Position numbers and translations under genes: made by a program. Below are positions 1 to 64,000 of a stretch of DNA of 64,000 bases, in pieces (position 1 is the first letter of the stretch; each line of letters opens with the position of its first letter). Source of the stretch: Gammaproteobacteria bacterium (GTDB taxonomy: Bacteria; Pseudomonadota; Gammaproteobacteria; Steroidobacterales; Woeseiaceae); the NCBI GenBank assembly GCA_029862045.1, contig JAOTYE010000002.1, positions 1-64,000 on the forward strand, in the 5' to 3' direction. The notes beneath the pieces are model-generated. The model was given only the letters and a program-made list of their open reading frames with translations. It did no database searches and was not told the DNA's origin.

Positions 1-625
1 CCAGATAAGCTTCCATAACGGCCTCAAGATTCCCGTTCGGAATGTCTTTTGTCTTTGTTCTCGCCTGATGTCGAAGATGGTCTTCAAGCGCGTCCCTTTC
101 TTCCGCAGCGACCATTGAGTCAATTAGGCTAAGCTCGCGTACATAACGACGAAGAGATTCCTGGACTGTTCCAACTGCACCAATTCGCCAGTCGGGTGGA
201 GCCTCTTCTAGTAATTTCTGATAGCTGCACTGTGTGGCCGGTCCGATGTTGGCTCGGTCGATCAGCTCATGCAGGTAGTCGTCAGGCCGTCCTCGATCTG
301 CGTCAAACACACTAGGGTCGGGCGGCTCTATTTGTGAACTTACGTAGACCGCACAAACCGACAATTGAGAAGTATCGGAATCGGGATACCAAATATCGCT
401 TTTGCGATGCATGAGGATTGTTCGATAGTAGTCGGCCCCATCAAGAATCTTCTTGCGCTCGGTTCCGATGACGTAATGGTCACGAAATCGCTGAAAAGGC
501 ATGCGTCCTTTTCGGATGAGTCGTTGCAGCGCGAAGTTAACGACTTCTTTGTCGAATTGGTCCAAAGAATCGCCGTCCTCAATCTTTCTTTGAACGGCAA
601 CAGCCTGTGTTATAAACGGGTTCAA
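1..625 (-). CDS. Unknown element protein, C-terminus beyond the left edge
   Basis: An uninterrupted frame of about 208 codons runs off the left edge. The probable start is TTG at 625-623, overlapping the TGA stop of the helix-turn-helix gene (TTGA overlap), with AGAGGG just upstream; this implies translational coupling. An in-frame ATG at about 504 is a weaker alternative. The protein is soluble and charged, with no signal peptide or membrane segment, and includes stretches such as KEVVNFALQRLIRKGRMPF and ELSLIDSMVAAEERDALEDH. I do not recognise a family. Codon usage and an open frame across its full length argue that it is real, while competing frames contain stops or read as low-complexity shadows. 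It is probably a cargo or control gene of the integrated element. Confidence 0.7.
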   Translation of the reverse strand, partial: MNPFITQAVAVQRKIEDGDSLDQFDKEVVNFALQRLIRKGRMPFQRFRDHYVIGTERKKILDGADYYRTILMHRKSDIWYPDSDTSQLSVCAVYVSSQIEPPDPSVFDADRGRPDDYLHELIDRANIGPATQCSYQKLLEEAPPDWRIGAVGTVQESLRRYVRELSLIDSMVAAEERDALEDHLRHQARTKTKDIPNGNLEAVMEAYL

Positions 626-828
626 GCCGAACCCTCTTCACGGCTTTCTCCGACATCAGAAAAACTCGCAACGAATTTGTCTAGAGATTCGCGAGAATAA
701 TAGGGTTGCCCGCTTGGAAGTCTTTCCGGGCGTGGCCCGAAGTTTTGCTTCTCCCAGTTTCTTAGCGTACGTCGGTCAAAACCAAGGTATGTAGCAGCCT
801 CGGTACGGTTCAAGAGTTTCTTTTCCAT
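622..828 (-). CDS. Small helix-turn-helix regulator (AlpA/MerR-like, excisionase type)
   Basis: This is a 68-residue protein starting at ATG 828, which is preceded by GAGGTT. The frame is open to 948, but the extra N-terminus is not protein-like. The sequence NRTEAATYLGFDRRTLRNWEK at residues 7-27 is a winged helix-turn-helix of the type seen in AlpA and Xis proteins and in MerR N-termini. It is followed by a typical wing with SGQPYYSRESLDKFV. Such small proteins next to tyrosine integrases usually act as directionality factors or activate integrase and excision genes, but nothing here shows which role applies. Its stop overlaps the start of the next leftward gene. Confidence 0.8.
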   Translation of the reverse strand: MEKKLLNRTEAATYLGFDRRTLRNWEKQNFGPRPERLPSGQPYYSRESLDKFVASFSDVGESREEGSA

Positions 829-944
829 ATCCAACCTCACATTTCGCGTATATATTCGAAATTGATCGCAGATCTCTGCGAAAGCGAGGCTATTTTTGCA
901 TGCAGCCGTTGGTGGGCAGGGGAAATAACGGCCGGAAAGAAGGG

Positions 945-1685
945 TCAATTTCCCTTTCTTGGAATACCTATGGACAGAGTGCTGCGTCCATCGAAGCCTG
1001 ACTCACGAAGAGGCGACAAAAACGCCGACCCTTCCTTTGTAGCCTTTATTTCAAAACTCGCTTCCTTGATCGCCTCTTTAGTAAGAAACTTCATGTCCGC
1101 GGGTCGTTTTTCGACATCAAGGAAACCCTCCGCGACCAGAGCATCCAATGCATGACCAAGGAAATTTACAAAGGGGCTTTGCACTACTGGGCTTCCAGAT
1201 CGGCCAACCTTTTTATTGGCTTTATCTGGAAGGCGGTCAAAAACTCGAAAATACTCAAACGCCAATTTTGCGGCGAAACGACGTACAGGCGGGATTATTT
1301 TTCTCTGGCGCCTGCTCAACGAATACTCTAGATGCAAGTCGATCAGAACGCCAATTGTCTTGAGTTCGGACTCAACTTTATCAGCGTCGGGCGGGCCGCT
1401 TGGAAACATATAGGAAAAAACTGGGCGCTCGCTGCACAGATACTGAAAATTGCTGCCTGGGGAGAAGAGAGTCTCACGTAAAGTATCAACAGCCTTCTTT
1501 GCTTCCTTGAGCTCCCTTTTTCTCACTCTTCTGGGCTTAAAATCGCCGTACGTTGGAAACTCATCGATCGCTTGCTCTACTCTCTTGATAAAGCGTTCAA
1601 ACTGATCTTCTGTACCGATCGGTTTATCAACATAGGCGGGGTCCATCAAGTCCTCGCAGATGTCTTCGGTAAATTGGAAACTCAT
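945..1685 (-). CDS. Unknown element protein translationally coupled to the integrase
   Basis: This 246-residue protein starts at an ATG that overlaps the integrase stop (ATGA), so the two are co-translated. It is soluble, with a basic patch ([16 protein letters not shown] near residues 50-65) and a likely helical middle with [22 protein letters not shown]. The C-terminal part contains [15 protein letters not shown], which looks like a small winged-helix hairpin, so DNA binding is conceivable. I recognise no family. Position directly behind a tyrosine recombinase suggests a role in element maintenance or an accessory gene that moves with the integrase. A 116-base gap separates it from the next gene. 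Confidence 0.75.
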
Positions 1686-2917
1686 AACAGCTCCACTGCT
1701 TTTCGTTTACTTTCATCCGTTGCATGAAGATATTTTGCTGTAGTAGAAATATCCGCATGACCGAGTAGGGCAGATACCGTCTTTATGTCCGATCCCTTCT
1801 GAAGCACACGAGTGGCGAAAGTATGCCGAAGGTCGTGGAAGCGGAGGGTAGGAAACCCTGCAACCGTCTTAATTCCGCCCCATGATCGCTTAATGGTAGT
1901 AAGCGGCAATCCACCCGATCCGGGAAACACCCACATGCTGTTGGAGTTCCACTGTTTGAAAATTGTTTGGGCTTCCCGATTGAGCGGTATGGTGCGCGTC
2001 TGACTGCTCTTCGCCGTCTTTCCTCTAACTATTACCTTTTTGTTGGATACATTCACCCACCGCAATTGAAAAATTTCACCTCGGCGCATTCCCGTGTTAA
2101 GGGCGAGCAGTACCATCGGTTCGAGGTGATCAACGTATGCGCCATAGTTGGGTAGGAGTTCATAGTGGCGCTGATTGCGCCATTCATTTGCTGCAGTGCG
2201 CTGCCTGCGCATTTCTTTGTCACGGGCCCGAAGCGCCGACCTCAGGCGCTTTTCATCCTCATCGTCAATAATTCTAGGTATCGGCGAGCGATCCACTAGT
2301 GAAAGCTTGAGTCCATGAAGCGGGTTCTTATCAATAACGTCCCATTCAACCGCTTTTGACAAGCATGCCTTAAGGGCGGCGATCTGCCGATTAGTCGTAC
2401 TGGGTGATCTTCTAAGTTTGTGTTTTTCCTTGCGCCAGTTCTCGATTTCCCAGCTAGTGATTTCGTCCATAGGTTTATGGAGAAGGTTGGGGAAAGAGCC
2501 CTTGATGGATTGCACGGTTTCTCTGCCTGTTTTACGCTCCACTGTCACCCACGGGCCATATCGATTCTCAAGGAACGAACTGAGGGTTCCCTCTCTGGAC
2601 CTCACTCTATCCTGACGCTCACGTTCCTTTTCTGCGTTCGGGTCGATTCCGTTCGCGATCTCACCAGCAATCTTCTTTGCTTTGTTCCTTGCGGTCGGAG
2701 GTTTTATTGAACCGTCACCAATGCGGAATCGTTTGCTCTTGCCATCTGCCCGATAGCGATACACCCATGACTTCTTGCCGGAAGGGTAAACCGTCATGTA
2801 AAGGTTACTTATCTGATGATCAGGGACATCATAACGGCGGTCACCGATCGGTAAACTCGGGATCGACGTTTCGGTTAACTTGCTTGGTAGGTTTTCAGGT
2901 CGTGACATCGGGGACAC
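1682..2917 (-). CDS. Tyrosine recombinase (site-specific integrase)
   Basis: This 411-residue integrase catalyses integration and excision of the element at the tRNA-Thr site 150 bases upstream. The N-terminal part has the DUF4102-like arm-binding fold of P4-type integrases ([16 protein letters not shown], about residues 41-56). It is followed by a SAM-like core-binding domain and the catalytic domain. Catalytic residues are visible: Arg278 in NTGMRRGE, His361-x-x-Arg364 in [10 protein letters not shown], His387 in [10 protein letters not shown] and Tyr396 in AKYLHA. All parts are present and the length is normal, so it is probably functional. The promoter should lie between 2918 and 3063, next to the att site, as in many islands. 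Confidence 0.95.
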
Positions 2918-3063
2918 GCAGGGGACTCATAACCCGAATAATATCGTGTTTTCCCGTGTATGCCCAATTATCTGCAATTAATTCAATTAAAATATGGAGT
3001 TGTAGAATTGAAGGTTTCCCAAGTCTCCCCGGATATTCCCGGTTGCGCCCAGCGAAAAACGCA

Positions 3064-3108
3064 TTCGTAATGATGGGGTCAGGTGTTCGAGTCACCTATC
3101 CGGCACCA
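3064..3108 (+). other. 3' half of tRNA-Thr(CGU): attachment site (att) remnant
   Basis: The sequence matches tRNA positions 32 to 76 without gaps: anticodon loop TTCGTAA with anticodon CGT (3064-3070), 3' anticodon stem TGATG, variable loop GGGTC, T arm AGGTG-TTCGAGT-CACCT (3081-3097), acceptor strand ATCCGGC, discriminator A and encoded CCA (3106-3108). The 5' half is absent: the bases just left (AACGCA) pair with only two positions of the anticodon stem, and no GCCGGAT acceptor strand lies at the right distance. It is therefore the duplicated 3' end left by integration, not a working tRNA. Thr identity follows from the CGU anticodon and the 3' GGC-A-CCA end. The neighbouring peptidase stop begins 2 bases later. 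Confidence 0.85.
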
Positions 3109-3109
3109 T

Positions 3110-4873
3110 TTACCCTGCGTCGGCTTCCCGCATCTCCTCGATCCACGCGAGGATGGACACGTGCAGCATCGGTAGCGTGGTGCCGCCGAAGCCGACCACC
3201 CGATCGTGAAATGCGCTCAGATCAAACGCGTCGCCGAGCTCGTACTCCGCTAGTGTCCGCAGGCGGCGGATTTCGAGCATGCCGAGCATGTAAGCGTTGG
3301 CCTGTCCCGGCCAGGAGATGTAGCGATTGATGTCATTCTCGATATCGACCATGGCCCATGCCGTGTTGCTGGCCATGTAATCGACAGCTTGCTGCCGGCT
3401 CCAGCCTTTAGTGTGCAGGCCGGTATCGATGACCAGCCGGGCGGCGCGTGCTCCCTGGTCGGACAGCATGCCCATATAGTCAAGCGCATCGCCATACAGA
3501 TCCAGTTCATCGGCCAGCCGCTCGGCGTACAAGCCCCAGCCCTCCGAAAATCCTGAGTTGCCAAAGTAGCGTGCGATCGGGTGGACTTTGTCGCCGAGTT
3601 CGAGCGCAAGCGCGATCTGATGGTGATGCCCCGGATACGTCTCGTGATACAGGGTCGATTGCTGCGGCGCGCGACTGCGATGCGTCGGATCTGTGACCGA
3701 GATATAGAAGATGCCGGGACGTGTGCTGTCCTCTGAGGACGGGTGATACTCGCCGACGCCGCTTTCGGCAAATTCGGGATACGGCTTGATCTCAACGTCC
3801 GCTTTCGGCAGGCGGCCGAACACACTCCCCATCGCCTGTTTGGCGGCATCGAGAGCATCGAGCGAGTATTGCAACACGGCGTCTTCGGATTCGAACGTAA
3901 ATTCCGGATCCGTATTGACCCTGCGCAGAAACTCGTCGATCGAACCGCCACCGAAGTGTTCGTCGATGACGGCCTGCATCTCTGCCCGAATACCGTCAAT
4001 CTGCTGCAGCCCCAACGCGTGAATCTCTTCGGCAGACGGTTGCACGGTCGCGAATGATCGCACCAGTGCCGGATAGCACTTCGCACCGTCCCTGTTTGCA
4101 CTCAGTGCAATTTCTTCGCGCGCCTGATCGAGATAGACGTTTTCGATGAAGTCAGCAAAACGCTCGATCGCCGGTTCGATCTCGTCCTTAGTGATTGCGT
4201 TTACCTTTACCGTAAACTCCTCGTTGTCGACACGAGTCGCGAGATTCAGAAACGGACTGGTATCCGAGATAAGCGACCGTACTTCGGCGGGAACCTTTTC
4301 GACGGTTACGCGCGGCGCGCTATAACCCAGTTCGAGTCCCAGGCGTAGATTCGCAATTTCAGTATCCAAATACCCAGGAACTTCACGTAGCCGGTCGAGC
4401 GCTTGCTGCTGCAGATCCTCGGTGTCCACTGGCTGAATATCGAAAAGGAACGGCAGGCCTGTGTGCCATGCCGTCGTAGTGCTGGCCTGCCAGAGCTCGC
4501 TGCGGCAAATTTTTGTCGCGGCGGTGCTTTCCAGATACTCGTGCATAATGCCGTAAGTCACCCAGTCACGGCTGCCGATGTCTTCCGGCGCGCCGATTGA
4601 ATTCAGCTCGGCCAACCATGCATCGTCCCGACGTTGCCACTCGGCAAGCGCGTCCAGCGAATTGTCGTAAAGCCGGTCGTGACGAACACCATCGATGCCA
4701 AGGTAGGTGCCGATCGCCGGGAAGCGTTGCAGCGTTGCCGCGAGATATTCATCTGCGAGTGCCTCGATACTGCTTTTTTCGGGCTCGGTTTGCGGCACTT
4801 CGCCACCGCAGTTGGCGATAAACAGCGTTGCGGCCAAAACCAGGAGCGGTTTTGTAAAGGTACATGAGGTCAT
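3110..4873 (-). CDS. DUF885-family zinc metallopeptidase lipoprotein
   Basis: A 587-residue lipoprotein with a lipobox at FIANC near residue 22. The DUF885 family comprises exported, mostly uncharacterised gluzincin-like peptidases. The family signature is clear: HETYPGHHH at about residue 410 gives an HExxxGHxxQ-type zinc site, and FSEGWGLYAE near 440 supplies the third ligand and tyrosine region. It should act on peptides in the periplasm, anchored to a membrane. Its start overlaps the stop of the next upstream gene by 4 bases, so it is the last gene of a three-gene leftward operon. The stop ends 2 bases from the tRNA remnant, with which it is convergent. Confidence 0.92.
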   Translation of the reverse strand: MTSCTFTKPLLVLAATLFIANCGGEVPQTEPEKSSIEALADEYLAATLQRFPAIGTYLGIDGVRHDRLYDNSLDALAEWQRRDDAWLAELNSIGAPEDIGSRDWVTYGIMHEYLESTAATKICRSELWQASTTTAWHTGLPFLFDIQPVDTEDLQQQALDRLREVPGYLDTEIANLRLGLELGYSAPRVTVEKVPAEVRSLISDTSPFLNLATRVDNEEFTVKVNAITKDEIEPAIERFADFIENVYLDQAREEIALSANRDGAKCYPALVRSFATVQPSAEEIHALGLQQIDGIRAEMQAVIDEHFGGGSIDEFLRRVNTDPEFTFESEDAVLQYSLDALDAAKQAMGSVFGRLPKADVEIKPYPEFAESGVGEYHPSSEDSTRPGIFYISVTDPTHRSRAPQQSTLYHETYPGHHHQIALALELGDKVHPIARYFGNSGFSEGWGLYAERLADELDLYGDALDYMGMLSDQGARAARLVIDTGLHTKGWSRQQAVDYMASNTAWAMVDIENDINRYISWPGQANAYMLGMLEIRRLRTLAEYELGDAFDLSAFHDRVVGFGGTTLPMLHVSILAWIEEMREADAG

Positions 4874-5571
4874 AGATTGGCTCCGGTTGAGTCGACGACG
4901 TGTTCGAAGTCGCTGTACTTTGTGACCTCGGTTTCATCGAAGCCAATGAATAGCAGTGCGCGGCCTGTGACATTTACGTCAATGGACTGCGGCACGATTG
5001 TGCCTCCTGCCACCGCTGGCCCGAAGGAAAAACGCATCTGAAACGTGGTAATTTTTGTGCCGTAACCCGGTTTGATGTCCTGGAAGTTACGCATCTCGAG
5101 TGAATCGACGTAGCGTCCGTCTTTTACAATCCTGATCATTGCGTCGACGCTGTTCAGGAAGGCTTCTTCGTCCTCGGCTGGCGCGAAGGTAAACAGCCAA
5201 TGCTCGTCAGTTTCTTCAACCAGTTCAAGACTGTCGCGGTTCACGATTGCCGTGATCCGATTGTCGTCATCGTTAGAGTCGCCGCGATGCTCATCTTTGT
5301 CGTGCAGGTACTTACGGCGCTGGCGACTTGTTGGCTCTTTGCCATCGACCGAGATCAGAGTCCATTGCTCATCGTCCTCGGGTCGAGGATCGAAGCGACC
5401 GACGAAGAGTTCCCCTTCGCTCAGCGATGTTTCAGTGAACGCCCACTCTTTTTGGAACTCCCATTCGACGTTTTCTATGGCTTCGTCGAGCAGGGCGGCA
5501 TAGTCCTCCGCATGGGCCGGCGCATACGCAAAGGCTATTGCGATAACGGGGATCAGTCGTTTGAGTATCAC
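4870..5571 (-). CDS. Unknown exported protein
   Basis: This is a 233-residue protein starting at GTG 5571, chosen because it overlaps the stop of the upstream gene (GTGA), is preceded by AAGG, and gives a clean signal peptide (ILKRLIPVIAIAFAYAPAHA). The mature part is acidic and beta-rich. It contains WTLISVDGKEPTSRQRR, a run of Asp and Asn near residue 100 (DSNDDDNR) and the string SLEMRNFQDIKPGYGTKI, which resembles the beta-sheet repeats of LolA/LolB-like or outer-membrane lipoprotein-sorting folds. I do not assign a function. It lies between an NADP-binding protein and a metallopeptidase lipoprotein in a tightly overlapping operon, so the three may act together in the periplasm. Confidence 0.75.
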   Translation of the reverse strand: MILKRLIPVIAIAFAYAPAHAEDYAALLDEAIENVEWEFQKEWAFTETSLSEGELFVGRFDPRPEDDEQWTLISVDGKEPTSRQRRKYLHDKDEHRGDSNDDDNRITAIVNRDSLELVEETDEHWLFTFAPAEDEEAFLNSVDAMIRIVKDGRYVDSLEMRNFQDIKPGYGTKITTFQMRFSFGPAVAGGTIVPQSIDVNVTGRALLFIGFDETEVTKYSDFEHVVDSTGANL

Positions 5572-6263
5572 GGAACCTTGCGCAAGTGGTAGTCGAAAGA
5601 ATCGCGCGTGCTGCCGTAACGATTGTTGATCCAAAGAATAAGCATGCCTTCGACCCAATGCGCGTTCTCAATGCCGCCGAGATCGATCGCCTCGAGCCCC
5701 ATTCCTTCAACCAGTGCAGCGACCGTTGCCTTTGCCGCGGCGTTGTCTCCTACGAGCGGAATCGATACCGGTCCGCCGGATTCTTCGGGATCAACCATCG
5801 TTTTCCAATTCAGCGTGTTGAAAGCTTTGACGACGTACGCGTCAGGGGCGGCAGCCTGAATGATCTGGCCATTTGATGTATCAACGCCGAATTCCAGTCC
5901 TGTCTCGGATCGCTTGAGAGGATTTGTCGGATCGATAATGATCTTTCCCGATAAGTCACCGAGGCTTTTTGTAATCTCTTCGACAAGCAAGCCTGGAACG
6001 GCAAGCACTACAATGTCGGCATCTTTGACTGCTTCCGCCTGAGTAGTCGCAGATGCACCACCGACTGTGCGTGTCACGAGTTCCGCTACGTCGCTTCTTG
6101 AAGGATCCCGTGAACCATAGACGATCGTATGGCCCTGTGCGGCAAACTCGGGTCCGAGCGCGCCACCTACGCTACCGGTGCCGATAACTGCGATAGTTTC
6201 TGCTTGCGCGCCAGCGACCGTGAAAAGGAACAAAGCGGCGAGTATCGATCTGATTGTCTGCAT
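5568..6263 (-). CDS. Exported NADP-binding reductase-like protein (F420:NADP reductase fold)
   Basis: A 231-residue protein with a Rossmann motif, ETIAVIGTGSVGGALGPEFA, near residue 22. It is typical of the NADPH-dependent F420 reductase / 6-phosphogluconate-like family, and it also has the family's VVLAVPG and IIDPTNPLK segments and VVKAFNTLNW. The start at ATG 6263 is preceded by AGGAT with good spacing. It yields an unexpected N-terminal hydrophobic stretch ending AGAQA that looks like a cleavable signal peptide. If exported, a nucleotide-dependent reductase would be unusual in the periplasm. Its promoter lies in the short 58-base divergent gap shared with the ABC operon. Confidence 0.85.
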   Translation of the reverse strand: MQTIRSILAALFLFTVAGAQAETIAVIGTGSVGGALGPEFAAQGHTIVYGSRDPSRSDVAELVTRTVGGASATTQAEAVKDADIVVLAVPGLLVEEITKSLGDLSGKIIIDPTNPLKRSETGLEFGVDTSNGQIIQAAAPDAYVVKAFNTLNWKTMVDPEESGGPVSIPLVGDNAAAKATVAALVEGMGLEAIDLGGIENAHWVEGMLILWINNRYGSTRDSFDYHLRKVP

Positions 6264-6321
6264 TGTTATCATCCTGCGACCGAATTGGTGTGTGGCCGAT
6301 TTTACGTTATTGTCTCCGACC

Positions 6322-7266
6322 ATGCTCAAAGTAGACGAACTCACAAAAAACTATGGCGATCTCGTCGCCGTGGATCAGATTAGTTTCGAGGCCGGTAAAG
6401 GCACCGTTTTCGGATTGCTCGGCCCCAATGGTGCCGGGAAGTCGACGGCAATCAACTGTATTTCGGGCCTGCTGCGGCCGACGTCCGGTCACGCATCCGT
6501 GGCGGGTCATGACGTTGTTTCTGACGGCAAGGCGGCCCGGCAGAATCTGGGGGTCGTCCCGCAGGAACTGGCATTGTACGAAGACCTGCCGGCTATCGAG
6601 AATCTGCGTTACTGGGGCAAGGCCTACGGGCTACGTGGAGCCGAACTCGACTCACGCGTAAGTGAAGTGCTCGACACGATCGGCCTCGTCGATCGCGCGA
6701 AAGATCTGCCCAAGGAATTTTCGGGCGGAATGAAGCGCCGCCTGAATTTCGGTTGTGGCATCGTGCATAAGCCCCCCGTCATACTGCTCGACGAACCAAC
6801 CGTCGGCGTCGATCCGCAGTCGCGAGCGCGCCTGTTCGACATGGTCGAAGCCGCGCGTGACGCAGGTGCGTGTGTCCTCTACACAACGCATTACATGGAG
6901 GAGGCCGAGCGACTGTGCGACTCTCTTGCGATCATCGACAACGGTAAGCTGATCGCCAAGGGCACGGTCAATGAGCTGCGCGCCAAGCTTAGCGCCCGCG
7001 ACGTACTGCAATTGAACGGGACCTTTCCGTTGGACGAAACGAGGCAAGCTGTTGACACGCTGATAGAGCGTGACGATCTCGACCTCGAAGTCATCACCCA
7101 GGAAGAAGAATGTGTCACGCTGACGCTGTCGCGCGCATCGCAGCATCTACCCGATATTTTTGCGGTGATTTCGAACGCCGGTGGCGTCGTCACCGAAACC
7201 ATTTTACGAAGTCCCAACCTCGAAACGCTGTTCCTGTTGCTGACAGGCAAGGAGTTGCGCGAATAA
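6322..7266 (+). CDS. ABC-2 type transporter ATP-binding protein
   Basis: A 314-residue ATPase of the DrrA/CcmA/YhiH type that powers the two permeases encoded directly downstream. Walker A GPNGAGKST lies at residues 34-42, the Q-loop in VVPQELALY, the signature FSGGMKRRL at about 134 and Walker B VILLDEPTVGVDP near 152-164. TTHYMEEAE carries the switch histidine. The C-terminal 80 residues form the usual regulatory extension. The ATG at 6322 was chosen because the longer frame upstream is shared with the divergent gene. It is the first gene of an operon with short or overlapping junctions running to at least 11252. Confidence 0.95.
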   Translation: MLKVDELTKNYGDLVAVDQISFEAGKGTVFGLLGPNGAGKSTAINCISGLLRPTSGHASVAGHDVVSDGKAARQNLGVVPQELALYEDLPAIENLRYWGKAYGLRGAELDSRVSEVLDTIGLVDRAKDLPKEFSGGMKRRLNFGCGIVHKPPVILLDEPTVGVDPQSRARLFDMVEAARDAGACVLYTTHYMEEAERLCDSLAIIDNGKLIAKGTVNELRAKLSARDVLQLNGTFPLDETRQAVDTLIERDDLDLEVITQEEECVTLTLSRASQHLPDIFAVISNAGGVVTETILRSPNLETLFLLLTGKELRE

Positions 7267-7270
7267 TCTT

Positions 7271-8494
7271 ATGAACTTCGCCCTGACATCATTCCGTAAG
7301 GACCTTTCGCGGTGGCGCCAGGACCTGATGCAGACCGCGATCTGGTTTGCTATCCCGCTCACGGTCGGTGGCCTTATTACGATGCTGATGAGCGGCGACG
7401 GCGCGCAGCCGCACGGCGTGTTGCTAATAGCTGATCAGGATGAATCGTTTCTCAGCGTGCTGATCGCCGGGGCGTACAGCGCTGGTGACATTGGCGAACT
7501 GATTTCCGTGGAAAAGACCACGGTCGAGGAGGGCACAGAGCGTGTCAACGCGGGCGAGGCGAGCGGCCTGCTGATAATCCCGGCAGGATTTGGCGACGCG
7601 TTTCTCGATGCCGAACCGGTCACGTTGACGCTCAAGACCAACCCTGCGCAAACGATCCTGCCGGGCATCATTACCGACGTGACCGAAATTGTACTCGACG
7701 CCGGATTTTACGCGCATCAGCTGTTCGGCGAAGAAATCAATACGATCCAGTCCCTGGTTGATGAGTCGAACGACGCGGCGGTTGCGGCGATTGCTGTTGC
7801 CATCCAGAACAAGATTGAAGTCGTCGCGCCACAGCTGTTTCCTCCGGTCATCAATGTGGAAATCGTCGGGCCGCCGGCGACTGATGTGCAAGTATCACTC
7901 GCGCTGTTGTATCTGCCGGGCATTATCATGATGGCGGTCATGTTTTCCTCCAATGGTCTCGCGAGTGACTTCTGGGTTGAGCGCGATCATGGGACCCTCC
8001 GGCGTTTGGTCTATTCGCCCGGACAACTCGGTAGTTTCGTCATCGGCAAAGCGTTAGCCGCTGCCGTTGTGATTGCGATTATTGGTGGGCTGACACTTGT
8101 CCTGGGGTTCTTATATCACGGCGTATCGTGGGCGAAATTTCCGTCGTCGCTCGTGTGGGTAGCACTATCCGGCGTCGCATTGTTCTCGTGGTTCGCAGCA
8201 CTGCAAATGCTGTTCAGTAATCAGAACACGGCCAGCGTCATCTCATCGATGCTGCTGTTTCCGTTACTGATGGCCGGAGGGAGTTTCTTTCCGCTTGCTG
8301 TATTGCCTGGCTGGATCGCGGCGATCGGACGCCTGTCACCGAACGGATTTGTTGTAGACAAGTTGACATCCGAGATCACCGAGGTCGGCGCCTGGATAAT
8401 TGACGTCAACAGTTGGCTCATCGTTGCCGCGGCCGCCGCCAGCGGGCTTTCGATCTGCGCCTGGCGGCTGCGAAGCGGATTTGCCCAGGCATGA
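7271..8494 (+). CDS. ABC-2 type transporter permease, first of two
   Basis: A 407-residue membrane protein of the ABC2_membrane_3 (YhhJ-like) family. One N-terminal membrane segment (residues about 21-40) is followed by a large periplasmic region to about 215. Five more segments follow, starting at LLYLPGIIMMAVMF. Sequences such as ERDHGTLRRLVYSPG in the first cytoplasmic loop are typical of the family. It begins 4 bases after the ATPase gene and overlaps the next permease by ATGA, so the exporter is probably an ATPase dimer with a heterodimer of the two permeases. The substrate cannot be read from sequence; relatives export drugs, lipids or polysaccharides. Confidence 0.92.
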   Translation: MNFALTSFRKDLSRWRQDLMQTAIWFAIPLTVGGLITMLMSGDGAQPHGVLLIADQDESFLSVLIAGAYSAGDIGELISVEKTTVEEGTERVNAGEASGLLIIPAGFGDAFLDAEPVTLTLKTNPAQTILPGIITDVTEIVLDAGFYAHQLFGEEINTIQSLVDESNDAAVAAIAVAIQNKIEVVAPQLFPPVINVEIVGPPATDVQVSLALLYLPGIIMMAVMFSSNGLASDFWVERDHGTLRRLVYSPGQLGSFVIGKALAAAVVIAIIGGLTLVLGFLYHGVSWAKFPSSLVWVALSGVALFSWFAALQMLFSNQNTASVISSMLLFPLLMAGGSFFPLAVLPGWIAAIGRLSPNGFVVDKLTSEITEVGAWIIDVNSWLIVAAAAASGLSICAWRLRSGFAQA

Positions 8495-9642
8495 AGAACG
8501 TTGTCTTCATCGCCTGGCACGACGTTCGCAATCAGCTACGGCAAGGCGGCACACTGGCCTGGTTGTTTGTCATGCCGCCGATCTTCTTTTACTTCATTGG
8601 CACGGTGATGTCCGGCTTCTCGGGCGGCATGGCGGGTGGTGACGCGACGCCGATCGTCATCGCAGCCAAAACGCCCGGGTTTCTCAAGGAACAGATCGAC
8701 TTGCGGCTCCGTGAGAACGAGTTCGATCCGGAGTGGCGCGCAGATGTGGTCGCCGATGCCGAAGGCAAGCTGCCACAACGTGTCTTGACGCTGACTGACG
8801 ATTTCAGCCAGCAGATAGCCGCCGGAGAGCAGGTCGACGCCAGCTTCGACACCAAAGCATCGGCGCTGTTGCGCAATTTTGAAGTAATTCGAATTCAACG
8901 CAGCCTGTATACGGCACTTGCCGATGTCGTGACAGCCGATGCACGATCCGATGCGCCACTGAACGCGGCTGCGCTTGTCGAACTGAATGGTGAGACGAGA
9001 GTGTGGCAGCTCGAGGTCTCCGCGGCCGGGCAACGGCAGGTGATACCGGTGGGCTTCGAACAGGCGATTCCGGGCATTCTCGTCATGTTCACGTTGCTGG
9101 TGCTGTTAACCAGCGGTGGCAGCATGCTGGTGCTGGAGCGACTGCGGGGATTGTTGCGGCGGCTTGCTTCGGCGCCGATGACGCGAGCCGAGGTCGTCGC
9201 AGGCAAATGGGGCGCGCGCATGCTGCTCGCTGCGTTGCAGGTCGGCTTTGCTCTTCTGGTCGGCACGTTTCTTTTCAAAATGGATTGGGGCCCGGACGTG
9301 GCAATGATTGCACTCGTACTGGCGGCCTGGGCGGCCTTTTGCGCCTCGGCCGGGCTGCTGCTTGGCAGTCTCGCCAGAACAGAGGGGCAGGCTGCCGGAC
9401 TCGGCGTGCTGATCGCAAACCTGCTGGCCGCACTGGGCGGCTGCTGGTGGCCGATCGAAGTTACGCCTGAGTGGATGCAGGGACTGCAGATGTTGATGCC
9501 AACTGGCTGGACGATGGATGCCTTGCACAAGCTCATCAGTTTTCAGGCCGGTGCGGCGTCAGCGATTTCCAATGTTATTGTCTTACTCACCGGCACGCTT
9601 GTCGTTGCCGCATTAGCCGTTAACAGGTTCCGATACGAATGA
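8491..9642 (+). CDS. ABC-2 type transporter permease, second of two
   Basis: A 383-residue permease with the same layout as its neighbour: one N-terminal membrane segment (WLFVMPPIFFYFIGTVM), a periplasmic domain of about 170 residues, then five segments beginning PGILVMFTLLVLLTSGG. ERLRGLLRRLASAPM is the equivalent cytoplasmic coupling motif. The ATG at 8491 overlaps the previous stop (ATGA); the longer frame upstream is discarded. Its own stop overlaps the start of the Rieske/glutamate-synthase-like gene, which ties the exporter to that oxidoreductase at the level of translation. Confidence 0.92.
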   Translation: MKNVVFIAWHDVRNQLRQGGTLAWLFVMPPIFFYFIGTVMSGFSGGMAGGDATPIVIAAKTPGFLKEQIDLRLRENEFDPEWRADVVADAEGKLPQRVLTLTDDFSQQIAAGEQVDASFDTKASALLRNFEVIRIQRSLYTALADVVTADARSDAPLNAAALVELNGETRVWQLEVSAAGQRQVIPVGFEQAIPGILVMFTLLVLLTSGGSMLVLERLRGLLRRLASAPMTRAEVVAGKWGARMLLAALQVGFALLVGTFLFKMDWGPDVAMIALVLAAWAAFCASAGLLLGSLARTEGQAAGLGVLIANLLAALGGCWWPIEVTPEWMQGLQMLMPTGWTMDALHKLISFQAGAASAISNVIVLLTGTLVVAALAVNRFRYE

Positions 9643-11252
9643 AAAAAATTGCAATTGCTAAATGGAATGACCTCAAGGACCGCGCGCCGGCACATGCCCT
9701 TGTGGCTGACGTCGATCTCGTTATTGTGCGTTTCGATGACGAGGTGTCCGTCATGTACGGCCGCTGCGCGCACCGCGGCGCACTGATGTCCGATGGCCAT
9801 GTCGATGGCCATAATCTTATCTGCGGCGTGCACGGTTGGGACTATCGACTGGACACCGGCATCAGCGAATACAACCATAGCGAGACACTGCCGAAATTCA
9901 ATGCCTGGGTAGAAAGTGGCAGCGTTCTTGTCGATGAAGACGAAATCCGCGCGTGGTCCGGTTCGCATCCGCAACCGTACCAGCGCGATGCGTACCAGGG
10001 TGTGTACCAGGACCACACCGGAACGAGCGATGAGCCGTACGTAAAGTTCATACGCAAGCTGGCGAATGAGGGCTTGAGCAAAGTCGGCCACCATGGCCCG
10101 GCGGCGGCGATGGGCGTGTCGCGCAATGACCTGCCGAAATGGGACGACCTGCAGTTTGTTGTTGGTCAGTTGCACAAGCTGCCACTGCTTGATGAAGATC
10201 CGGTTGGCACCGACGCCGTGATCGGCGCGAACGCAGCCAGGCCGCTTACTCTCGACATCCCGTTGTTCGTCTCCGACATGAGTTTTGGTGCATTGTCCGA
10301 GGAAGCCAAAGTCGCGCTCTCCAAAGGCGCCGAGTTGGCCGGCACCGGCATCTGTTCGGGTGAGGGCGGCATGCTTCCAGAAGAACAGGAAGCTAACAGC
10401 CGTTATTTCTATGAGTTGGCGTCGGCACGCTTCGGATTTTCGTGGGACAAAGTCGAAAAGACGCAGGCGTTTCACTTCAAAGGCGGTCAGGGTGCCAAGA
10501 CCGGCACGGGCGGTCACCTGCCGGGCGAAAAGGTCAAAGGCAAGATCGCTGACGTACGCAACCTGCCCGTTGGATCGCCTGCGATTTCACCGGCGCGTTT
10601 TCCGGATTGGAGCGAGCTGAACCAGTACAGAGAATTTGCTGCCGAAGTCAGGGAGAAAACGCGCGGTATTCCTGTTGGTTTTAAGTTGTCGGCGCAACAC
10701 ATCGAGAAAGACATCGACGCGGCACTCGACATTGGCGTCGATTACATCATCCTCGATGGTCGCGGTGGTGGGACGGGCGCCGCGCCGCTGATCTTCCGTG
10801 ACAACATATCTGTACCGACGATTCCGGCGCTGGCGAGGGCGCGACGACATCTCGATGCGAGCCAGGCCGATGGCGTGACGCTGGTGATTACGGGCGGTTT
10901 GCGCCATCCCGCTGATTTTGCCAAAGCGATGGCGCTGGGCGCGGATGCAATTGCGGTATCGAACGCCGCGATCCAGGCTATTGGCTGCGTCGGCATGCGT
11001 GCCTGTCACACGAACAACTGCCCGGTCGGCATTGCGACGCAGCAACAACACCTGCGTGACCGCCTGCCCGTGGACATTGCAGCCGAACGGCTGGCGAGGT
11101 TCTTCAGCGCATCGGTGGAACTGATGACGGTTCTGGCCAGGGCCGCCGGGCACCGTCACCTGCAGGATTTCAATCTTGACGACCTGACGACGTTCAAGAC
11201 CGATATGGCGCGGCTGACCGGCGTCGCCTACGGTGGCGTGAACGGACCTTGA
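9639..11252 (+). CDS. Rieske-FMN glutamate-synthase-like oxidoreductase fusion
   Basis: A 537-residue cytoplasmic protein with two parts. Residues 1-110 are a Rieske [2Fe-2S] domain with Cys43-x-His45 and Cys62-x2-His65 (CAHRGA and CGVHGWDY). From about 150 it is the FMN-binding central/synthase part of glutamate synthase, with SDMSFGALSEEAK, KGGQGAKTGTGGHLPG and Cys450, Cys456, Cys461 in the exact C-x5-C-x4-C spacing of the 3Fe-4S cluster of GltB. The glutaminase domain is missing, so it is not a normal glutamate synthase; related stand-alone FMN domains work in methylamine and other amine pathways. The Rieske domain may replace a ferredoxin as electron donor. The start overlaps the upstream permease stop. 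Confidence 0.9.
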   Translation: MKKIAIAKWNDLKDRAPAHALVADVDLVIVRFDDEVSVMYGRCAHRGALMSDGHVDGHNLICGVHGWDYRLDTGISEYNHSETLPKFNAWVESGSVLVDEDEIRAWSGSHPQPYQRDAYQGVYQDHTGTSDEPYVKFIRKLANEGLSKVGHHGPAAAMGVSRNDLPKWDDLQFVVGQLHKLPLLDEDPVGTDAVIGANAARPLTLDIPLFVSDMSFGALSEEAKVALSKGAELAGTGICSGEGGMLPEEQEANSRYFYELASARFGFSWDKVEKTQAFHFKGGQGAKTGTGGHLPGEKVKGKIADVRNLPVGSPAISPARFPDWSELNQYREFAAEVREKTRGIPVGFKLSAQHIEKDIDAALDIGVDYIILDGRGGGTGAAPLIFRDNISVPTIPALARARRHLDASQADGVTLVITGGLRHPADFAKAMALGADAIAVSNAAIQAIGCVGMRACHTNNCPVGIATQQQHLRDRLPVDIAAERLARFFSASVELMTVLARAAGHRHLQDFNLDDLTTFKTDMARLTGVAYGGVNGP

Positions 11253-11272
11253 TACGTCACGAGGACTGACGA

Positions 11273-12733
11273 TTGCGCCGGACTACTTTTTTAGCGGGCT
11301 TTTTGTTCTTGCTGCCAGCCTTAGCGCTGTGGGCCGAGACACACGACGACTTCCACCACTTGGGCCAGATCAATAAAGCCTCGATCGTCATGCTGGCGGA
11401 GGAGGGCCTTGTGCCCGCCGACCTTGCAGCGTCAATCGCCAAAGGCATCGCGACGGTTATCGATGAGCAAGGTCACGCAGGCAGCGCACGCTCAAGCAAC
11501 TATCTCGATTTCGAAGCACGACTCCTGGAGCTATCAGGACCGCAAGCATCGCGATTGCACACAGGAAGGAGCAGGCAGGATGTTGGCTCGACGTATCGGC
11601 GCATGGCGTTGCGTGAGGCGTTGCTCGATAGCTATGACGCGCTGCTTGCTGCCCGGTTAGCGCTGCTCGACCTGGCCGCACGACATGTCGACACGATCAT
11701 TCCGGCCTACACTCACGGCGTGCAGGCGCAGCCGACAACGTTGGCGCACTACCTGCTCGCGTTCTCTGCAGCTTTCGAGCGCGATGCCGAGCGTTTGCAG
11801 CAGGCCTACACGCGTTTGAATCGCAGTCCGCTCGGCGCTGCGGCACTCGGTACCTCGGGTTTTCCGATCAATCGCGAGCGTCTCGCCGAATTGCTCGGCT
11901 TCGACGGACTCGTCGAGAACTCCTACGACGCGAATCTCGTATCTTCGGTCGATTCGAAGATCGAATTCGCGAATGTGCTGGCCACATCGGCGATCACGAT
12001 AGGCCAGTTAATGCAAAACCTGCACACGCAGTACCACGATCCCGTGCCCTGGATCTTGCTCGAGGAAGAGCAGACGGATGTCAGCAGCATCATGCCGCAA
12101 AAGCGCAACCCGCGACCGCTGGACCAGGTGCGGCTCCTGGCAACGGGCGTAGTTGGCAGTGCGCATACGGTCACGCTCAATGCACACAACACCAACTCCG
12201 GTATGAACGATTATCGGCCCGGTACACAAGCGCTGCATACCGCGGCACAGGCGCAGGCCATGTATAAGGCTTATGTATCTGTGATGACGCACCTGATCAT
12301 CGACAAGCAGCGCGCGCTCGACGAGGTGGATATTGATTATTCGACGATGACCGAAGTCGCGGATGTATTACTGCATGAAGCCGGCGTGCCGTTCCGTATC
12401 GGCCACCATTACGCGTCGGAGCTCACGAGCTACGGGCGCGCTGAAGGCAAGCGGCCGAAAGATCTGCACGACGAAGAGTTGGTCCGAATCTATGAGGAAT
12501 CGACTGGGCAGGACCTGCCGCTGGACGTCGGCGTGATCAGGCAGGCGATGGATCCGGCCGCAATGGTCGAGGGACGCAGCGGCCTCGGCGGCCCGCAAGC
12601 TGAAGAAGTGTTGCGCATGCTGGCCGGTCATAATCTGTCGCTCGAAGCAGGTTTTGAATGGCTTAACGCGTCTCACGAGCGCCTCGTCGACTCGGCGGCA
12701 GGGTTGGAGCGTAACTTCCTGCAATTAAAGTAA
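11273..12733 (+). CDS. Exported argininosuccinate-lyase-like protein
   Basis: A 486-residue member of the fumarase/aspartase superfamily closest to ArgH. HTGRSRQDV, TSGFPINRERLAELLGFDG, SSIMPQKRNP (the catalytic serine loop) and DYSTMTEVADVLLHEAGVPF are all recognisable ArgH features. ArgH cleaves argininosuccinate to arginine and fumarate in the cytoplasm. This one begins with RRTTFLAGFLFLLPALALWA, a convincing signal peptide, from a TTG start with GAGG 9 bases upstream. It lies 20 bases after the Rieske/GltB-like gene and is probably in the same operon. A periplasmic C-N lyase acting on an amino-acid conjugate is the simplest reading, with the substrate unknown. Confidence 0.85.
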   Translation: MRRTTFLAGFLFLLPALALWAETHDDFHHLGQINKASIVMLAEEGLVPADLAASIAKGIATVIDEQGHAGSARSSNYLDFEARLLELSGPQASRLHTGRSRQDVGSTYRRMALREALLDSYDALLAARLALLDLAARHVDTIIPAYTHGVQAQPTTLAHYLLAFSAAFERDAERLQQAYTRLNRSPLGAAALGTSGFPINRERLAELLGFDGLVENSYDANLVSSVDSKIEFANVLATSAITIGQLMQNLHTQYHDPVPWILLEEEQTDVSSIMPQKRNPRPLDQVRLLATGVVGSAHTVTLNAHNTNSGMNDYRPGTQALHTAAQAQAMYKAYVSVMTHLIIDKQRALDEVDIDYSTMTEVADVLLHEAGVPFRIGHHYASELTSYGRAEGKRPKDLHDEELVRIYEESTGQDLPLDVGVIRQAMDPAAMVEGRSGLGGPQAEEVLRMLAGHNLSLEAGFEWLNASHERLVDSAAGLERNFLQLK

Positions 12734-12852
12734 AATTCTGGATTGCGGCGGCCATACGCCTGTGGCAGAGTTGGGTTGTTACTGAGTTCGAAGTTAAAGT
12801 CATGAAGCCATCAGTATGAATGGCGTGACGAGCTCATTGAGGGGAGAAAACA

Positions 12853-15800
12853 ATGTTCACTGACGCACTGTTGCCGCGCGGTTTGCGGCGCGCAAGTTCA
12901 CTTCTTGTCGGCGTAATCCTGTTGCCCTTTGCTGCCAGCAATGCACTTGCGCAGGAAGTCGATGAAGCGGTCGATGAAATCACTGTCACGGGCACGCAGA
13001 TCAAGGGCGCCAAGATTTCCGATGCGCTCGCCGTTTCGGTCATGGACGCCGCCCAAATCGAGGCGCTGGGCATCAGTTCCGGCGACGAGTTGTTCGACTA
13101 CATGCCCGAGATGGGGCAGAACCTCTTTAACGAAGCGGAAAACATATCCGGTGGCGTGAACTCGGCGCGCGGCGACATCGGCGCCTTCAACCTGCGTAAC
13201 ATGGGTACCGGCAATACGCTGGTGCTGCTGAACGGCCGCCGCATGGTGCAGGCCGCGGGCTATCAGACTGAGGAGGTCGGCGGCAGCTTCGTGCCGGTCA
13301 ACTCGGTGAACTCCAATGCCATGCCAGTGTTCGGCATGGAACGGGTTGAGGTGCTGCGCGATGGCGCCTCGGCGATCTACGGCGCTGACGCCGTAGCCGG
13401 AGTCATCAATAGCGTACTCAAGAAGGACCTGGAGGGGCTGACCGTGAGAGCGCGCCTGGATGAATATGACCACGTTTCCCGTGGCGACCAGCGCGTCAAC
13501 GTGGAATGGGGAAAGTTTTTCAACGGGGGCCGGACCAATGTCGGCGTGTTCTTCGATTTCTACAAGCGCGACCGGGTCAATTCTCAGGACGAAGCCAAGT
13601 GGGGGCAGGCAGACTGGGCGCTTCAACACCTGATCGGAACCCCATGGGAGGGCGACACGGGCTTCGTCAACGACAGCGCGAATTCACTGTATGGCCAATT
13701 CGATTTCCGCAGCAGCGTTAGTGGCGATTCCCATGGCGTCTTGACCGACAGCGCGGGTGAATTCGAGACCTACCCGATCGACAGCACGGAATGCGATGCG
13801 GCCGACGCCTGGGTCATCAACGAGGTGATGTGTGCCGCCCCTGACCCTGGCACGCGGCCCGACGGCCGGTACAACCTGAACAACAACCGCGACCTTGTGT
13901 CCGAACTGGAACGCTACAACCTGTTCCTGTACATCAACCACGAGATGGCGAGCGGCGTCGAGGCCTTCACCGAACTGTCCTGGTACGAGGCCGACTCCAA
14001 CCTGTTGCGGCACTCGTCGCTGGCCAGCTCGGGCCAGGCCGATCTGCAGCTGGGCCCGGCCAATTACTACAACCCGTTCGGGCCTCTCGGGTCACCAAGT
14101 CGCCTGCGTGATGAAAATGGGGACGAACTTCCATTTTATGCAGACGTGGCCGACGAAGGTGAGCGCCTCGAGATCGACAATTACCGCTGGGCCGAAGTCC
14201 CACGCATTATCGACGTGGACAATAACACCTGGCGTTTCCTGCAGGGCTTTCGCGGCACCATGGGCGACTGGGACTGGGAGACCGCTTTGACCTGGTCTGA
14301 GGCCGAACGCAACGATGTGACGCATAACCGGGTTTCCAACAGCCTGATGCAGGCAGCCCTGGACGACCCGACTCCGGCTGCCTACAACCCGTTCAGCGCG
14401 GGCATCGATTCGAACCTGGAACAGGCGCTGATAGACGTCTACCGCAAGAACGAGACCGATCTCAAGATGATCGACTTCAAGCTGACCAATGCCGAGCTGT
14501 TCGAGATGCCAGCTGGTCCTGTGGGTTTCCTGGCCGGCGTCGAGTACCGCGAGGAATCCTTCGTGGACGACCGGGATCCACGCCTTGACGGCACCATCGT
14601 GTTCACGGCCTTCGAAGGCCCCACTTATCCAATCGTCGGAGACGTGGCCAATTCCAGTCCCACAGCGGACAGCCGCGGCGGGCGTGACGTCACCTCGCTG
14701 TTCACGGAATTTGCCATTCCGCTGCATGAAACCCTGGATATACAGTTGGCCGCACGTTACGAGGACCTCTCGGACGTGGGTGACACCACGGTCGGCAAGT
14801 TTGCCTTCGGCTGGCGGCCAATAGACCAGCTGCTGTTCCGCGGTTCCTGGTCCGAGGCGTTCCGGGCCCCCAACCTGATCACCGTCAACGAGGAACTTGT
14901 GGTGCGCCAGAATAACCGCGACGACCACGTCTGCCTGTACGTCGAGGACTTTACCGGAGAAAATCTGGACTGCAACTCGAGCGTGCAGCGCCGGGCCCAG
15001 GGCAGCAAGGACCTGGTGTCCGAGGAATCCACCAATACCTCGATCGGCGTCGTTTGGGACGCCACGGACAACCTGACCTTCACGCTGGATTTCTGGGAGA
15101 TCGAAAAGGACGACACGATCGGGCTGTTCGGCGAGGAAAACCACACTATCCTGGACCTTTTGTACCGCCTCCAGGCCGGCACCGCGAATTGCGCCGGCGA
15201 GGTCTTCAACGAGGTCGTATTGCGCGAGGACCCCGATGCAGGCGATGCTCAGTTCTTCCTCGACGCCGGCGTGTGCCCGGCAGGTGAGGTCTTTGCCGTC
15301 GAAGACGTCTATGCCAACCTGGACACTCGCACCATCGGGGGCTATGACCTGGGCATTTACTACGCGAAGGACACCCGATTCGGCCAGTTCGACTTCCGGT
15401 ATGTCGGCTCCTTCTACGACAAGTACGAGCAGAAAGCGGGCGGCAACGCTGCCGTCTTGATCGAGGCGGTGGAGAGCGGCGAGCTTCCGGCCAACACTGC
15501 GGTCCAGGGGTTCGCGGACCTGCTGGGGGTTGACGGCAACGCGGACGAAAAACATAACGCCAGCCTGCGTTGGTCGAAGGACGCCTGGGGCGCGGGTGTA
15601 ACCATGAACAGGCTGGGTAGTTTCTATGACTCCTCAAATACCCTGTCCGACGGAACCCGGTACATCCTGGGATCCATGACGACATACAACGCCTATTTCG
15701 ACTACGATTTCGACCTGATCGATGCCGATTCCCGGATTCGCCTCGGCATCAACAACTTCACCGACGAGCGCGCGCCGTTGGCTGACAAGTCGTTCAATTA

Positions 15801-15864
15801 CTGGGCCGATGCGCACCGCGATCTGGGCGTCTATTACTACCTCGATCTGAGGATGGACTTCTAG
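12853..15864 (+). CDS. TonB-dependent outer-membrane receptor
   Basis: A 1003-residue receptor that imports a scarce substrate across the outer membrane using TonB energy. A signal peptide ends near SNALA. The plug follows with a TonB-box-like ITVTGTQIKGA at about residue 43 and the conserved LVLLNGRRM and ERVEVLRDGASAIYGADAVAGV. The 22-stranded barrel ends in LDLRMDF with a C-terminal Phe. The long, Cys-containing form with LRNMGTGNTLVLLNGRR belongs to the large group in peptide- and glycan-using marine gammaproteobacteria. The start is preceded by GGGGAGAAAACA. It appears monocistronic, closed by the hairpin at 15885. Downstream transporter and peptidase genes suggest a peptide or amino-acid derivative as substrate, but this is inference. 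Confidence 0.95.
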   Translation: MFTDALLPRGLRRASSLLVGVILLPFAASNALAQEVDEAVDEITVTGTQIKGAKISDALAVSVMDAAQIEALGISSGDELFDYMPEMGQNLFNEAENISGGVNSARGDIGAFNLRNMGTGNTLVLLNGRRMVQAAGYQTEEVGGSFVPVNSVNSNAMPVFGMERVEVLRDGASAIYGADAVAGVINSVLKKDLEGLTVRARLDEYDHVSRGDQRVNVEWGKFFNGGRTNVGVFFDFYKRDRVNSQDEAKWGQADWALQHLIGTPWEGDTGFVNDSANSLYGQFDFRSSVSGDSHGVLTDSAGEFETYPIDSTECDAADAWVINEVMCAAPDPGTRPDGRYNLNNNRDLVSELERYNLFLYINHEMASGVEAFTELSWYEADSNLLRHSSLASSGQADLQLGPANYYNPFGPLGSPSRLRDENGDELPFYADVADEGERLEIDNYRWAEVPRIIDVDNNTWRFLQGFRGTMGDWDWETALTWSEAERNDVTHNRVSNSLMQAALDDPTPAAYNPFSAGIDSNLEQALIDVYRKNETDLKMIDFKLTNAELFEMPAGPVGFLAGVEYREESFVDDRDPRLDGTIVFTAFEGPTYPIVGDVANSSPTADSRGGRDVTSLFTEFAIPLHETLDIQLAARYEDLSDVGDTTVGKFAFGWRPIDQLLFRGSWSEAFRAPNLITVNEELVVRQNNRDDHVCLYVEDFTGENLDCNSSVQRRAQGSKDLVSEESTNTSIGVVWDATDNLTFTLDFWEIEKDDTIGLFGEENHTILDLLYRLQAGTANCAGEVFNEVVLREDPDAGDAQFFLDAGVCPAGEVFAVEDVYANLDTRTIGGYDLGIYYAKDTRFGQFDFRYVGSFYDKYEQKAGGNAAVLIEAVESGELPANTAVQGFADLLGVDGNADEKHNASLRWSKDAWGAGVTMNRLGSFYDSSNTLSDGTRYILGSMTTYNAYFDYDFDLIDADSRIRLGINNFTDERAPLADKSFNYWADAHRDLGVYYYLDLRMDF

Positions 15865-15884
15865 GAGCGATCACTAAAACAAGA

Positions 15885-15907
15885 GGGGAGCTTCGGCTCC
15901 CCTTTTT
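15885..15907 (+). terminator. Rho-independent terminator of the TonB receptor gene
   Basis: A perfect 7-bp GC-rich stem, GGGGAGC/GCTCCCC, with a TTCG tetraloop is followed by TTTTT. It sits 21 bases after the receptor stop. Confidence 0.92.
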
Positions 15908-15935
15908 ATCGGCCGCGGATAACGATCGCCGTCAG

Positions 15936-17426
15936 ATGACTACTACGCACGAGCCTGCAGAACTCCCGGTCGCCCGGCCGCCCGAGACCTACCAGCTGGT
16001 TGGGCGTGTCCTCGGTCCTGCCGTGTTCGCGCTGATGCTCGTCACCGAGCAGTGGCAGGACACCATGAGTCCCGAGGCATGGCGGGCAGCTGCCGTGGGC
16101 CTGTGGATGGCGATCTGGTGGGCGACCGAGGCCATTCCGGTACCGGTCACCGCTTTTCTGCCGATCGTCATCTTCGATCCGCTCGGCATCGCGACGATCC
16201 GGGATGCGGCAGCGCCCTATGCGAACCCGATCATCTACCTGTTCCTGGGCGGCTTCATGATGGCGCTGGCGCTCGAGCGCTGGGATCTGCATCGGCGCAT
16301 TGCGCTCGCGATTCTCGATCGCACCGGAACCGACGGGCGGCGGCTGATTGGCGGATTCATGTTCGTCTGTGCTGGCTTGAGCATGTGGATGACGAACACA
16401 TCGACCACGATGATGTTGTTGCCGATCGTGCTGTCAGTGATTGCAGTGGTTCGCGACAATGTACCCGACCTGTCGGACAAGAGTCGCAGCGATTTTCAGA
16501 TCGCAATGCTGCTTGGCCTCGCGTATTCAGCAAGCATCGGCGGACTCGCAACGTTAGTCGGTACGCCGCCGAACGCGCTGTTGATCGGCTTCCTGGCCGA
16601 GAACTACAACATTGAAATCAGTTTCGCACGCTGGATGACGGTGGGAATACCGGTGACGATCGTGATGCTGCCGATCGCCTGGCTCGTGCTAACGCGATTC
16701 CTGTATCCGGTGAACATCCCGGCCAGCGATGCAGTCAACGATCATCTGCACGAACTTCGCGAAGAACTCGGGCCAATGACGACAGCGGAAAAACGTGTCG
16801 CTATCATCTTCGCTGCCGTTGTTTTTTCCTGGATGCTGCGACGGCCGCTCACCGAATTGACAGGCCTGACGGGTATATCGGATCCCGGTATCGTTATGAC
16901 GGCCGCGGTCTTACTGTTCCTGTTGCCAAGCGATGACGCAAGGCAGTCACGTCTCATGACCTGGGAAGACGCTGTGCGTCTGCCGTGGGGTGTGCTGATC
17001 CTGTTCGGTGGAGGCCTGAGCCTGGCTGCCGCTGTTTCGAATACCGGCCTCGCATTGTGGCTCGGTGAAAGCCTGGCGCCGTTGAATGCCTTTGGCCTTG
17101 CTGCACTGGTTGTCGCCGCAGTTACGCTCGTGATTTTCCTGACTGAATTGACGAGCAACCTGGCGACGACGGCGACGCTGCTACCGGTAATGGGTGCAAT
17201 CGCGCTGCAAGCCGGCTTGCCACCGCTCATTCTCACGGTACCCATCACGATCGCCGCGAGTTGTGCATTCATGCTGCCCGTTGCGACACCGCCGAACGCG
17301 ATCGTGTTCGCAACGGGGCGCATAACGATTCCGCAGATGGTCCGTGCCGGTATCGTCCTGAACCTGCTAGGTATCGTCATGGTCACCATCATTGCGCTGT
17401 ACGTCGCACCCAATGCGTTGGTCTAG
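15936..17426 (+). CDS. DASS/SLC13-family sodium:anion symporter
   Basis: A 496-residue inner-membrane carrier with about 11-12 membrane segments. Both SNT signatures of the divalent-anion:sodium symporter family are present: MWMTNTSTTMMLLPI near residue 150 and LTSNLATTATLLPV near 408. Each is followed by a TPPNA motif (GTPPNALLI, ATPPNAIVF). Family members take up dicarboxylates, sulfate or citrate with sodium. The gene is followed, with a 14-base overlap, by an amidohydrolase whose products would be N-acyl or carboxylate fragments, so a carboxylate substrate is more likely than sulfate. It starts 29 bases after the receptor terminator. Confidence 0.92.
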   Translation: MTTTHEPAELPVARPPETYQLVGRVLGPAVFALMLVTEQWQDTMSPEAWRAAAVGLWMAIWWATEAIPVPVTAFLPIVIFDPLGIATIRDAAAPYANPIIYLFLGGFMMALALERWDLHRRIALAILDRTGTDGRRLIGGFMFVCAGLSMWMTNTSTTMMLLPIVLSVIAVVRDNVPDLSDKSRSDFQIAMLLGLAYSASIGGLATLVGTPPNALLIGFLAENYNIEISFARWMTVGIPVTIVMLPIAWLVLTRFLYPVNIPASDAVNDHLHELREELGPMTTAEKRVAIIFAAVVFSWMLRRPLTELTGLTGISDPGIVMTAAVLLFLLPSDDARQSRLMTWEDAVRLPWGVLILFGGGLSLAAAVSNTGLALWLGESLAPLNAFGLAALVVAAVTLVIFLTELTSNLATTATLLPVMGAIALQAGLPPLILTVPITIAASCAFMLPVATPPNAIVFATGRITIPQMVRAGIVLNLLGIVMVTIIALYVAPNALV

Positions 17427-19032
17427 CTACCTAGCGCTTGCGGGCCTTCTCGTTGCTTGTACGGAGCAACCCGACGCGGTTCAGCAGACCCTCGATGTCG
17501 TGATTGGCGGCGGCACCGTTTACAGTGGCGTCGACGAAGACCCGGTCATTGCTGATGTGGGTATTGTAGGCGATCGTATCGTCGCGGTCGGCAATCTAAG
17601 GGATCACCCGGCCGACTTGCGGCTCGATGTCACGGGGCTTGCGGTCTCGCCAGGGTTCATCGACATACATAGCCATGCGCTCAGGCCGAATGAATCGAGA
17701 AGCGGCATCTATCTTTGGCCGGATGCCGAAAACCTGATTCGCCAGGGTGTGACGAGCGTGATCGGTGGTCCTGACGGTTGGTCGCCGTTACCGATCGAAG
17801 ACGACTTCACGAAGCTCGAAGCCAACCCGGCCGCCGTCAACTTCGGCACGTTTGTTGGCCATGGCACGATTCGCGAACTCGTGATGGGCTTTGAGGATCG
17901 ACCCGCCAGCGACGAAGAACTGCAGCAGATGCGCGACGAAGTTGAAAAGGCGATGCGAAGCGGTGCGTTTGGTCTGTCCTCGGGACTCTTATATGCGCCC
18001 GGTCGCTTCGCGCCGGCCGAAGAAGTGATCGAACTTGCCAAGGTCGTCGCGCCTTATGGCGGTATTTACATCAGCCATATGCGCAACGAGGCGCTGCGTG
18101 TGCTGGAGTCAATAGAGGAAACGATTCGTATCGGCGAAGAGGCAGGCATTCCGGCACAGATCACACATCACAAAGTCATGGGCGCGCCGATGTGGGGAAG
18201 CTCGACGAAAACGCTTGCGCACGTCGATGCCGCTATCGCACGAGGCGTCGACGTCTCAAGTGATCAGTACCCGTACCCGGCATCGTCGACCGGTTTGCCG
18301 GCGGTGTTTCCGCGCTGGAGCCTTGCCGGTGGTAGCGACGCGCTCAAGGCAAGACTGGACGACCCGGAGCAGCGCGCGAAGGTCAAAGAAGGCATTGTCT
18401 ACGCGATGATCAATGAACGTGGTGGCAACGACCCGTCCAAAGTGGCGTTAGCCAATTGCTCGTGGGACCCGTCGCTAAATGGACTCAGCCTGGCCGACGT
18501 GCTGCGGCAGCGGGAAATCGAGGTCAACATCGACAACGCGGCCGAACTCATCATGGACCTGCAATATGCCGGTGGCTGCATTTGCGTTTATCACGCGATG
18601 TCTATCGACGATGTCGAACGCATCATGCAGCACCCGAAGACGATGATCGCCTCGGACGGCGGCATCATGGCGCCGGGCAATCTGCGGCCCCATCCACGCT
18701 ATTACGGGACCAACGCGAAGGTTCTCGGCCATTACGTCAGGGAACGCGGCATCCTGTCGTTATCGACAGCCATACACAAGATGACCCGCATGCCGGCCGA
18801 TAGAATCAACTTAGCTGACCGCGGCCGGATCGAAGTCGGCGCGATGGCCGATATCGCCGTATTCGACCCTGCTGCAATCATCGACAAAGCAACGTTCGAG
18901 GATCCGCATCAATACGCGGAGGGCGTGCATCATGTCCTGGTCAACGGGCAGGCGGTGTTGCTAAACAAGGAAATGACCGGCACGAGGCCGGGCAGGGTAC
19001 TCAGGTCTCCGGCGGCCCGGCCTGCAACATGA
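17413..19032 (+). CDS. D-aminoacylase / N-acyl-D-amino-acid deacylase family lipoprotein
   Basis: A 539-residue amidohydrolase. ATG 17413 gives a lipobox signal, LALAGLLVACTEQ, so it is probably a membrane-anchored periplasmic enzyme. The metal-binding motif FIDIHSHA is near residue 85, YISHMRNE with the metal-bridging His near 223, and IASDGGIMAPG near 415 carries the catalytic Asp. FVGHGTIRE and the C-terminal GRIEVGAMADIAVFDP are typical of D-aminoacylases, which release D-amino acids from N-acyl or peptide forms. It overlaps the carrier gene by 14 bases, and its last 32 bases overlap the convergent carboxypeptidase gene. Confidence 0.9.
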   Translation: MRWSSYLALAGLLVACTEQPDAVQQTLDVVIGGGTVYSGVDEDPVIADVGIVGDRIVAVGNLRDHPADLRLDVTGLAVSPGFIDIHSHALRPNESRSGIYLWPDAENLIRQGVTSVIGGPDGWSPLPIEDDFTKLEANPAAVNFGTFVGHGTIRELVMGFEDRPASDEELQQMRDEVEKAMRSGAFGLSSGLLYAPGRFAPAEEVIELAKVVAPYGGIYISHMRNEALRVLESIEETIRIGEEAGIPAQITHHKVMGAPMWGSSTKTLAHVDAAIARGVDVSSDQYPYPASSTGLPAVFPRWSLAGGSDALKARLDDPEQRAKVKEGIVYAMINERGGNDPSKVALANCSWDPSLNGLSLADVLRQREIEVNIDNAAELIMDLQYAGGCICVYHAMSIDDVERIMQHPKTMIASDGGIMAPGNLRPHPRYYGTNAKVLGHYVRERGILSLSTAIHKMTRMPADRINLADRGRIEVGAMADIAVFDPAAIIDKATFEDPHQYAEGVHHVLVNGQAVLLNKEMTGTRPGRVLRSPAARPAT

Positions 19033-20173
19033 TCCGCATCATCTCTTCCGCAAACACGGGCGTGTACTTACGCACCTTGTCACGATCGGCCTCGTCACCG
19101 ATTTCATAGGTAATCGCGGGAATGCCGTAGCGGCTGAAGAAGTAGTTCTTCGTGTTATCCAGGCCCGAAGGTGAGCGTGGATCATGAGTGAACTCGTAAT
19201 CGCTAATGCGTTTACCTACGGCTGTCATCCAACTCGTAGCAAACTGCGGCGGATTCGTATTGTCTTCGGGCACTTGCGTATAAAAGACCATCGTCGGCGT
19301 CATCTTGGTCGCATGAAAATCGAGCATCAGCCGCGGCTTCATCCCTAGCTCGTCCACGCCAGCCATCAGCCTGGCCACACTCTGCGTTTCAGGCTGCGTA
19401 AACGGCCCCCAGTCACGATTGAGATCGACACGGCCGGCGTTGTGCCGCGAATGTCCGTTTGCGACACCGTCGGGGTTGACGAGTGGCACTATGAGCAGCG
19501 TAAACCGTTCACGAAACTCCCTGGCAAGCTCAGTATCGCCGAGCAGTACGTCGACAAACTCACGCATCGCCAGCGCGCCAGGCACTTCAGCTGGATGCTG
19601 CCGCCCAAGCAACACCACAACCTCGGGCTTGTTCGCGGTTCTAACCAGATGAATTGGCCGGTTCTGAACGCTCTTGCCGATGACCGAGGTTCGAATTTCC
19701 TCGTGCGACGCCAATTCCTCGAGCCATTGATCGTAAAAAGTTTGCGTGATCAGTTCCTGTGCAGAAACCCACGTTCCGGATTCATCGACGGTGACGGCGA
19801 GCTTCATGGATTTCCCAATCCAACTTCGCTTGACAACGTCGTCATCTGCGCGGGTCCACGTCCGGCCATCTTTACTGATTTTCGGCCAGTAACGGGCATA
19901 AGCGTCAGGGAAACGTAACTTGATCCTGATATCACGAGTCTCTTCCGCCGTGATGCGGAAAGAAAACCACGAGAAAGCGCCATCGACTTTGTTGTCTTCG
20001 CGTCGAAACGTCAGCTCGACGGTGTTGTCTGCTTTGAACTTGCACTTGTCGAGGTCGCCACTGTCATGCTGCGCGTCGATAGCAAAGTGGTCGTTCGCAC
20101 AAAATGGTTCTTCCGCCGCAGCTGCGCAGGCGGAGAGGATTATTGCGTTAACGAGGATCAGTCGAGCAATCAC
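19001..20173 (-). CDS. Exported M14-family zinc carboxypeptidase
   Basis: A 390-residue protein with a signal peptide (IARLILVNAIILSACAAAA; a Cys at 16 leaves a lipoprotein possible). It has an N-terminal beta-sandwich of about 130 residues and a C-terminal M14 domain. GRQHPAEVPGA gives the HxxE zinc ligands near residue 192, NAGRVDLNRDW carries the substrate-binding Asn-Arg, and LDFHAT is the third ligand. ITYEIGDE contains the general-base Glu near 357. The two-domain layout matches the cytosolic-carboxypeptidase-like / AGBL-like M14 subgroup (M14_6/M14B). The role is trimming C-terminal residues of peptides outside the cytoplasm. It is convergent with the D-aminoacylase gene. Confidence 0.9.
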   Translation of the reverse strand: MIARLILVNAIILSACAAAAEEPFCANDHFAIDAQHDSGDLDKCKFKADNTVELTFRREDNKVDGAFSWFSFRITAEETRDIRIKLRFPDAYARYWPKISKDGRTWTRADDDVVKRSWIGKSMKLAVTVDESGTWVSAQELITQTFYDQWLEELASHEEIRTSVIGKSVQNRPIHLVRTANKPEVVVLLGRQHPAEVPGALAMREFVDVLLGDTELAREFRERFTLLIVPLVNPDGVANGHSRHNAGRVDLNRDWGPFTQPETQSVARLMAGVDELGMKPRLMLDFHATKMTPTMVFYTQVPEDNTNPPQFATSWMTAVGKRISDYEFTHDPRSPSGLDNTKNYFFSRYGIPAITYEIGDEADRDKVRKYTPVFAEEMMRIMLQAGPPET

Positions 20174-20218
20174 GTCGAGTTCCGATGATTTCTTGCCGGG
20201 AATGATACATTAGCTGCC

Positions 20219-22057
20219 ATGCAGAAGGCGGCAAACAACAGACTGCTCTGGACACTATTGTCGATTGTTGTACTCGCGAGCTTTCTGGTATCGCTGATCC
20301 AAAGTTCGGGCGGGCGCGTACAGGTTCTGGATGTCAAAATTCCGACACAGAATGGTCAGTGGCTGGTCGCCGATTTGTTCAAACCAAGGTCGGCAACGAG
20401 TGACAACCCGGCGCCGCTGGTCGTGGTCGTGCCGGGCTTTCAGCGCTCAAAAGAGGCCCTGTCCAACGTTGCGATCGAGCTTGCCCGGCGCGGCATCGTA
20501 GCAATTTCCATCGATCCGTATGCGCAGGGTGGCTCGAGTGCGTCGATGAGCCGGCGCGCAGCAACGACAGAAGGTTACGGCATGTTTGCGATTGTTGATT
20601 ACGCTGCGAACACCTCGAACCTGAATTACATCGACAAATCCCGTGTCGGGGCGACCGGGCATTCGGCTGGCGGTAATGCTGCGATACGCGGCGCCAATTA
20701 CTTTGGCAAGCAAGCGCGGGAAAGGGGAGAGCCCAGCAAGCTCCATTCGGTGTTCGTCTCGGGCTATGTGCTAACCCTGACGGATGAAGTATTAAAAGAT
20801 GTTCGTTCCAACGTCGGGATGAGTTATGCCTATTACGATGAGGGGGCGTATCGCAATGAGCTCAAGAACGGCGACATGCGTCGCGCACCTGAGGCGCTGC
20901 GGCTCGTCAATTCGGGTCGCACGCCGGGCGAGCCCGGCATCGAGGAAGTGAGCCTCGGTCAGTACTATGGCGACGCAGAGCGGAGAAACCTCCGTGTCGT
21001 GTTCAATGAAAGAATCCTGCATCCGTTTCAGCCTTATGTCGTCGAAGCGACTGCTAATCAGATCGAGTACTTCGAAAGGGTCTTTGAGATCGACAGTGGC
21101 CTGTCGAGTCGCGACCAGGTCTGGTACTGGAAGGAATTGCTGAGTCTCATCTCCCTGATCGCGGCAGTTGTGCTGCTGGTGCCAATGGGCCGGCTTCTGC
21201 TGGAGATTCCGGTCTTTCAATCGCTGGTTCACCCGATTCCCCAAGCGCTACCACGACCGCAAGGCAACGGCAGGGTGCTGTTCTGGAGCTTGTTCGCGAT
21301 TGGCGCGCTCATCGCGTGCTTTTCGTACATTCCGATGGCCGAGTTGTCACAAAAACTATTCGTGGCTGCTTCCACGCGGGAGCAGACCTGGTTTTTCCCA
21401 CAACGCATGAACAATGCGGTGATGATGTGGGCAGTCCTTAACGGACTCGTCGGCTTTCTGATTTTCTGGCTCAGCTATCGCTTCCACGGCAAGCAACACG
21501 GCGTGGTGTCCGGCATGTGGGGAGCGAAAATCAATCGATCGGAGCTCGTGCGGACGTTTTGGCTCGCTTTCACGTTGTTCGTCTTCTACTTTCTGTTGCT
21601 GTTCACGGTGTACTACGTTTTTCACGTCGACTACCGCTTCCTGTTCATGGGTGTACGAATCTTTCGGCCGGTCGAACTGCTATTGCTCGTGGTGTATGCG
21701 CCGTTCTTCTTTGTCTTCTTTCTTTCCAGTTCTCTGCGGGTTAACGGCGCGATGCGAACGGAAGGGCAGGCGGAATGGAAGAGCATGCTTATCGCCGGTA
21801 TTGGCAACTCACTGGGTCTCTTGCTGATCGTGGTTGTGCAGTACGTGACGTTCGCGATGACCGGCACCGTTTACTGGACCGATGGCTGGCTGTACGTCAA
21901 TCTGCTGTTCGCGGTCGTGCCAATGATGTTTGTCCTGCCGTACTTCAATCGATACTTTTTTGGGATGACGGGCAGGATCTATCTCGGGCCGATGGTCACA
22001 TGCCTCGTATTCATTATGATTCTGCTGACCAATACGGTCGTCTATCTGCCAATCTAG
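20219..22057 (+). CDS. Membrane protein with N-terminal alpha/beta-hydrolase domain
   Basis: This is a 612-residue protein. A first membrane segment (residues 9-27) precedes a hydrolase of the dienelactone/Abhydrolase_5 type facing the periplasm. Its core features are VVVVPGFQRSKE (oxyanion region) and the nucleophile elbow GATGHSAGGNAA near residue 144. From about 300 onward there are about eight membrane segments (LISLIAAVVLLVPMGRLLL and others). The membrane half has no family I know. Hydrolase plus polytopic membrane half suggests an enzyme acting on lipids or peptides at the membrane. It is divergent from the carboxypeptidase gene with 45 bases between them. Confidence 0.85.
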   Translation: MQKAANNRLLWTLLSIVVLASFLVSLIQSSGGRVQVLDVKIPTQNGQWLVADLFKPRSATSDNPAPLVVVVPGFQRSKEALSNVAIELARRGIVAISIDPYAQGGSSASMSRRAATTEGYGMFAIVDYAANTSNLNYIDKSRVGATGHSAGGNAAIRGANYFGKQARERGEPSKLHSVFVSGYVLTLTDEVLKDVRSNVGMSYAYYDEGAYRNELKNGDMRRAPEALRLVNSGRTPGEPGIEEVSLGQYYGDAERRNLRVVFNERILHPFQPYVVEATANQIEYFERVFEIDSGLSSRDQVWYWKELLSLISLIAAVVLLVPMGRLLLEIPVFQSLVHPIPQALPRPQGNGRVLFWSLFAIGALIACFSYIPMAELSQKLFVAASTREQTWFFPQRMNNAVMMWAVLNGLVGFLIFWLSYRFHGKQHGVVSGMWGAKINRSELVRTFWLAFTLFVFYFLLLFTVYYVFHVDYRFLFMGVRIFRPVELLLLVVYAPFFFVFFLSSSLRVNGAMRTEGQAEWKSMLIAGIGNSLGLLLIVVVQYVTFAMTGTVYWTDGWLYVNLLFAVVPMMFVLPYFNRYFFGMTGRIYLGPMVTCLVFIMILLTNTVVYLPI

Positions 22058-22286
22058 CGATAATGCTAATCGTGGCAGGCGCATATCGCGATTTAGGGAC
22101 AGAAAGCCCTTTTATTTGGCTCGACATCTGTTACAGTCCGCTCCGTCCTGGCGCACATCGGTCTGCGCCAATCCCTCCGGCACCGCAATTCCGCGCTCTC
22201 GGAGTCACTAAATAGAATTCCAGTCTGGGCCGAACCGTGCATGTCTACATCGTGCTGCGGGTCAGACGTATTCGGAGTACCACTCA

Positions 22287-23567
22287 ATGTTATTTAATCA
22301 ACTCGGCCTGTCGGCCGAATTGCTGCGTGCAGTCGAAAAACAGGGTTACCGTGAGGCGACCCCGATCCAGCACAAAGCAATACCCCTTATTCTCGAAGGC
22401 CGCGATATCCTGGCCAGTGCCCAAACCGGTACCGGCAAGACAGCGGGCTTCACGCTGCCGTTGCTACAGCGGCTGCAGTCATCCAGGTCCGGCAAACGCC
22501 GCGTACGTGCACTGATTCTGGTGCCGACGCGTGAACTCGCTGCCCAGGTAGCTGAAAGTGTCAGAAACTACGGCTGCTTCCTGCCGCTTCGATCGATGCA
22601 GATCTATGGTGGTGTCAGCATTCGTCCGCAGATTTCCCGGCTGCGCGAAGGCGTCGACATCGTCGTCGCAACACCCGGTCGCCTGCTCGATCACGTGCAA
22701 CAGAAAACGATAGATCTTGGTGCGATTGAAATTCTCGTTCTCGACGAAGCGGATCGCATGCTCGACATGGGATTTATCCGTGACATTCGAAAAATTCTCA
22801 AACTGATTCCAGCCGAGCGTCAGAATCTGCTGTTTTCGGCCACGTTTTCCAAAGAGATTCGCGATCTTGCGGCGAACCTGTTGAACAGTCCTGCCGAGAT
22901 TGAGGTCGCGCCACGCAACACGACAGTAGAACGCGTCAGCCAGCTTGTGCATCCAGTCGATAAGCGTCGCAAGCGTGAACTTCTGTCACACCGGATCGGC
23001 AAAGAGAACTGGCGCCAGGTGCTCGTCTTTACGCGTACCAAACATGGTGCGAACCGCCTTGCACAACAATTATGTGACGATGGTCTGCGTGCGGTCGCGA
23101 TTCATGGCAACAAGTCACAGGGTGCACGCACGAAAGCGCTCAGCGACTTCAAAGCCGGTAAGGTCAGAATTCTGGTCGCAACGGATATCGCAGCACGCGG
23201 GCTGGACATCGACAAACTCCCGCATGTTGTGAATTATGAACTACCGCATGTTCCCGAGGATTACGTGCATCGCATTGGCCGCACGGCCCGTGCGGGCCTG
23301 GACGGACACGCGGTCTCACTGGTGTGCGTCGACGAAGCGAAGCTGCTACGTGACATCGAGCAACTCCTGAAACGTGACATCGAAAAAGAAATCCTTCCGG
23401 GCTATGAGCCGGATCCACGCATCAAGGCAGAGCCCGTCCAAAGAGGGCGTCAGCAACGTTCAAATCCGCAACGCAGCAATCCTCGCAAAAAGCAGCGCAG
23501 TGGTGCGCCGAATGCGCGTGGCGGCAAGCGTCATGGCTCGTCCGGGCGCGGCAGACGCGCAAGCTAA
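22287..23567 (+). CDS. rhlE: DEAD-box ATP-dependent RNA helicase RhlE
   Basis: A 426-residue helicase with all DEAD-box motifs in order: Q motif [14 protein letters not shown], Walker A AQTGTGKT near residue 46, [20 protein letters not shown] ([13 protein letters not shown]), SAT (LFSATFS), [12 protein letters not shown] and HRIGRTAR. The basic C-terminal tail is rich in Arg, Gly and Ser, as expected for RhlE, which unwinds structured RNA in ribosome assembly and RNA decay. A 229-base gap lies upstream without a recognisable gene; such helicases often have long 5' leaders. Confidence 0.95.
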
Positions 23568-23618
23568 TAGCAGGAAAGCGCGGCGACCGAAGTGGTCAAG
23601 TCGAGGTGGATTAATCGT

Positions 23619-24350
23619 TCAATTCATTCCCTGAGCGATCAGGTTGAGCCTGGCAGTATCCACGAGACGAACCTGTCGCCGGCAAACGTCGATCAGGCCC
23701 ATGCCGTGCAGTTTTGCGAGTAAACGACTCAAGGTCTCAGCACTGATGCTCAAATAGCTCGCAATGTCTTCGCGCGACATCGGCAAGCGAAAGACTCCGG
23801 GGCTCGACTCAGTTTGTTGCAGCCGCGGGCCGATATTCAATAGGAACGCAGCGATTCGCTGTGTCGCCCCGGCACCTTCTCGATTCGTGAGCTGTTTGGA
23901 GAATTCGCGGCTCATTAGCCGCACTAACTGGCTATGCATACTGTGAATGTCCAGGCTGAGCCTGGCGATGTCACGATACGGGATGACACACACGGAACAG
24001 GGCTGGAGAATCACCGCATTACAACAATGTTGGTCAGGGTAAACCGCATCAAAGCCAAGCAACTCGCCGCGCAGGTGAAAGCCGTGTACGAACTCGTGTC
24101 CACCGGCATCCAGTGTGTAGCTCTTGATGCAGCCCGTGTGCACCGCGTATATAGCCGTGAACCGATCGCCGACCCGAAACAGATGGTTCCCGCAAGGTAG
24201 CACGCCCGTGTGCCTTACGATTGACCGTAAACGCCGCAGATCCGACCCGTCCAGGCCCATCGGCCAGCACAATTCAAAAAGCGAACAAAACCGGCAGGCG
24301 CGACGAAGGGCGCCAAGCACCAGCGGGCTCGTGTCAGCGTGTGCGTGCAA
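23619..24350 (-). CDS. fnr: Fnr-type oxygen-sensing transcription regulator
   Basis: This is a 243-residue Crp/Fnr regulator. The start is TTG 24350, preceded by GAGGAG with 7-base spacing. With this start the cluster cysteines fall at Cys19, Cys22 and Cys28 (CRFCSLFELC), plus Cys121 in SVCVIPYRD, matching the E. coli Fnr positions 20, 23, 29 and 122. The open frame continues to 24470 but that extension has no Fnr counterpart. Residues 180-215 form the helix-turn-helix; AETLSRLL contains the Glu-Ser-Arg that reads Fnr boxes. It should bind a 4Fe-4S cluster and switch on anaerobic genes. A possible Fnr box and a 16-bp palindrome lie upstream. Confidence 0.93.
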   Translation of the reverse strand: MHAHADTSPLVLGALRRACRFCSLFELCWPMGLDGSDLRRLRSIVRHTGVLPCGNHLFRVGDRFTAIYAVHTGCIKSYTLDAGGHEFVHGFHLRGELLGFDAVYPDQHCCNAVILQPCSVCVIPYRDIARLSLDIHSMHSQLVRLMSREFSKQLTNREGAGATQRIAAFLLNIGPRLQQTESSPGVFRLPMSREDIASYLSISAETLSRLLAKLHGMGLIDVCRRQVRLVDTARLNLIAQGMN

Positions 24351-24370
24351 CCGGTAACTCCTCGACCTCC

Positions 24371-24386
24371 CACGTAAGTTTACGTG
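24371..24386. promoter_or_regulatory. 16-bp palindrome in the fnr leader
   Basis: CACGTAA-GT-TTACGTG is a perfect 7-bp inverted repeat with a 2-base centre, 21 bases upstream of the fnr TTG start. It could be an operator for another regulator or a leader hairpin. I do not recognise the motif. Confidence 0.45.
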
Positions 24387-24428
24387 CACCTTGAACGCCC
24401 TAAAATCGTGGAATTTACTTAGCCTGAG

Positions 24429-24442
24429 CTGACAAATGTCAA
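24429..24442. promoter_or_regulatory. Possible Fnr box between fnr and the divergent ABM gene
   Basis: The sequence CTGAC-AAAT-GTCAA reads on the minus strand as TTGAC-ATTT-GTCAG, against the Fnr consensus TTGAT-N4-ATCAA. It lies 79 bases before the fnr start and about 100 bases before the rightward gene, so autoregulation is possible. The match is imperfect (7 of 10 bases). Confidence 0.35.
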
Positions 24443-24544
24443 TGCGGGGGTCGGCTACACGTGCTGACATAACGACTGCGGTGAGTTACACGCGTCAACC
24501 CACCGCAAAGACGCGAGTGTTGCAGCAATGATAAGGAGATAATT

Positions 24545-24856
24545 ATGTTTGTTCGACAGGTCAGTGCGCATTTCAAACCAGGAAAATTTGATCTGCTCAA
24601 CCGACGGCTTGAGGACGACGTCATTCCGCTGCTCAAAAAGCAAAAAGGGTTTCGTGACGAACTATCATTCTTCGATAAAGAAAAAGACGAAGCCTTTGCA
24701 ATGAGCTTCTGGGACAGCCGACAGGACGCTGAAAAATACCACCGCGATATCTATCCCAAGGTATCCAAGAAGATGGAAGATGCTATTGAAGGGTCGCCGA
24801 CGATTCGGTCATTTGAGGTCAATAACTCAACCTGGTACGACATTCACACCGCGTAA
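24545..24856 (+). CDS. Antibiotic-biosynthesis-monooxygenase (ABM)-like small protein
   Basis: A 103-residue cytoplasmic protein with a dimeric alpha-beta barrel pattern: FVRQVSAHFKPGKFDLL at the start, GFRDELSFFDKEKDEAFAMSFW in the middle and a final strand IRSFEV. ABM-fold proteins include haem-degrading monooxygenases, but no catalytic set is evident here, so the function is unassigned. AAGGAGA precedes the ATG with ideal spacing. It is divergent from fnr, shares its control region and is closed by a strong terminator, so it forms a single-gene unit that could respond to oxygen. Confidence 0.82.
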   Translation: MFVRQVSAHFKPGKFDLLNRRLEDDVIPLLKKQKGFRDELSFFDKEKDEAFAMSFWDSRQDAEKYHRDIYPKVSKKMEDAIEGSPTIRSFEVNNSTWYDIHTA

Positions 24857-24874
24857 AAACGGGAATGTCGGAAT

Positions 24875-24905
24875 GGGGCGGCAGCCTTGGCTACCGCCCC
24901 CTTTT
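24875..24905 (+). terminator. Rho-independent terminator of the ABM gene
   Basis: GGGGCGG and AGCC pair with GGCT and CCGCCCC (positions 24875-24900), then CTTTT. The stem starts 18 bases after the stop codon. Confidence 0.88.
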
Positions 24906-24910
24906 ATATA

Positions 24911-24990
24911 CCCAGCGTGAGTTCCTTTTTATCCAGATCTCGCTGGCGGCGAGTCCGAGAGTCCAGTGATGCCCGTCCATCTGCGCGAGC
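24911..24990 (-). pseudogene. Remnant of a second rhomboid-protease gene
   Basis: On the minus strand this stretch holds two separate pieces of the rhomboid gene at 30844-31827. Positions 24914-24945 are identical over 32 bases to 30852-30883 (the C-terminal QRDLDKKELTLG coding end). Positions 24951-24981 match 31159-31189 at 28 of 31 bases (the region around DGHHWTLGL). The roughly 275 bases that separate them in the intact gene are missing, and the two pieces are in different frames, so this is a deletion-scarred copy and not a working gene. Confidence 0.8.
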
Positions 24991-25013
24991 TCTTTATTTG
25001 TGTGCAACCTACG

Positions 25014-26114
25014 CTAGAAATATCCATGTAACTCGATGAAGGCCTCATCACGGTTCTGCGTATCTACCTGTGGCACGCCGTCATAGAGTCGGATTCCGAA
25101 TCGGGCTTGCAGAAATTGTATGGGAGAGTGCTCCCAAACCAAGCTCCAGCGTGACTGGTGATCTTCATCGACATCGTCATCCGGATCAAAGTAGTCGTAG
25201 CTTATTTTCAGATTGTGTCCCTTGCGAAACAACCAGTTGCCCTCGATCAGACTGGCAATGGCATCTTGCTTACCGGAATTTGGCAACTCGTCTTGAATCT
25301 TGTCGATTTCGGCAAGCCACACTATTGGACCGGTTTTCAGCCCAAAAAAAGCATTGTACATTTGTCGATCACCTGCATCGGCGTTGTTCGTGTTGAAGCT
25401 GATGCCAGCCCGCCAGTTCCGTCGGACGTAGTTTGCGAGAAAGCCGATTTGCTTACCGGAATCAGTCTCTGAACCGCCTCCGCTACCGTTAGTTACTGAC
25501 AGAAGCGTAGACCATTGCCCGTTTTCGTAACCGACCTGCACACCTCGATCGGGATTCGTAAAATTTATGCCAGTGACGAGTCGGATGAACGCCGTATCAT
25601 CTTGCAGGCGCAGCCCATATGGAATGTAGAATTGTCCAGCAGCCAAATGAAAATTTCCGCCACGATCTTTCAGTTTGATATAGGCCTCGCGATTAATACT
25701 GGAGCTCGGCGCAATCTGTTGATCGATATACAGGGATAAACGATCCTTGATAATGTTGGCCTCGACGTAAAGAGTGCCACGCGTCACATTAAACTCGCTT
25801 TGCGTTTCGGCGTTCGGGACATCGACGTAGCTGAGGCTGGCACGAAGATCGGCGCCGACTGACAACCATTTCACGACGTCGCCAGTCCAGAACTCGGCAT
25901 TCTCGGCACCGATACGTTTTGCGGATAGCTCCGACTGGGCAAACGCGTTGCCGTATGCATTGCGTTTGCCGCCTCCTGCCGGATGACTGTGACAGGCTGA
26001 GCACTGCAAACCATTAGCCACTGCCAGATAGGGTTCTGCGGCAGCGTGACCTGAAAAGGCCATAACGCCGCAGATCACGAGCGCGGGCCGAAACCGGAAA
26101 GCACTATCAGTCAT
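25014..26114 (-). CDS. Outer-membrane porin-like protein with a haem-c (CxxCH) N-terminus
   Basis: This is a 366-residue exported protein. A signal peptide ends near AAA at residue 26. A single c-type haem motif, Cys38-Ser-Ala-Cys41-His42, lies in a short segment (LQCSACHSHPAGGGKRNAYGNAF). From about 70 onward the sequence has alternating amphipathic strands with aromatic girdles and ends in ELHGYF, the C-terminal Phe of outer-membrane barrels. It contains GNFHLAAGQFYIPYGLR, as in phosphate-selective-porin-like barrels. A haem at the periplasmic mouth of a porin suggests electron passage at the outer membrane. It follows the CX4CH lipoprotein by 16 bases, so the two are probably one operon. 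Confidence 0.82.
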   Translation of the reverse strand: MTDSAFRFRPALVICGVMAFSGHAAAEPYLAVANGLQCSACHSHPAGGGKRNAYGNAFAQSELSAKRIGAENAEFWTGDVVKWLSVGADLRASLSYVDVPNAETQSEFNVTRGTLYVEANIIKDRLSLYIDQQIAPSSSINREAYIKLKDRGGNFHLAAGQFYIPYGLRLQDDTAFIRLVTGINFTNPDRGVQVGYENGQWSTLLSVTNGSGGGSETDSGKQIGFLANYVRRNWRAGISFNTNNADAGDRQMYNAFFGLKTGPIVWLAEIDKIQDELPNSGKQDAIASLIEGNWLFRKGHNLKISYDYFDPDDDVDEDHQSRWSLVWEHSPIQFLQARFGIRLYDGVPQVDTQNRDEAFIELHGYF

Positions 26115-26130
26115 GTATCCGGCCGCAGTT

Positions 26131-27348
26131 TTAGCGGGCTGCGCCGTCGTCTATCCACTGCCGAATATCATCGATGACGGTCTGATTCAGTGCCGGTCCA
26201 ATCGGCGGCATCCTGACACCCACCGCCGCCGTGCCTTCGAGCTTCTGGATCAGGTAACTATTATCCGCGTCGCCAGCCGCGACTCTCGAGAGTGCCGGGA
26301 CTTCCAGACTGGAGACACCTACGAGATTAGCGAAACTGGCGTCGGCACTGGTCAGGTCCATGACGGTTGGCAGCACAGCCCCGCCCCCGCTATGACAACC
26401 GGAATTCGAGCACCTGGGAGTAAAGACGCTGGCCTGAATGTCATCGAGCGTCGGGCTACCGACGACCGGTGTCGTGACAGTGAAGATCGCCTCGAAGTCA
26501 CCGCCCTGTGTGCCGTTCCCCGATGGAAATGTGCCCGAAAACTCACCATCGAGCGCATTGGCATCAATGTCCAGGATCATCGAGGCGCCCGATCCCAGCA
26601 ACCGCACACGATAGGTCTCATCCGCGAGCGCAACACCGGTCAGATCAAAGGTCGCGCTCATCGGATTCACCGCTGGTGCCGTTATTGCAGCTGCGTTGAT
26701 TTGCATCTCATTGCCGTCAGCGAATGTACCGTCGCCACCACTTGCCTCGAGGACAAAGGTGTTGGTGTTAATCGTCGAGGCGTCGAGTTGTCTATCGAAC
26801 ATCGCGATAATTTCAGCGGGCGGCGTGGCCAGATCAGCACCCGGCACCGGCGACAGCGAGGTCACCCGAATGGGTGCCGCTGACGGTGCCCTGTCATCGA
26901 TGGCACCGTCAGTGATCCATTGACGAATGACAGCAATGACGGTTTGATCGAGCGCCTGCCCGCCAAATGGCATACGTTCGCCGACCGACGCTGTTCCTTC
27001 GAGTTTCTGAATCAGGTAGCTGATGTCCGGATTGCCAGGGTTAACGCGCATGAGTGCCGCGTTTTCAGAGCTCGCCACACCTACGAGTAGTCCATAACTG
27101 TTCGCATCATCAAGACGCAGGCCTTGTGGCGCGCCGGCTCCGATATGACAACCTGCCGTCGCGCATGTCGGCGTAAATACGTTGGATTGAATCGCGGAGA
27201 AATTTGCCGCAAACGGTGGTGGGGGTGGAGGGGGTGGTGCGTTATTCCCGCCACCGTTGCCGCTTCCGCCGCCGCAGCCGGCGATCAGCCCTGCGACAGA
27301 CAATGAAACCAAAAACCCTCTGACCGAAAATACCGGTTGAATCCTCAT
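26131..27348 (-). CDS. Lipoprotein with two CX4CH cytochrome-like repeats
   Basis: A 405-residue lipoprotein with a lipobox at SVAGLIAGC (Cys25), then a Gly/Asn and poly-Pro linker. Two copies of a domain of about 90 residues lie at roughly 50-150 and 300-405. Each begins with ...SxVFTPxC and carries a C-x4-C-H motif (CATAGCH at 62-68, CSNSGCH near 313-319), and each ends with SYLIQKLEGTAxVGxRMPxxG and IRQWIxDGA. The final Met-Pro is placed like the distal haem ligand of c-type cytochromes. A bacterial Ig/SbsA-like domain (residues about 160-290) separates them. The haem motif has four residues between cysteines, not two. It is probably a periplasm- or surface-facing electron carrier paired with the porin-like gene. 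Confidence 0.85.
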   Translation of the reverse strand: MRIQPVFSVRGFLVSLSVAGLIAGCGGGSGNGGGNNAPPPPPPPPFAANFSAIQSNVFTPTCATAGCHIGAGAPQGLRLDDANSYGLLVGVASSENAALMRVNPGNPDISYLIQKLEGTASVGERMPFGGQALDQTVIAVIRQWITDGAIDDRAPSAAPIRVTSLSPVPGADLATPPAEIIAMFDRQLDASTINTNTFVLEASGGDGTFADGNEMQINAAAITAPAVNPMSATFDLTGVALADETYRVRLLGSGASMILDIDANALDGEFSGTFPSGNGTQGGDFEAIFTVTTPVVGSPTLDDIQASVFTPRCSNSGCHSGGGAVLPTVMDLTSADASFANLVGVSSLEVPALSRVAAGDADNSYLIQKLEGTAAVGVRMPPIGPALNQTVIDDIRQWIDDGAAR

Positions 27349-27539
27349 GTGAATCTCCGCCTAGTTAGTGCATGCAGTTTTTCCGTGAGTGCCGGCAGGG
27401 CCCGAAATGGTTCAATTGGCGGACAAAAAGCGGCGTATTATGTTCAAAAGACTACTGGCGAAAGAATAAATGTTGCTCCATTGAACCTTTCTGTTGGTCC
27501 AATGCCACTAACGTAATGCCTCTCTTTGCCGGCGGTACG

Positions 27540-28121
27540 ATGAATACGCGAACGGATACAAAACTTGGGAGCGTCAACGAGCGGGAGCGCGCCTTGCTGC
27601 GCAGAGTTGCCCTTGAGGATCGGGCGGCGCTGAGTGATCTATATCGAATTTATCAACCGCGGCTCTTTAAATTCGTTTTTCGCCTAACCCATTCGTACAG
27701 CGCTGCCGATGAACTTGCCAACGACATCATGTTGATAGTCTGGCGCAAAGCAGCGACATTTCGCGGTGACTCGAAAGTTTCGACGTGGATCTTCGGCATT
27801 GCGTATCGGCAGACAATGCGACGCGTCTCCCGCAAGACACTGCCGGTATCGTCGAATACAAACATCGATTCTCTGGCAACGAGTAATGAAGGAGAGATAG
27901 AGCGGGAAGACTGGGTGAGGCAGGGGCTGCTTGACCTTCCGCCGGTACAACAGCTGACAGTATTACTCGTTTTCTATCTCGGACTGTCGTACGAAGAAGC
28001 TGCCGAGGTAAGTGAATGCCCTGTGAATACGGTAAAAACTCGGATGTTTCACGCAAGAAAAAAACTAAGGAAGTTGCTTTCAGCTTCCGCCGCTCCAGAA
28101 TCAGATCCGGCTGAGGTTTAG
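27540..28121 (+). CDS. ECF-family RNA polymerase sigma factor
   Basis: A 193-residue sigma-70 family factor. Region 2 (residues about 25-92) has LYRIYQPRLFKFVFRLTHSYSAADELANDIMLIVW-type helices and TFRGDSKVSTWIFGIAYR. Region 4 (about 125-175) has LPPVQQLTVLLVFYLGLSYEEAAEVSECPVNTVKTRMFHARKKL. The start at ATG 27540 was chosen over longer frames because it gives the usual ECF length. It is followed 1 base later by its anti-sigma factor, then by a subtilisin-like protease, all in one operon. The upstream 190 bases, shared with the divergent cytochrome-like lipoprotein, should hold its own promoter, but I could not place boxes with confidence. Confidence 0.93.
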   Translation: MNTRTDTKLGSVNERERALLRRVALEDRAALSDLYRIYQPRLFKFVFRLTHSYSAADELANDIMLIVWRKAATFRGDSKVSTWIFGIAYRQTMRRVSRKTLPVSSNTNIDSLATSNEGEIEREDWVRQGLLDLPPVQQLTVLLVFYLGLSYEEAAEVSECPVNTVKTRMFHARKKLRKLLSASAAPESDPAEV

Positions 28122-28122
28122 A

Positions 28123-28764
28123 ATGAACGATCAGAGTAAACAATTAGGCCACGATGGCGTCGATTTGTTGTTGCCGTGGTACGTGAATGGCACCTTAAGC
28201 TCTGGCGAGCATGAGCGCGCGCAGAATCATATTGAAGCTTGTACCAGTTGCCAGGAGAACGTAGCGTTGCTTGAGAAGGTTCAAGCTGGAGTTCAGCATG
28301 AGTTGGCGACGCCAATTATGCAGTCTCGATTCGATGACTTGCTTGACGCCATCGAGGCGGATTCTGGTGGTGCGGAACATCGCTCATGGCTGCCTGCTCT
28401 GGCGCTGGCGGCGTCAATAACGGCGTTGATCATTGCTGCTACATTGGCCCTAAGTAACAGGATTCCCGAAGTGAACGGACCGACACGTTTTGAAACGGCG
28501 ACCACCGCGGAACAGGCCGCGCCCCTCGACTATGTGATTGCCGTGCAATTTGAAGACCATGTTACGTCGAGCGAACGTGAACGAATTTTGCAGGAAATAG
28601 GCGCGGTTGAAGTTAGTACCGGAAGCGAGGAGAACACATTTCGCGTCGTTGTCCGGTTGCCGGCCACGTCGCTCGAGGGCCTTGAGCGCTATACTCAGGG
28701 GATCGGGGCGCGGAGAGAAGTCAAATCCGCCTCTGTTGTCGCATTACAGCTGCCAATGAGGTGA
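28123..28764 (+). CDS. Anti-sigma factor with periplasmic subtilase-propeptide-like domain
   Basis: This is a 213-residue membrane protein. The N-terminus carries a zinc-type anti-sigma motif, His36-x3-Cys40-x2-Cys43 (HIEACTSC). One membrane helix spans about 88-110 (LPALALAASITALIIAATL). The periplasmic part (135-213) has DYVIAVQFEDHV, two helices and REVKSASVVAL. This pattern is like the I9-type propeptides of subtilases, and the neighbouring protease propeptide ends with a similar DRVESAQPL. It holds the sigma factor at the membrane; the tail may sense or be cut by the protease. Its stop overlaps the GTG start of the protease gene. Confidence 0.87.
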   Translation: MNDQSKQLGHDGVDLLLPWYVNGTLSSGEHERAQNHIEACTSCQENVALLEKVQAGVQHELATPIMQSRFDDLLDAIEADSGGAEHRSWLPALALAASITALIIAATLALSNRIPEVNGPTRFETATTAEQAAPLDYVIAVQFEDHVTSSERERILQEIGAVEVSTGSEENTFRVVVRLPATSLEGLERYTQGIGARREVKSASVVALQLPMR

Positions 28765-30053
28765 ACAGCGTGCGCAGTCGGCTATTTCTTCTGATGTTAT
28801 TGCCGCTGGTATTTTCGTATCCAGCTGCAGCTGACACACGCAGCACGGACCCGATGCGTGACATTCTCGTCACGTTCGATAACAGCGGCGCGCGGGCGTC
28901 CGGTGTTGGTGTAAGTGCTCCCTACCAAAACCGTAAACGGTACTCCCTCTCAGCCAAAGCTCGCCAGCATGCCCGGGCAATAGCGTCCGAGTATGCTCTT
29001 GCAGAAATCGACCATTGGCCCATACGATCTCTGGCCGTCTATTGTTTTGTCTATCGCGTTGCAGAGGATTCAAACCGTGACGCTGTCATCGAGAGACTTA
29101 GGGTCGATGATCGAGTTGAGTCAGCGCAGCCCTTACAGGAATTTGAAACCGGGACTGGCAATGTGGACGCGTACAACGACACGTACGCCGGGCTGCAACA
29201 CGGATTGGTTTCACTCGATGTCATAGAGGCGCATCGTTACTCACGCGGAGGCGGTGTACGGGTGGCGATGATAGATAGTCACGTGGATACGGATCACGAA
29301 GACCTGAGAGGCCAGATCAGCAAAGTTGAGGATTTCGCCGACAGAGCAAAGACTCCTGACGTTAAGCATGGCACGGCAGTTGCGAGCTTGATCGCTGCAA
29401 ACGCTAATAATGCCCGCGGCATTGTCGGTGTGGCTCCCGAAGCTGAGATGGAAATATTCGTATCCTGTTGGGCTGAAGCCGGTGGCGAGGGCGCTGTGTG
29501 CGATAGTTTCACTCTTGCAAAAGCGCTTGACACCATGCTCGATGATCCGCCGCAGATTCTGAACCTGAGCCTCAGGGGGCCGCCTGACCCACTGGTTGAG
29601 CGATTGTTGATCGAGGCCTTTCGTGCTGGCGTAATTATCGTTGCAGCGAGTTCGTCGAATATGAACACAGAGAAGAACTTTCCGGCGAATCTTGATCAGG
29701 TCATAGGCGTTGGTAGTAGCAGTTCTGGCACGCGTTCGTCACCGAAACCGGAGGAGGAAAATCCGTTTTCTGACCTAGTCTATGCGCCAGGAAATGAGAT
29801 TCTGGTCGCAACGCCGGACAACGCCTATGACTTTCGATCTGGGAGCTCTCTTGCGACAGCGCAGGTCAGCGGGGTGGTCGCCCTGTTACTTGCCGTGGCA
29901 CCGGAAATGTCCTTCGATACGGTCAAGTCGTTGCTGTACGAATCGCAGCACGTCGACTACGCTGCCCTGATGACGATCAACGCTTGCATCGTATTACAGC
30001 TCGCCGATCACAGTCGTTCTTGCCATGGACGACTCACTGCATCGGAGCATTAG
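28761..30053 (+). CDS. Exported subtilisin-like (S8) serine protease
   Basis: A 430-residue protease starting at GTG 28761 (GTGA overlap with the anti-sigma stop). A signal peptide ends near YPAAA, and a propeptide of about 100 residues follows (RDILVTFDN to RVESAQPL). The catalytic Asp172 lies in AMIDSHVD, His203 in KHGTAVASLIA and Ser363 in SGSSLATAQVSG. The usual proline after the serine motif is Ala-Gln here, and the oxyanion region AASSSNMN is also not typical. Two cysteines near the C-terminus could form a disulfide. It is the third gene of the sigma/anti-sigma operon and is a candidate for signalling by cutting the anti-sigma factor or for being the output of the system. Confidence 0.9.
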   Translation: MNSVRSRLFLLMLLPLVFSYPAAADTRSTDPMRDILVTFDNSGARASGVGVSAPYQNRKRYSLSAKARQHARAIASEYALAEIDHWPIRSLAVYCFVYRVAEDSNRDAVIERLRVDDRVESAQPLQEFETGTGNVDAYNDTYAGLQHGLVSLDVIEAHRYSRGGGVRVAMIDSHVDTDHEDLRGQISKVEDFADRAKTPDVKHGTAVASLIAANANNARGIVGVAPEAEMEIFVSCWAEAGGEGAVCDSFTLAKALDTMLDDPPQILNLSLRGPPDPLVERLLIEAFRAGVIIVAASSSNMNTEKNFPANLDQVIGVGSSSSGTRSSPKPEEENPFSDLVYAPGNEILVATPDNAYDFRSGSSLATAQVSGVVALLLAVAPEMSFDTVKSLLYESQHVDYAALMTINACIVLQLADHSRSCHGRLTASEH

Positions 30054-30763
30054 AAAGGAAATCTGATACTTAGGGCGACCCTTGCTTTCGCGCGATCCGG
30101 CGTACTAACGATCGGTATGGACCGGCTACTGTCGTGGTAGCGAAGGTCAACATCGATTCTATCGAAGCGCCTTGTAACTCCGGTCTGCCAATAACTGTAG
30201 GCGCTACCTGTCAAAGCGGATGGATCGTAATAACCCAGTCCGGCGCTCAGACTCCAATGGCCCGCGATTGCCCATTCACTGGATATCTCGAGGTTGTGCG
30301 TTTCCTCCCCGCTGTCATAAAGGTCGGGAGAATAGGCATATTCAATCCAGATTCGATCATCGAAATTCGCATTCAATGAGTACTCGATATAGTCGTAGTC
30401 GAAATAAGTGTCCGCACCCGGATACCTATAGGAAACGACATTTGCACCAACAGTCCAGCGACGAGCTACGTCGTAAGTGAAGCCAATATAGTAGTTGGAC
30501 TCGAGATCACGGTGCTGATCCGGACCATTGTGAATATCAACAGTCGATCCCCAGACACCGAAATAGAGTCCGGAGTCGAGGGCAAGCTCGACGCCAAGCT
30601 GCACAGCACCGCTGCTATCGCTTTGCGTTACGCCACGTCTGACGTAATCTGTCGTCAGCAAAGCATAACCGTTCAGATCCGCCGCGTGAACGTCTGCCGA
30701 AACAGCTGCAATCACTAAAAGAACTGCGGTTTGGACCTGGCGGCGGGACTTGTTCAGCACCAA
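30050..30763 (-). CDS. Gcw_chp-type (TIGR02001) outer-membrane protein
   Basis: A 237-residue exported protein with a TTG start (AAGG upstream), a signal peptide ending VHA and then the family hallmark NGYALLTTDYVRRGVTQSDSSGAVQLGVEL. The body has GLYFGVWGS, ESNYYIGFTY and alternating aromatic strands, ending in SIRFPF with a C-terminal Phe, which indicates a small beta barrel. The family is widespread in proteobacteria and its function is unknown. Its last 4 bases overlap the end of the convergent protease gene. Confidence 0.87.
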   Translation of the reverse strand: MVLNKSRRQVQTAVLLVIAAVSADVHAADLNGYALLTTDYVRRGVTQSDSSGAVQLGVELALDSGLYFGVWGSTVDIHNGPDQHRDLESNYYIGFTYDVARRWTVGANVVSYRYPGADTYFDYDYIEYSLNANFDDRIWIEYAYSPDLYDSGEETHNLEISSEWAIAGHWSLSAGLGYYDPSALTGSAYSYWQTGVTRRFDRIDVDLRYHDSSRSIPIVSTPDRAKARVALSIRFPF

Positions 30764-30843
30764 TGAAGACCTTGATGGGGTAACGGTAGACAGATTCTAT
30801 CGCGTCCGCACGAAGAAGGCGTCAGGCACACGCTTTGCGTCTC

Positions 30844-31827
30844 TCAGACTCCGAGCGTGAGTTCCTTTTTATCCAGATCTCGCTGCAGTGAAGCGGCAAG
30901 CATCCGTGACCCCTTCAGGAAAAAGAACCCATAGAAGAAGCCGCTGACCCCACCAGAGACGTGTGCGAGGACATTGACGGCACCGTGATCGTCGGAAGAG
31001 AACAGCTGGTAGATATCGCCGCCGATGTACCAGCCCGCCAGCATCCACCCGGGAACGGCGACCGATCCGAAGATGACGATGACCCAGTAATAACAACGGA
31101 TCTTGCCCCGCGGTAACAGGTAAGCAAAAAGGCCCATCATGCCCATCACGATGCCGGAGAGCCCGAGGGTCCAGTGATGCCCGTCGATCAGTTCGGAAAC
31201 GACCGAGTCGACGACGCCAATAATCAACGAGTTCACGAGAATGAAAGCAACAAAGGCGACCGGGCCGATCAATGCTTCGACGGTTGCCGCAAATGCAAGA
31301 AAGAAAATCAGGTTAAATACTATGTGTCCCCAGCCGCCGTGCGCAAAGCTTGAGGAAATCATGTGCCAAACATTCCACGAGGCCGTGTAGTACGCGAAGT
31401 TGTGATCCGGATCATCGGGTACGATTGAGCGAAAGTAACGCAGCTCGTCAGTCAACATCTGGGTGACGTATTCGCGCGAGTCCTCAGGGCTAAATCCCGA
31501 CAGGGGTTTGAGTCCGCTGACGATGTCCTTGATTTCCTTCGCTTCGTTGTCCGACGTGCTGACGTAGTACATCACCTCACCGCAAAACTGAGCGTTCCTG
31601 AACTCGTCGACACGAGTCATGATAATTTCGGTCAGCCGGCTCTGCGGTTTCATGCAATAGCGCTCGACGGCGTTCTCGAACTGCCGCCAGTCACTTTCCT
31701 GCTTCATAAAGACGCCAAAACATACCAAACAGACGAGCACGGTGAGTACCGGCCAGTGAGGCAATTTGAAATCGGCTTTTACCGGAATGAACATTTGTTG
31801 CAGATTAGCATGTGTCTGAACGGGCAT
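30844..31827 (-). CDS. Rhomboid-family intramembrane serine protease
   Basis: A 327-residue membrane protein. After an N-terminal membrane segment and a soluble region of about 100 residues, it has a rhomboid core with HGGWGHIVFNLIFF (transmembrane helix 2 His-Asn region), catalytic Ser in LGLSGIVMGMMG and catalytic His in LAHVSGGVSGFFYG. These residues form the Ser-His dyad that cuts membrane-spanning substrates. The insert of about 110 residues between the first helix and the core is larger than in GlpG. It is divergent from the thioredoxin-like lipoprotein. Fragments of a second copy remain at 24911-24990. Confidence 0.92.
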   Translation of the reverse strand: MPVQTHANLQQMFIPVKADFKLPHWPVLTVLVCLVCFGVFMKQESDWRQFENAVERYCMKPQSRLTEIIMTRVDEFRNAQFCGEVMYYVSTSDNEAKEIKDIVSGLKPLSGFSPEDSREYVTQMLTDELRYFRSIVPDDPDHNFAYYTASWNVWHMISSSFAHGGWGHIVFNLIFFLAFAATVEALIGPVAFVAFILVNSLIIGVVDSVVSELIDGHHWTLGLSGIVMGMMGLFAYLLPRGKIRCYYWVIVIFGSVAVPGWMLAGWYIGGDIYQLFSSDDHGAVNVLAHVSGGVSGFFYGFFFLKGSRMLAASLQRDLDKKELTLGV

Positions 31828-31971
31828 TCACCGACGTAGTTCTTGATTTACGTGTTTACCGTGCAAATAAACGGCGTTATTCAAAATGAGTCCAATGACG
31901 TTGCAATAATTTCTGTCTTGCACGGGTCTGATCGGGTGACGGCACAGCTTTTAGCAGGACACGATCATCTT

Positions 31972-32529
31972 ATGCGACTACTAGTCATTACTCTTGCACT
32001 TGGCTTGTTCACATCATGCACGGCGTCGGTGGATAGCGCGAACGTTGCCCCGGACTGGTCACTGGTTTCGGCTCAGGGCGAGACGGTTCAACTCAGTCGT
32101 GAGGTGCGGGAGCAACCTACGGTTCTGCTGTTCTGGGCGACCTGGTGCCCCTATTGCAAAGCGTTAATGCCCCATCTGCAGAGCATGCGGCTCGAGTACG
32201 GCGGGAAGATAAAGATTCTCGCAATCAATTTCAGAGAGGAGGGCGATCCCGTTGAGTTTATTCGGCGTGCAGGCTACGACTTCACTGTGCTACCGGACGG
32301 TGATGACGTTGCGGCATCCTATGCAATCTACGGTACGCCCGGCGTTGTCATTGTGGATTCTGACCGGACGATTCGTTTTGACCTGCGCTCGCTACCGAGG
32401 CGAGAGCCACCACGTTCGGACAAGCCTGCGGGTCACAAGAGAAATGCGGCGTATCAAGCACCGTATTGGGCCGCCGAAATTCGAAAAAGCATCGATATTG
32501 TACTGGGCGAGTCGACTCTGTTTGAGTAG
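31972..32529 (+). CDS. TlpA/ResA-like thioredoxin-fold lipoprotein
   Basis: A 185-residue protein. ATG 31972 gives a lipobox signal (VITLALGLFTSC), whereas the longer upstream frame does not look coding. The thioredoxin fold contains LLFWATWCPYCKALMPHL with the redox CPYC pair near residue 63 and the cis-Pro segment IYGTPGVVIVDSD. Family members act on disulfides, often during cytochrome c assembly, in the periplasm. The presence of haem-c proteins nearby fits but does not prove this role. The dipeptidase gene starts 40 bases downstream and may be cotranscribed. Confidence 0.9.
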   Translation: MRLLVITLALGLFTSCTASVDSANVAPDWSLVSAQGETVQLSREVREQPTVLLFWATWCPYCKALMPHLQSMRLEYGGKIKILAINFREEGDPVEFIRRAGYDFTVLPDGDDVAASYAIYGTPGVVIVDSDRTIRFDLRSLPRREPPRSDKPAGHKRNAAYQAPYWAAEIRKSIDIVLGESTLFE

Positions 32530-32569
32530 AGTCATACCGAGTATCCGAATGACTGCCCGGGGCGTTGAT

Positions 32570-33664
32570 ATGCGACCACCCAAAGCTGCGCTATTACTAC
32601 TGGTAGTGACTGTGCTCACAGCTTGTGAGTCCACTCCGACCCTGGAAACGGATCCGGATCCGAGGATTGTTGCGATACATGAGCACGCGGTATTCGCGGA
32701 TATGCACGCGCATCCCAGTCGATTTCATCGTGAAAATATCGAATCGATAACGGCCGCAGAGATCGAGGTCTATCGCAGGAGCACGATCGACCTCGTCGTC
32801 GCCAATATCAGCAGCGACATGGCGTTTGATGGCGCGTACGTGAATCGCGACGGCACGGAAGTCAAAGAGGGTGAGTACAAGCCAGCACCGGGCGAAGCGT
32901 ATGCATTGTCCGCCGACCGGCTTGCGAGGCTGCAGAAGACATTCGAACTCGGCTACGCGGTGCACGCGGATACACCCGCTGACGTACTTGCCGCACGTAA
33001 AAATAACGATGTGGCCATCATGCCTGCGCTCGAAGGTGCCGATGCACTGGAAGGCAATATCGAGAATCTTTACAAGATGCATGATGACGGCTTGCGGTTG
33101 CTGCAATTAATTCACTTCCGCAATAACGAACTGGGTCATACGCAAACCTGGCCGTATTCGCCTGGCGGCCTGACGGAGTTCGGCCGAGAGGTAGTGAGAG
33201 AGGCCAATCGACTCGGCATCGTCATTGATATGGCACACGCAAATAACGAGACCATGATGGATGTGCTCGAATTGTCGAGGCACCCCGTGATTTTCAGCCA
33301 TGGTGGTGTGCGCGAATTTACCGATCACGACCGGGCAGTGACCGACGAGCAGATCCGGGCGATAGCAGAAAACGGTGGTGCGGTCGGCATCTGGCCGCAT
33401 GGCCGGCACATCTCGACGGTCGCGGAGATGGTCGATTACATTGAACACGTAATAAAGATCGGAGGCATCGACCACGTGGGCATTGGCTCTGACCTTAGAG
33501 GTATTTCCCGCTATGTAATAGGGTTCGATGAGGAAGCGAACTTCCACGCGATTGCCGAAGAACTGCTGCGACGCGGCTATAGCGACAGCGATGTCGGCAA
33601 AGTCATGGGCGGAAACTTCTTCCGCATTTGGCAGACGGTGTCAGGATCTGGTAATCAGGGGTGA
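32570..33664 (+). CDS. Membrane dipeptidase (M19, renal dipeptidase family) lipoprotein
   Basis: A 364-residue enzyme with a lipobox at LLLLVVTVLTAC (start ATG 32570; ATG 32549 is an in-frame alternative). The M19 barrel is complete, with DMHAHPSRF (first two zinc ligands), MPALEGADAL (bridging Glu), MAHANNETM and IFSHGGVREF (His ligands) and GIGSDLRG with the catalytic Asp. It cleaves dipeptides, including those with C-terminal D-residues, on the periplasmic side. With the M1, M14, S8 and DUF885 enzymes it adds to the concentration of exported peptidases in this window. Confidence 0.93.
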   Translation: MRPPKAALLLLVVTVLTACESTPTLETDPDPRIVAIHEHAVFADMHAHPSRFHRENIESITAAEIEVYRRSTIDLVVANISSDMAFDGAYVNRDGTEVKEGEYKPAPGEAYALSADRLARLQKTFELGYAVHADTPADVLAARKNNDVAIMPALEGADALEGNIENLYKMHDDGLRLLQLIHFRNNELGHTQTWPYSPGGLTEFGREVVREANRLGIVIDMAHANNETMMDVLELSRHPVIFSHGGVREFTDHDRAVTDEQIRAIAENGGAVGIWPHGRHISTVAEMVDYIEHVIKIGGIDHVGIGSDLRGISRYVIGFDEEANFHAIAEELLRRGYSDSDVGKVMGGNFFRIWQTVSGSGNQG

Positions 33665-33712
33665 TCTCAACGGCAACTGACTTGGATTTTGAGAGATCCG
33701 TGTCAGACCCAA

Positions 33713-36442
33713 TCAATCATATGCATCAAACGCAGCGGCGAGCTTGGCGGCACTAGTCTCTCGCAACGCTGCACACAATCGAACACTTTCGGTTGCCTGC
33801 GCAAGGTCTCTTTCGTAACCCGGAAGCTCGTCGGCGTAAGAGATAACGAATTCCCGCCATTCATCTGCTTTCTCAACGGTACAAAAAGCGTTACCTAAGG
33901 ATGGCAGGATGCTTCCGGTCAGGCCTCCCGGCAACAACTTCAAGACTGCTTCGGTATTTTGCCTTACCCAGTCATAGGTCGATTGGGTAGTGGCTTGCCG
34001 TACCATCTGGCGAAATACGATGCTTCGAAATTCCGACCCTTTGAATGTGCCCGCCAACAATGCAGCCTGCAGCTTTTGTACAAGCGCGGGTTCCTCGACC
34101 CTGGCCAGGGCGCCTGTTGCGGCACGACGAAATGTGGGGTCCTCAGAACTCTTGGTTTTCTCGAGTAACAAATCGAAGAATGATTCGCCGAGGTCCTGTA
34201 CGCCAACAGAGAGTATCGTCTCGAGCTGACTTGCCGGCGCGGCCGACGGATCGGCGTTGCCGTTTAGTCCGATCGCTGTCGCTGCTTGTTCGGCGAGCGG
34301 CTCGCGCATCGTCGCGTCTTTGGCGATGACGATGAGGAATCGCTGCATGCGTCGCTGTAGAAGGTCCGAACCGGAGTCCGACGCATTGTCGAGCTGCAGA
34401 AAGCGAGGACCCACGATTGCGCGGTATGCCTGCTGTACGACGTCCAGTTGGTCCTCGTCGAGAATGTTGGCAATTCCCTCCAGGTACACGGTGGCCGTAT
34501 CGGCAACATCCCATGCGCCGTGGTCAACGAGGGCCGCCATTCCAGAAACGTACGTCTCAGGCGAAACCAACCCCGCCCTGAACCCGGCATCGAGACTGTC
34601 TGCGAGAACAAGCGCCTCAGCTGGCGGAAGGCCCGATGCTTCTGCAAGCAAGACTCCCCAGGCGGATTCGTCCATTGAAAAGCGGTAGTACCCGGCACCG
34701 TCAGCATTCGGATGCACCCATGCAGGACAACTACCGGCGTCGAGGTTAATTGACTGTTCTTTGTTACTCAGCAGTGCGCAGCTGGTTTTTTCTTCACCAT
34801 CGGTAGCAAAAGAAACGCACATCGGGATGTGCCATGCACTCGCGTCGGGATCGATCGTTGAGCCAAGTGGTGCGTAACGAGCTTGCCCGACATCAAGACG
34901 CGGGTTTTCTTCATCCTCACAATCGAGCTGCACCGAAAGCAGCGGCACGCCAGCCTGTTGAATAAACGACTTGAACGCAGCCTCTATTTCCACACGTTCC
35001 GTTCCCTCCGCGAGTGATGCGATGAAATCCTCGGCAGTAGCGGTGCCGTCTGCATGTCGATCCATGTGTAAGCGAACACCGGACCTGAATCGATCCTCTC
35101 CAACGTATTGTTCCAGCATAGCCAGTACGCCGGCGCCCTTTTGATAGGTGATGCCGTCAAAGGCACCGTCGATCTTGTCGTTGTGGTCGATTGGTTCACG
35201 AATCTCGCGTGCCGATGCCAGAGAATCGTTTGCCATCGCGCCAAGAGCGCCTTTCAGCAGTTCCCGGTCGAACTCGCCGTCCGGCCAATAACCCTGTGAC
35301 GCTTTGTATTGCATCCAGGACGCGAACGATTCGTTGAGCCAGATGTCGTTCCACCATTCGGGCGTCACCAAATCGCCAAACCACATGTGCGCCAGTTCAT
35401 GAGCATGCACGGCCGTGTACGAGCGCCGCTGGCCGAGCGGTGAGTCCTCGTCCATCAACACCAGATACTCGTCGTAAACAATCGCGCCTACGTTTTCCAT
35501 TGCGCCGCCAAAACTCTCGGGTACCGCTATGATGTCCAGCTTCCTGTAGGGGTAGGGTGTGCCGAAATATTCCTCGAGTTCGGTCAACAAGCCATCCGTA
35601 TGCTTGAGCGCGTATTCCAGACGGCCACCCAGCCCCCTGGCCGCGATGCCGCGCAGTGGCAATTCACGATCACGTATTGTGTTCGGCGGAATCGTCCCGT
35701 AGTCCACCAGGTCGTAGGGACCGACAGCAAACGCAAGAAGGTAGGTAGGCAACGGACGCGTCGTTTCAAATATATGTCGCACGAACCCGTCACTTAGAGT
35801 TTCGGTTGAAGCTTCGGGCGTTGTTGTCACGACGACATCGTCGGGCCGAGCTACAACAATCAAGTCGAATGGAACCTTGAACCCGGGCTCATCGAATCCT
35901 GGAAACACCTGCCTTGCCGCAATAGCCTGAAATTGGGTTGCGGCATAGGAGTCTTGCCCACGTTCGACTTTAAATAGTGCGTTGACGTCCTTATTAAATG
36001 CTGTGCTGTACGCGAAATGCAGTGTTGCGGGACCTGCCCCGACCGATTGCTCGAGCGTTACCAACGCGACACCGGATGAATGGCGCTCCTCATAGCTGGC
36101 GTCCACTCGATTCGATTGAGCGTCGGTCAAATAGACGTCGCTCACATCCAGATTCTTGCCGTGTAGCCAGAAAGAATCACGCGGCTCGTTGACTACAACA
36201 TCGATCGTGACGTTGCCGGAAAAACGCTCCTGAGAAGGGTCGATTCTGAGTTCGATGCTATAGCGAATCGGCTCGATAGCACGATCGAGCCGTGCAACCG
36301 GCGCTTCGGATTCGTCGCTGGCACTTGAAATTGTCGCGGATGCTTGATCGCCGCGGGAATCGTCCGATTCCGAGCAACCGGTGAGGGTCGCCAGTGAAAC
36401 GGCAATGCAGGTGGCAATTGCCACATTTCTTATTCTTGACAT
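33713..36442 (-). CDS. M1-family metallo-aminopeptidase lipoprotein
   Basis: A 909-residue aminopeptidase starting at ATG 36442 (preceded by GGAAG), with a lipobox at AVSLATLTGC. The exopeptidase motif GGAMENVG lies near residue 308, the zinc site HELAHMWFGD near 345 and the downstream zinc Glu in WLNESFASW near 368. A C-terminal ERAP1-like helical domain from about 600 onward completes the usual four-domain M1 layout. It removes N-terminal residues from peptides. The lipoprotein signal places it in the periplasm or on the surface, unlike cytosolic PepN. Confidence 0.93.
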   Translation of the reverse strand: MSRIRNVAIATCIAVSLATLTGCSESDDSRGDQASATISSASDESEAPVARLDRAIEPIRYSIELRIDPSQERFSGNVTIDVVVNEPRDSFWLHGKNLDVSDVYLTDAQSNRVDASYEERHSSGVALVTLEQSVGAGPATLHFAYSTAFNKDVNALFKVERGQDSYAATQFQAIAARQVFPGFDEPGFKVPFDLIVVARPDDVVVTTTPEASTETLSDGFVRHIFETTRPLPTYLLAFAVGPYDLVDYGTIPPNTIRDRELPLRGIAARGLGGRLEYALKHTDGLLTELEEYFGTPYPYRKLDIIAVPESFGGAMENVGAIVYDEYLVLMDEDSPLGQRRSYTAVHAHELAHMWFGDLVTPEWWNDIWLNESFASWMQYKASQGYWPDGEFDRELLKGALGAMANDSLASAREIREPIDHNDKIDGAFDGITYQKGAGVLAMLEQYVGEDRFRSGVRLHMDRHADGTATAEDFIASLAEGTERVEIEAAFKSFIQQAGVPLLSVQLDCEDEENPRLDVGQARYAPLGSTIDPDASAWHIPMCVSFATDGEEKTSCALLSNKEQSINLDAGSCPAWVHPNADGAGYYRFSMDESAWGVLLAEASGLPPAEALVLADSLDAGFRAGLVSPETYVSGMAALVDHGAWDVADTATVYLEGIANILDEDQLDVVQQAYRAIVGPRFLQLDNASDSGSDLLQRRMQRFLIVIAKDATMREPLAEQAATAIGLNGNADPSAAPASQLETILSVGVQDLGESFFDLLLEKTKSSEDPTFRRAATGALARVEEPALVQKLQAALLAGTFKGSEFRSIVFRQMVRQATTQSTYDWVRQNTEAVLKLLPGGLTGSILPSLGNAFCTVEKADEWREFVISYADELPGYERDLAQATESVRLCAALRETSAAKLAAAFDAYD

Positions 36443-36750
36443 TATTTCTTCCCAGGCGCCGGGCCACACGCTCGATCGCCGACAAAATTTAGCGCATTAT
36501 GCGGCGAATCTCTTGATGTTGCATGACCCATTAGATGCCGGTACTGCGCCATCGGTTGCAAAGGTGTCTCGTGATCCAGGCCAATCAGGCGAAGTGATCG
36601 TCCAAGTGCCGGGAATCTTTCGTCTTTCTCAATTTGCGCGAATTCACAAAAACACTCCTTGATAGTACTGATTTCGGTGTGACCGTGAACCACGTCACAA
36701 GAAATGCGGTCCAATTGCGTTATACCAAAGTCATACGAGGAGCCAGCGAT
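36443..36750. other. 308-base divergent intergenic region
   Basis: No gene is supported here. It should hold the promoters of the leftward aminopeptidase and the rightward unknown gene pair. The only structure I see is an inverted repeat GTGAC-N10-GTCAC at 36679-36698, about 52 bases before the rightward start, which could be an operator. Confidence 0.4.
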
Positions 36751-37383
36751 ATGGGTGATCGATCGAAGCATGATCGTGTAGTACCGGTTCATAATCTTCG
36801 TGACTACTTTCGCACGTCGATAGACGACGTCGTTGCAAAGCAGGGCGTTGAACTGGATCCTCATGCTGCCCATTACGTGGTTAACCTCATTACTCTTTTC
36901 TCTCGCTCCGAAGAGCTGTACGAAGACGACGGCGAATTCTACGGTCTAAAGCCACTGGCACTGATGCTCGCGGATGCGGCCGACGCGCCAAGCCCGGAAG
37001 TGCGCAATCACTCGTTGCAACGCATTGGCGATGTTGCGCTGTTTATTGGTGGGTTCTTCATGGAAAGTCTTGCGAGCAAGGCGGTTGACGTCGACTACTA
37101 CATTTACATGGGTGAAAATGCCTACGGCTCGCTATCCGAAGAAGTTCGTGGCACGTTCCGCGGCAAAGTGTTCGCCGATGTCTACAAGGAACTTGCCGCA
37201 AAATTTCAGATCCTGATTGACGTGCTTAACGAGGTGCGCGATGGGGCCCGCAAAGAGTCCGATATCGATCTGTTGCGAACCTACGAGATATGGCTGAAGA
37301 CCGGCAGCCGGCGGGCCGAGAACCTGCTGCGGCAGCAGGGCATCGTGCCGTTTTCCGATCCCAAAGGCATGCGCCGCCACTAA
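36751..37383 (+). CDS. Conserved-type cytoplasmic protein of unknown function, first of a pair
   Basis: A 210-residue soluble, largely helical protein starting at ATG 36751 with GAGGAG upstream; the longer frame upstream is discarded. It has no signal peptide. Notable segments are LRDYFRTSIDDVVAKQG, YEDDGEFYGLKPLALMLADA and GDVALFIGGFFMESLASKAVDVDYYIYMG; the last has a conserved-looking aromatic cluster. I do not know the family. Its stop lies 1 base before the start of the next gene, so the two are almost certainly translated together. Confidence 0.82.
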   Translation: MGDRSKHDRVVPVHNLRDYFRTSIDDVVAKQGVELDPHAAHYVVNLITLFSRSEELYEDDGEFYGLKPLALMLADAADAPSPEVRNHSLQRIGDVALFIGGFFMESLASKAVDVDYYIYMGENAYGSLSEEVRGTFRGKVFADVYKELAAKFQILIDVLNEVRDGARKESDIDLLRTYEIWLKTGSRRAENLLRQQGIVPFSDPKGMRRH

Positions 37384-37384
37384 A

Positions 37385-38044
37385 ATGCTCTCCAAACTGC
37401 AGCGGCAACTGAGCGACATCTACCAGGTAGATCGTGCTTATGATGTCCGCGATTACCTGATCACCGACTCAACACTTGCAACTATCATCGGCCAGGACGC
37501 GATGATGACCAACACGGACGAGACGCTACTCGTGTCTCAGGACGATGACGGCCTTTCGCTGTCGCTGTTTCTCGACAGCGCGATGCTCGACCGCCTCGAG
37601 TCGGCCAATCCGCTCGATTGTCTTCGTGCCGAGTTACTCGACGACCTTTGGAAAGTGCTCGAGGGCATCAGTCATTTCAATTGCGTGGTGTGGAAAGCGA
37701 CGCAGGATCGTACCGTGACGTTATTGGAGCTGGAACTACAGGGCGAGATCGACAAGTTCGTCAGCACGATGCTGCTGGCGCTGGCCCAGGCCGACAAGGA
37801 GCTGTTGAATGGTTTGCACGGCTGGCTGTTCGGCAACGTTAGTTACCACGACGGCCTCGACGACGAGCAACTAAACCGTTACCAGTCGGCCAACGACTAC
37901 GCTGCACGATTCTGTCATGGCCTGCGGCAGCAACTGATCGACAACGATCAGCTGGCGCTGTCCGAGCTGCGGCAGTTCTATCGCCTGCAGCTATCGGACA
38001 AGATCAGCCACATCCATACCCAGGCCTGGTCGAGGTCTCGCTAA
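37385..38044 (+). CDS. Unknown cytoplasmic protein, second of a pair
   Basis: A 219-residue acidic, soluble protein starting 1 base after the previous stop. It has a mixed N-terminal half (RAYDVRDYLITDSTLATII, TDETLLVSQDDDGLSLSLFLD) and a helical C-terminal half (IDKFVSTMLLALAQADKELLNGLHGWLF). It has no signal, membrane segment or catalytic motif that I recognise. The tight pairing with 36751-37383 suggests that the products act together. No terminator is evident before the next gene. Confidence 0.8.
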   Translation: MLSKLQRQLSDIYQVDRAYDVRDYLITDSTLATIIGQDAMMTNTDETLLVSQDDDGLSLSLFLDSAMLDRLESANPLDCLRAELLDDLWKVLEGISHFNCVVWKATQDRTVTLLELELQGEIDKFVSTMLLALAQADKELLNGLHGWLFGNVSYHDGLDDEQLNRYQSANDYAARFCHGLRQQLIDNDQLALSELRQFYRLQLSDKISHIHTQAWSRSR

Positions 38045-38195
38045 CAAGGCGCAAGACCCTGCTGCGCTGCCTCGCTCAGCGCCTGCTCAATATGGCATCT
38101 GGCTACTTGATCAGTTTTAGTCGGCGATCGCCGCCACAGCTGTTACACTCCGACCGCACCATCAATATCAACAACAAACTTAAAGGGATATATCA

Positions 38196-38648
38196 ATGCG
38201 TATAAGATCAATTCTAGTCAGTATTGCAATGCTAACGGTATCAATGACTGCTTTCGCTGACCTGGAGCCTTATAAGGACTATGACGTTAGCGACGCGGTA
38301 TGGTCTGTAACCACTGTACGGGTCAACGCCAACATGGATGACGCGTATTTGGAGGGTTTAAAGAACACTTGGGTCACAGGTAATAAAGTCGCTAAGGAAC
38401 TGGGCCAGATTGAGAGTTGGTCGATTTTCCGCAGTGACCTGCCGCAAAGTGGGGACTTCAATCTGCTCCTGATCGTGAAATTTGCAAATACTTCGGATCT
38501 TGCACCGAATAAAGAGCGTTATGATACGTTCATGAAAGAATTCGGTGAGGCCAGAAGCAAAGAGACGACAGAATATGCGCAGAAAAATTACCCGGCCATG
38601 CGCGAGCTCACCGGTCAATACCTGATGCGTGAAATCACACTGAAGTAA
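38196..38648 (+). CDS. Small exported protein of unknown function
   Basis: A 150-residue protein with a signal peptide (RIRSILVSIAMLTVSMTAFA) and AAAGGGA upstream. The mature part has a dimeric alpha-beta-barrel-like pattern: VWSVTTVRVNANMDDAYLEGL, then SWSIFRSDLPQSGDFNLLLIVKF, then a helical tail YAQKNYPAMRELTGQYLM. I cannot assign a function. It is a single gene with its own strong terminator. Confidence 0.82.
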   Translation: MRIRSILVSIAMLTVSMTAFADLEPYKDYDVSDAVWSVTTVRVNANMDDAYLEGLKNTWVTGNKVAKELGQIESWSIFRSDLPQSGDFNLLLIVKFANTSDLAPNKERYDTFMKEFGEARSKETTEYAQKNYPAMRELTGQYLMREITLK

Positions 38649-38672
38649 AGTAACGCAAGACAAAGTAAAGAG

Positions 38673-38693
38673 ACCCCGCTACGGCGGGGTTTT
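38673..38693 (+). terminator. Rho-independent terminator
   Basis: ACCCCGC-TACG-GCGGGGT forms a 7-bp stem with a tetraloop and runs into TTT, 24 bases after the stop of the preceding gene. Confidence 0.9.
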
Positions 38694-38830
38694 CTATTTC
38701 GGCTACCGGCGCGAAGTGGATCTTCGGCTTCGTACCAGGCTGAAAATAGCTATACTTCCTGATACTCGCCGGCTTAATGACGAGCAATGCAAGAACCTGC
38801 CGGCAGGTCGCTAATAAAAAGGGGAAAACA

Positions 38831-40363
38831 ATGAAAACCAAACACATTTTTACGTTCATCGCGTGCCTGGCGCTTGTATCGGCCTGCGGACAGCGGGCGG
38901 ACGATAAGGACCCGGCGGCGCCGGACACAGCTGCGTCGGCTGACACTGGTGGCATGGTGTTGCCAGCAACGACGTCTTCAGATGCGGCTCGCGAGTTATA
39001 CATGGCGGGATGGGCTGACTATGAGAACAGCCGATTCAATTCCGCAAACGGCAAGTTTCTGGAAGCAGCGGCCACTGATCCTTCATTTGCCATGGCGCAC
39101 CTGATGGCGTCACTGTCCGCGGCCTCGACGGAGAGTTTTGCCTCAAATCTTAGACAGGCATCGGCGAACAAGGCCGAGGCCACCCGTGGTGAGCAATTGC
39201 TGATCGAGGCGTTTGAGAGGGCATTCGCTTCGGATACGGAAGGCTGGATCGCGGCAGTACAGAAACTGACAGCATTGCATCCGGACTCGTCCCGAGCCTG
39301 GGTGTTTCTTGGAAACGCCTATGCGAATGTGAATAACTCTGCCGATGCCCGGACAGCCTTCAAAAAAGCAATCGAGTTGGACCCGGGTTTAGTACCAGCG
39401 CATATCAATCTTGGCAACAACCTATTGACCCAGGAACCAAAAGATTTCGCCATGGCTGAGAAGCATTTCATGCACGCCGTGGAAATAACCCCCAATGAGC
39501 CCAATCCGCACGATTTGCTGGGTGACGTACATCGCGCTCAGAACAATCTTGAAGCCGCCTACGATGACTACACAAGGGCGGCGGAGTTGGCGCCGGACCT
39601 GGGGTCCGGTTTTCAGCAGCGCGGCCACGTAAATTCGTTTCTTGGGAACTATGACGAGGCACGTGCTGATTACACGCGCTCCGCCGAGCTCGAAGACGCG
39701 CGTGGCAGCAATGCGGGTGGATTTTTCCTGGTCTTTCGAGCCTACGTCAACGTGTATGAGGGCAATATCGACGCAGCGATTGCGGAACTTCGGGAACTTG
39801 CCGCCGGAGCAGATGACGCCTATTCGGAGGGCGCGACGGATCTGAAAGTGAACGCGCTGTCAAATGCTGCGCTGTTCGCAACCGAGGCCGGGGACAGCGA
39901 AGCTGCCAGCGCCGCTATCGCCGCTGCGGCGGCGGTTATGCGACAGCAGGCGGACGACGTCGGTTCCGATGAGCTGCGGGATGCGCAGGAAGCAACGATT
40001 TCCTATATGGAAGGCTTGCTTGCGGCACGCATGGGCGATGCCGAAGGTGCGATAGCCAAGGCAGCGGCGTTTGAGGGCCACGCGGCTTCAAGCAGCAACC
40101 CAAGGAAGCTGGAGCGAATGCATGAGATCCTGGGAATGGCGGCCTACTATCAGAACGACTTTGAAAGTGCGTGCGAGCACTTGGCCGACGGCAACCACCT
40201 GAACAATATGTACACGAAGTACTATCTGGCTCGAGCTCACGAAGCGGCAGGCAATGCAGATGAAGCTGCTCGACTGTATGCAGAACTCGCGGTATGGAAC
40301 TTCAATGGACCTGGGTTCGCAATGTTCCGAAAAGACATTCTAGCCAGGGCGGCGTCCGGCTGA
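38831..40363 (+). CDS. Tetratricopeptide-repeat lipoprotein
   Basis: A 510-residue lipoprotein (ATG 38831; lipobox FIACLALVSAC). From about 150 onward, TPR helical hairpins repeat with the 34-residue pattern, for example SRAWVFLGNAYANVNNSADARTAFKKAIELDPG and PNPHDLLGDVHRAQNNLEAAYDDYTRAAELAPD (quoted here only as markers of two adjacent repeats, residues about 156-188 and 226-258). It is probably a periplasmic scaffold for protein partners. An Ala-rich segment near 370-385 (EAASAAIAAAAAVM) is unusual. A long hairpin follows the stop. Confidence 0.9.
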   Translation: MKTKHIFTFIACLALVSACGQRADDKDPAAPDTAASADTGGMVLPATTSSDAARELYMAGWADYENSRFNSANGKFLEAAATDPSFAMAHLMASLSAASTESFASNLRQASANKAEATRGEQLLIEAFERAFASDTEGWIAAVQKLTALHPDSSRAWVFLGNAYANVNNSADARTAFKKAIELDPGLVPAHINLGNNLLTQEPKDFAMAEKHFMHAVEITPNEPNPHDLLGDVHRAQNNLEAAYDDYTRAAELAPDLGSGFQQRGHVNSFLGNYDEARADYTRSAELEDARGSNAGGFFLVFRAYVNVYEGNIDAAIAELRELAAGADDAYSEGATDLKVNALSNAALFATEAGDSEAASAAIAAAAAVMRQQADDVGSDELRDAQEATISYMEGLLAARMGDAEGAIAKAAAFEGHAASSSNPRKLERMHEILGMAAYYQNDFESACEHLADGNHLNNMYTKYYLARAHEAAGNADEAARLYAELAVWNFNGPGFAMFRKDILARAASG

Positions 40364-40378
40364 TTCGGCGCGCAAAGT

Positions 40379-40410
40379 CAGCCTGCCCGAGTAAGATTGT
40401 GGGCAGGCTG
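40379..40410 (+). terminator. Strong hairpin after the TPR lipoprotein gene, possible terminator
   Basis: CAGCCTGCCC and GGGCAGGCTG form a perfect 10-bp stem around a 12-base loop, 16 bases after the stop. No T run follows, so it may act as an RNA 3'-end stabiliser and not as a classical terminator. Confidence 0.5.
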
Positions 40411-40474
40411 CCCTATCAACCAACCACGGACGCTTGCTCTGCGCCATCAGCATCCCGTCGTCCGCGGTGAAGCC

Positions 40475-41095
40475 ATGAGTTTCTACGAAAATAGAGTTCT
40501 TCCGCATCTGATCAATTTTGCGTGCTCGGCGAAACCCAACCGGAAGCAACGTGAAAAAATCGTACCTCTTGCTGAGGGAGATGTCCTCGAAATTGGCTTC
40601 GGCAGCGGACTAAATCTGCCGTTCTACGATACGCCAAAAGTCCGTAAGATCTGGGGCCTCGAGCCATCGGAGGGAATGCGGAGCAAGGCCCAACCCATGG
40701 TCGATGCGTCAGTTCTGGACGTCGAGTTCATCGATTTGCCCGGAGAGAGCATTCCTCTCGAAGCCAACAGTGTGGATACGGTACTCGTGACCTACACCCT
40801 TTGCACGATAGAAGATGCAGGCGCTGCGCTGGCAGGAATGCGGCGGGTACTGAAACCTGGTGGGAGTCTGCTTTTTTGCGAGCACGGTATTGCGCCCGAC
40901 GAGAATGTGCGTCGCTGGCAGCATCGGCTGAATCCAGCCTGGAGCCGGGTCGCCGGCGGCTGCAACATGAATCGCGACATTCCGGAGCTGATCACGAAAA
41001 GCGGTTTCGAAATAACGGCCGACGAAAGGATGTACATTCCCGGCATCAAGATGCTGTGCTACAACTACTGGGGTAGGGCTAAGGCGGTGCAGTAG
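40475..41095 (+). CDS. Class I SAM-dependent methyltransferase
   Basis: A 206-residue cytoplasmic methyltransferase. The SAM-binding motif I is DVLEIGFGSGLNLPFY near residue 36, the acidic motif II follows in IWGLEPSEGM, and the post-I region is VDTVLVTYTLCTIED. The layout with LKPGGSLLFCEHG and CNMNRDI belongs to the UbiE/phosphatidylethanolamine methyltransferase-like group (Methyltransf_11). The acceptor cannot be told from sequence. ATG 40475 was chosen since the longer frame overlaps the hairpin region. No clear operon partners. Confidence 0.9.
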   Translation: MSFYENRVLPHLINFACSAKPNRKQREKIVPLAEGDVLEIGFGSGLNLPFYDTPKVRKIWGLEPSEGMRSKAQPMVDASVLDVEFIDLPGESIPLEANSVDTVLVTYTLCTIEDAGAALAGMRRVLKPGGSLLFCEHGIAPDENVRRWQHRLNPAWSRVAGGCNMNRDIPELITKSGFEITADERMYIPGIKMLCYNYWGRAKAVQ

Positions 41096-41197
41096 CTACT
41101 ATTGGCGGTCAGCGGACATCATATTGGCTATTGTTTATAGCGCCTACTATGCTGAAGGTGTGCTTCCCTAACAACAAGACTTCATGAGGAGTTACAC

Positions 41198-41527
41198 ATG
41201 GCCCATTATCTGATCGCGCAGGTCAAAGTTAACGACGATAGTTGGATTCCTGACTACGCCGCGAATGTACACGATATTGTGCATCGCCACGGCGGCAAGT
41301 ACCTTTCGCGCAGCGGCAATATCACGACGCTTGAAGGTAACGAATCTACCGCGAATCTCGTCGCAGTCATTGAGTTTCCAACAGGGGATGCGCTGCATGC
41401 GTTCGTCTCGGACCCGGATTACGCACCGTATGCGGCAGCGCGACAGGCGGGTACCGATAGTCACTTTATTGCGATAGACGCAACGGATGCGGCGGGCACG
41501 ATCCCTTACCTGACAGCGGGCGGTTAG
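41198..41527 (+). CDS. DUF1330-family protein
   Basis: A 109-residue small cytoplasmic protein with the DUF1330 dimeric alpha-beta barrel: MAHYLIAQVKVNDDSWIPDY at the start, YLSRSGNITTLEG in the middle and VVIEFP-like AVIEFPTGDALHAFVSDPDY near residue 66. The family function is unknown. ATGAGGAGTT precedes the ATG. The next gene starts with TTG directly after its stop. Confidence 0.88.
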   Translation: MAHYLIAQVKVNDDSWIPDYAANVHDIVHRHGGKYLSRSGNITTLEGNESTANLVAVIEFPTGDALHAFVSDPDYAPYAAARQAGTDSHFIAIDATDAAGTIPYLTAGG

Positions 41528-41980
41528 TTGAGACTGCTGCTGTTCGCGGCTTTTACGATGTTGCTCGGCGCGCCGTTCGGCTCGGCCGTTGCCGAGGACG
41601 ACGCAGCAAGTGCTACTACGGATAGCGGAACATTGATCGTACATGTGGACGGTCTTGAGTCGAGCGATGGCAGCTTGCGATTCGTCATGTTCGATTCGCA
41701 AGAGAACTTTCTGAAGAATGCCGTTCGCGCAGAGGTTATCGAGATCGAAGACCGGCAGGGTACGTGGACTATTGAAGATCTGCCTTATGGCGTGTATGCG
41801 GTGCTTGTGCATCACGACGTTGATGGCAGCGGCGTTATGGAGCGGCACTGGTATGGCAAACCGAAAGAGCCGACGGGTACTTCTAATGACGCACCAGCCA
41901 GGTTTGGTCCGCCAAAGTTCAAGAAGGCGAAGTTCGTATTCGAGGCACCTACTCAAACGATGACGATTGTCGTCAAATAA
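41528..41980 (+). CDS. DUF2141-family exported protein
   Basis: A 150-residue protein with a TTG start at 41528 directly behind the previous stop, and a signal peptide (LLLFAAFTMLLGAPFGSAVA). The mature part is a prealbumin-like/SbsA-type beta sandwich with the DUF2141 pattern: LIVHVDGLESSDGSLRFVMF, LPYGVYAVLVHHDVDGSG and FGPPKFKKAKFVF. The family is found next to outer-membrane and carotenoid-related genes, and function is unproven. Confidence 0.88.
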   Translation: MRLLLFAAFTMLLGAPFGSAVAEDDAASATTDSGTLIVHVDGLESSDGSLRFVMFDSQENFLKNAVRAEVIEIEDRQGTWTIEDLPYGVYAVLVHHDVDGSGVMERHWYGKPKEPTGTSNDAPARFGPPKFKKAKFVFEAPTQTMTIVVK

Positions 41981-42025
41981 TATCGCTCTCCCACTGCGGT
42001 GTAGCTGGCTTTATACTATGGCGCC

Positions 42026-43636
42026 ATGAAAGCCAGCACGCTGCGCATCGGCCATCGTTACCGCCCAAATCGCCTCGCACCGGAGTATGGCGCCATTGTC
42101 ATCGGCTCGGGCATGGGTGGCCTGACGAGTGCGGCGTTACTAAGTGAACTTGGTTGGAAAGTGTGTGTGCTCGAGCAGCACTATACGGCGGGTGGCTACA
42201 CGCATTCCTATGAACGGAATGGCTATGAGTGGGACCCGGGTGTGCATTACATTGGCGATGTCGGCGCCGAGACCCGTACCAAAAAGATGTTCGACTTTCT
42301 CTCGGATGGCAAGCTCGAGTGGGCACCGATGGCCCCGGAATACGATCGTTTTTACGTTGGTGACAAGGTCTTCAACGCCATCGCGGGCAAACAAGAGTTT
42401 CGCGACAATCTGGTCAAGAGCTTCCCGAAAGAAAAAGAAGCTGTAGATCGTTACCTAGATCTCCTTGCCAAGGTCAGTAAGGCAACGTCTGCCTTTGGCT
42501 TTTTGCGAGTCCTGAAGCCCTGGCAACGGTTTTTCGCGAAACCGTTCATCCGCTTGCAACTGCCAAAGGTCTTGTATCGCAGTACCTACGACGTCTTGAG
42601 TGAATTGACCGACGATCAGGACCTGATCGCAACCTTGTGCGGCCAGTGGGGCGATATGGGTCTGCCGCCGAAGCGTTCGGCGTTCATGGCGCACGCGATG
42701 ATCGCGCGGCACTATCTGTACGGCGGTTTCTATCCTGTCGGCGGCAGTTGGCGTATCGCCGCGAGCATCATTCCGAAAATTCAAAAGGCCGGCGGCGAGG
42801 TCTTTACCTATGCCCGCGTGAAAGAAATTCTGGTGGCTGACGGTAAAGTCATGGGCGTCGAGATGACGGACGGCCATCGTAACGAGTGTGCGTGCGTTAT
42901 TTCCTGTGCCGGCGTCCACAACACTTTCGGCAGCCTGGTGCCGGACGATGTGGTCACTGCGGCAGGCTACAAGCAGCTGTTGCCGCGGGTACAGCCGAGC
43001 TTCGCCCACCTTGGCGTGTACATTGGGCTCAAGCAAACGGCCGCAGCCCTCGATATTCCAAAGACGAACTTCTGGATCTATCCGCACAACGATTACGACG
43101 CGGCGGTTGAACAGTTTGCGAATGAAAAGGATGCGCCGTTTCCGGTCGTCTACATCTCGTTTCCATCAGCCAAAGATCCCGACTACCTCAATCGTCATCC
43201 AGGCACCGCAACGATCGAAATCGTCGCGCCCGCACCTTACGAATGGTTTGAGAAGTGGGAGGGCAGCACCTGGGGCAAGCGCGGTGCCGACTACGAGGCG
43301 TTCAAGGGCGAACTCGGTGAGCGCCTGATGCAGTACTTGTACGACAAACTGCCGCAGCTCAACGGCAAGGTGGACTACTACGAAGTCTCGACACCGCAAT
43401 CGACCAATTGGTTCTCCGGTTACCAGCGCGGGGAACTCTATGGCCTTGACCACACCGCGGAACGCTTGCAACAGGATTGGCTTTGCCCGCGCACACGCAT
43501 CCCAGGACTTTGGCTCACTGGTCAGGACACACTCACCTGCGGCGTCACGGGCGCGATGATGGCGGGCATGTCGACGACGATGGCACTGGTGGGGATGCGG
43601 AAGATGAGGCCGTTGATGAAAAAGGTCTACGGGTAG
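42026..43636 (+). CDS. Phytoene-desaturase/retinol-saturase-like FAD oxidoreductase
   Basis: A 536-residue FAD enzyme. The dinucleotide-binding motif [19 protein letters not shown] lies near residue 22, followed by [34 protein letters not shown], here cited for its GG and His-Tyr contacts (residues about 46-80). The C-terminal FAD signature is [21 protein letters not shown] near 498. This form, with a long middle insertion, is closest to all-trans-retinol 13,14-reductases and CrtI/CrtO-type carotenoid enzymes. There is no other carotenoid gene in the window, so the substrate is open. It overlaps the end of the convergent sulfotransferase gene by 10 bases. Confidence 0.9.
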
Positions 43637-44523
43637 TAGCGGCGGCCATAGGAGCCCGCCAACGAGCGGGCGACTGCGTGAATCCACCGATTCTCAGGAT
43701 TCTTCCAGCCCTCGGCGATGGCAATCGTTACGTCGCTTTTCTTCTCCGCCAGCACGCGTTCGTTCGCCGGCGGGTACAGATGCTGGTGACTCCAGTCAAT
43801 GAATGCGCGATCGGGCTGCACAAACATCTCCGCAGGAATCGCTAAATCGGCCCACTGCGCAATCTTCTCAATCGCTTCCTCCGGAGCAACGGCCAGATCT
43901 TCGTATCGCAGAGTGAGAAACTGCTTTTCGAGCGCCGGCTTCCAGTCCTCCAGCCGACGCTGGCGCACCAGCCAGTCGCGGGCGTTCTTGCACGTCTTGG
44001 CAAAGCTCTTTTTTCTTTTGTGCCAGCTGCAGGCAACCGCGCGCGGGTCGCGAACCAGGTTTAGAAGATACAGATCCACCTTTGGCAACAACCTGAAGGC
44101 CAATGACACTTCCGGCACCTTGGACGTGTCGACAAAGGTCGAGGCCCCAGTGACTTCGGCAATTCTACTCAGCACATTCTGCAGCGCATGCAAAAAGTCT
44201 TGATGACGTTGCCGCAAACCCTCTTGAACTCCGTCGTCGGCCCAGACCTGCTCGCTCACAGCATCCTTCAGGAAGGCCTTCGCGAGTTTCTGCATTTGAG
44301 CAATCTGGGGGCTTCGGGCAGTGGCGTGGCTGTCTGGGACAACGCGACCGTAAACAGCGCAGGCTTGAAGATTTTCGCCACAGCTGCAGGCGGCATTGTC
44401 TTCGTATGCCCGCCAAAGATGGCGTAGCTGCCCGAGATTGAACACCCTGGTGTCTTGCGACAACAATAACGACAGTAACGTGCTTCCTGAGCGACCGGAC
44501 CCACTGATTGCGACGACCTTCAT
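43627..44523 (-). CDS. PAPS-dependent sulfotransferase
   Basis: A 298-residue sulfotransferase. The 5'-phosphosulfate loop [19 protein letters not shown] starts at residue 3, and the 3'-phosphate region [22 protein letters not shown] lies near 152, with the typical RDPR. ATG 44523 is used; a TTG directly upstream is an alternative. There is no signal peptide, so it acts in the cytoplasm and would sulfate a lipid, glycan precursor or small molecule. Four clustered Cys near residue 47 ([10 protein letters not shown]) are unusual. It is divergent from a truncated sulfotransferase and the A-T-SGNH gene. Confidence 0.9.
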
Positions 44524-44612
44524 CAACTCAGAATGCTCGTATTTACCACTAGTTTGGCGCTCAATTATCCATATACTGCATAGGGTCGCAAAATGAGCTG
44601 ATCAATTCCTTC

Positions 44613-44981
44613 ATGCAACCCGCCAATGACGTCAAGCCTCCTGCGCCGATCTTCCTGATCTGCTCTGAACGCTCGGGCTCGAACCTTATCAGCTCCATCG
44701 TGGGGGAGCACCCTGAGGATTATGCGCATCCGCCATACCACCTCGGCGGCGACCTGACGGACCGCTTTGGTTATCCGCGGGAATACACCGGCCTGGCCAG
44801 GCCGGGCTTCTTCAGCTCGCTGCGGCCGCAACTTACCGAGCCGCTGGAACGTTTCATCAACAGCGATATGCACCCGCAGTACAACTTTGGCAACCGTCGC
44901 TTGAAGAAACAGCTGGAGGCCCATGTGGCGCCGCTGTGTCCGCCGTTATGGGAAGGCATGGGCAAGAGCAGCTCTGACTAA
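44613..44981 (+). pseudogene. Truncated sulfotransferase N-terminus
   Basis: This 122-residue frame starts with a clear PAPS loop, FLICSERSGSNLISSIVGEHP near residue 15, followed by family-like sequence to about residue 110. It then stops, with no 3'-phosphate-binding (RDPR-type) region and less than half the usual length of about 300. Immediately downstream (4 bases) the A-T-SGNH gene begins. It may be a decayed gene whose rest was lost when the large gene was placed here, or a short domain protein. Alternative: a real short coupling protein, less likely. Confidence 0.65.
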
Positions 44982-44984
44982 GGT

Positions 44985-47762
44985 ATGACGGACTCTTCTT
45001 CATATCGGGCGGGCAGACGAATCCTGGAGATTGCGCAACGTAGCCCGGACAAGGTCGCGCTGATCATCGACGGTGAGTCGTGGACGTATGGCGAGCTGGT
45101 CGCCGCCGCACAACAGATCGCGAGTCACTTTCCGGAAACTACTCAGGGCGAACATCAGCCGATCACAGCCGTCATGGCGCAGCGGCATATTTCCGCCTAC
45201 GCGGGCATTCTGGCAGCGCGGTTTTCCGGTCATGCCTATGTGCCGCTGAACGTGAATCACCCGTGCAAACGCAATGCGACCATTCTGAGGAACTCCGGTG
45301 CGCAACGGGTTATCTGCGGCGACCTCGCCGTGACCAAATTACAGATGATTCTCAGCGCCGCAGACTTATCTGCGGAAACATTGCCCATCATCGAATGCGG
45401 TGACGACAAAGCCGACTATCAATTAGACGGCGCAGCCGATTTCACTTCAGGAGCGGCGGACAGAGAGCAGTCAGTTGCCGATCTCGCCTACATTCTCTTT
45501 ACCTCCGGCAGTACTGGCGATCCGAAGGGTGTACCGATCCGCAACAGCGAGCTCGAAAGCTATCTGAAAGCTGTCGGACCGCTGGTCAACGTGGAGCCTG
45601 ACGACCGGTTTTCGCAGACCTTTGATCTGACGTTCGACCTCTCGGTACACGATCTCTTTGTGTGTTGGGAAAACGGCGCCACGCTGGTTGTTGCGTCAGA
45701 AAAAGAATTGCGCATGCCGTCGGGTTACATTCGTGAACAGCGCATAACGTGCTGGTTTGCAGTGCCTTCGCTGGCCTATCAGATTCGGCTGCAGGAAGAC
45801 CTGACGCCCGGGGCGTTTCCGAGCTTGCGTCTAAGCCTGTTTTGCGGCGAGGCGCTGCCTACGCTTGTCGGCACAGAGTGGGCGCTGGCGGCACCGAATT
45901 CTCGGGTCGAAAACTGGTACGGGCCAACTGAAGCGACCATCGCCTGTTCGCGCTATGTGGTATCCGGCGCGACGATCGAAGACGACACCGTCCCGATCGG
46001 CACCGCTTTTTCTGGTATGGAAATCCTGGTTCTGGATCAGGATCTCTCGCCGTGCCCCGAAAACGTTGCGGGTGAGTTGTTTCTCTCGGGCGCTCAGTTG
46101 GCTTCAGGCTATTTGAACGACCCGGAAAAGACGCGGGCGAGTTTTCTCACCCTGCCGGGCGACGACAAGCAGGTGTATAGAACCGGCGATCGCGCGGTTC
46201 TTGGCGTCGATGGCAATGTACGATTTCTCGGCCGGGTCGACAATCAGGTCAAAGTTCGAGGCTACCGAATCGAGTTGGGCGAGATCGAAGCCGCGCTTCG
46301 GTCTGCCGCATCAGGAAAGAACTCGGTAGCGTTGGCATGGCCGGGCGGGTCGGAAATCGCGACCTCAATCGTCGCTGCACTCGAGACGGATACGGCCGAC
46401 ATCACGGCCATACAAAAAGAAGTCAGCGCCGTTCTTCCTGACTACATGGTTCCGTCAACGATCTTTTGCGTTGCCGAGTTTCCGAAAAATGCCAGCGGCA
46501 AAGTGGACCGCAAGGCATTGAGTGAAGAACTGATTCACCAAGCCAGGGACGACAGTGAGCTCGATGCGCCAGACATGTCCAAAGAGGCAAGATTCCTGCT
46601 AACGGCGATTCTGGCTCATGCGCCGCTGCTCAGCCGGCAGAATATTCTGACCGCCAAAAACCTGTTTGATGCCGGCATGGATTCTCTGGCATTCATCAGT
46701 GTCACGACGGAAATTGAACACCATTTCGGCATGTCGCTGGACCAGGACACGGTCATTCAGCTGTCTGAAATGTCGTTTGACGAAATCGTCAAGGAGGCGC
46801 GGGGAGAGACGCAGCGTCTCGTCGCAGCGCAGAGCGATGAGGGCAAGCTCTCCGCGTTCGATCGGCTACGCAAGCTCCTGGGCATACCACTCATCATCAA
46901 GAAACATCGCGCTAACCGGGCGCTGCAGTTCATCGAGCGCTTCCCCGGCTACCTGGCCGAACACGGCGCGCCCGATGTGTTGGCGGTCGGTTCATCCGGC
47001 ATGTTTCGTGCTTTCTGCCCCACGGAGTTTGAACCGGCTGCGGCAGAGTACGGTGCGGAGATCACGACACTCAACGCCGGGTTTCCGGCCGTGAACGCAT
47101 CCGGCATGCGCATGATGTGTGAGTTCATCAAGGATCAGTGCAACGCTGCCAACGCTCGCATCCCGTTGATTATTTACGAATTCGATCCGATGCACCTGAG
47201 CACGACGCCACCAAGTGGGGATATCAATCTCGGGCCGGATTATTTCTCAGGCAATGTGATATCGCTTCGTGGCAGCGGGACCAGTCCGGAGTTTCAGTGG
47301 CTTGTTGAGACTTCAGGTGCCTGGAATGCTCCTGACGAGGCGCGCCAAAAAGACCGCAAGCCGAATTGGGTGCGCGATCGCGACCGGGTGATCGCGGGCG
47401 TTTACCTGGGTGAGATTGAGTTTGATCAACAAGCCGTAGACAACTGGTTCGACGCCGCGAGCGCGCTGCAGGCAGTATCGGACCAAATGGTCTGCTTTAT
47501 TCATCCGGCTGACCGAACGATGACGGATGAGCTCAAAGGGACCTGCGGGAGCGACCGGCTCTCTTTGTTTTGCAACGACATCAGTAACAAACTCGGCATT
47601 CCGACGCTCGCGTGGGAGTCATTCGATCTGGAGCCTGCTGATTTCCTCGATATTAATCATATGAACGCGCGGGGTGGCCGGGAAAAACTCAGCCGTCAGC
47701 TTGCCGCGATGATTTTTTCTGATGATCCATCAACGTTGGCAAGACAAGAACGCGCTAGATGA
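44985..47762 (+). CDS. Adenylation-carrier-SGNH three-domain protein (DltA-DltC-DltD-like fusion)
   Basis: A 925-residue single-module protein. The adenylation domain (1-520) has LFTSGSTGDPKGVP, ENWYGPTEAT, YRTGDRA and NASGKVDRKAL. A carrier domain (545-620) has the phosphopantetheine Ser567 in FDAGMDSLAFIS. The last 300 residues look like a DltD-type SGNH domain, with VGSSGMFRAF (Ser670/671), LNAGFPAVNASG and a C-terminal Asp889-x-x-His892 in DINHMN. There is no condensation domain, thioesterase or signal peptide. An activated amino or hydroxy acid is probably loaded on the carrier and passed on by the SGNH domain, as in D-alanylation, but here in one cytoplasmic chain. It overlaps the next gene by ATGA. 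Confidence 0.9.
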   Translation: MTDSSSYRAGRRILEIAQRSPDKVALIIDGESWTYGELVAAAQQIASHFPETTQGEHQPITAVMAQRHISAYAGILAARFSGHAYVPLNVNHPCKRNATILRNSGAQRVICGDLAVTKLQMILSAADLSAETLPIIECGDDKADYQLDGAADFTSGAADREQSVADLAYILFTSGSTGDPKGVPIRNSELESYLKAVGPLVNVEPDDRFSQTFDLTFDLSVHDLFVCWENGATLVVASEKELRMPSGYIREQRITCWFAVPSLAYQIRLQEDLTPGAFPSLRLSLFCGEALPTLVGTEWALAAPNSRVENWYGPTEATIACSRYVVSGATIEDDTVPIGTAFSGMEILVLDQDLSPCPENVAGELFLSGAQLASGYLNDPEKTRASFLTLPGDDKQVYRTGDRAVLGVDGNVRFLGRVDNQVKVRGYRIELGEIEAALRSAASGKNSVALAWPGGSEIATSIVAALETDTADITAIQKEVSAVLPDYMVPSTIFCVAEFPKNASGKVDRKALSEELIHQARDDSELDAPDMSKEARFLLTAILAHAPLLSRQNILTAKNLFDAGMDSLAFISVTTEIEHHFGMSLDQDTVIQLSEMSFDEIVKEARGETQRLVAAQSDEGKLSAFDRLRKLLGIPLIIKKHRANRALQFIERFPGYLAEHGAPDVLAVGSSGMFRAFCPTEFEPAAAEYGAEITTLNAGFPAVNASGMRMMCEFIKDQCNAANARIPLIIYEFDPMHLSTTPPSGDINLGPDYFSGNVISLRGSGTSPEFQWLVETSGAWNAPDEARQKDRKPNWVRDRDRVIAGVYLGEIEFDQQAVDNWFDAASALQAVSDQMVCFIHPADRTMTDELKGTCGSDRLSLFCNDISNKLGIPTLAWESFDLEPADFLDINHMNARGGREKLSRQLAAMIFSDDPSTLARQERAR

Positions 47763-48148
47763 CTTCGTCAATTGGTTTCAAAATAATCAGCACACTTCTG
47801 GTCTTGGCTGCAAGCTACGAGATGCGTCTGCTGCAAGCAGGATTCGCGGTCGGTGACCAACCTGTTCCTGTTTTGCTCGAGGCCGTGTTGATCATCCACG
47901 CGATCCTGGGCGGAGTGACGGCATACGGCATGTGGCGGGCAAGTGCCTGGGGCCATGCGGCGCTGCGTACCTGGATGGCGGTTTGTCTTGGGAGCATCGC
48001 CGCCGTCGCCTTTGTCGCGCCGCGAGACGACGGGGCAGGCGGAATGCCGTACTACGCATACTTATTCGCGCTACTGTTGACGCTGTTTGTATTTGTGGAT
48101 TACTTCGTGAGAAAGCGGTACTTCAAGTCCGAACCGGATGGTGACTAA
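47759..48148 (+). CDS. Small membrane protein coupled to the A-T-SGNH gene
   Basis: A 129-residue protein with about four membrane helices (FKIISTLLVLAASYEMRLL, VLLEAVLIIHAILGGVTAYG, WMAVCLGSIAAVAFV, YLFALLLTLFVFVDYFV) and a basic end (VRKRYFKSE). No family is recognised. It overlaps the large upstream gene by ATGA, so it may anchor that enzyme to the membrane or handle its product. Confidence 0.82.
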   Translation: MTSSIGFKIISTLLVLAASYEMRLLQAGFAVGDQPVPVLLEAVLIIHAILGGVTAYGMWRASAWGHAALRTWMAVCLGSIAAVAFVAPRDDGAGGMPYYAYLFALLLTLFVFVDYFVRKRYFKSEPDGD

Positions 48149-48165
48149 CGGTCGTAGCGGTCGAT

Positions 48166-48777
48166 CTAGCATTCTTCACACCATTCAGTGTCGTCGAAGT
48201 TGCCGTCCTCATCCGGATCTTCAATCCACGTGCTGCCCTCATAGTCGTCGAATTCAAGGTCATCCCAGTCGTACTCGTCGGAACCGTCGAAATCGTCATA
48301 TTCATCGTCCTCACCGTCGTCGCCATCACTACCTTCGCTACTACCATCCGAGGAGTTGTCGCCGGCGCCGCTTTGCGCACCGTCATCCGAGGGCCCTACT
48401 GGAAGCGATGTCCGAAAGACGCTGCGAAACGCCGTGTACAAGTCTCCATTTGGCAACGCCAGAATGATCTGCACCATGTTTGTCGGCCAGAACGGCACTC
48501 GGAATCCCTCAAAGCCAAACCCCAGGAGCACGAAATCGGCGTCGACATAGACCGTTTGGTTGTTCAGGTTGGTGATAAAGAAGTCATCAGCCTGCTCGAA
48601 GCTCATCCATGCGTCAGGCCCATAGAACTGATTGAAAGCGAAGTTCGCGAAGTCAATGGGATACTCATGAGGATCGCGGCACGCCTCACAGACAACATTG
48701 ATGGCATTCGCCTGTGCGAGGACAACTTCTGCGGCCAGTGGTGAAAACAGCAGTACAAATAGCAGCAATTTATGCAT
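48166..48777 (-). CDS. Exported protein with Asp/Glu-rich C-terminal tail
   Basis: This is a 203-residue protein with a signal peptide ending VVLAQA. The N-terminal 130 residues are aromatic and neutral (FANFAFNQFYGPDAWMSFEQADDFFITN). The C-terminal 70 residues are very acidic, with many Asp, Glu, Ser and Gly, and include DPDEDGNFDDTEW, which resembles a calcium-binding EF-hand/thrombospondin-type loop. It ends in CEEC. I recognise no family; a calcium-dependent secreted role is a guess. It overlaps the end of the upstream gene by 8 bases, so both are in one operon. Confidence 0.8.
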   Translation of the reverse strand: MHKLLLFVLLFSPLAAEVVLAQANAINVVCEACRDPHEYPIDFANFAFNQFYGPDAWMSFEQADDFFITNLNNQTVYVDADFVLLGFGFEGFRVPFWPTNMVQIILALPNGDLYTAFRSVFRTSLPVGPSDDGAQSGAGDNSSDGSSEGSDGDDGEDDEYDDFDGSDEYDWDDLEFDDYEGSTWIEDPDEDGNFDDTEWCEEC

Positions 48778-49531
48778 CGTTCAGTTCTCCGATAGTGACC
48801 TCGCCATAGACGGTCCGTTGTATGTCGCGCATGGACTGAAATAACTCTTCAACACGCGCGTCTAACGAGTCCAACTGGCGGGCATCGACCCCGACCTTCA
48901 TCAGCTCGTTTCGCAGATAAGTAGATTTGTGAGATGGCTCGCCCAAACGTGTTACGAGTGCCGCCAATTCATACTGGCGTTTCATGTTTGCAACTTGTGG
49001 CGCACCGTTAATTGCAGTCACGCCAAATGCCTGGTCGGATAGCCACGCGATGTGCTCGAGGTCGCCACCGTCAAGCGCGGACGCGCGTATGAGCAATTGG
49101 TATGACATTCTCGTATCCGTGCGGACCAGCCTTTGACCGAGCAATGCGGCGGCTGTCGCGTCTGCGTACGCCATGGCGGCGAGCGTGTCGTCGTCATAAT
49201 GGGCATACGGGTGTGGCGGACCGGGGTTGTGGGGCGTGCAGGAGTGCGCGGAGAACATTTCGCCGTCCGGCGTCACATAGTCCTTGAGTTCGACAGTGCA
49301 GTTCCTGTCCTTACGCACCCGAATGCCGAACACGATCTCAGTGTCGTCGTCGGCAACAACATCTTGCCGCGGCTCGTACCACCTTGCCGCTGTTGGCGAC
49401 TCGAGATCCGGGGCATGGCCCGCCTGGATGCGGCCGTCGGATAAGTCGCTGGGCGCGTCGGCGAACTGGGGGTAGATCAAATACGCGGCCAGCACGCTAA
49501 GCAGGGTTGCTATGGTAATTATCTTGGTCAA
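48770..49531 (-). CDS. Exported or membrane-anchored protein of unknown function
   Basis: This is a 253-residue protein with a TTG start at 49531, preceded by GGAAGGGACG, and a hydrophobic N-terminus (IITIATLLSVLAAYLIYP) that could be a signal anchor. The longer frame to 49609 gives an odd Cys-rich start. The mature part has FGIRVRKDRNCTVELKDYVTPDGEMFSAHSC, a pair of Cys that could form a disulfide, and a helical TPR-like region (AYADATAAALLGQRLVRTD). No family is recognised. First gene of a two-gene leftward operon. Confidence 0.8.
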   Translation of the reverse strand: MTKIITIATLLSVLAAYLIYPQFADAPSDLSDGRIQAGHAPDLESPTAARWYEPRQDVVADDDTEIVFGIRVRKDRNCTVELKDYVTPDGEMFSAHSCTPHNPGPPHPYAHYDDDTLAAMAYADATAAALLGQRLVRTDTRMSYQLLIRASALDGGDLEHIAWLSDQAFGVTAINGAPQVANMKRQYELAALVTRLGEPSHKSTYLRNELMKVGVDARQLDSLDARVEELFQSMRDIQRTVYGEVTIGELNDA

Positions 49532-49726
49532 CGTCCCTTCCCTGGTAGTTGAGTAGAGGCAACAATGTAGCTGCACAACGTTGATACTGCGCGCTGCAAA
49601 AATCCGCAAAACAGGTAATTAGGAATCGCTGTAATCCGCGAGACTCGACAACTCGGGCGCCAGACGGAGGGCCAGGCCCGGCGCAGCACTACGCCGGGCG
49701 GATATTCGACAAAAGCAAAGCCGGAC

Positions 49727-49756
49727 AGGAAAAAGCCCCGGTCCGGCCGGGGCTTT
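49727..49756 (-). terminator. Rho-independent terminator for the leftward gene at 49825
   Basis: AAAGCCCCGG (49732-49741) pairs with CCGGGGCTTT (49747-49756). Read leftward, the stem is followed by TTTTT, and it lies about 70 bases after the stop of the gene ending at 49825. The surrounding 290 bases hold no other recognisable feature. Confidence 0.8.
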
Positions 49757-49824
49757 CCATGCTCAGACTTGCAGCGGGGAAGCCCGGTTATTGCACACCA
49801 GGCTCGCGCGCAAGAAGGTTGAAC

Positions 49825-50301
49825 TTAATCGTCTACCGAGGTTTGGCTTGTGCCCGCTCCACCGGCGATTGGCGAGTAGTGCGCGGCCCGCGTCTTCCAT
49901 TTTCCGCCTTCCTTGACGTATACCTCCGTAACGCGTGTGAGATAGTTGCTCACGGCGGCAATGTTTTTGGGGCTCATCGAACCTTCTGAATAGTACTGTG
50001 CGACGGCGATCTGCCCCGGAACCAGCGTGATGACGGTGATGTGCTTCGCATTAAGACTGATTGCGTCGAATTCCTGTGGTGCAGCATCCGCATCGACTTC
50101 CTGGAGCAACCCGCCGCTCGACCAGAACTCAAGCGATCCCTCTTTCGCGATCGTGTCATCCATACCCCTGAGGTTCTTTTTGACGTAAGCATTGCCGTCC
50201 ATGAGCGTCTTGATCACTTCCTGCTCAGTCGCCTCATCGGCGTGGGCAAACGTAACGCCAAACGCCAATATTGCGGTTAAAACCAGTGCTACTTTTTTCA
50301 T
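49825..50301 (-). CDS. Exported SnoaL/DUF4440-like protein
   Basis: A 158-residue protein starting at ATG 50301 (GGAGAAC upstream), with a signal peptide ending TFAHA. The mature part has the helix-then-sheet pattern of NTF2-like/SnoaL domains: EQEVIKTLMDGNAYVKKN, ISLNAKHITVITLVPGQIAVAQYYSEGS and YVKEGGKWKTRAAHYSP. No catalytic residues are evident. The family function is diverse; here it is unassigned. Single gene with its own terminator, divergent from the diguanylate cyclase. Confidence 0.82.
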   Translation of the reverse strand: MKKVALVLTAILAFGVTFAHADEATEQEVIKTLMDGNAYVKKNLRGMDDTIAKEGSLEFWSSGGLLQEVDADAAPQEFDAISLNAKHITVITLVPGQIAVAQYYSEGSMSPKNIAAVSNYLTRVTEVYVKEGGKWKTRAAHYSPIAGGAGTSQTSVDD

Positions 50302-50541
50302 TTTTGTTCTCCAGTGAGTTTGTCGAGCCCGTTCAAGATGGTTTTCTGATGGCATCGCGCCACCATGTCGTTTGAAAAACGGCCGTCCAGTATAGCCAGA
50401 TTCCCGAACCTGCGCTGCTGGCAGAAAGCAGACGATGAAATCGGTGATCTGCGCTGTAGCAAGGAGAAAAATGCCCAAATTTTCAATGAGATAGGTATAA
50501 GTCCGAATTGATTAAACTGCACCGGTACCGCATAAGCACCA

Positions 50542-51642
50542 ATGGCCCTGATGCTGGGCTGGCAATTAAAGGATGGCTTGGGTATGGCTTTCGAATTATG
50601 CGAAAGTCGTGGTTTTGACAGGGAAGCTATTGCGCAGCGCCTCAGCTTGGTTGGCCTTGCCCGGCCAGAATTACGCGCACAGGGCGAAGCGTTACAGGAC
50701 CGGGTAATCAGACCCAACTGCGACGCGATCCTGGACAGCTTTTATAGTTCGCTGGTTGGGATTGAAGGCTTCAGCAAGATCGTCGGCGAGTTCTCTGACG
50801 CCGATCGGCTCAGAAAGACGCAATCACGATACCTGCAAAGTCTGGGCGTTGGTTTTGACCAGCGCCAGTACTTCGAGGAGCGGCTTCGGATCGGCTCTGT
50901 GCACAACCGTATTGGTGTGCCGCAGAGTCTTTACCAGTGTTCTTTTCAAACGCTTCAATTCCTTCTGATCCGGCATATCCCGCGACACCTGCAGTGTGAT
51001 CGATCCGCATTCGAAAACATGATTGAGTTCATACTAAAAATTACGGCGCTCGACATGTCACTGGCCGTTGAAAGCTACTGCGCGGCCAAAATGTTCGGCC
51101 TCGAAGAATCGCTTAAGATCGTGCGTGGGGAAAGAGAACGGCTGCATCATCTCTCTGTCACGGATTGGTTGACGGATCTGCACAACCACTCATTTTCCAG
51201 GCAATATTTGACCGAATCCTTGGATCGCGCAAGGCGTGAGGAGTCGCCTCTTTGCGTGATCATGGCGGACCTGGATCACTTCAAGAAGATTAACGACGTG
51301 CATGGTCACCTGGTCGGTGACCAGGTATTGCGAATCGCCGCGGCGCGCATGATTTCCGGCGCACGCACGGGTGATGAAATCGGCCGATACGGTGGCGAAG
51401 AGTTCTTGTTTATCCTGCGAAACACCGATATCGCAGAAGGACAAAATGTAGCCGAGCGGGTGCGCTTGCGTGTCAACAGCGATTCGGTGCGCAGCAAAAA
51501 TACGGAAATCAACGTGAGTTTGAGTCTTGGCGTTGCCCAGGCGCGGGCAGCCGACAACGTAGATACATTGATTGACCGCGCCGACGCGGCACTTTATGCG
51601 GCCAAGCTGGCTGGACGCGATTGCGTTCGGCTCGAGGGGTAA
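50542..51642 (+). CDS. Globin-coupled diguanylate cyclase (haem oxygen sensor, GGDEF)
   Basis: This is a 366-residue signalling protein. Residues about 35-185 form a globin-coupled sensor, with the proximal haem His121 in RIGSVHNRIGVP, as in HemAT and DosC-type sensors. A short middle region leads to a GGDEF domain from about 215, with LHNHSFSRQYL, DLDHFKKINDVHGH and the active site RYGGEEF (residues 282-288). The inhibitory site RTGD lies five residues before GGEEF. It should make cyclic di-GMP in response to oxygen. ATG 50542 is used; ATG 50584 is an alternative. A monocistronic gene, with the ATPase-FHA gene 211 bases downstream. Confidence 0.92.
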   Translation: MALMLGWQLKDGLGMAFELCESRGFDREAIAQRLSLVGLARPELRAQGEALQDRVIRPNCDAILDSFYSSLVGIEGFSKIVGEFSDADRLRKTQSRYLQSLGVGFDQRQYFEERLRIGSVHNRIGVPQSLYQCSFQTLQFLLIRHIPRHLQCDRSAFENMIEFILKITALDMSLAVESYCAAKMFGLEESLKIVRGERERLHHLSVTDWLTDLHNHSFSRQYLTESLDRARREESPLCVIMADLDHFKKINDVHGHLVGDQVLRIAAARMISGARTGDEIGRYGGEEFLFILRNTDIAEGQNVAERVRLRVNSDSVRSKNTEINVSLSLGVAQARAADNVDTLIDRADAALYAAKLAGRDCVRLEG

Positions 51643-51853
51643 GGGTAATAGGGGGTCGCGAGTCCTGAGCTGCGCAATTCGCCAGCAAAATGTCAGCCCA
51701 GGCTCAAAAAGTACATTCGCTATCCAATGTAAATGCTTGAAATTTCAGGGTATCTTAAAATCAGACTCATTTATTGTCGAATGGAACTTTTTTTTCTCCT
51801 GCAACGTTAAATAATAAGGAGTCGTCTAAATCACTACCCCAGAGCGTTTTCCA

Positions 51854-53119
51854 ATGCAGGCAGATCAATCCTGGCTCGGCGATCAGGCGTTTGGCGAGGA
51901 CGCCGCCGCCCTCGTTACGGTGACCTATAAATCGTATCAGGATGCGCTGCAGTTCATGCAGTCGGCGCTGAGCGAAGAAAACGGCGTCGGTCTTTTGCAA
52001 GGACCCAAGTTATCCGGCAAGACGACGATGGTCCGGCGGCTGGTCGAGAAATTGCCCCGTGACACCGCCGTTGCGCTTGTTGACGGTACTCACATCAAGC
52101 CACGTGAACTGTTGTCCAGGATGCTGGCCCAATTCGGATATGACACTGGCCTCGAATCAAACGACGAGCTCGTTAAGATGACGCGCGTGTTTGCCATTCA
52201 GCAGACGCGCTCCAACCAACCGCCCGTCCTGATCGTCGACAATGTTGACCGCATGTACCCGAGTGCCCTGCACATTTTGAATACGCTCGCGGAGTTAACA
52301 GCGCAAGAGCGCTTCGCGATTCGCATCATTGTCACTGGCGGTGATGGGCTGAGCTCTCTGATCGAATCTCCTGGCATGGCAAGCCTTGCGAAACGCAGTG
52401 TCGATAGCTTTGTAATCAGCCCTTTGTCGCTCAGGGAAGCGTTGCTCTATTTGCACGCGCGCCTCGGGGCTTGCAGCGTGGGTAATGCCGACACTGTATT
52501 TCCGGTCGATGTCTGCGACCGCCTGTACCAACAGTCCGGCGGTTGGCCGGGTCTGATGAATCAGTTCGCGAAAGAGGCCATCGGGCGTGCGACCGATTTT
52601 CCGCTCAGGCTTGCCGACACCGCTCCACAGCAAGAGGCGGAGGAGGAACCAGCGGCGGACATTCCAGTGCTGGTCGATGACGAGGTCGGCGGCGCCTTGG
52701 CGCCGAGGCTCATCATTACGCGGGACGGCAACTCAGTTGCGGAATACACGATCAATGAGAAGAAGGCCCTGATCGGACGCTCCGATTTTGCTGATGTCGT
52801 CATCGACGACGATTTCGTGAGCAAGCTGCATATCGTACTTCTGTTGTTTTCGGACGCACTGGTCCTGCTGGACCTGAACAGTGCCAACGGCACCACTGTC
52901 AACTCGGTCAAAGTCAGGAATACGATACTCAAGGACGACGACATCATTTCACTCGGCCATCACCGGCTCAAAGTCAAAAACGCCCCTGCAATCAGTGAAG
53001 AGATGGCCACGCTCCTGAAATCACCTGATACGCTCAAGATGAAGAACCTGATCGATCAGCGGCAGCTCAAGGCGCGGCGACGCGCATTCATAGCGTCGCA
53101 AGGCAACCAGCAAGGCTGA
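51854..53119 (+). CDS. P-loop ATPase fused to an FHA domain, copy 1
   Basis: A 421-residue protein. Residues 20-250 are an ExeA/MshM-type AAA ATPase with Walker A GPKLSGKTT (50-58). Walker B is LIVDNVD, with Asn where the catalytic Glu normally is. A variable acidic linker (about 256-290) leads to an FHA domain (300-385) with LIGRSDFADVVI, SKLH and LNSANGTTVNS, which bind phosphothreonine in this fold. ExeA-type ATPases work in secretion or pilus assembly; this fusion suggests a phosphorylation-controlled switch. AAGGAG lies at ideal distance from an in-frame ATC 24 bases upstream of the ATG, so translation may start there. Paralogue at 62756. Confidence 0.88.
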   Translation: MQADQSWLGDQAFGEDAAALVTVTYKSYQDALQFMQSALSEENGVGLLQGPKLSGKTTMVRRLVEKLPRDTAVALVDGTHIKPRELLSRMLAQFGYDTGLESNDELVKMTRVFAIQQTRSNQPPVLIVDNVDRMYPSALHILNTLAELTAQERFAIRIIVTGGDGLSSLIESPGMASLAKRSVDSFVISPLSLREALLYLHARLGACSVGNADTVFPVDVCDRLYQQSGGWPGLMNQFAKEAIGRATDFPLRLADTAPQQEAEEEPAADIPVLVDDEVGGALAPRLIITRDGNSVAEYTINEKKALIGRSDFADVVIDDDFVSKLHIVLLLFSDALVLLDLNSANGTTVNSVKVRNTILKDDDIISLGHHRLKVKNAPAISEEMATLLKSPDTLKMKNLIDQRQLKARRRAFIASQGNQQG

Positions 53120-53153
53120 CCTACCGGCTCGCCGCCAGTATGCTATCGCATCG

Positions 53154-54200
53154 TCACTTGATCTGGGACTGTGCCCACTCGCCAACGAAAGTGAGGTAAT
53201 CGGGCGGGTACCCGCCGTGAAACAGTCCGCGCCAGGTTGCCAGGGGATGGCCAAGTTCGGGGTAGACGCGAACGTCGATGCTGCCGCGATACTCGCCCTT
53301 GAACGTCTCGAGAAACGCCACACTGTCTTGCGTCGGTATATTCACATCCACTCCGCCGAAAACGTATAGCAATGGAATGTCGATTTGCCGCATGTATCGT
53401 GCCGGATCATAGACTGCGTCGATCGCATAGCTGTGATAAAAATCGGCATCGTACTCTTTGGCTTTCGCGGGCAACACTTCGTCCGCCAGCGGTACCGTCT
53501 GCCGCAGGCGTTCAAGCTCGGCGTTGATGGCATCTCGCTCAGGACCTTCGGCGAACTCTGGATTCTGGCCCGCTGCGGCATAGAAACGCCAACGTCTTGC
53601 GCTGACCGCCAACAAAGGTTCGAGGTCCGAATCTGCGATGCCCGCATCGAGATATTCGTTACGAACCTCCCAAAGCACAGTGTCGATCCAGGGTAACGGC
53701 GGACCGACGCGGTTGATGATGAAAGCGACCTGACCGGTATCCGCCGCAACCTGCGCCGAATACCAGCCGCTCTCGCTGTTGGCCAGCAGACCGATTCGAC
53801 TGGTGTCGATATCGTTACGGCTTGCCAGGAACCGGACAGCTGCCGCGGCATCCGCCGCGAAGTCCTCAAATGTTGCCGTATCCAGATCGCCGCCGCTGTC
53901 GCCACTTCCGCGTTTGTCGAAGATCAGTATCGCGAATCCATGTCGCAGCATATTGCTTGCGTTGACACGATAGGCAGGACCGGACCGCGTTTCCGGACCG
54001 GAGCCTAACAACACCACGACAGCCGGAAACGGCCCATCGCCGTCGGGCTTTGCAAAGGTGCCAACAATGGGCACATCGCCGCTCGAAAAACTGACAGTCT
54101 CTGTCGATCCCCAGAAAACCAGGTGGCGGGCGACGTTGTAGGCGGCCAACACCAGCACCAAAGCCAGTACAGTGCCGAATAACTTGGCGAGCTTTGTCAT
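53154..54200 (-). CDS. Exported or anchored alpha/beta-hydrolase
   Basis: A 348-residue protein with an N-terminal hydrophobic anchor (LFGTVLALVLVLAAYNVA). The hydrolase has VVVLLGSGPETRSG, GFAILIFDKRGSGDSGG and the nucleophile elbow GLLANSESGWYSA, a G-x-S-x-G variant with Asn before Ser (NSES). The acid and base are in FGGVDVNIP and PELGHPLA. It resembles the S9-like/dienelactone group of esterases and acyl hydrolases. It is divergent from the TolC-like gene and convergent with the ATPase-FHA gene. Substrate unknown. Confidence 0.87.
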   Translation of the reverse strand: MTKLAKLFGTVLALVLVLAAYNVARHLVFWGSTETVSFSSGDVPIVGTFAKPDGDGPFPAVVVLLGSGPETRSGPAYRVNASNMLRHGFAILIFDKRGSGDSGGDLDTATFEDFAADAAAAVRFLASRNDIDTSRIGLLANSESGWYSAQVAADTGQVAFIINRVGPPLPWIDTVLWEVRNEYLDAGIADSDLEPLLAVSARRWRFYAAAGQNPEFAEGPERDAINAELERLRQTVPLADEVLPAKAKEYDADFYHSYAIDAVYDPARYMRQIDIPLLYVFGGVDVNIPTQDSVAFLETFKGEYRGSIDVRVYPELGHPLATWRGLFHGGYPPDYLTFVGEWAQSQIK

Positions 54201-54333
54201 CGACTATTCCTCTCGAACGTTGTGTGAGACGGTTTCTGACCGTCACGGCGCTTGCAGTATGCGTTATGCTTTGGTCCAATTCCCAGCTCGAAAGAGCGGG
54301 TAAGCCCGATTCGCAGGCAGCCCGGAGCATTGC

Positions 54334-56688
54334 ATGTCGTTGTCAGCAAGTACACCCGATCGACCTCTCAAGATCCTTGTCTCCATCGTCCTGATATTCC
54401 TGGCTGTGCCGGTAATGGCTCAGCAACGGGTGGTTGTAGCTGTCGTTGGCGATGGGCCATCGGATCGGCTGTCGCTGCAGCACCAAACCTACATTGACGA
54501 ATTGCTGGCGTTGACGGCGAGCGAATTCGACGTGCAGATTCGGCGCTTCTCCGGCGAATGGAGCAAAGAGTCCATTGTCGGGGCGATTGAGGAAGCTTAT
54601 GACGACCCCGACATTGATCTCGTGCTGGTCACCGGCTTCGTCGCGAATCAGCTTGCCGCGACCAGACGCGAGTTCTCAAAGCCGACGTTTCTGCCGATAA
54701 TTCTGGATACGGGCTTGCTTGCGGGCGTAGCGGGCATCAGGACATCCGGCATCACCAATCTCAACTATTTGAGTGCCTACGCAGACTTTGCCGACGATCT
54801 GGACACGCTCGCACGAATTGTTCCGTATCGAAAGCTCGCTATTTTTATCGACTCAGGCTTGTTGGCCGCGATCACCGAGCTTCGTGATGCCGCCACCGGC
54901 GTGAGCGAGGCAAGAGGTATCGAATTACTCGAGGTCACGCATGATGGAATCGACCATCACCTGATGAATCGGGTACCGGCAGAAACAGACGCGATTTTCG
55001 TCGCGGCGCTACCACGCATGCCGCCAGCTGATTACGATCGCCTCATCGAAGCCATCAACACCGCAGGCCTGCCCAGTTACAGCTTCGTCGGCGTATCGGA
55101 TGTGGAACGTGGTTTGCTCGTTACCAATTCCGAGCCGCGCGATGTCGATCGCCAGGCGCGGTTGAATGCACTCAACATGCAGGCCGTCATGCTGGGTGAG
55201 CGCGCCGAAGATCAACCGACCGCATCGGAAAGCAGGGAGCAACTGACGATTAACATGGCGACGGCCCGGCGCATTGGCTTGTCGCCGAGTTTTGATGTTC
55301 TGAACGATGCCGTCCTGTTAAATCAGGATGAGGACGCTCTTGGACAACAGTACGGAATCGTCGAAATCGCACGTCTGGCGCTGGATGAAAACCAGGATCT
55401 GCAGGCTGAGGGGTTCGGCGTGCAAGCGGGTCTTGAAGAGATCGCGCGCGCCAGGTCGAATTTGTTGCCGCAGGTCGGCGCATCGGCGGGCTATTCGCTG
55501 CGCAGAGATTCGCCTACAGTAGCGGCGGGCCTGTTCGCCGAACGATCCACAGATGCCGCGATTAACCTCGATCAGCTGATTTATTCCGACTCCGCAAGCG
55601 CAAATCTGAAAATCCAGAAGGAGCTGCAGAGGAGCCGTCTGGCCAGCTTGCAGGAATTCAAACTCGACGTCGTACAGGCAGCGACGACGTCGTATTACAC
55701 GGTATTGAATGCGCGCTCGCAGCTTGCCGTGCAGGAAAACAACCTCAAGATCACGCGGGCCAACCTTGAGCTGGCGGAAGACCGGGTCCGCCTGGGAACG
55801 TCGACACGCGCCGATGTCTATCGCTGGCAAGCCGAAGTTGCACGGGCACAAATTCTTGTCCTGAACGCACGGGCTGCATTGAACCAGTCGTGGGATACAT
55901 TGAACCGCATCCTCCACGGGGTGCAGGGCACCCGTTTTGCACTCAAAGAGGCGAGCTTCGACGAACCGTTCGTCATGAAGCGGGCGGAGATCGATCGACT
56001 GGTCAGGAGCCCCGCGGACTACGCACGATTTACCCGGTTTTACATTGACCGGGCGCTACGACAGGCTCCGGAACTTGAACAGCTGAATGCGCGCATCGCG
56101 GCCAAGCGCCGCGAGCTTACCAGCCAGCGGCGCGCATACTGGCTGCCCGATTTCACGGTCGGTGGCCGGTATACGAGTAATCTCAGTCAGTCCGGGCTTG
56201 GCGCCGGGCCACAGGCAGGTGAGGATCTCAATGACTGGAGTGTCGGCGTGCAGGCGACATTGCCACTGTTCTCGGGCGGCCTCAAAAAAGCCAATGTCTC
56301 GAGGGCCAGCTTCGAATTGCGGCAACTGGAATCATTGCGCGTTTCCACCGAAGAGAGAGTCGAGGAGCAGATTCGCAATCAGCTGCATGCCGCACAAGCT
56401 GCCTACGCACAAATCGATCTTACGGCCACTGCCGCCGAGGCGTCAGGAAAGAACCTCGATCTTGTGAGTGATGCCTATGCGCGGGGCACGGTGACGGTCA
56501 TTGAGTTGCTTGATGCGCAGGATACGGCTCTCGCGGCATCGGCCGCTGCCGCGGACTCCCTGTATAACTTCCTCATCACGATAATGGCGGTACAACGAGC
56601 CATAGGCGGGTATGACTTCCTTTTGACACCGGAAGCAAGAGACGCCTTGGCGGCCGAAATGCGCATGACACTGACGGGAACAGAATGA
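54334..56688 (+). CDS. TolC-family outer-membrane factor with N-terminal periplasmic-binding-like domain
   Basis: This is a 784-residue protein, far longer than the about 450-500 of TolC-like proteins. The signal peptide ends VPVMA. Residues about 25-310 have the alternating pattern of ABC substrate-binding (TrpX/peripla_BP-like) proteins: VVVAVVGDGPS, DIDLVLVTGFVANQLAATRREF, FLPIILDTGLL, KLAIFIDSGLL and AIFVAALPRM. From about 345 onward it is TolC-like, with the long coiled-coil hairpins (LALDENQDLQAEGFGVQAGL, VQAATTSYYTVLNARSQLAVQENNLKITRANLELAEDRVRLG, quoted to mark residues about 435-475) and LLDAQDTALAA. It starts the RND operon and overlaps the next gene by ATGA. Confidence 0.88.
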   Translation: MSLSASTPDRPLKILVSIVLIFLAVPVMAQQRVVVAVVGDGPSDRLSLQHQTYIDELLALTASEFDVQIRRFSGEWSKESIVGAIEEAYDDPDIDLVLVTGFVANQLAATRREFSKPTFLPIILDTGLLAGVAGIRTSGITNLNYLSAYADFADDLDTLARIVPYRKLAIFIDSGLLAAITELRDAATGVSEARGIELLEVTHDGIDHHLMNRVPAETDAIFVAALPRMPPADYDRLIEAINTAGLPSYSFVGVSDVERGLLVTNSEPRDVDRQARLNALNMQAVMLGERAEDQPTASESREQLTINMATARRIGLSPSFDVLNDAVLLNQDEDALGQQYGIVEIARLALDENQDLQAEGFGVQAGLEEIARARSNLLPQVGASAGYSLRRDSPTVAAGLFAERSTDAAINLDQLIYSDSASANLKIQKELQRSRLASLQEFKLDVVQAATTSYYTVLNARSQLAVQENNLKITRANLELAEDRVRLGTSTRADVYRWQAEVARAQILVLNARAALNQSWDTLNRILHGVQGTRFALKEASFDEPFVMKRAEIDRLVRSPADYARFTRFYIDRALRQAPELEQLNARIAAKRRELTSQRRAYWLPDFTVGGRYTSNLSQSGLGAGPQAGEDLNDWSVGVQATLPLFSGGLKKANVSRASFELRQLESLRVSTEERVEEQIRNQLHAAQAAYAQIDLTATAAEASGKNLDLVSDAYARGTVTVIELLDAQDTALAASAAAADSLYNFLITIMAVQRAIGGYDFLLTPEARDALAAEMRMTLTGTE

Positions 56689-57779
56689 TGAAATCCAGCG
56701 TTTGCACTTTGCTTGCCGTAACCCTTGCATTGGGTGCATGTGGCAAATCCGACGACACTGTCGAAGAGATGTTGCGACCGGTTCGCTACGTGATGGTGAG
56801 CGACGCGAGCGTCTTCCGTGACCGGAGTTTCTCCGGTACATCGAAGTCCAGCAGGGAATCGCGCCTGAGCTTCAAGGTGTCAGGGACCATCATCAACGCG
56901 CCCGTACAAATCGGTCAGCGCCTGAATGCCGGCGACCTGATTGCCGAAATTGATTCGGCTAGCTACGTGCTGCAGGCGCAGCAGGCACAGGCATCCCTGG
57001 TCGAAGCGCAGGCCAATGACCGCAGGGCCGCTGCGAACTACGAGCGAACCAAAGGGCTTTACGCGAATGACAACGCGTCACTGAACGATCTGGAATCGGC
57101 TCGGGCGCAGGCGGAGTCGGCAAGTGCGGTCGTTCGTGCCGCAAGCAAAGCGCTCGAAATTGCGCGGCTCAACGTGTCTTACACGAGACTGACGGCCGAT
57201 ACCGATTGCTCGATCGCATCGCTCGATATTGAAGTCAATGAAAATGTAGCCTCGGGCCAACAAGTGGCGGCCGTTAGCTGCGGCGACGCGTTCGAGGTCA
57301 ACCTGGACCTGCCTGAGAGCCTGATTGGCAGCGTCAACGAGAGGACACCCGTTAGTGTGCGCTTCGGTGCCATTCCCGACCAGGTCTTCCGCGGAGTCAT
57401 CTCCGAGATTGCGGTCGCGTCAGCCGCAGGTTCGGCCGCGTTCCCGGTCGTGATCAAGATTACCGGGAGCCATCCGTCGCTGCGCTCCGGCCTTGCCGCC
57501 GACGTAACGTTTCAGTTCGATTCGGCCGCCGATAAAGGTCGTGTTGTACTTCCAGTCACCGCAGTCATACACGACCCTAGTGGGACATTCGTTTTTATTG
57601 CCGCTCCCGCTGAAGTCGCCGGTGAGGCAGTCGTGAGCCGCCGAACCGTAACCCTGGGCGAGCTGTCGCAGTTGGGTATCGAGATCGTCGACGGATTAGA
57701 GGTCGGCGATCGGGTCGTTACCGCAGGCATATCGGTGATCCGCGATGGTCAGCGTGTGCTGCTTCCGCCTGCAGAATAG
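56685..57779 (+). CDS. RND efflux membrane-fusion (adaptor) lipoprotein
   Basis: A 364-residue adaptor. A lipobox signal is present (LLAVTLALGAC). The lipoyl half-domain is at VSGTIINAPVQIGQRLNAGD, the alpha-hairpin (about 90-160) is Ala/Gln-rich, and the second lipoyl part is SLDIEVNENVASGQQVA. A beta-barrel and a membrane-proximal domain follow to residue 364. It joins the TolC-like protein and the RND pump of the same operon. Its ATG overlaps the preceding stop, and the pump gene starts 14 bases downstream. Confidence 0.93.
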   Translation: MMKSSVCTLLAVTLALGACGKSDDTVEEMLRPVRYVMVSDASVFRDRSFSGTSKSSRESRLSFKVSGTIINAPVQIGQRLNAGDLIAEIDSASYVLQAQQAQASLVEAQANDRRAAANYERTKGLYANDNASLNDLESARAQAESASAVVRAASKALEIARLNVSYTRLTADTDCSIASLDIEVNENVASGQQVAAVSCGDAFEVNLDLPESLIGSVNERTPVSVRFGAIPDQVFRGVISEIAVASAAGSAAFPVVIKITGSHPSLRSGLAADVTFQFDSAADKGRVVLPVTAVIHDPSGTFVFIAAPAEVAGEAVVSRRTVTLGELSQLGIEIVDGLEVGDRVVTAGISVIRDGQRVLLPPAE

Positions 57780-57793
57780 AGGCGACACGCCCC

Positions 57794-60700
57794 GTGAATC
57801 TTACCGCTGCAGCCATTGATAAGAATCGCGTCACGCTGACGATCGTTGTGTTGGTTGTGCTCGCGGGCGCCTTCGCGCTCCAGAGTCTTCCCAAAGCGCA
57901 GGACCCGGGATTCGTCGTTCGCACTGCGGTGATCACGACTCGTTTCCCCGGGGCGAGTCCCGAACGCGTGGAGCTGCTGGTAACGGACAAGATCGAGAAG
58001 AAGATTCAGGAAATGCCGGAGATCGACTCGATTACGAGTGAGTCGCGAACAGGAATTTCGTTGATCTATGCGAACTTCAAAGAAAGCTACAAGGTTATGC
58101 GGCCGATCTTTGACGACCTTCGCCGTAAGGTGGACGCAATTACGCCGGACCTTCCGCAGGGCACAGGGATACCAGAAGTCAATGATGAGTTCGGCGATGT
58201 GTTCGGCAGCGTGTACACGCTGTCGGGCGATGGTTTCTCTTATGCGGAACTGAAAACGGTTGCAGACGAGCTGCGCGATGAGCTGCTCAAAGAGCCGGAC
58301 ATCGCCAAGGTATCAATTCACGGCGAGCAGCAGGAAGTCATCTTTGTCGAGTACAACAACGCGCGACTCGCGGAGCTTGGACTGTCGCCGCAGCAGCTCT
58401 CTGCATCGCTTGCCAGCGTCAATATCCTGTCATCCGGCGGGGATATCATCAGCGGGCGTGAGAGAATCACGCTCGAGCCTTCAGGTAACTTTGAGTCTGT
58501 CGAGGATCTGCAGCGAACGGTTATCCAGCTGCCCGGTGGGGCGCTCGTTTATCTCGAAGACATTGTCGATGTTTACCGTGGCTACAAAGACCCGCCGAGA
58601 AGCGTCAGTCGCGTCAACGGCGAGCCGACGCTTGCCATAGCCGTTTCGATGCGCGATGGGGGTGACATTCTCAAGCTCGGCGAACGACTCGATATCCTGA
58701 TGCCTGAGTTGGTGTCCCGATATCCCTGGGGCATCAAGATTGACAAGGTATGGTTTCAGGCCGACCTGGTGGATAACGTCGTACGGACGTTTACTTCGAG
58801 CCTGGTGCAGGCGATCGTCATTGTCATTCTGGTTATGATCGCGTTCCTGGGTCTGCGCACCGGCCTCGTCGTCGGTTCGCTCATTCCGACAACCATTGTC
58901 GCGTCATTCTTTGCGATGCAGCTTTTCGATATCACGATCAACCAGATATCGCTGACTGCATTGATTATTTCGCTCGGACTTCTCGTCGATAACGCGATCG
59001 TCATTGTCGAGTCGATTCTCGTGAGGCGCGAGCGCGGCGAGGATGCCATCACGGCTGCGATCGAGTCCGGCAAAGAACTCAAGATGCCATTGCTGGTATC
59101 GTCGTTGACGACGGCTGCCGCATTTATGCCAATCGCGATGGCCAAGTCGGCCGTTGGCGAGTACACGGCCGATATCTTCTACGTCGTTGGCATCGCACTG
59201 CTATCGTCGTGGTTACTGGCGATGACGTTTGTACCTATGGTGACGACCGTTGCGCTGAAGATTAAGCCGACAAGGAAAGAAGGCGATGAAGTATTCGCAG
59301 GTCGCTGGTATGCGTTGTATCGCAACCTGTTGACGCTATCGCTGCGTTGCCGGTACCGCTTCCTCGCCGTGATAATCGGGCTGTTCATGCTTGCCGTCGT
59401 TGGCATGGGTTTGGTTCGTCAGGAATTCATCGCGCCATCGGAGGACCCGGTGTTCTCGGCCAAGTTGGAGCTGCCGTTGGGCACATCGATCGAGACCAGC
59501 CAGGAGATCATCGCGCAGGTCGATCAGTTCATTGCAGAAACCTATTTCACGCCTGCGAAGGGCGAGCCGCTCATACGTAACTGGCTCACGTTCATCGGCG
59601 AAGGTGGGCCGCGGTTTCAGCTGAGCCTCAATCCGCCCAATCCGAATCCGGCGAACTCATTTGTTATCACCAACACGCTTGACGGCAAAGACGTTGTCGA
59701 CGTCATTGCCGGGATCGAAAGCTATGTGCGCGAGAACCATCCCGATCTTGCTGCGCAGGTCAAGCGGCTCGACAATGGCCCGCCAGTAGACTATCCAATT
59801 ATCGTGCGGATCGCCGGCAACGATTTCGATGCTTTGTATTCGATCGCGGACCAGGTCATTGGATTCCTTTACAGCATTCCACAGGTATCGGACGCACGAA
59901 ATTCCTGGGGATTGCAGACGAAAAAGCTGTCGGTTGATGTGGACCAGGAGCTTGCGCGCCGTTCGGGCGTCACCAGTGAGGACGTTGCGTATTCGTTGCA
60001 AGCGGGACTGACCGGCATCGATCTGACGCAATACCGGGAGGGCGACGAGCTCATACCCGTTACGTTGCGGACGATCGCAGCCGACCGGCAGGACTTCAGC
60101 AAACTCGATGGCCTGACCGTCTATTCTCAGGGCACCGGTGCCAATGTGCCGCTCAAGCAGGTTGCGAATGTCACCTTGACGTTCGAGCCCGGCATCATCG
60201 AGCGCCGTGACCGCGATCGGACCTTGTCGCTCAACGTGCAGCTGCGTCCGGAGGCGACGGCCGCAGAGGTTGTCGATCTGTTGGTGCCCTGGCTGGAGAC
60301 GGCGGCCAAGAGCTGGCCGGCCGGTCATGACTTTGAAATTGGTGGTGAGACGGAAGAGTCCGGTGATGCCAATGCGTCGATTGCTGCAGAGTTGCCCATA
60401 GCTGGAATGCTCATCCTGTTGCTGCTGGTTTATCAGTTCAATTCGCTGCGCAAGCCCGCGATCATCGTCGCGACCATTCCTCTCGGATTGGTCGGCGTCA
60501 CCTTTGGCTTGCTCGCTGCCAATTCCTCGTTCGGCTTCTTCACGATTCTTGGCCTGATTTCGCTATCCGGAATCATCATCAACAACGCAATTGTGTTACT
60601 CGACCGAATAGCGATCGAGATTCGCGACTTTGGCCGCAGTCAGGCCGACGCGATCATGACCGCCTGTCAGCAGAGGATGCGGCCCATTCTTCTAACGACT

Positions 60701-60886
60701 GCGACAACCGTTCTCGGCATGACACCTCTGTTGTGGGGCGGCACCGCCATGTTCAAGCCCATGGCTATTACGATTATCTTCGGCCTGGCGTTTGCCACCG
60801 GGCTCACGCTGTTGGTTGTGCCGGTGCTTTACTCGATGTTCTTCCGCGTTTCGTTTGTGGGGACAGGGCAGGTATGGAGTCGTTGA
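57794..60886 (+). CDS. RND efflux pump (HAE1/AcrB-like inner-membrane transporter)
   Basis: A 1030-residue RND transporter with the usual 12 membrane helices in two halves. GTG 57794 is the start. NLTAAAIDKNRVTLTI is the first amphipathic helix, and EFGDVFGSVYTLSG lies in the first porter domain. The helix 4 motif includes LGLLVDNAIVIVES, with the proton-relay Asp. LLVSSLTTAAAFMPIAMA, GLISLSGIIINNAIVLLDRI and a final MILLTTATTVLGMTP-like segment mark the second half. It is a proton-driven exporter. The binding-domain/TolC partner suggests that the system may sense or capture its substrate in the periplasm. End of the operon. Confidence 0.94.
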   Translation: MNLTAAAIDKNRVTLTIVVLVVLAGAFALQSLPKAQDPGFVVRTAVITTRFPGASPERVELLVTDKIEKKIQEMPEIDSITSESRTGISLIYANFKESYKVMRPIFDDLRRKVDAITPDLPQGTGIPEVNDEFGDVFGSVYTLSGDGFSYAELKTVADELRDELLKEPDIAKVSIHGEQQEVIFVEYNNARLAELGLSPQQLSASLASVNILSSGGDIISGRERITLEPSGNFESVEDLQRTVIQLPGGALVYLEDIVDVYRGYKDPPRSVSRVNGEPTLAIAVSMRDGGDILKLGERLDILMPELVSRYPWGIKIDKVWFQADLVDNVVRTFTSSLVQAIVIVILVMIAFLGLRTGLVVGSLIPTTIVASFFAMQLFDITINQISLTALIISLGLLVDNAIVIVESILVRRERGEDAITAAIESGKELKMPLLVSSLTTAAAFMPIAMAKSAVGEYTADIFYVVGIALLSSWLLAMTFVPMVTTVALKIKPTRKEGDEVFAGRWYALYRNLLTLSLRCRYRFLAVIIGLFMLAVVGMGLVRQEFIAPSEDPVFSAKLELPLGTSIETSQEIIAQVDQFIAETYFTPAKGEPLIRNWLTFIGEGGPRFQLSLNPPNPNPANSFVITNTLDGKDVVDVIAGIESYVRENHPDLAAQVKRLDNGPPVDYPIIVRIAGNDFDALYSIADQVIGFLYSIPQVSDARNSWGLQTKKLSVDVDQELARRSGVTSEDVAYSLQAGLTGIDLTQYREGDELIPVTLRTIAADRQDFSKLDGLTVYSQGTGANVPLKQVANVTLTFEPGIIERRDRDRTLSLNVQLRPEATAAEVVDLLVPWLETAAKSWPAGHDFEIGGETEESGDANASIAAELPIAGMLILLLLVYQFNSLRKPAIIVATIPLGLVGVTFGLLAANSSFGFFTILGLISLSGIIINNAIVLLDRIAIEIRDFGRSQADAIMTACQQRMRPILLTTATTVLGMTPLLWGGTAMFKPMAITIIFGLAFATGLTLLVVPVLYSMFFRVSFVGTGQVWSR

Positions 60887-60902
60887 CGAGGCGGGATTAC
60901 GG

Positions 60903-61448
60903 CTAGTCGGCCCCTGAGCGCGGACCAAAGTTCACCTTGAACTGGAGAAACAGGATGCCGCTCATGGACTCGTCCGTCATCTGCGTGTCGTAGAATTTTT
61001 CCACAGCTTGCCTGGGCAGGTAGGTGAGGTTGATCCCCGCGTACTGATTGCCGACAGTCAGGCTCGGCACGATGCCTGGAAACGGTTTGTTGTCGTTGAC
61101 GTCTTTGCGCGTCATGAGAAAGGCGTTGATGCCTGCATCCACGTAGAAGCCGCGCAGGCGATCGGTTGCAAACAGGTTTCTGTGCAGACCGCCGCCGGCC
61201 ATGTACGACATGTCATCGCTGCTGTCACGAAAACCGTTGGCCATGAGCCGGGACTTCCAGCGTGACTGGCTGGCGAACTCGTATTCAAGGCCGAGGCCGT
61301 AGTTATCCTCGTTCCAGTCTTCGCTCGCGCCCAGGTGAAAAGACTTGCCGTTGATTACGGCGCTGAGTTCACCGGCCATACTTGACGAGATGGGCAGGGC
61401 AAAACACAGAATGAGGAGCGCAAATCTCGCGGCAGCTAAGGTTTTCAT
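60903..61448 (-). CDS. Outer-membrane beta-barrel protein of unknown function
   Basis: A 181-residue exported protein with a signal peptide ending SSSMA. The pattern NEDNYGLGLEYEFASQSRWKSRLMANGF, followed by SYMAGGGLHRNLF and FYVDAGINAFLM, is an eight-stranded small barrel. It is comparable to PagP-like or similar outer-membrane proteins, but I cannot assign an enzyme. It is convergent with the RND operon. AT-rich sequence lies upstream of its start. Confidence 0.78.
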   Translation of the reverse strand: MKTLAAARFALLILCFALPISSSMAGELSAVINGKSFHLGASEDWNEDNYGLGLEYEFASQSRWKSRLMANGFRDSSDDMSYMAGGGLHRNLFATDRLRGFYVDAGINAFLMTRKDVNDNKPFPGIVPSLTVGNQYAGINLTYLPRQAVEKFYDTQMTDESMSGILFLQFKVNFGPRSGAD

Positions 61449-61488
61449 GCACTAACAAAATGCAAGGTGCATGCCAGAAAATAAACTA

Positions 61489-61513
61489 TTATAAAATCAG
61501 TAAGTTATAAAAT
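61489..61513. repeat. Direct repeat in AT-rich region upstream of the barrel gene
   Basis: TTATAAAAT occurs twice, at 61489-61497 and 61505-61513 (16 bases start to start, about 1.5 helical turns). It lies 41 bases upstream of the start of the leftward barrel gene. It could be a promoter element or regulator site. Confidence 0.4.
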
Positions 61514-61554
61514 TAAACTCAACAGATTGTAAAGAAGGCCGACGATCGTAACAG

Positions 61555-61908
61555 CTACGCCATTTTGTGATCCGTGACCCTGAGTTTCAAACCCTGGGCT
61601 TCGAGGTGTGTCTTCCAGTTCAGGAATTCCTCTCCGGTCGCGCCGAACGCGATCACGTTAGTGCTTGCCGGGCTTCCTGATTCGAATAATGCCAGGTGAA
61701 CAGTGCCCTCCGGATTTTCGATCGTCAGAGGGCCATTCTTAACTGCCCAGCCCATCAGCGCCTCGACACGATTGACATTCAGCACGGACCGATACCATTC
61801 CTCAGCTTCGGTCCAACTGCCCACATTGACGTGGAGGTGTGCAGTTTTGGTGTCATGGATCCTTACCTCCTGATCGATAGTCAACGTGCCCAGTGGTCCC
61901 AATACCAA
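61555..61908 (-). CDS. VOC/glyoxalase-like protein, probably truncated
   Basis: A 117-residue protein that begins with the vicinal-oxygen-chelate strand TAHLHVNVGSWTEAEEWYRSVLN and has LTIENPEGTVHLALFES. It then ends at VTDHKMA with a TAG stop. VOC family members normally continue from DHxxxxS into a DPDGxxxEI strand, which carries a metal ligand, and this is missing here. The frame after the stop does not resemble a VOC C-terminus. It may be a recently inactivated gene, or a shortened binding protein. Confidence in function is low. Confidence 0.6.
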   Translation of the reverse strand: MVLGPLGTLTIDQEVRIHDTKTAHLHVNVGSWTEAEEWYRSVLNVNRVEALMGWAVKNGPLTIENPEGTVHLALFESGSPASTNVIAFGATGEEFLNWKTHLEAQGLKLRVTDHKMA

Positions 61909-62096
61909 AGCTTATTCGCTCATGATCTATAGACATAGACGCTCGTCTCTACGGAGCATGCTCGTTCTGGCCCTGGTAGCGACCCCAAGTCTTGGCGCGG
62001 GTAAGTACATACACGCATTGAAACTCCCGGCGCGCAGTCCGACATTATTTTCGGTGGTTTGGGTTTGATCGCCATGGCGGGGTGAGGAGTTTCGAA

Positions 62097-62492
62097 ATGA
62101 TGAAGCATATGATGCATCAGTGTTGCGGACCGGACGGCAAGCCAGACTTCGACAAGATGACCAGTTTTATGGAGCAGCAAGATCGCTCCAGCATGTTCGA
62201 CACGATCGGTTGGGCCCTGTTCTTTATCTGGGTCGGTGTCGCCTGGCTCATGGATGTCGGCCTGGGCTATGGCCTGCTGGGTGTCGGTTTCCTGACGCTG
62301 GCTATGCAGCTCGTGAGGTACTTTGCCGACGTCAAGGTTGAAGGCTTCTGGATCGTTGTCGGTATCGCGTTCGTGATCGGCGCTTTCTGGGAGCTTTGGA
62401 GCGTCGCGATTCCGCTGGTTCCGGTTGTCTTGATCGCTGTCGGCGTTGCCTTGTTACTCTGGCGCGTAACGCGCCCTGAGAAGAAGCACTGA
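62097..62492 (+). CDS. Small membrane protein with Cys-rich N-terminus
   Basis: A 131-residue protein. ATG 62097 is preceded by GAGGAG. The N-terminal 30 residues (MMKHMMHQCCGPDGKPDFDKM) carry paired Cys with Met and His that could bind copper or another metal, though this is only a guess. About three or four membrane segments follow (ALFFIWVGVAWLMDVG, LLGVGFLTLAMQLV, FWIVVGIAFVIGAFW, PLVPVVLIAVGVALLLW), then a basic end. No family is recognised. Upstream is a 188-base gap without other recognisable features. Confidence 0.8.
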   Translation: MMKHMMHQCCGPDGKPDFDKMTSFMEQQDRSSMFDTIGWALFFIWVGVAWLMDVGLGYGLLGVGFLTLAMQLVRYFADVKVEGFWIVVGIAFVIGAFWELWSVAIPLVPVVLIAVGVALLLWRVTRPEKKH

Positions 62493-62755
62493 TAGCCAGG
62501 CAAGAAAGCACACCGGACGTCCCTAAACATCAGCCGGGGTGGGTCTAATCACCTGGTTTGCACCAGGGATAAACCCTGCAATTTCCAGATCAAGGGCATT
62601 TCTGGTACGTAAGTCCGCGACGACGGAACTTTTCCATGCTCTCCTGCGTGTCTAGGATTATGTTGCACTGGAAACCTGGGCCATGACCAACATTAGACTA
62701 CTTCCACCGGTCGTACTGACGCTCTTTCTCCGCGCTCCCGGCAGAAATTCCGTCG

Positions 62756-63928
62756 ATGACTAGCAGCTGCATGCAACCAGACCAACGAGGGCTCGGCGAT
62801 CAGGCGTTTGGGAAAGACGCCGATACCCTGGTGACAGTGCAATACCAGTCGTATCGGGATGCGTTGAAATTCATCCAGTCGGTCCTGCGTAGCCCGAAAG
62901 GGGTCGGAGTACTGCATGGACCGGATTCATCCGGTAAGACCACGATCGTCCGGCAAGTGCAGGCCAAAATGCCGGATCACACTGCGGTCGCGCTGCTGGA
63001 TGGTACCGATCTCCGGCCACATGGACTCCTGTCCGGAATGCTTTCTCAGTACGGCTACCATACCGGCCTCGAATCGACCGGCGAGCTACTGCAGATGGTC
63101 AATGTTTTCGCAACGCAGCAGACCCGCTCAGCCCAGCCGCCGATACTGATTGTTGATAACGTCGAACACATGTATTTGAGCACGTGGCGCACGCTCAACA
63201 AGCTCTCAATGCTTACCGTGCGAGGTCGCTTCGCGATTCGAATACTGGTGACGGGCCATCATGGGCTGAGCGCATTGATCGCATCCGAAAGCATGTCGGA
63301 TTTCGCCAAACGCCAGTTTGGCATCTTCACGATTGGTCCGTTGTCCGGCGAGGAAACGATGAGGTACCTGCACACGAGGTTGACGGCTTGCGGCGTGCAA
63401 AAACCCGATACCGTATTCCCTGTTGATTCATGCGAGCGCCTGCGCGAACTGTCCGGCGGATGGCCGGGCCTGATCAACCATTACGCGCAAGAGGCCATAT
63501 GCCCTGGACGACCGCGGCTCATAATCACTCGCAACGGTGAGACCGTGTTGCACTACACCTCCGCCTCTAAGAAGATCATGATTGGCCGTTCCAAGTTTGC
63601 AGATGTCGTCCTCGAGGACGAGTTCGCGAGCAAGATACACGCAGTGCTACTGCTGTACTCGAATGCTCTGGTCCTGCTCGATTTGAACAGCTCGAACGGG
63701 ACCACGGTAAATTCAGTCAGAGTGAAGAGCACGATCCTGAAAGAGAACGACATAATCTCGATTGGCCATCATCGGCTGAAAGTCGAGAACGCACCGGCAA
63801 TAAGTGACGATATCGCGAATCGCCTGCATGAGCCCGATACAGTCAAGATGAGAAACCTTGCCGAAATGCGGCGCCTGCGGGACGAGTATCGTAAAACCGC
63901 AGCTACTGAGAAGAAGAATCGGGGCTGA
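62756..63928 (+). CDS. P-loop ATPase fused to an FHA domain, copy 2
   Basis: A 390-residue paralogue of the 51854 gene, with similarity along the full length. Walker A is GPDSSGKTT, Walker B is LIVDNVE (again Asn for the catalytic Glu), and the FHA domain has MIGRSKFADVVL, SKIH and LNSSNGTTVNS. The acidic linker of copy 1 is absent, so the ATPase runs straight into the FHA domain (AICPGRPRLIITRNG). The start is ATG 62756; ATG 62771 aligns with the ATG of copy 1 and is an alternative. There is no partner kinase gene nearby. The 263-base gap upstream contains a short hairpin (CCTGG-N6-CCAGG near 62552) and no gene. Confidence 0.88.
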   Translation: MTSSCMQPDQRGLGDQAFGKDADTLVTVQYQSYRDALKFIQSVLRSPKGVGVLHGPDSSGKTTIVRQVQAKMPDHTAVALLDGTDLRPHGLLSGMLSQYGYHTGLESTGELLQMVNVFATQQTRSAQPPILIVDNVEHMYLSTWRTLNKLSMLTVRGRFAIRILVTGHHGLSALIASESMSDFAKRQFGIFTIGPLSGEETMRYLHTRLTACGVQKPDTVFPVDSCERLRELSGGWPGLINHYAQEAICPGRPRLIITRNGETVLHYTSASKKIMIGRSKFADVVLEDEFASKIHAVLLLYSNALVLLDLNSSNGTTVNSVRVKSTILKENDIISIGHHRLKVENAPAISDDIANRLHEPDTVKMRNLAEMRRLRDEYRKTAATEKKNRG

Positions 63929-63940
63929 GCGAACCGAATA

Positions 63941-64000
63941 CTAGCTGCCGTCTGGCACGACCTCGGCGATGACCTCGTTGGCATCGAAAAACTTCGTGCC
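63941..64000 (-). CDS. C-terminal end of a leftward gene running off the right edge
   Basis: The last 19 codons of a minus-strand frame before a TAG at 63941-63943 read GTKFFDANEVIAEVVPDGS. This reads like real protein, and no other frame here does so convincingly. Convergent with the ATPase-FHA gene. Too short to assign. Confidence 0.5.
   Translation of the reverse strand, partial: GTKFFDANEVIAEVVPDGS

Follow-up and report, generated by a model that had tools for sequence, protein, structure and literature searches.

What might a single protein do that joins an adenylation (A) domain, a carrier (PCP) domain and an SGNH domain, and that is encoded beside sulfotransferase genes? We identified such a fusion in a 64,000-nucleotide stretch (the window) of contig JAOTYE010000002.1 from a gammaproteobacterium of the Woeseiaceae (GCA_029862045.1). 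A preliminary description had compared the domain order with DltA, DltC and DltD and had proposed an undescribed route for acylation and sulfation of an envelope molecule or a lipid, with a coupled membrane gene supplying the missing membrane step. The observation itself is confirmed and the interpretation is partly supported. Features of the locus are listed in Table 1.

Table 1. Positions of the fusion gene, its domains and its neighbours in the window
Feature	Positions	Strand	Basis
ST2, predicted 299-aa PAPS-type sulfotransferase (Sulfotransfer_3)	43627..44526	-	Pfam, model, co-occurrence
Divergent intergenic stretch, 86 bp, between ST2 and ST1/fusion genes	44527..44612	.	Coordinates
Apparent ST1 remnant, 122-aa ORF	44613..44981	+	HMM pieces; alignment with intact ST1 of loci L048 and L023
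Fusion protein A-PCP-SGNH, 925 aa	44985..47762	+	ORF and Pfam; full or nearly full-length relatives
A domain, residues 16-514	45030..46526	+	Pfam, alignment, pocket mapping
PCP domain, about residues 535-610	46587..46814	+	PP-binding 27.9 bits; limits estimated
Predicted phosphopantetheine site S567 of PCP	codon 46683-46685	+	Conservation of G564, D566, S567
SGNH domain, modelled as residues 625-925	46857..47759	+	Structure model, fold search, conservation
129-aa membrane protein	47759..48148	+	4-nt overlap with fusion end; no conserved system member

Architecture and distribution of the fusion protein

The N-terminal part of the fusion is a strong AMP-binding match in Pfam (residues 16-377, E 1.6e-64, 218.6 bits), followed by an AMP-binding_C match under the cut-off (residues 462-506, 19.8 against 24.5 bits) and a PP-binding match above it (residues 555-592, 27.9 against 20.8 bits). 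The NCBIfam model TIGR01733 (AA-adenyl-dom) scored 347.2 against a cut-off of 317.4. AMP-binding, PP-binding and AA-adenyl-dom are all over cut-off, as in NRPS-type amino-acid A-PCP proteins. Within the PCP domain, G564, D566 and S567 are invariant in 36 of 36 full-length chains, and the genome encodes two PPTase-family genes. A hydropathy scan of the 925-aa protein found no hydrophobic segment over threshold, in agreement with the earlier statement that a signal peptide is absent. The fusion is a single chain, as had been proposed, and soluble.

The C-terminal part matched no Pfam family, and a PDB sequence search with it returned chance-level matches only. The preliminary description had staked its case on residues 640-925 folding as an SGNH domain, and the model of residues 625-925 does so with high confidence (pLDDT 92.7, pTM 0.91). 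Nucleophile S671 (block I), H892 (block V) and acid D889 are the predicted catalytic residues, so that fold, block I Ser and block V His all place this part in the SGNH superfamily. The acid of block V precedes the His by three residues and varies: of the 35 sequences reaching the site, 20 have D, 14 have N and one has T, and a plain Ser-His-Asp triad is therefore missing in about 40%. DltD is among the best Foldseek matches (6o93, E 5.5e-4; 7dxm, E 6.9e-4), but its Z scores (11.2-11.4 over 229-238 residues) are tied with those of many other SGNH proteins, including esterases and thioesterases (TesA, Z 11.8). The DltD alignment is longer, but with a higher rmsd and to a larger protein. Likeness to DltD, as claimed earlier, is thus real but not exclusive, and the fold alone does not tell a transferase from a thioesterase.

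The same chain, full or nearly full-length, occurs at 35 other loci, 34 of them distinct (L052 and L035, at opposite ends of one contig, are copies of identical length). The full-length alignment and the pocket and triad counts exclude L054, which is cut by a contig end, and the frameshifted L056; rows L030, L052 and L055 were left out of alignment A1, and L052 out of the tree. Among 149 related genomes, the fusion is present in the window's own genome and seven others and absent from 141. Named carriers include Antarctobacter heliothermus DSM 11445, Rhodovulum steppense DSM 21153 and Maliponia aquimaris CECT 8898. The 3' end of one further fusion lies in another stretch (G067), outside the 38 counted loci. 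A viral origin was considered and set aside, as no relative turned up when viral contigs were scanned once with the window protein, a query suited to close relatives only. In the literature searched, which was available in part, we found no description of the fusion or of a fusion/sulfotransferase pair, consistent with an undescribed route. The SGNH-like PppH of PMC11796379 is a separate protein, unlike the fused domain here.

The adenylation pocket and its probable substrate

The pocket residues of the A domain are D218, L219, H222, F258, L285, C287, W311, I319, A320 and K506. This pocket (DLHFLCWIAK) is identical in 28 of the 36 full-length chains, and its D, H, W and K are invariant in all of them. 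The pocket of AlmE (DLHLFCLIA) agrees with it at six of nine aligned positions, including D218, L219, H222 and C287 of the fusion, which match AlmE 4oxi. The pocket of Bacillus cereus DltA (DLMTLCTVA) agrees at five of nine; it has the AlmE-like D, L and C but no His. The lead of AlmE in the pocket itself is therefore one position. Two of the matched residues, L219 and C287, correspond by alignment offset to AlmE L248 and C316, which help to keep out substrates larger than glycine, as checked by mutagenesis (PMC11253843).

Over the pocket segment, AlmE scored 82.8 bits and the DltA entries 3e7w and 3dhv scored 51.9 and 50.9 bits. Slightly above AlmE are 8k4r (86.3 bits) and IdnL7 (84.4 bits), yet these lack its L, H and C; IdnL7 uses Gly, Ala and Ser (PMC11253843). 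In whole-protein comparison, linear gramicidin synthetase A has the top score. The DltA equivalog model TIGR01734 gave 285.4 bits, far under its cut-off of 559.85. The preliminary description had left the substrate to a specificity prediction. Our comparison points, mainly through the His and the surrounding-segment score, to a pocket nearer that of AlmE (glycine) than that of DltA. We infer that the fusion probably takes up glycine, or else a different amino acid of very small size. On the equivalog score, pocket and segment scores, D-alanine, the DltA substrate, is less likely than glycine.

Sulfotransferases and other neighbours

The divergent gene ST2 encodes an intact protein that scored 53.7 bits against Sulfotransfer_3 (PF13469, cut-off 27). 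A PDB sequence search with ST2 found no match. Its model (pLDDT 92.2) gave Z 16.1 to the olefin-synthase sulfotransferase (ST) domain 4gox and about 15 to tyrosylprotein sulfotransferases. The consensus of 28 sequences holds SGSGRSGST and RDPRAVAxSW, which we take to be the 5' and 3' phosphate motifs of PAPS sulfotransferases. Judged by score, modelled fold and these motifs, ST2 is very probably an enzyme of this type.

An ST2 orthologue lies within 1.5 kb of the fusion at 34 of the 38 loci (window included), divergent at many of them as it is here, and at none of five loci with related A domains that lack SGNH (two with little flank). One locus (L042) has only distant sulfotransferase pieces, and the capsule-type locus L056, in which the fusion is frameshifted, has no sulfotransferase nearby. 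A search of the related genomes at E of 1e-20 or lower found ST2 in the window's genome and six of the seven other carriers but in none of the 141 non-carriers, a count that is not independent of the first because six of the seven carriers share contigs with those loci. ST2 and the fusion also co-vary (Mantel r 0.92, 27 sequences, L054 left out; 0 of 5000 permutations as high), and the yardstick, A against SGNH domains of one chain, is 0.875. We conclude that sulfotransferases are not incidental at fusion loci and that ST2 is a conserved partner.

The second sulfotransferase had been described as broken. Against Sulfotransfer_3, the 122-aa ORF scored below threshold (17.3 bits). It aligns in one frame to two pieces of the ST1 model, positions 26-71 and 303-372, with positions about 72-302 of 375 (about 230 residues) missing. 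By this alignment, the ORF is a conserved gene, ST1, with an in-frame internal deletion. The deletion might mark a decaying, non-functional remnant, as might the apparent lack of APS kinase and CysN: in this assembly, APS kinase gave only a weak match of 48 positions, FtsY-type GTPase-like by eye (an assembly gap is possible), and CysN/CysC no match better than general GTPases. These absences also count against sulfation from PAPS here, although APS kinase was found in 19 of 19 other genomes searched. We nevertheless consider decay improbable. Neither the fusion nor ST2 is truncated, and both have the residues invariant in their families, although fusion positions 259 and 296, near-invariant elsewhere, deviate; three other loci (L019, L020, L021) lack an intact ST1 yet keep both genes; and the genome has eight further Sulfotransfer_3 matches over 120 bits elsewhere.

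The relatives of ST1 allow another role for the locus. Among solved structures, ST1 is nearest to the ST domains of olefin synthase (6.7e-11) and CurM (1.3e-9), which work on carrier-bound substrates. ST1 is fused N-terminally to the A-PCP-SGNH chain in six loci, and ST2-ST1 form one ORF in three. Thus, the locus might be a small natural-product module. In it, A-PCP would load a small amino acid, the sulfotransferases would modify the intermediate on the carrier or after its release, and SGNH, as a thioesterase of the TesA kind, would free a soluble metabolite bearing sulfate, by CurM-like logic. The L053 locus, whose stand-alone A domain has an almost identical pocket (DLHFLCLIA), is in line with such a role: beside that domain are a luciferase-like monooxygenase, a carbamoyltransferase and a GNAT protein that scored under threshold. 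Glycine, however, lacks a hydroxyl that could be sulfated, which means that the CurM reaction is not transferable to the loaded residue. No neighbour family other than the sulfotransferases recurs widely, and one lineage has capsule-export-like genes instead. We regard this module as rather unlikely, though a serious candidate.

Capsule-export-like and galactofuranose genes surround the fusion in four Rhodobacteraceae loci (L035, L039, L041, L056), making an envelope glycan the leading candidate for the acceptor. Neighbours at most other loci scanned (a sample of genes) include no glycan or export genes, so this assignment rests mainly on one lineage. Any shared acceptor of glycine and sulfate is perhaps an envelope glycan. 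Of the earlier proposal of acylation and sulfation of an envelope molecule, the sulfation part is consistent with ST2 co-occurrence, and the envelope part with the genes of this lineage.

The membrane gene that overlaps the end of the fusion had been described as four-helix; three strong hydropathy segments were found by scan and a weaker N-terminal one by eye. Nothing at the 37 other fusion loci matches it convincingly (L030 and L054 have no visible downstream sequence), and it has no match in the seven other related genomes carrying the fusion. Two weak matches occur among the 148 other related genomes, neither in a carrier. Among the loci seen, the gene is peculiar to this genome and outside the system, and we rejected it as the general missing DltB step. 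Thus, recurrence with the fusion, expected for both kinds of neighbour, held for the sulfotransferases and not for the membrane gene; the sulfation half of the preliminary description is stronger for it and the membrane half is unsupported.

Absence of DltB, also noted earlier, agrees with a Pfam scan of ten window proteins (40397-49609), which found no MBOAT. The acceptor step could instead fall to an unlinked MBOAT or other acyltransferase of a Dlt/Alm-type envelope system, with SGNH and the sulfotransferases as accessories. At L016, an MBOAT gene is directly followed by the gene of a stand-alone SGNH relative, among the nearest found, and a Saprospiraceae locus (L057) has one gene each for A, PCP and MBOAT. 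Here, carrier and SGNH are parts of one chain that lacks a membrane anchor, and the membrane gene of the window is not conserved. This arrangement seems to us quite improbable.

A possible cytosolic route and its relation to known systems

The reading that we tentatively favour, while stopping a little short of believing it, is a cytosolic glycyltransferase that dispenses with the Dlt membrane step and shares one acceptor with PAPS sulfotransferases. The A domain would adenylate glycine, or whichever very small amino acid it accepts, and load the PCP arm. The SGNH domain would then move the glycyl group from the thioester to Ser671 and on, as an ester, to an acceptor hydroxyl, transferring rather than hydrolysing it. 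Because this transfer would occur in the cytosol, no MBOAT protein or membrane shuttle would be needed. ST2, and ST1 where kept, would use PAPS to sulfate that acceptor, or a precursor of it, giving a product in which a negatively charged sulfate accompanies a positively charged glycyl amine. The likeliest acceptor would be an envelope glycan or glycolipid, assembled in the cytosol and then exported.

Taken as a whole, the boldest form of this proposal is speculative and rather doubtful: a membrane-free cytosolic relative of Dlt and Alm, in which one chain both activates glycine and links it by an ester bond to a hydroxyl group on an envelope glycan or glycolipid, and PAPS sulfotransferases complete a sulfate/glycyl-amine zwitterion. 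If true, it would be the sulfate counterpart of D-alanylated teichoic acid. We know of no earlier aminoacylation system coupled to sulfation. The conserved gene pair would join two modifications that are usually studied apart, and it suggests how an SGNH transferase could receive an amino acid from a carrier with no need for the MBOAT/Tyr shuttle on which Dlt and Pat systems rely. Because the pocket hardly varies and some carriers are named strains, substrate, acceptor and product are directly testable.

AlmEFG, which glycylates lipid A in Vibrio cholerae (PMC12930378, PMC11253843), has a carrier and the pocket residues D, L, H and C seen in the fusion, and moves an amino acid to a non-protein acceptor, as the fusion may do. 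The fusion differs in having the carrier in its chain rather than as a separate AlmF, SGNH rather than the LPLAT-type transferase AlmG, and dedicated sulfotransferases beside it. The roles of AlmE and AlmF are swapped in PMC3783018; our usage follows the two papers cited above.

DltABCD(X), which D-alanylates teichoic acid, shares with the fusion the order of A, carrier and SGNH protein, the SGNH fold of DltD and the five pocket positions of DltA. It differs in that the fusion is one chain, with no DltB-type MBOAT among the scanned proteins, no outward-facing N-terminal membrane anchor as in DltD, a DltA equivalog score under cut-off, and sulfotransferases at its loci. PatA/PatB, an MBOAT-SGNH pair for envelope acylation, shares the SGNH domain, of which a near stand-alone relative follows an MBOAT gene at L016. 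The donor proposed here is a cytosolic thioester on the fused carrier, whereas MBOAT-SGNH systems shuttle the acyl group across the membrane as acyl-Tyr (PMC12148441).

The ST domains of CurM and olefin synthase are closest to ST1 by sequence and, with tyrosylprotein sulfotransferases, to ST2 by structure. Those domains are part of a polyketide synthase and sulfate a carrier-bound hydroxyacyl chain, whereas here the partners of the sulfotransferases are an amino-acid A-PCP and an SGNH domain.

The adenylation-carrier-SGNH protein and its predicted substrate

The 925-residue protein encoded in the window matches the preliminary description of a single chain joining adenylation, carrier and SGNH domains. 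We identified an amino-acid adenylation (A) domain in its N-terminal part (PF00501, E 1.6e-64; TIGR01733 over the curated cut-off) and a carrier domain (PCP) with the phosphopantetheine serine S567. The C-terminal 300 residues gave no Pfam match and only chance-level sequence matches in the PDB, and no hydrophobic segment over threshold was found in the chain. The fusion is single-copy in the window's own genome, where the five further matches in a genome search are A-domain regions that are about 25% identical.

Coordinates of features in the window and at other loci (L0xx, from genome surveys)
Locus	Feature	Position (strand)	Length	Remarks
Window	ST2, Sulfotransfer_3 protein	43627-44526 (-)	299 aa	Divergent; 86 bp from ST1 remnant ORF
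Window	ST1 remnant ORF	44613-44981 (+)	122 aa	Ends 3 nt before fusion start
Window	A-PCP-SGNH fusion	44985-47762 (+)	925 aa
Window	Membrane ORF	47759-48148 (+)	129 aa	4-nt overlap with fusion end
Window	Acidic protein	48166-48777 (-)	203 aa	By eye, start resembles a signal peptide and C-terminal half is very acidic, rich in Asp, Glu and Ser; without Pfam match
L016	Stand-alone SGNH gene	1345-2562
L031 (Verrucomicrobiales MAG)	Sulfatase and glycoside hydrolase family 2, joined	3161-6952	1263 aa	Next gene after fusion
L033 (Comamonadaceae)	Stf0-family sulfotransferase	14142-14975		Near ST2-ST1 double ORF
L051	Homologue of the L033 Stf0 protein (by clustering)	10617-11450
L057 (Saprospiraceae)	Dlt-like gene set	10001-14856

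The ten pocket positions, read off motifs in GrsA numbering, are DLHFLCWIAK in 28 of 36 chains, with the D, H, W and K invariant in all 36. For the whole fusion, the PDB entry that matches best is linear gramicidin synthetase A. For the pocket segment, scores were 86.3 bits for 8k4r, 84.4 for IdnL7 (6akd), 82.8 for AlmE (4oxi), the glycine adenylation enzyme of AlmEFG, and 51.9 and 50.9 for DltA. The pocket L, H and C are absent from 8k4r and IdnL7 in this alignment. Of the nine positions that could be aligned, six are shared with AlmE (DLHLFCLIA) and five with Bacillus cereus DltA (DLMTLCTVA). AlmE is the only one of the five PDB rows shown to carry the motif SVHD, which reads SVMD in both DltA rows. 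According to a review, mutagenesis indicates that leucine and cysteine at the matching positions of AlmE help to exclude larger and D-amino acids (PMC11253843). Judged from the pocket, glycine is our best guess for the substrate, followed by D-alanine and other small amino acids.

The SGNH fold proposed for the C-terminal domain is borne out by a high-confidence model (pLDDT 92.7, pTM 0.91; 33 aligned sequences as input). Foldseek gave five PDB matches with an E of 0.001 or less. DltD accounts for two of them (6o93, 7dxm), and PAF acetylhydrolase (1.1e-3) and PatB (2.9e-3) come after the five. VIA-align gave Z scores of 11.0 to 13.0 against SGNH proteins. DltD (Z 11.2 to 11.4) is tied with others, and aligns over 229-238 residues versus 166-195 for the other listed chains, with an rmsd of 4.6-5.0, DltD being the larger protein. 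Residues G669, S670, S671, E732, W772, W795 and R799 are invariant in all 36 full-length chains and H840 is kept in 35; H892 is present in all 35 chains long enough (L030 is cut before it). At the D889 position, 20 of 35 chains have D, 14 have N and one has T, which is evidence against a uniform classical triad. From the model, it is plausible that the domain is DltD-like rather than esterase-like. Relatives of the SGNH domain occur in related genomes as stand-alone proteins (L016, L017, L018), which are about 405-450 residues long and, by eye, hydrophobic at the N-terminus. In L016, the one neighbourhood of these that was read, the gene lies directly 3' of an MBOAT gene, probably as a Dlt/Alg-like acyltransferase pair.

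Distribution of the fusion

The fusion is rare. A species-genome scan with patterns from the window protein, which may miss more distant members, identified 42 loci: 36 with the fusion, one (L054) with an A domain running up to the contig end and counted with them, and five whose related A domains come without an SGNH match, including two in long frames (2061 and 1383 aa). Among the 36, L056 is frameshifted, L030 and L024 are cut at one end, and L052 is a copy of L035. By their labels, carriers are Woeseiaceae (whose MAGs hold the nearest relatives of the window fusion, making this family the very probable origin of the window) and other Gammaproteobacteria, Rhodobacterales, Burkholderiales, and a MAG each of Rhodospirillales, Caulobacteraceae and Verrucomicrobiales. 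The fusion was found in seven other genomes among 149 related genomes searched (the window's own included), in one other genome of 274 in the class, and in 4/295 genomes of the family of one alphaproteobacterial carrier; a phylum survey of 398 genomes yielded one other clear fusion and a weak match in a 416-aa frame.

In a tree of 35 full-length chains the window clade is joined to a clade with two Rhodovulum species (support 100/99), which makes horizontal transfer likely. L035 and L052, with identical gene layout, lie near both ends of one 110-kb contig; this duplication probably reflects overlapping contig ends of a circular replicon. The patchy distribution of the system would be consistent with an extrachromosomal element.

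Sulfotransferase partners and the membrane gene

The sulfotransferases belong with the fusion, as had been proposed. Using HMMs built from some of the loci, we identified ST2 within 1.5 kb of the fusion in 34 of 38 loci, window included (33/37 without the L052 copy); in L040 a contig edge leaves just the end of ST2 in view. Of the remaining loci, L024 and L031 are cut short by the end of a contig, L042 has distant pieces only and L056 has none nearby; the L024 genome encodes ST2 on another contig. None of the five control loci (A domain without SGNH) has ST2, L059 and L060 showing little flank. The window's own genome (3.53 Mb) has 11 Sulfotransfer_3 matches, so chance adjacency would be about 2%, by arithmetic from this genome only. 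In the set of 149 related genomes, ST2 at E 1e-20 or better is present in the window's genome, six of the seven other carriers and 0/141 others; in the seventh carrier a 4.9-kb contig begins within the fusion. The two surveys overlap, six of these seven carriers being the same contigs as species-scan loci. Pairwise distances of ST2 and fusion co-vary (r 0.92, 27 sequences, 0/5000 permutations as high), compared with r 0.875 between the A domain and the SGNH domain within one chain.

ST1 is present, whole or as the window's remnant, in 24/38 loci. In six (L034, L036, L037, L038, L040, L043) it makes up the N-terminal part of a single chain with A-PCP-SGNH, and in three (L028, L033, L051) ST1 and ST2 share an ORF. 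A third, different sulfotransferase (Sulfotransfer_2) adjoins six loci (Pfam-checked in two). The ST2 model adopts the fold of a PAPS sulfotransferase. Its closest matches, at Z 14.8 to 16.1, are the ST domains of the olefin synthase and CurM together with tyrosylprotein sulfotransferases, after which the scores fall to 11.5.

A CxC-x6-C motif at ST2 residues 47-56 is invariant in all 28 aligned sequences and is a possible metal site; we know of no such site in sulfotransferases.

The window's 122-aa ORF, previously described as a broken sulfotransferase, is indeed incomplete (about 230 residues missing), but both termini of ST1 are still there (positions 26-71 and 303-372 of the 375-position model), in frame with each other. 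ST1 is intact in L022, L023 and L048, an N-terminal stub in L019 and not seen in L020 and L021; all of the last three keep ST2. L019 clusters in the tree with L022 and L048, and L020 clusters with L023. Given these ST1-bearing relatives, ST1 was lost or eroded more than once. The core of the system is ST2 plus the fusion.

The membrane gene, which had been suggested to supply the missing membrane step, drops out as part of the system. At other fusion loci nothing matched it better than E 0.25 (L030 and L054 lack downstream sequence), and in 148 other genomes it has just two weak relatives, neither of them in a fusion carrier.

Possible acceptor and comparison with Dlt

Apart from the sulfotransferases there is no widely recurring neighbour family, the next cluster being a generic ABC ATPase (7/43 regions). 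The system occurs among glycan genes in four distinct Rhodobacteraceae loci (L035, L039, L041, L056). Neighbours in L035 are UDP-galactopyranose mutase, a galactofuranosyltransferase-like protein and three export proteins that score below NCBIfam cut-offs (KpsE-family protein, KpsM-like permease, polysaccharide-type export ATPase). By sequence clustering, all five recur in L056, four in L039 and two (mutase, permease) in L041. In two Comamonadaceae loci an ABC exporter lies upstream, with a family 41 glycosyltransferase and an Stf0 sulfotransferase downstream (scanned in L033). Glycans exported by ABC transporters are completed in the cytosol, which is in keeping with soluble enzymes. We infer an envelope glycan as acceptor, a reading kept tentative because the other scanned neighbours of fusion loci are mostly unrelated.

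The sulfotransferases may sulfate the same acceptor or its precursor. A point of caution for this step is that neither APS kinase nor CysN/CysC was found in the window's own assembly (the one weak APS kinase match lies in a gene FtsY-like by eye), although APS kinase was identified in 19/19 other genomes searched. Overall, the preliminary observation holds more widely than stated, and its interpretation is supported in part, for the fold and the sulfotransferases and not for the membrane gene. The system would be a form of carrier-dependent aminoacylation with a dedicated sulfation partner, and we found no description of such a partner in the literature searched.

L057 encodes a separate A domain, a carrier just below the Pfam cut-off, an MBOAT and a sub-threshold DUF1574 protein, a gene set like that of Dlt in a Gram-negative, with a pocket different from that of the fusion.

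In Dlt itself, thioester-bound D-alanine passes from DltC via DltB to a DltX tyrosine and then to a DltD serine (PMC12148441). Here, in contrast, carrier and SGNH domain are in one chain without a membrane anchor, so the simplest path would be for the aminoacyl group to pass directly from the carrier thioester to the SGNH serine.
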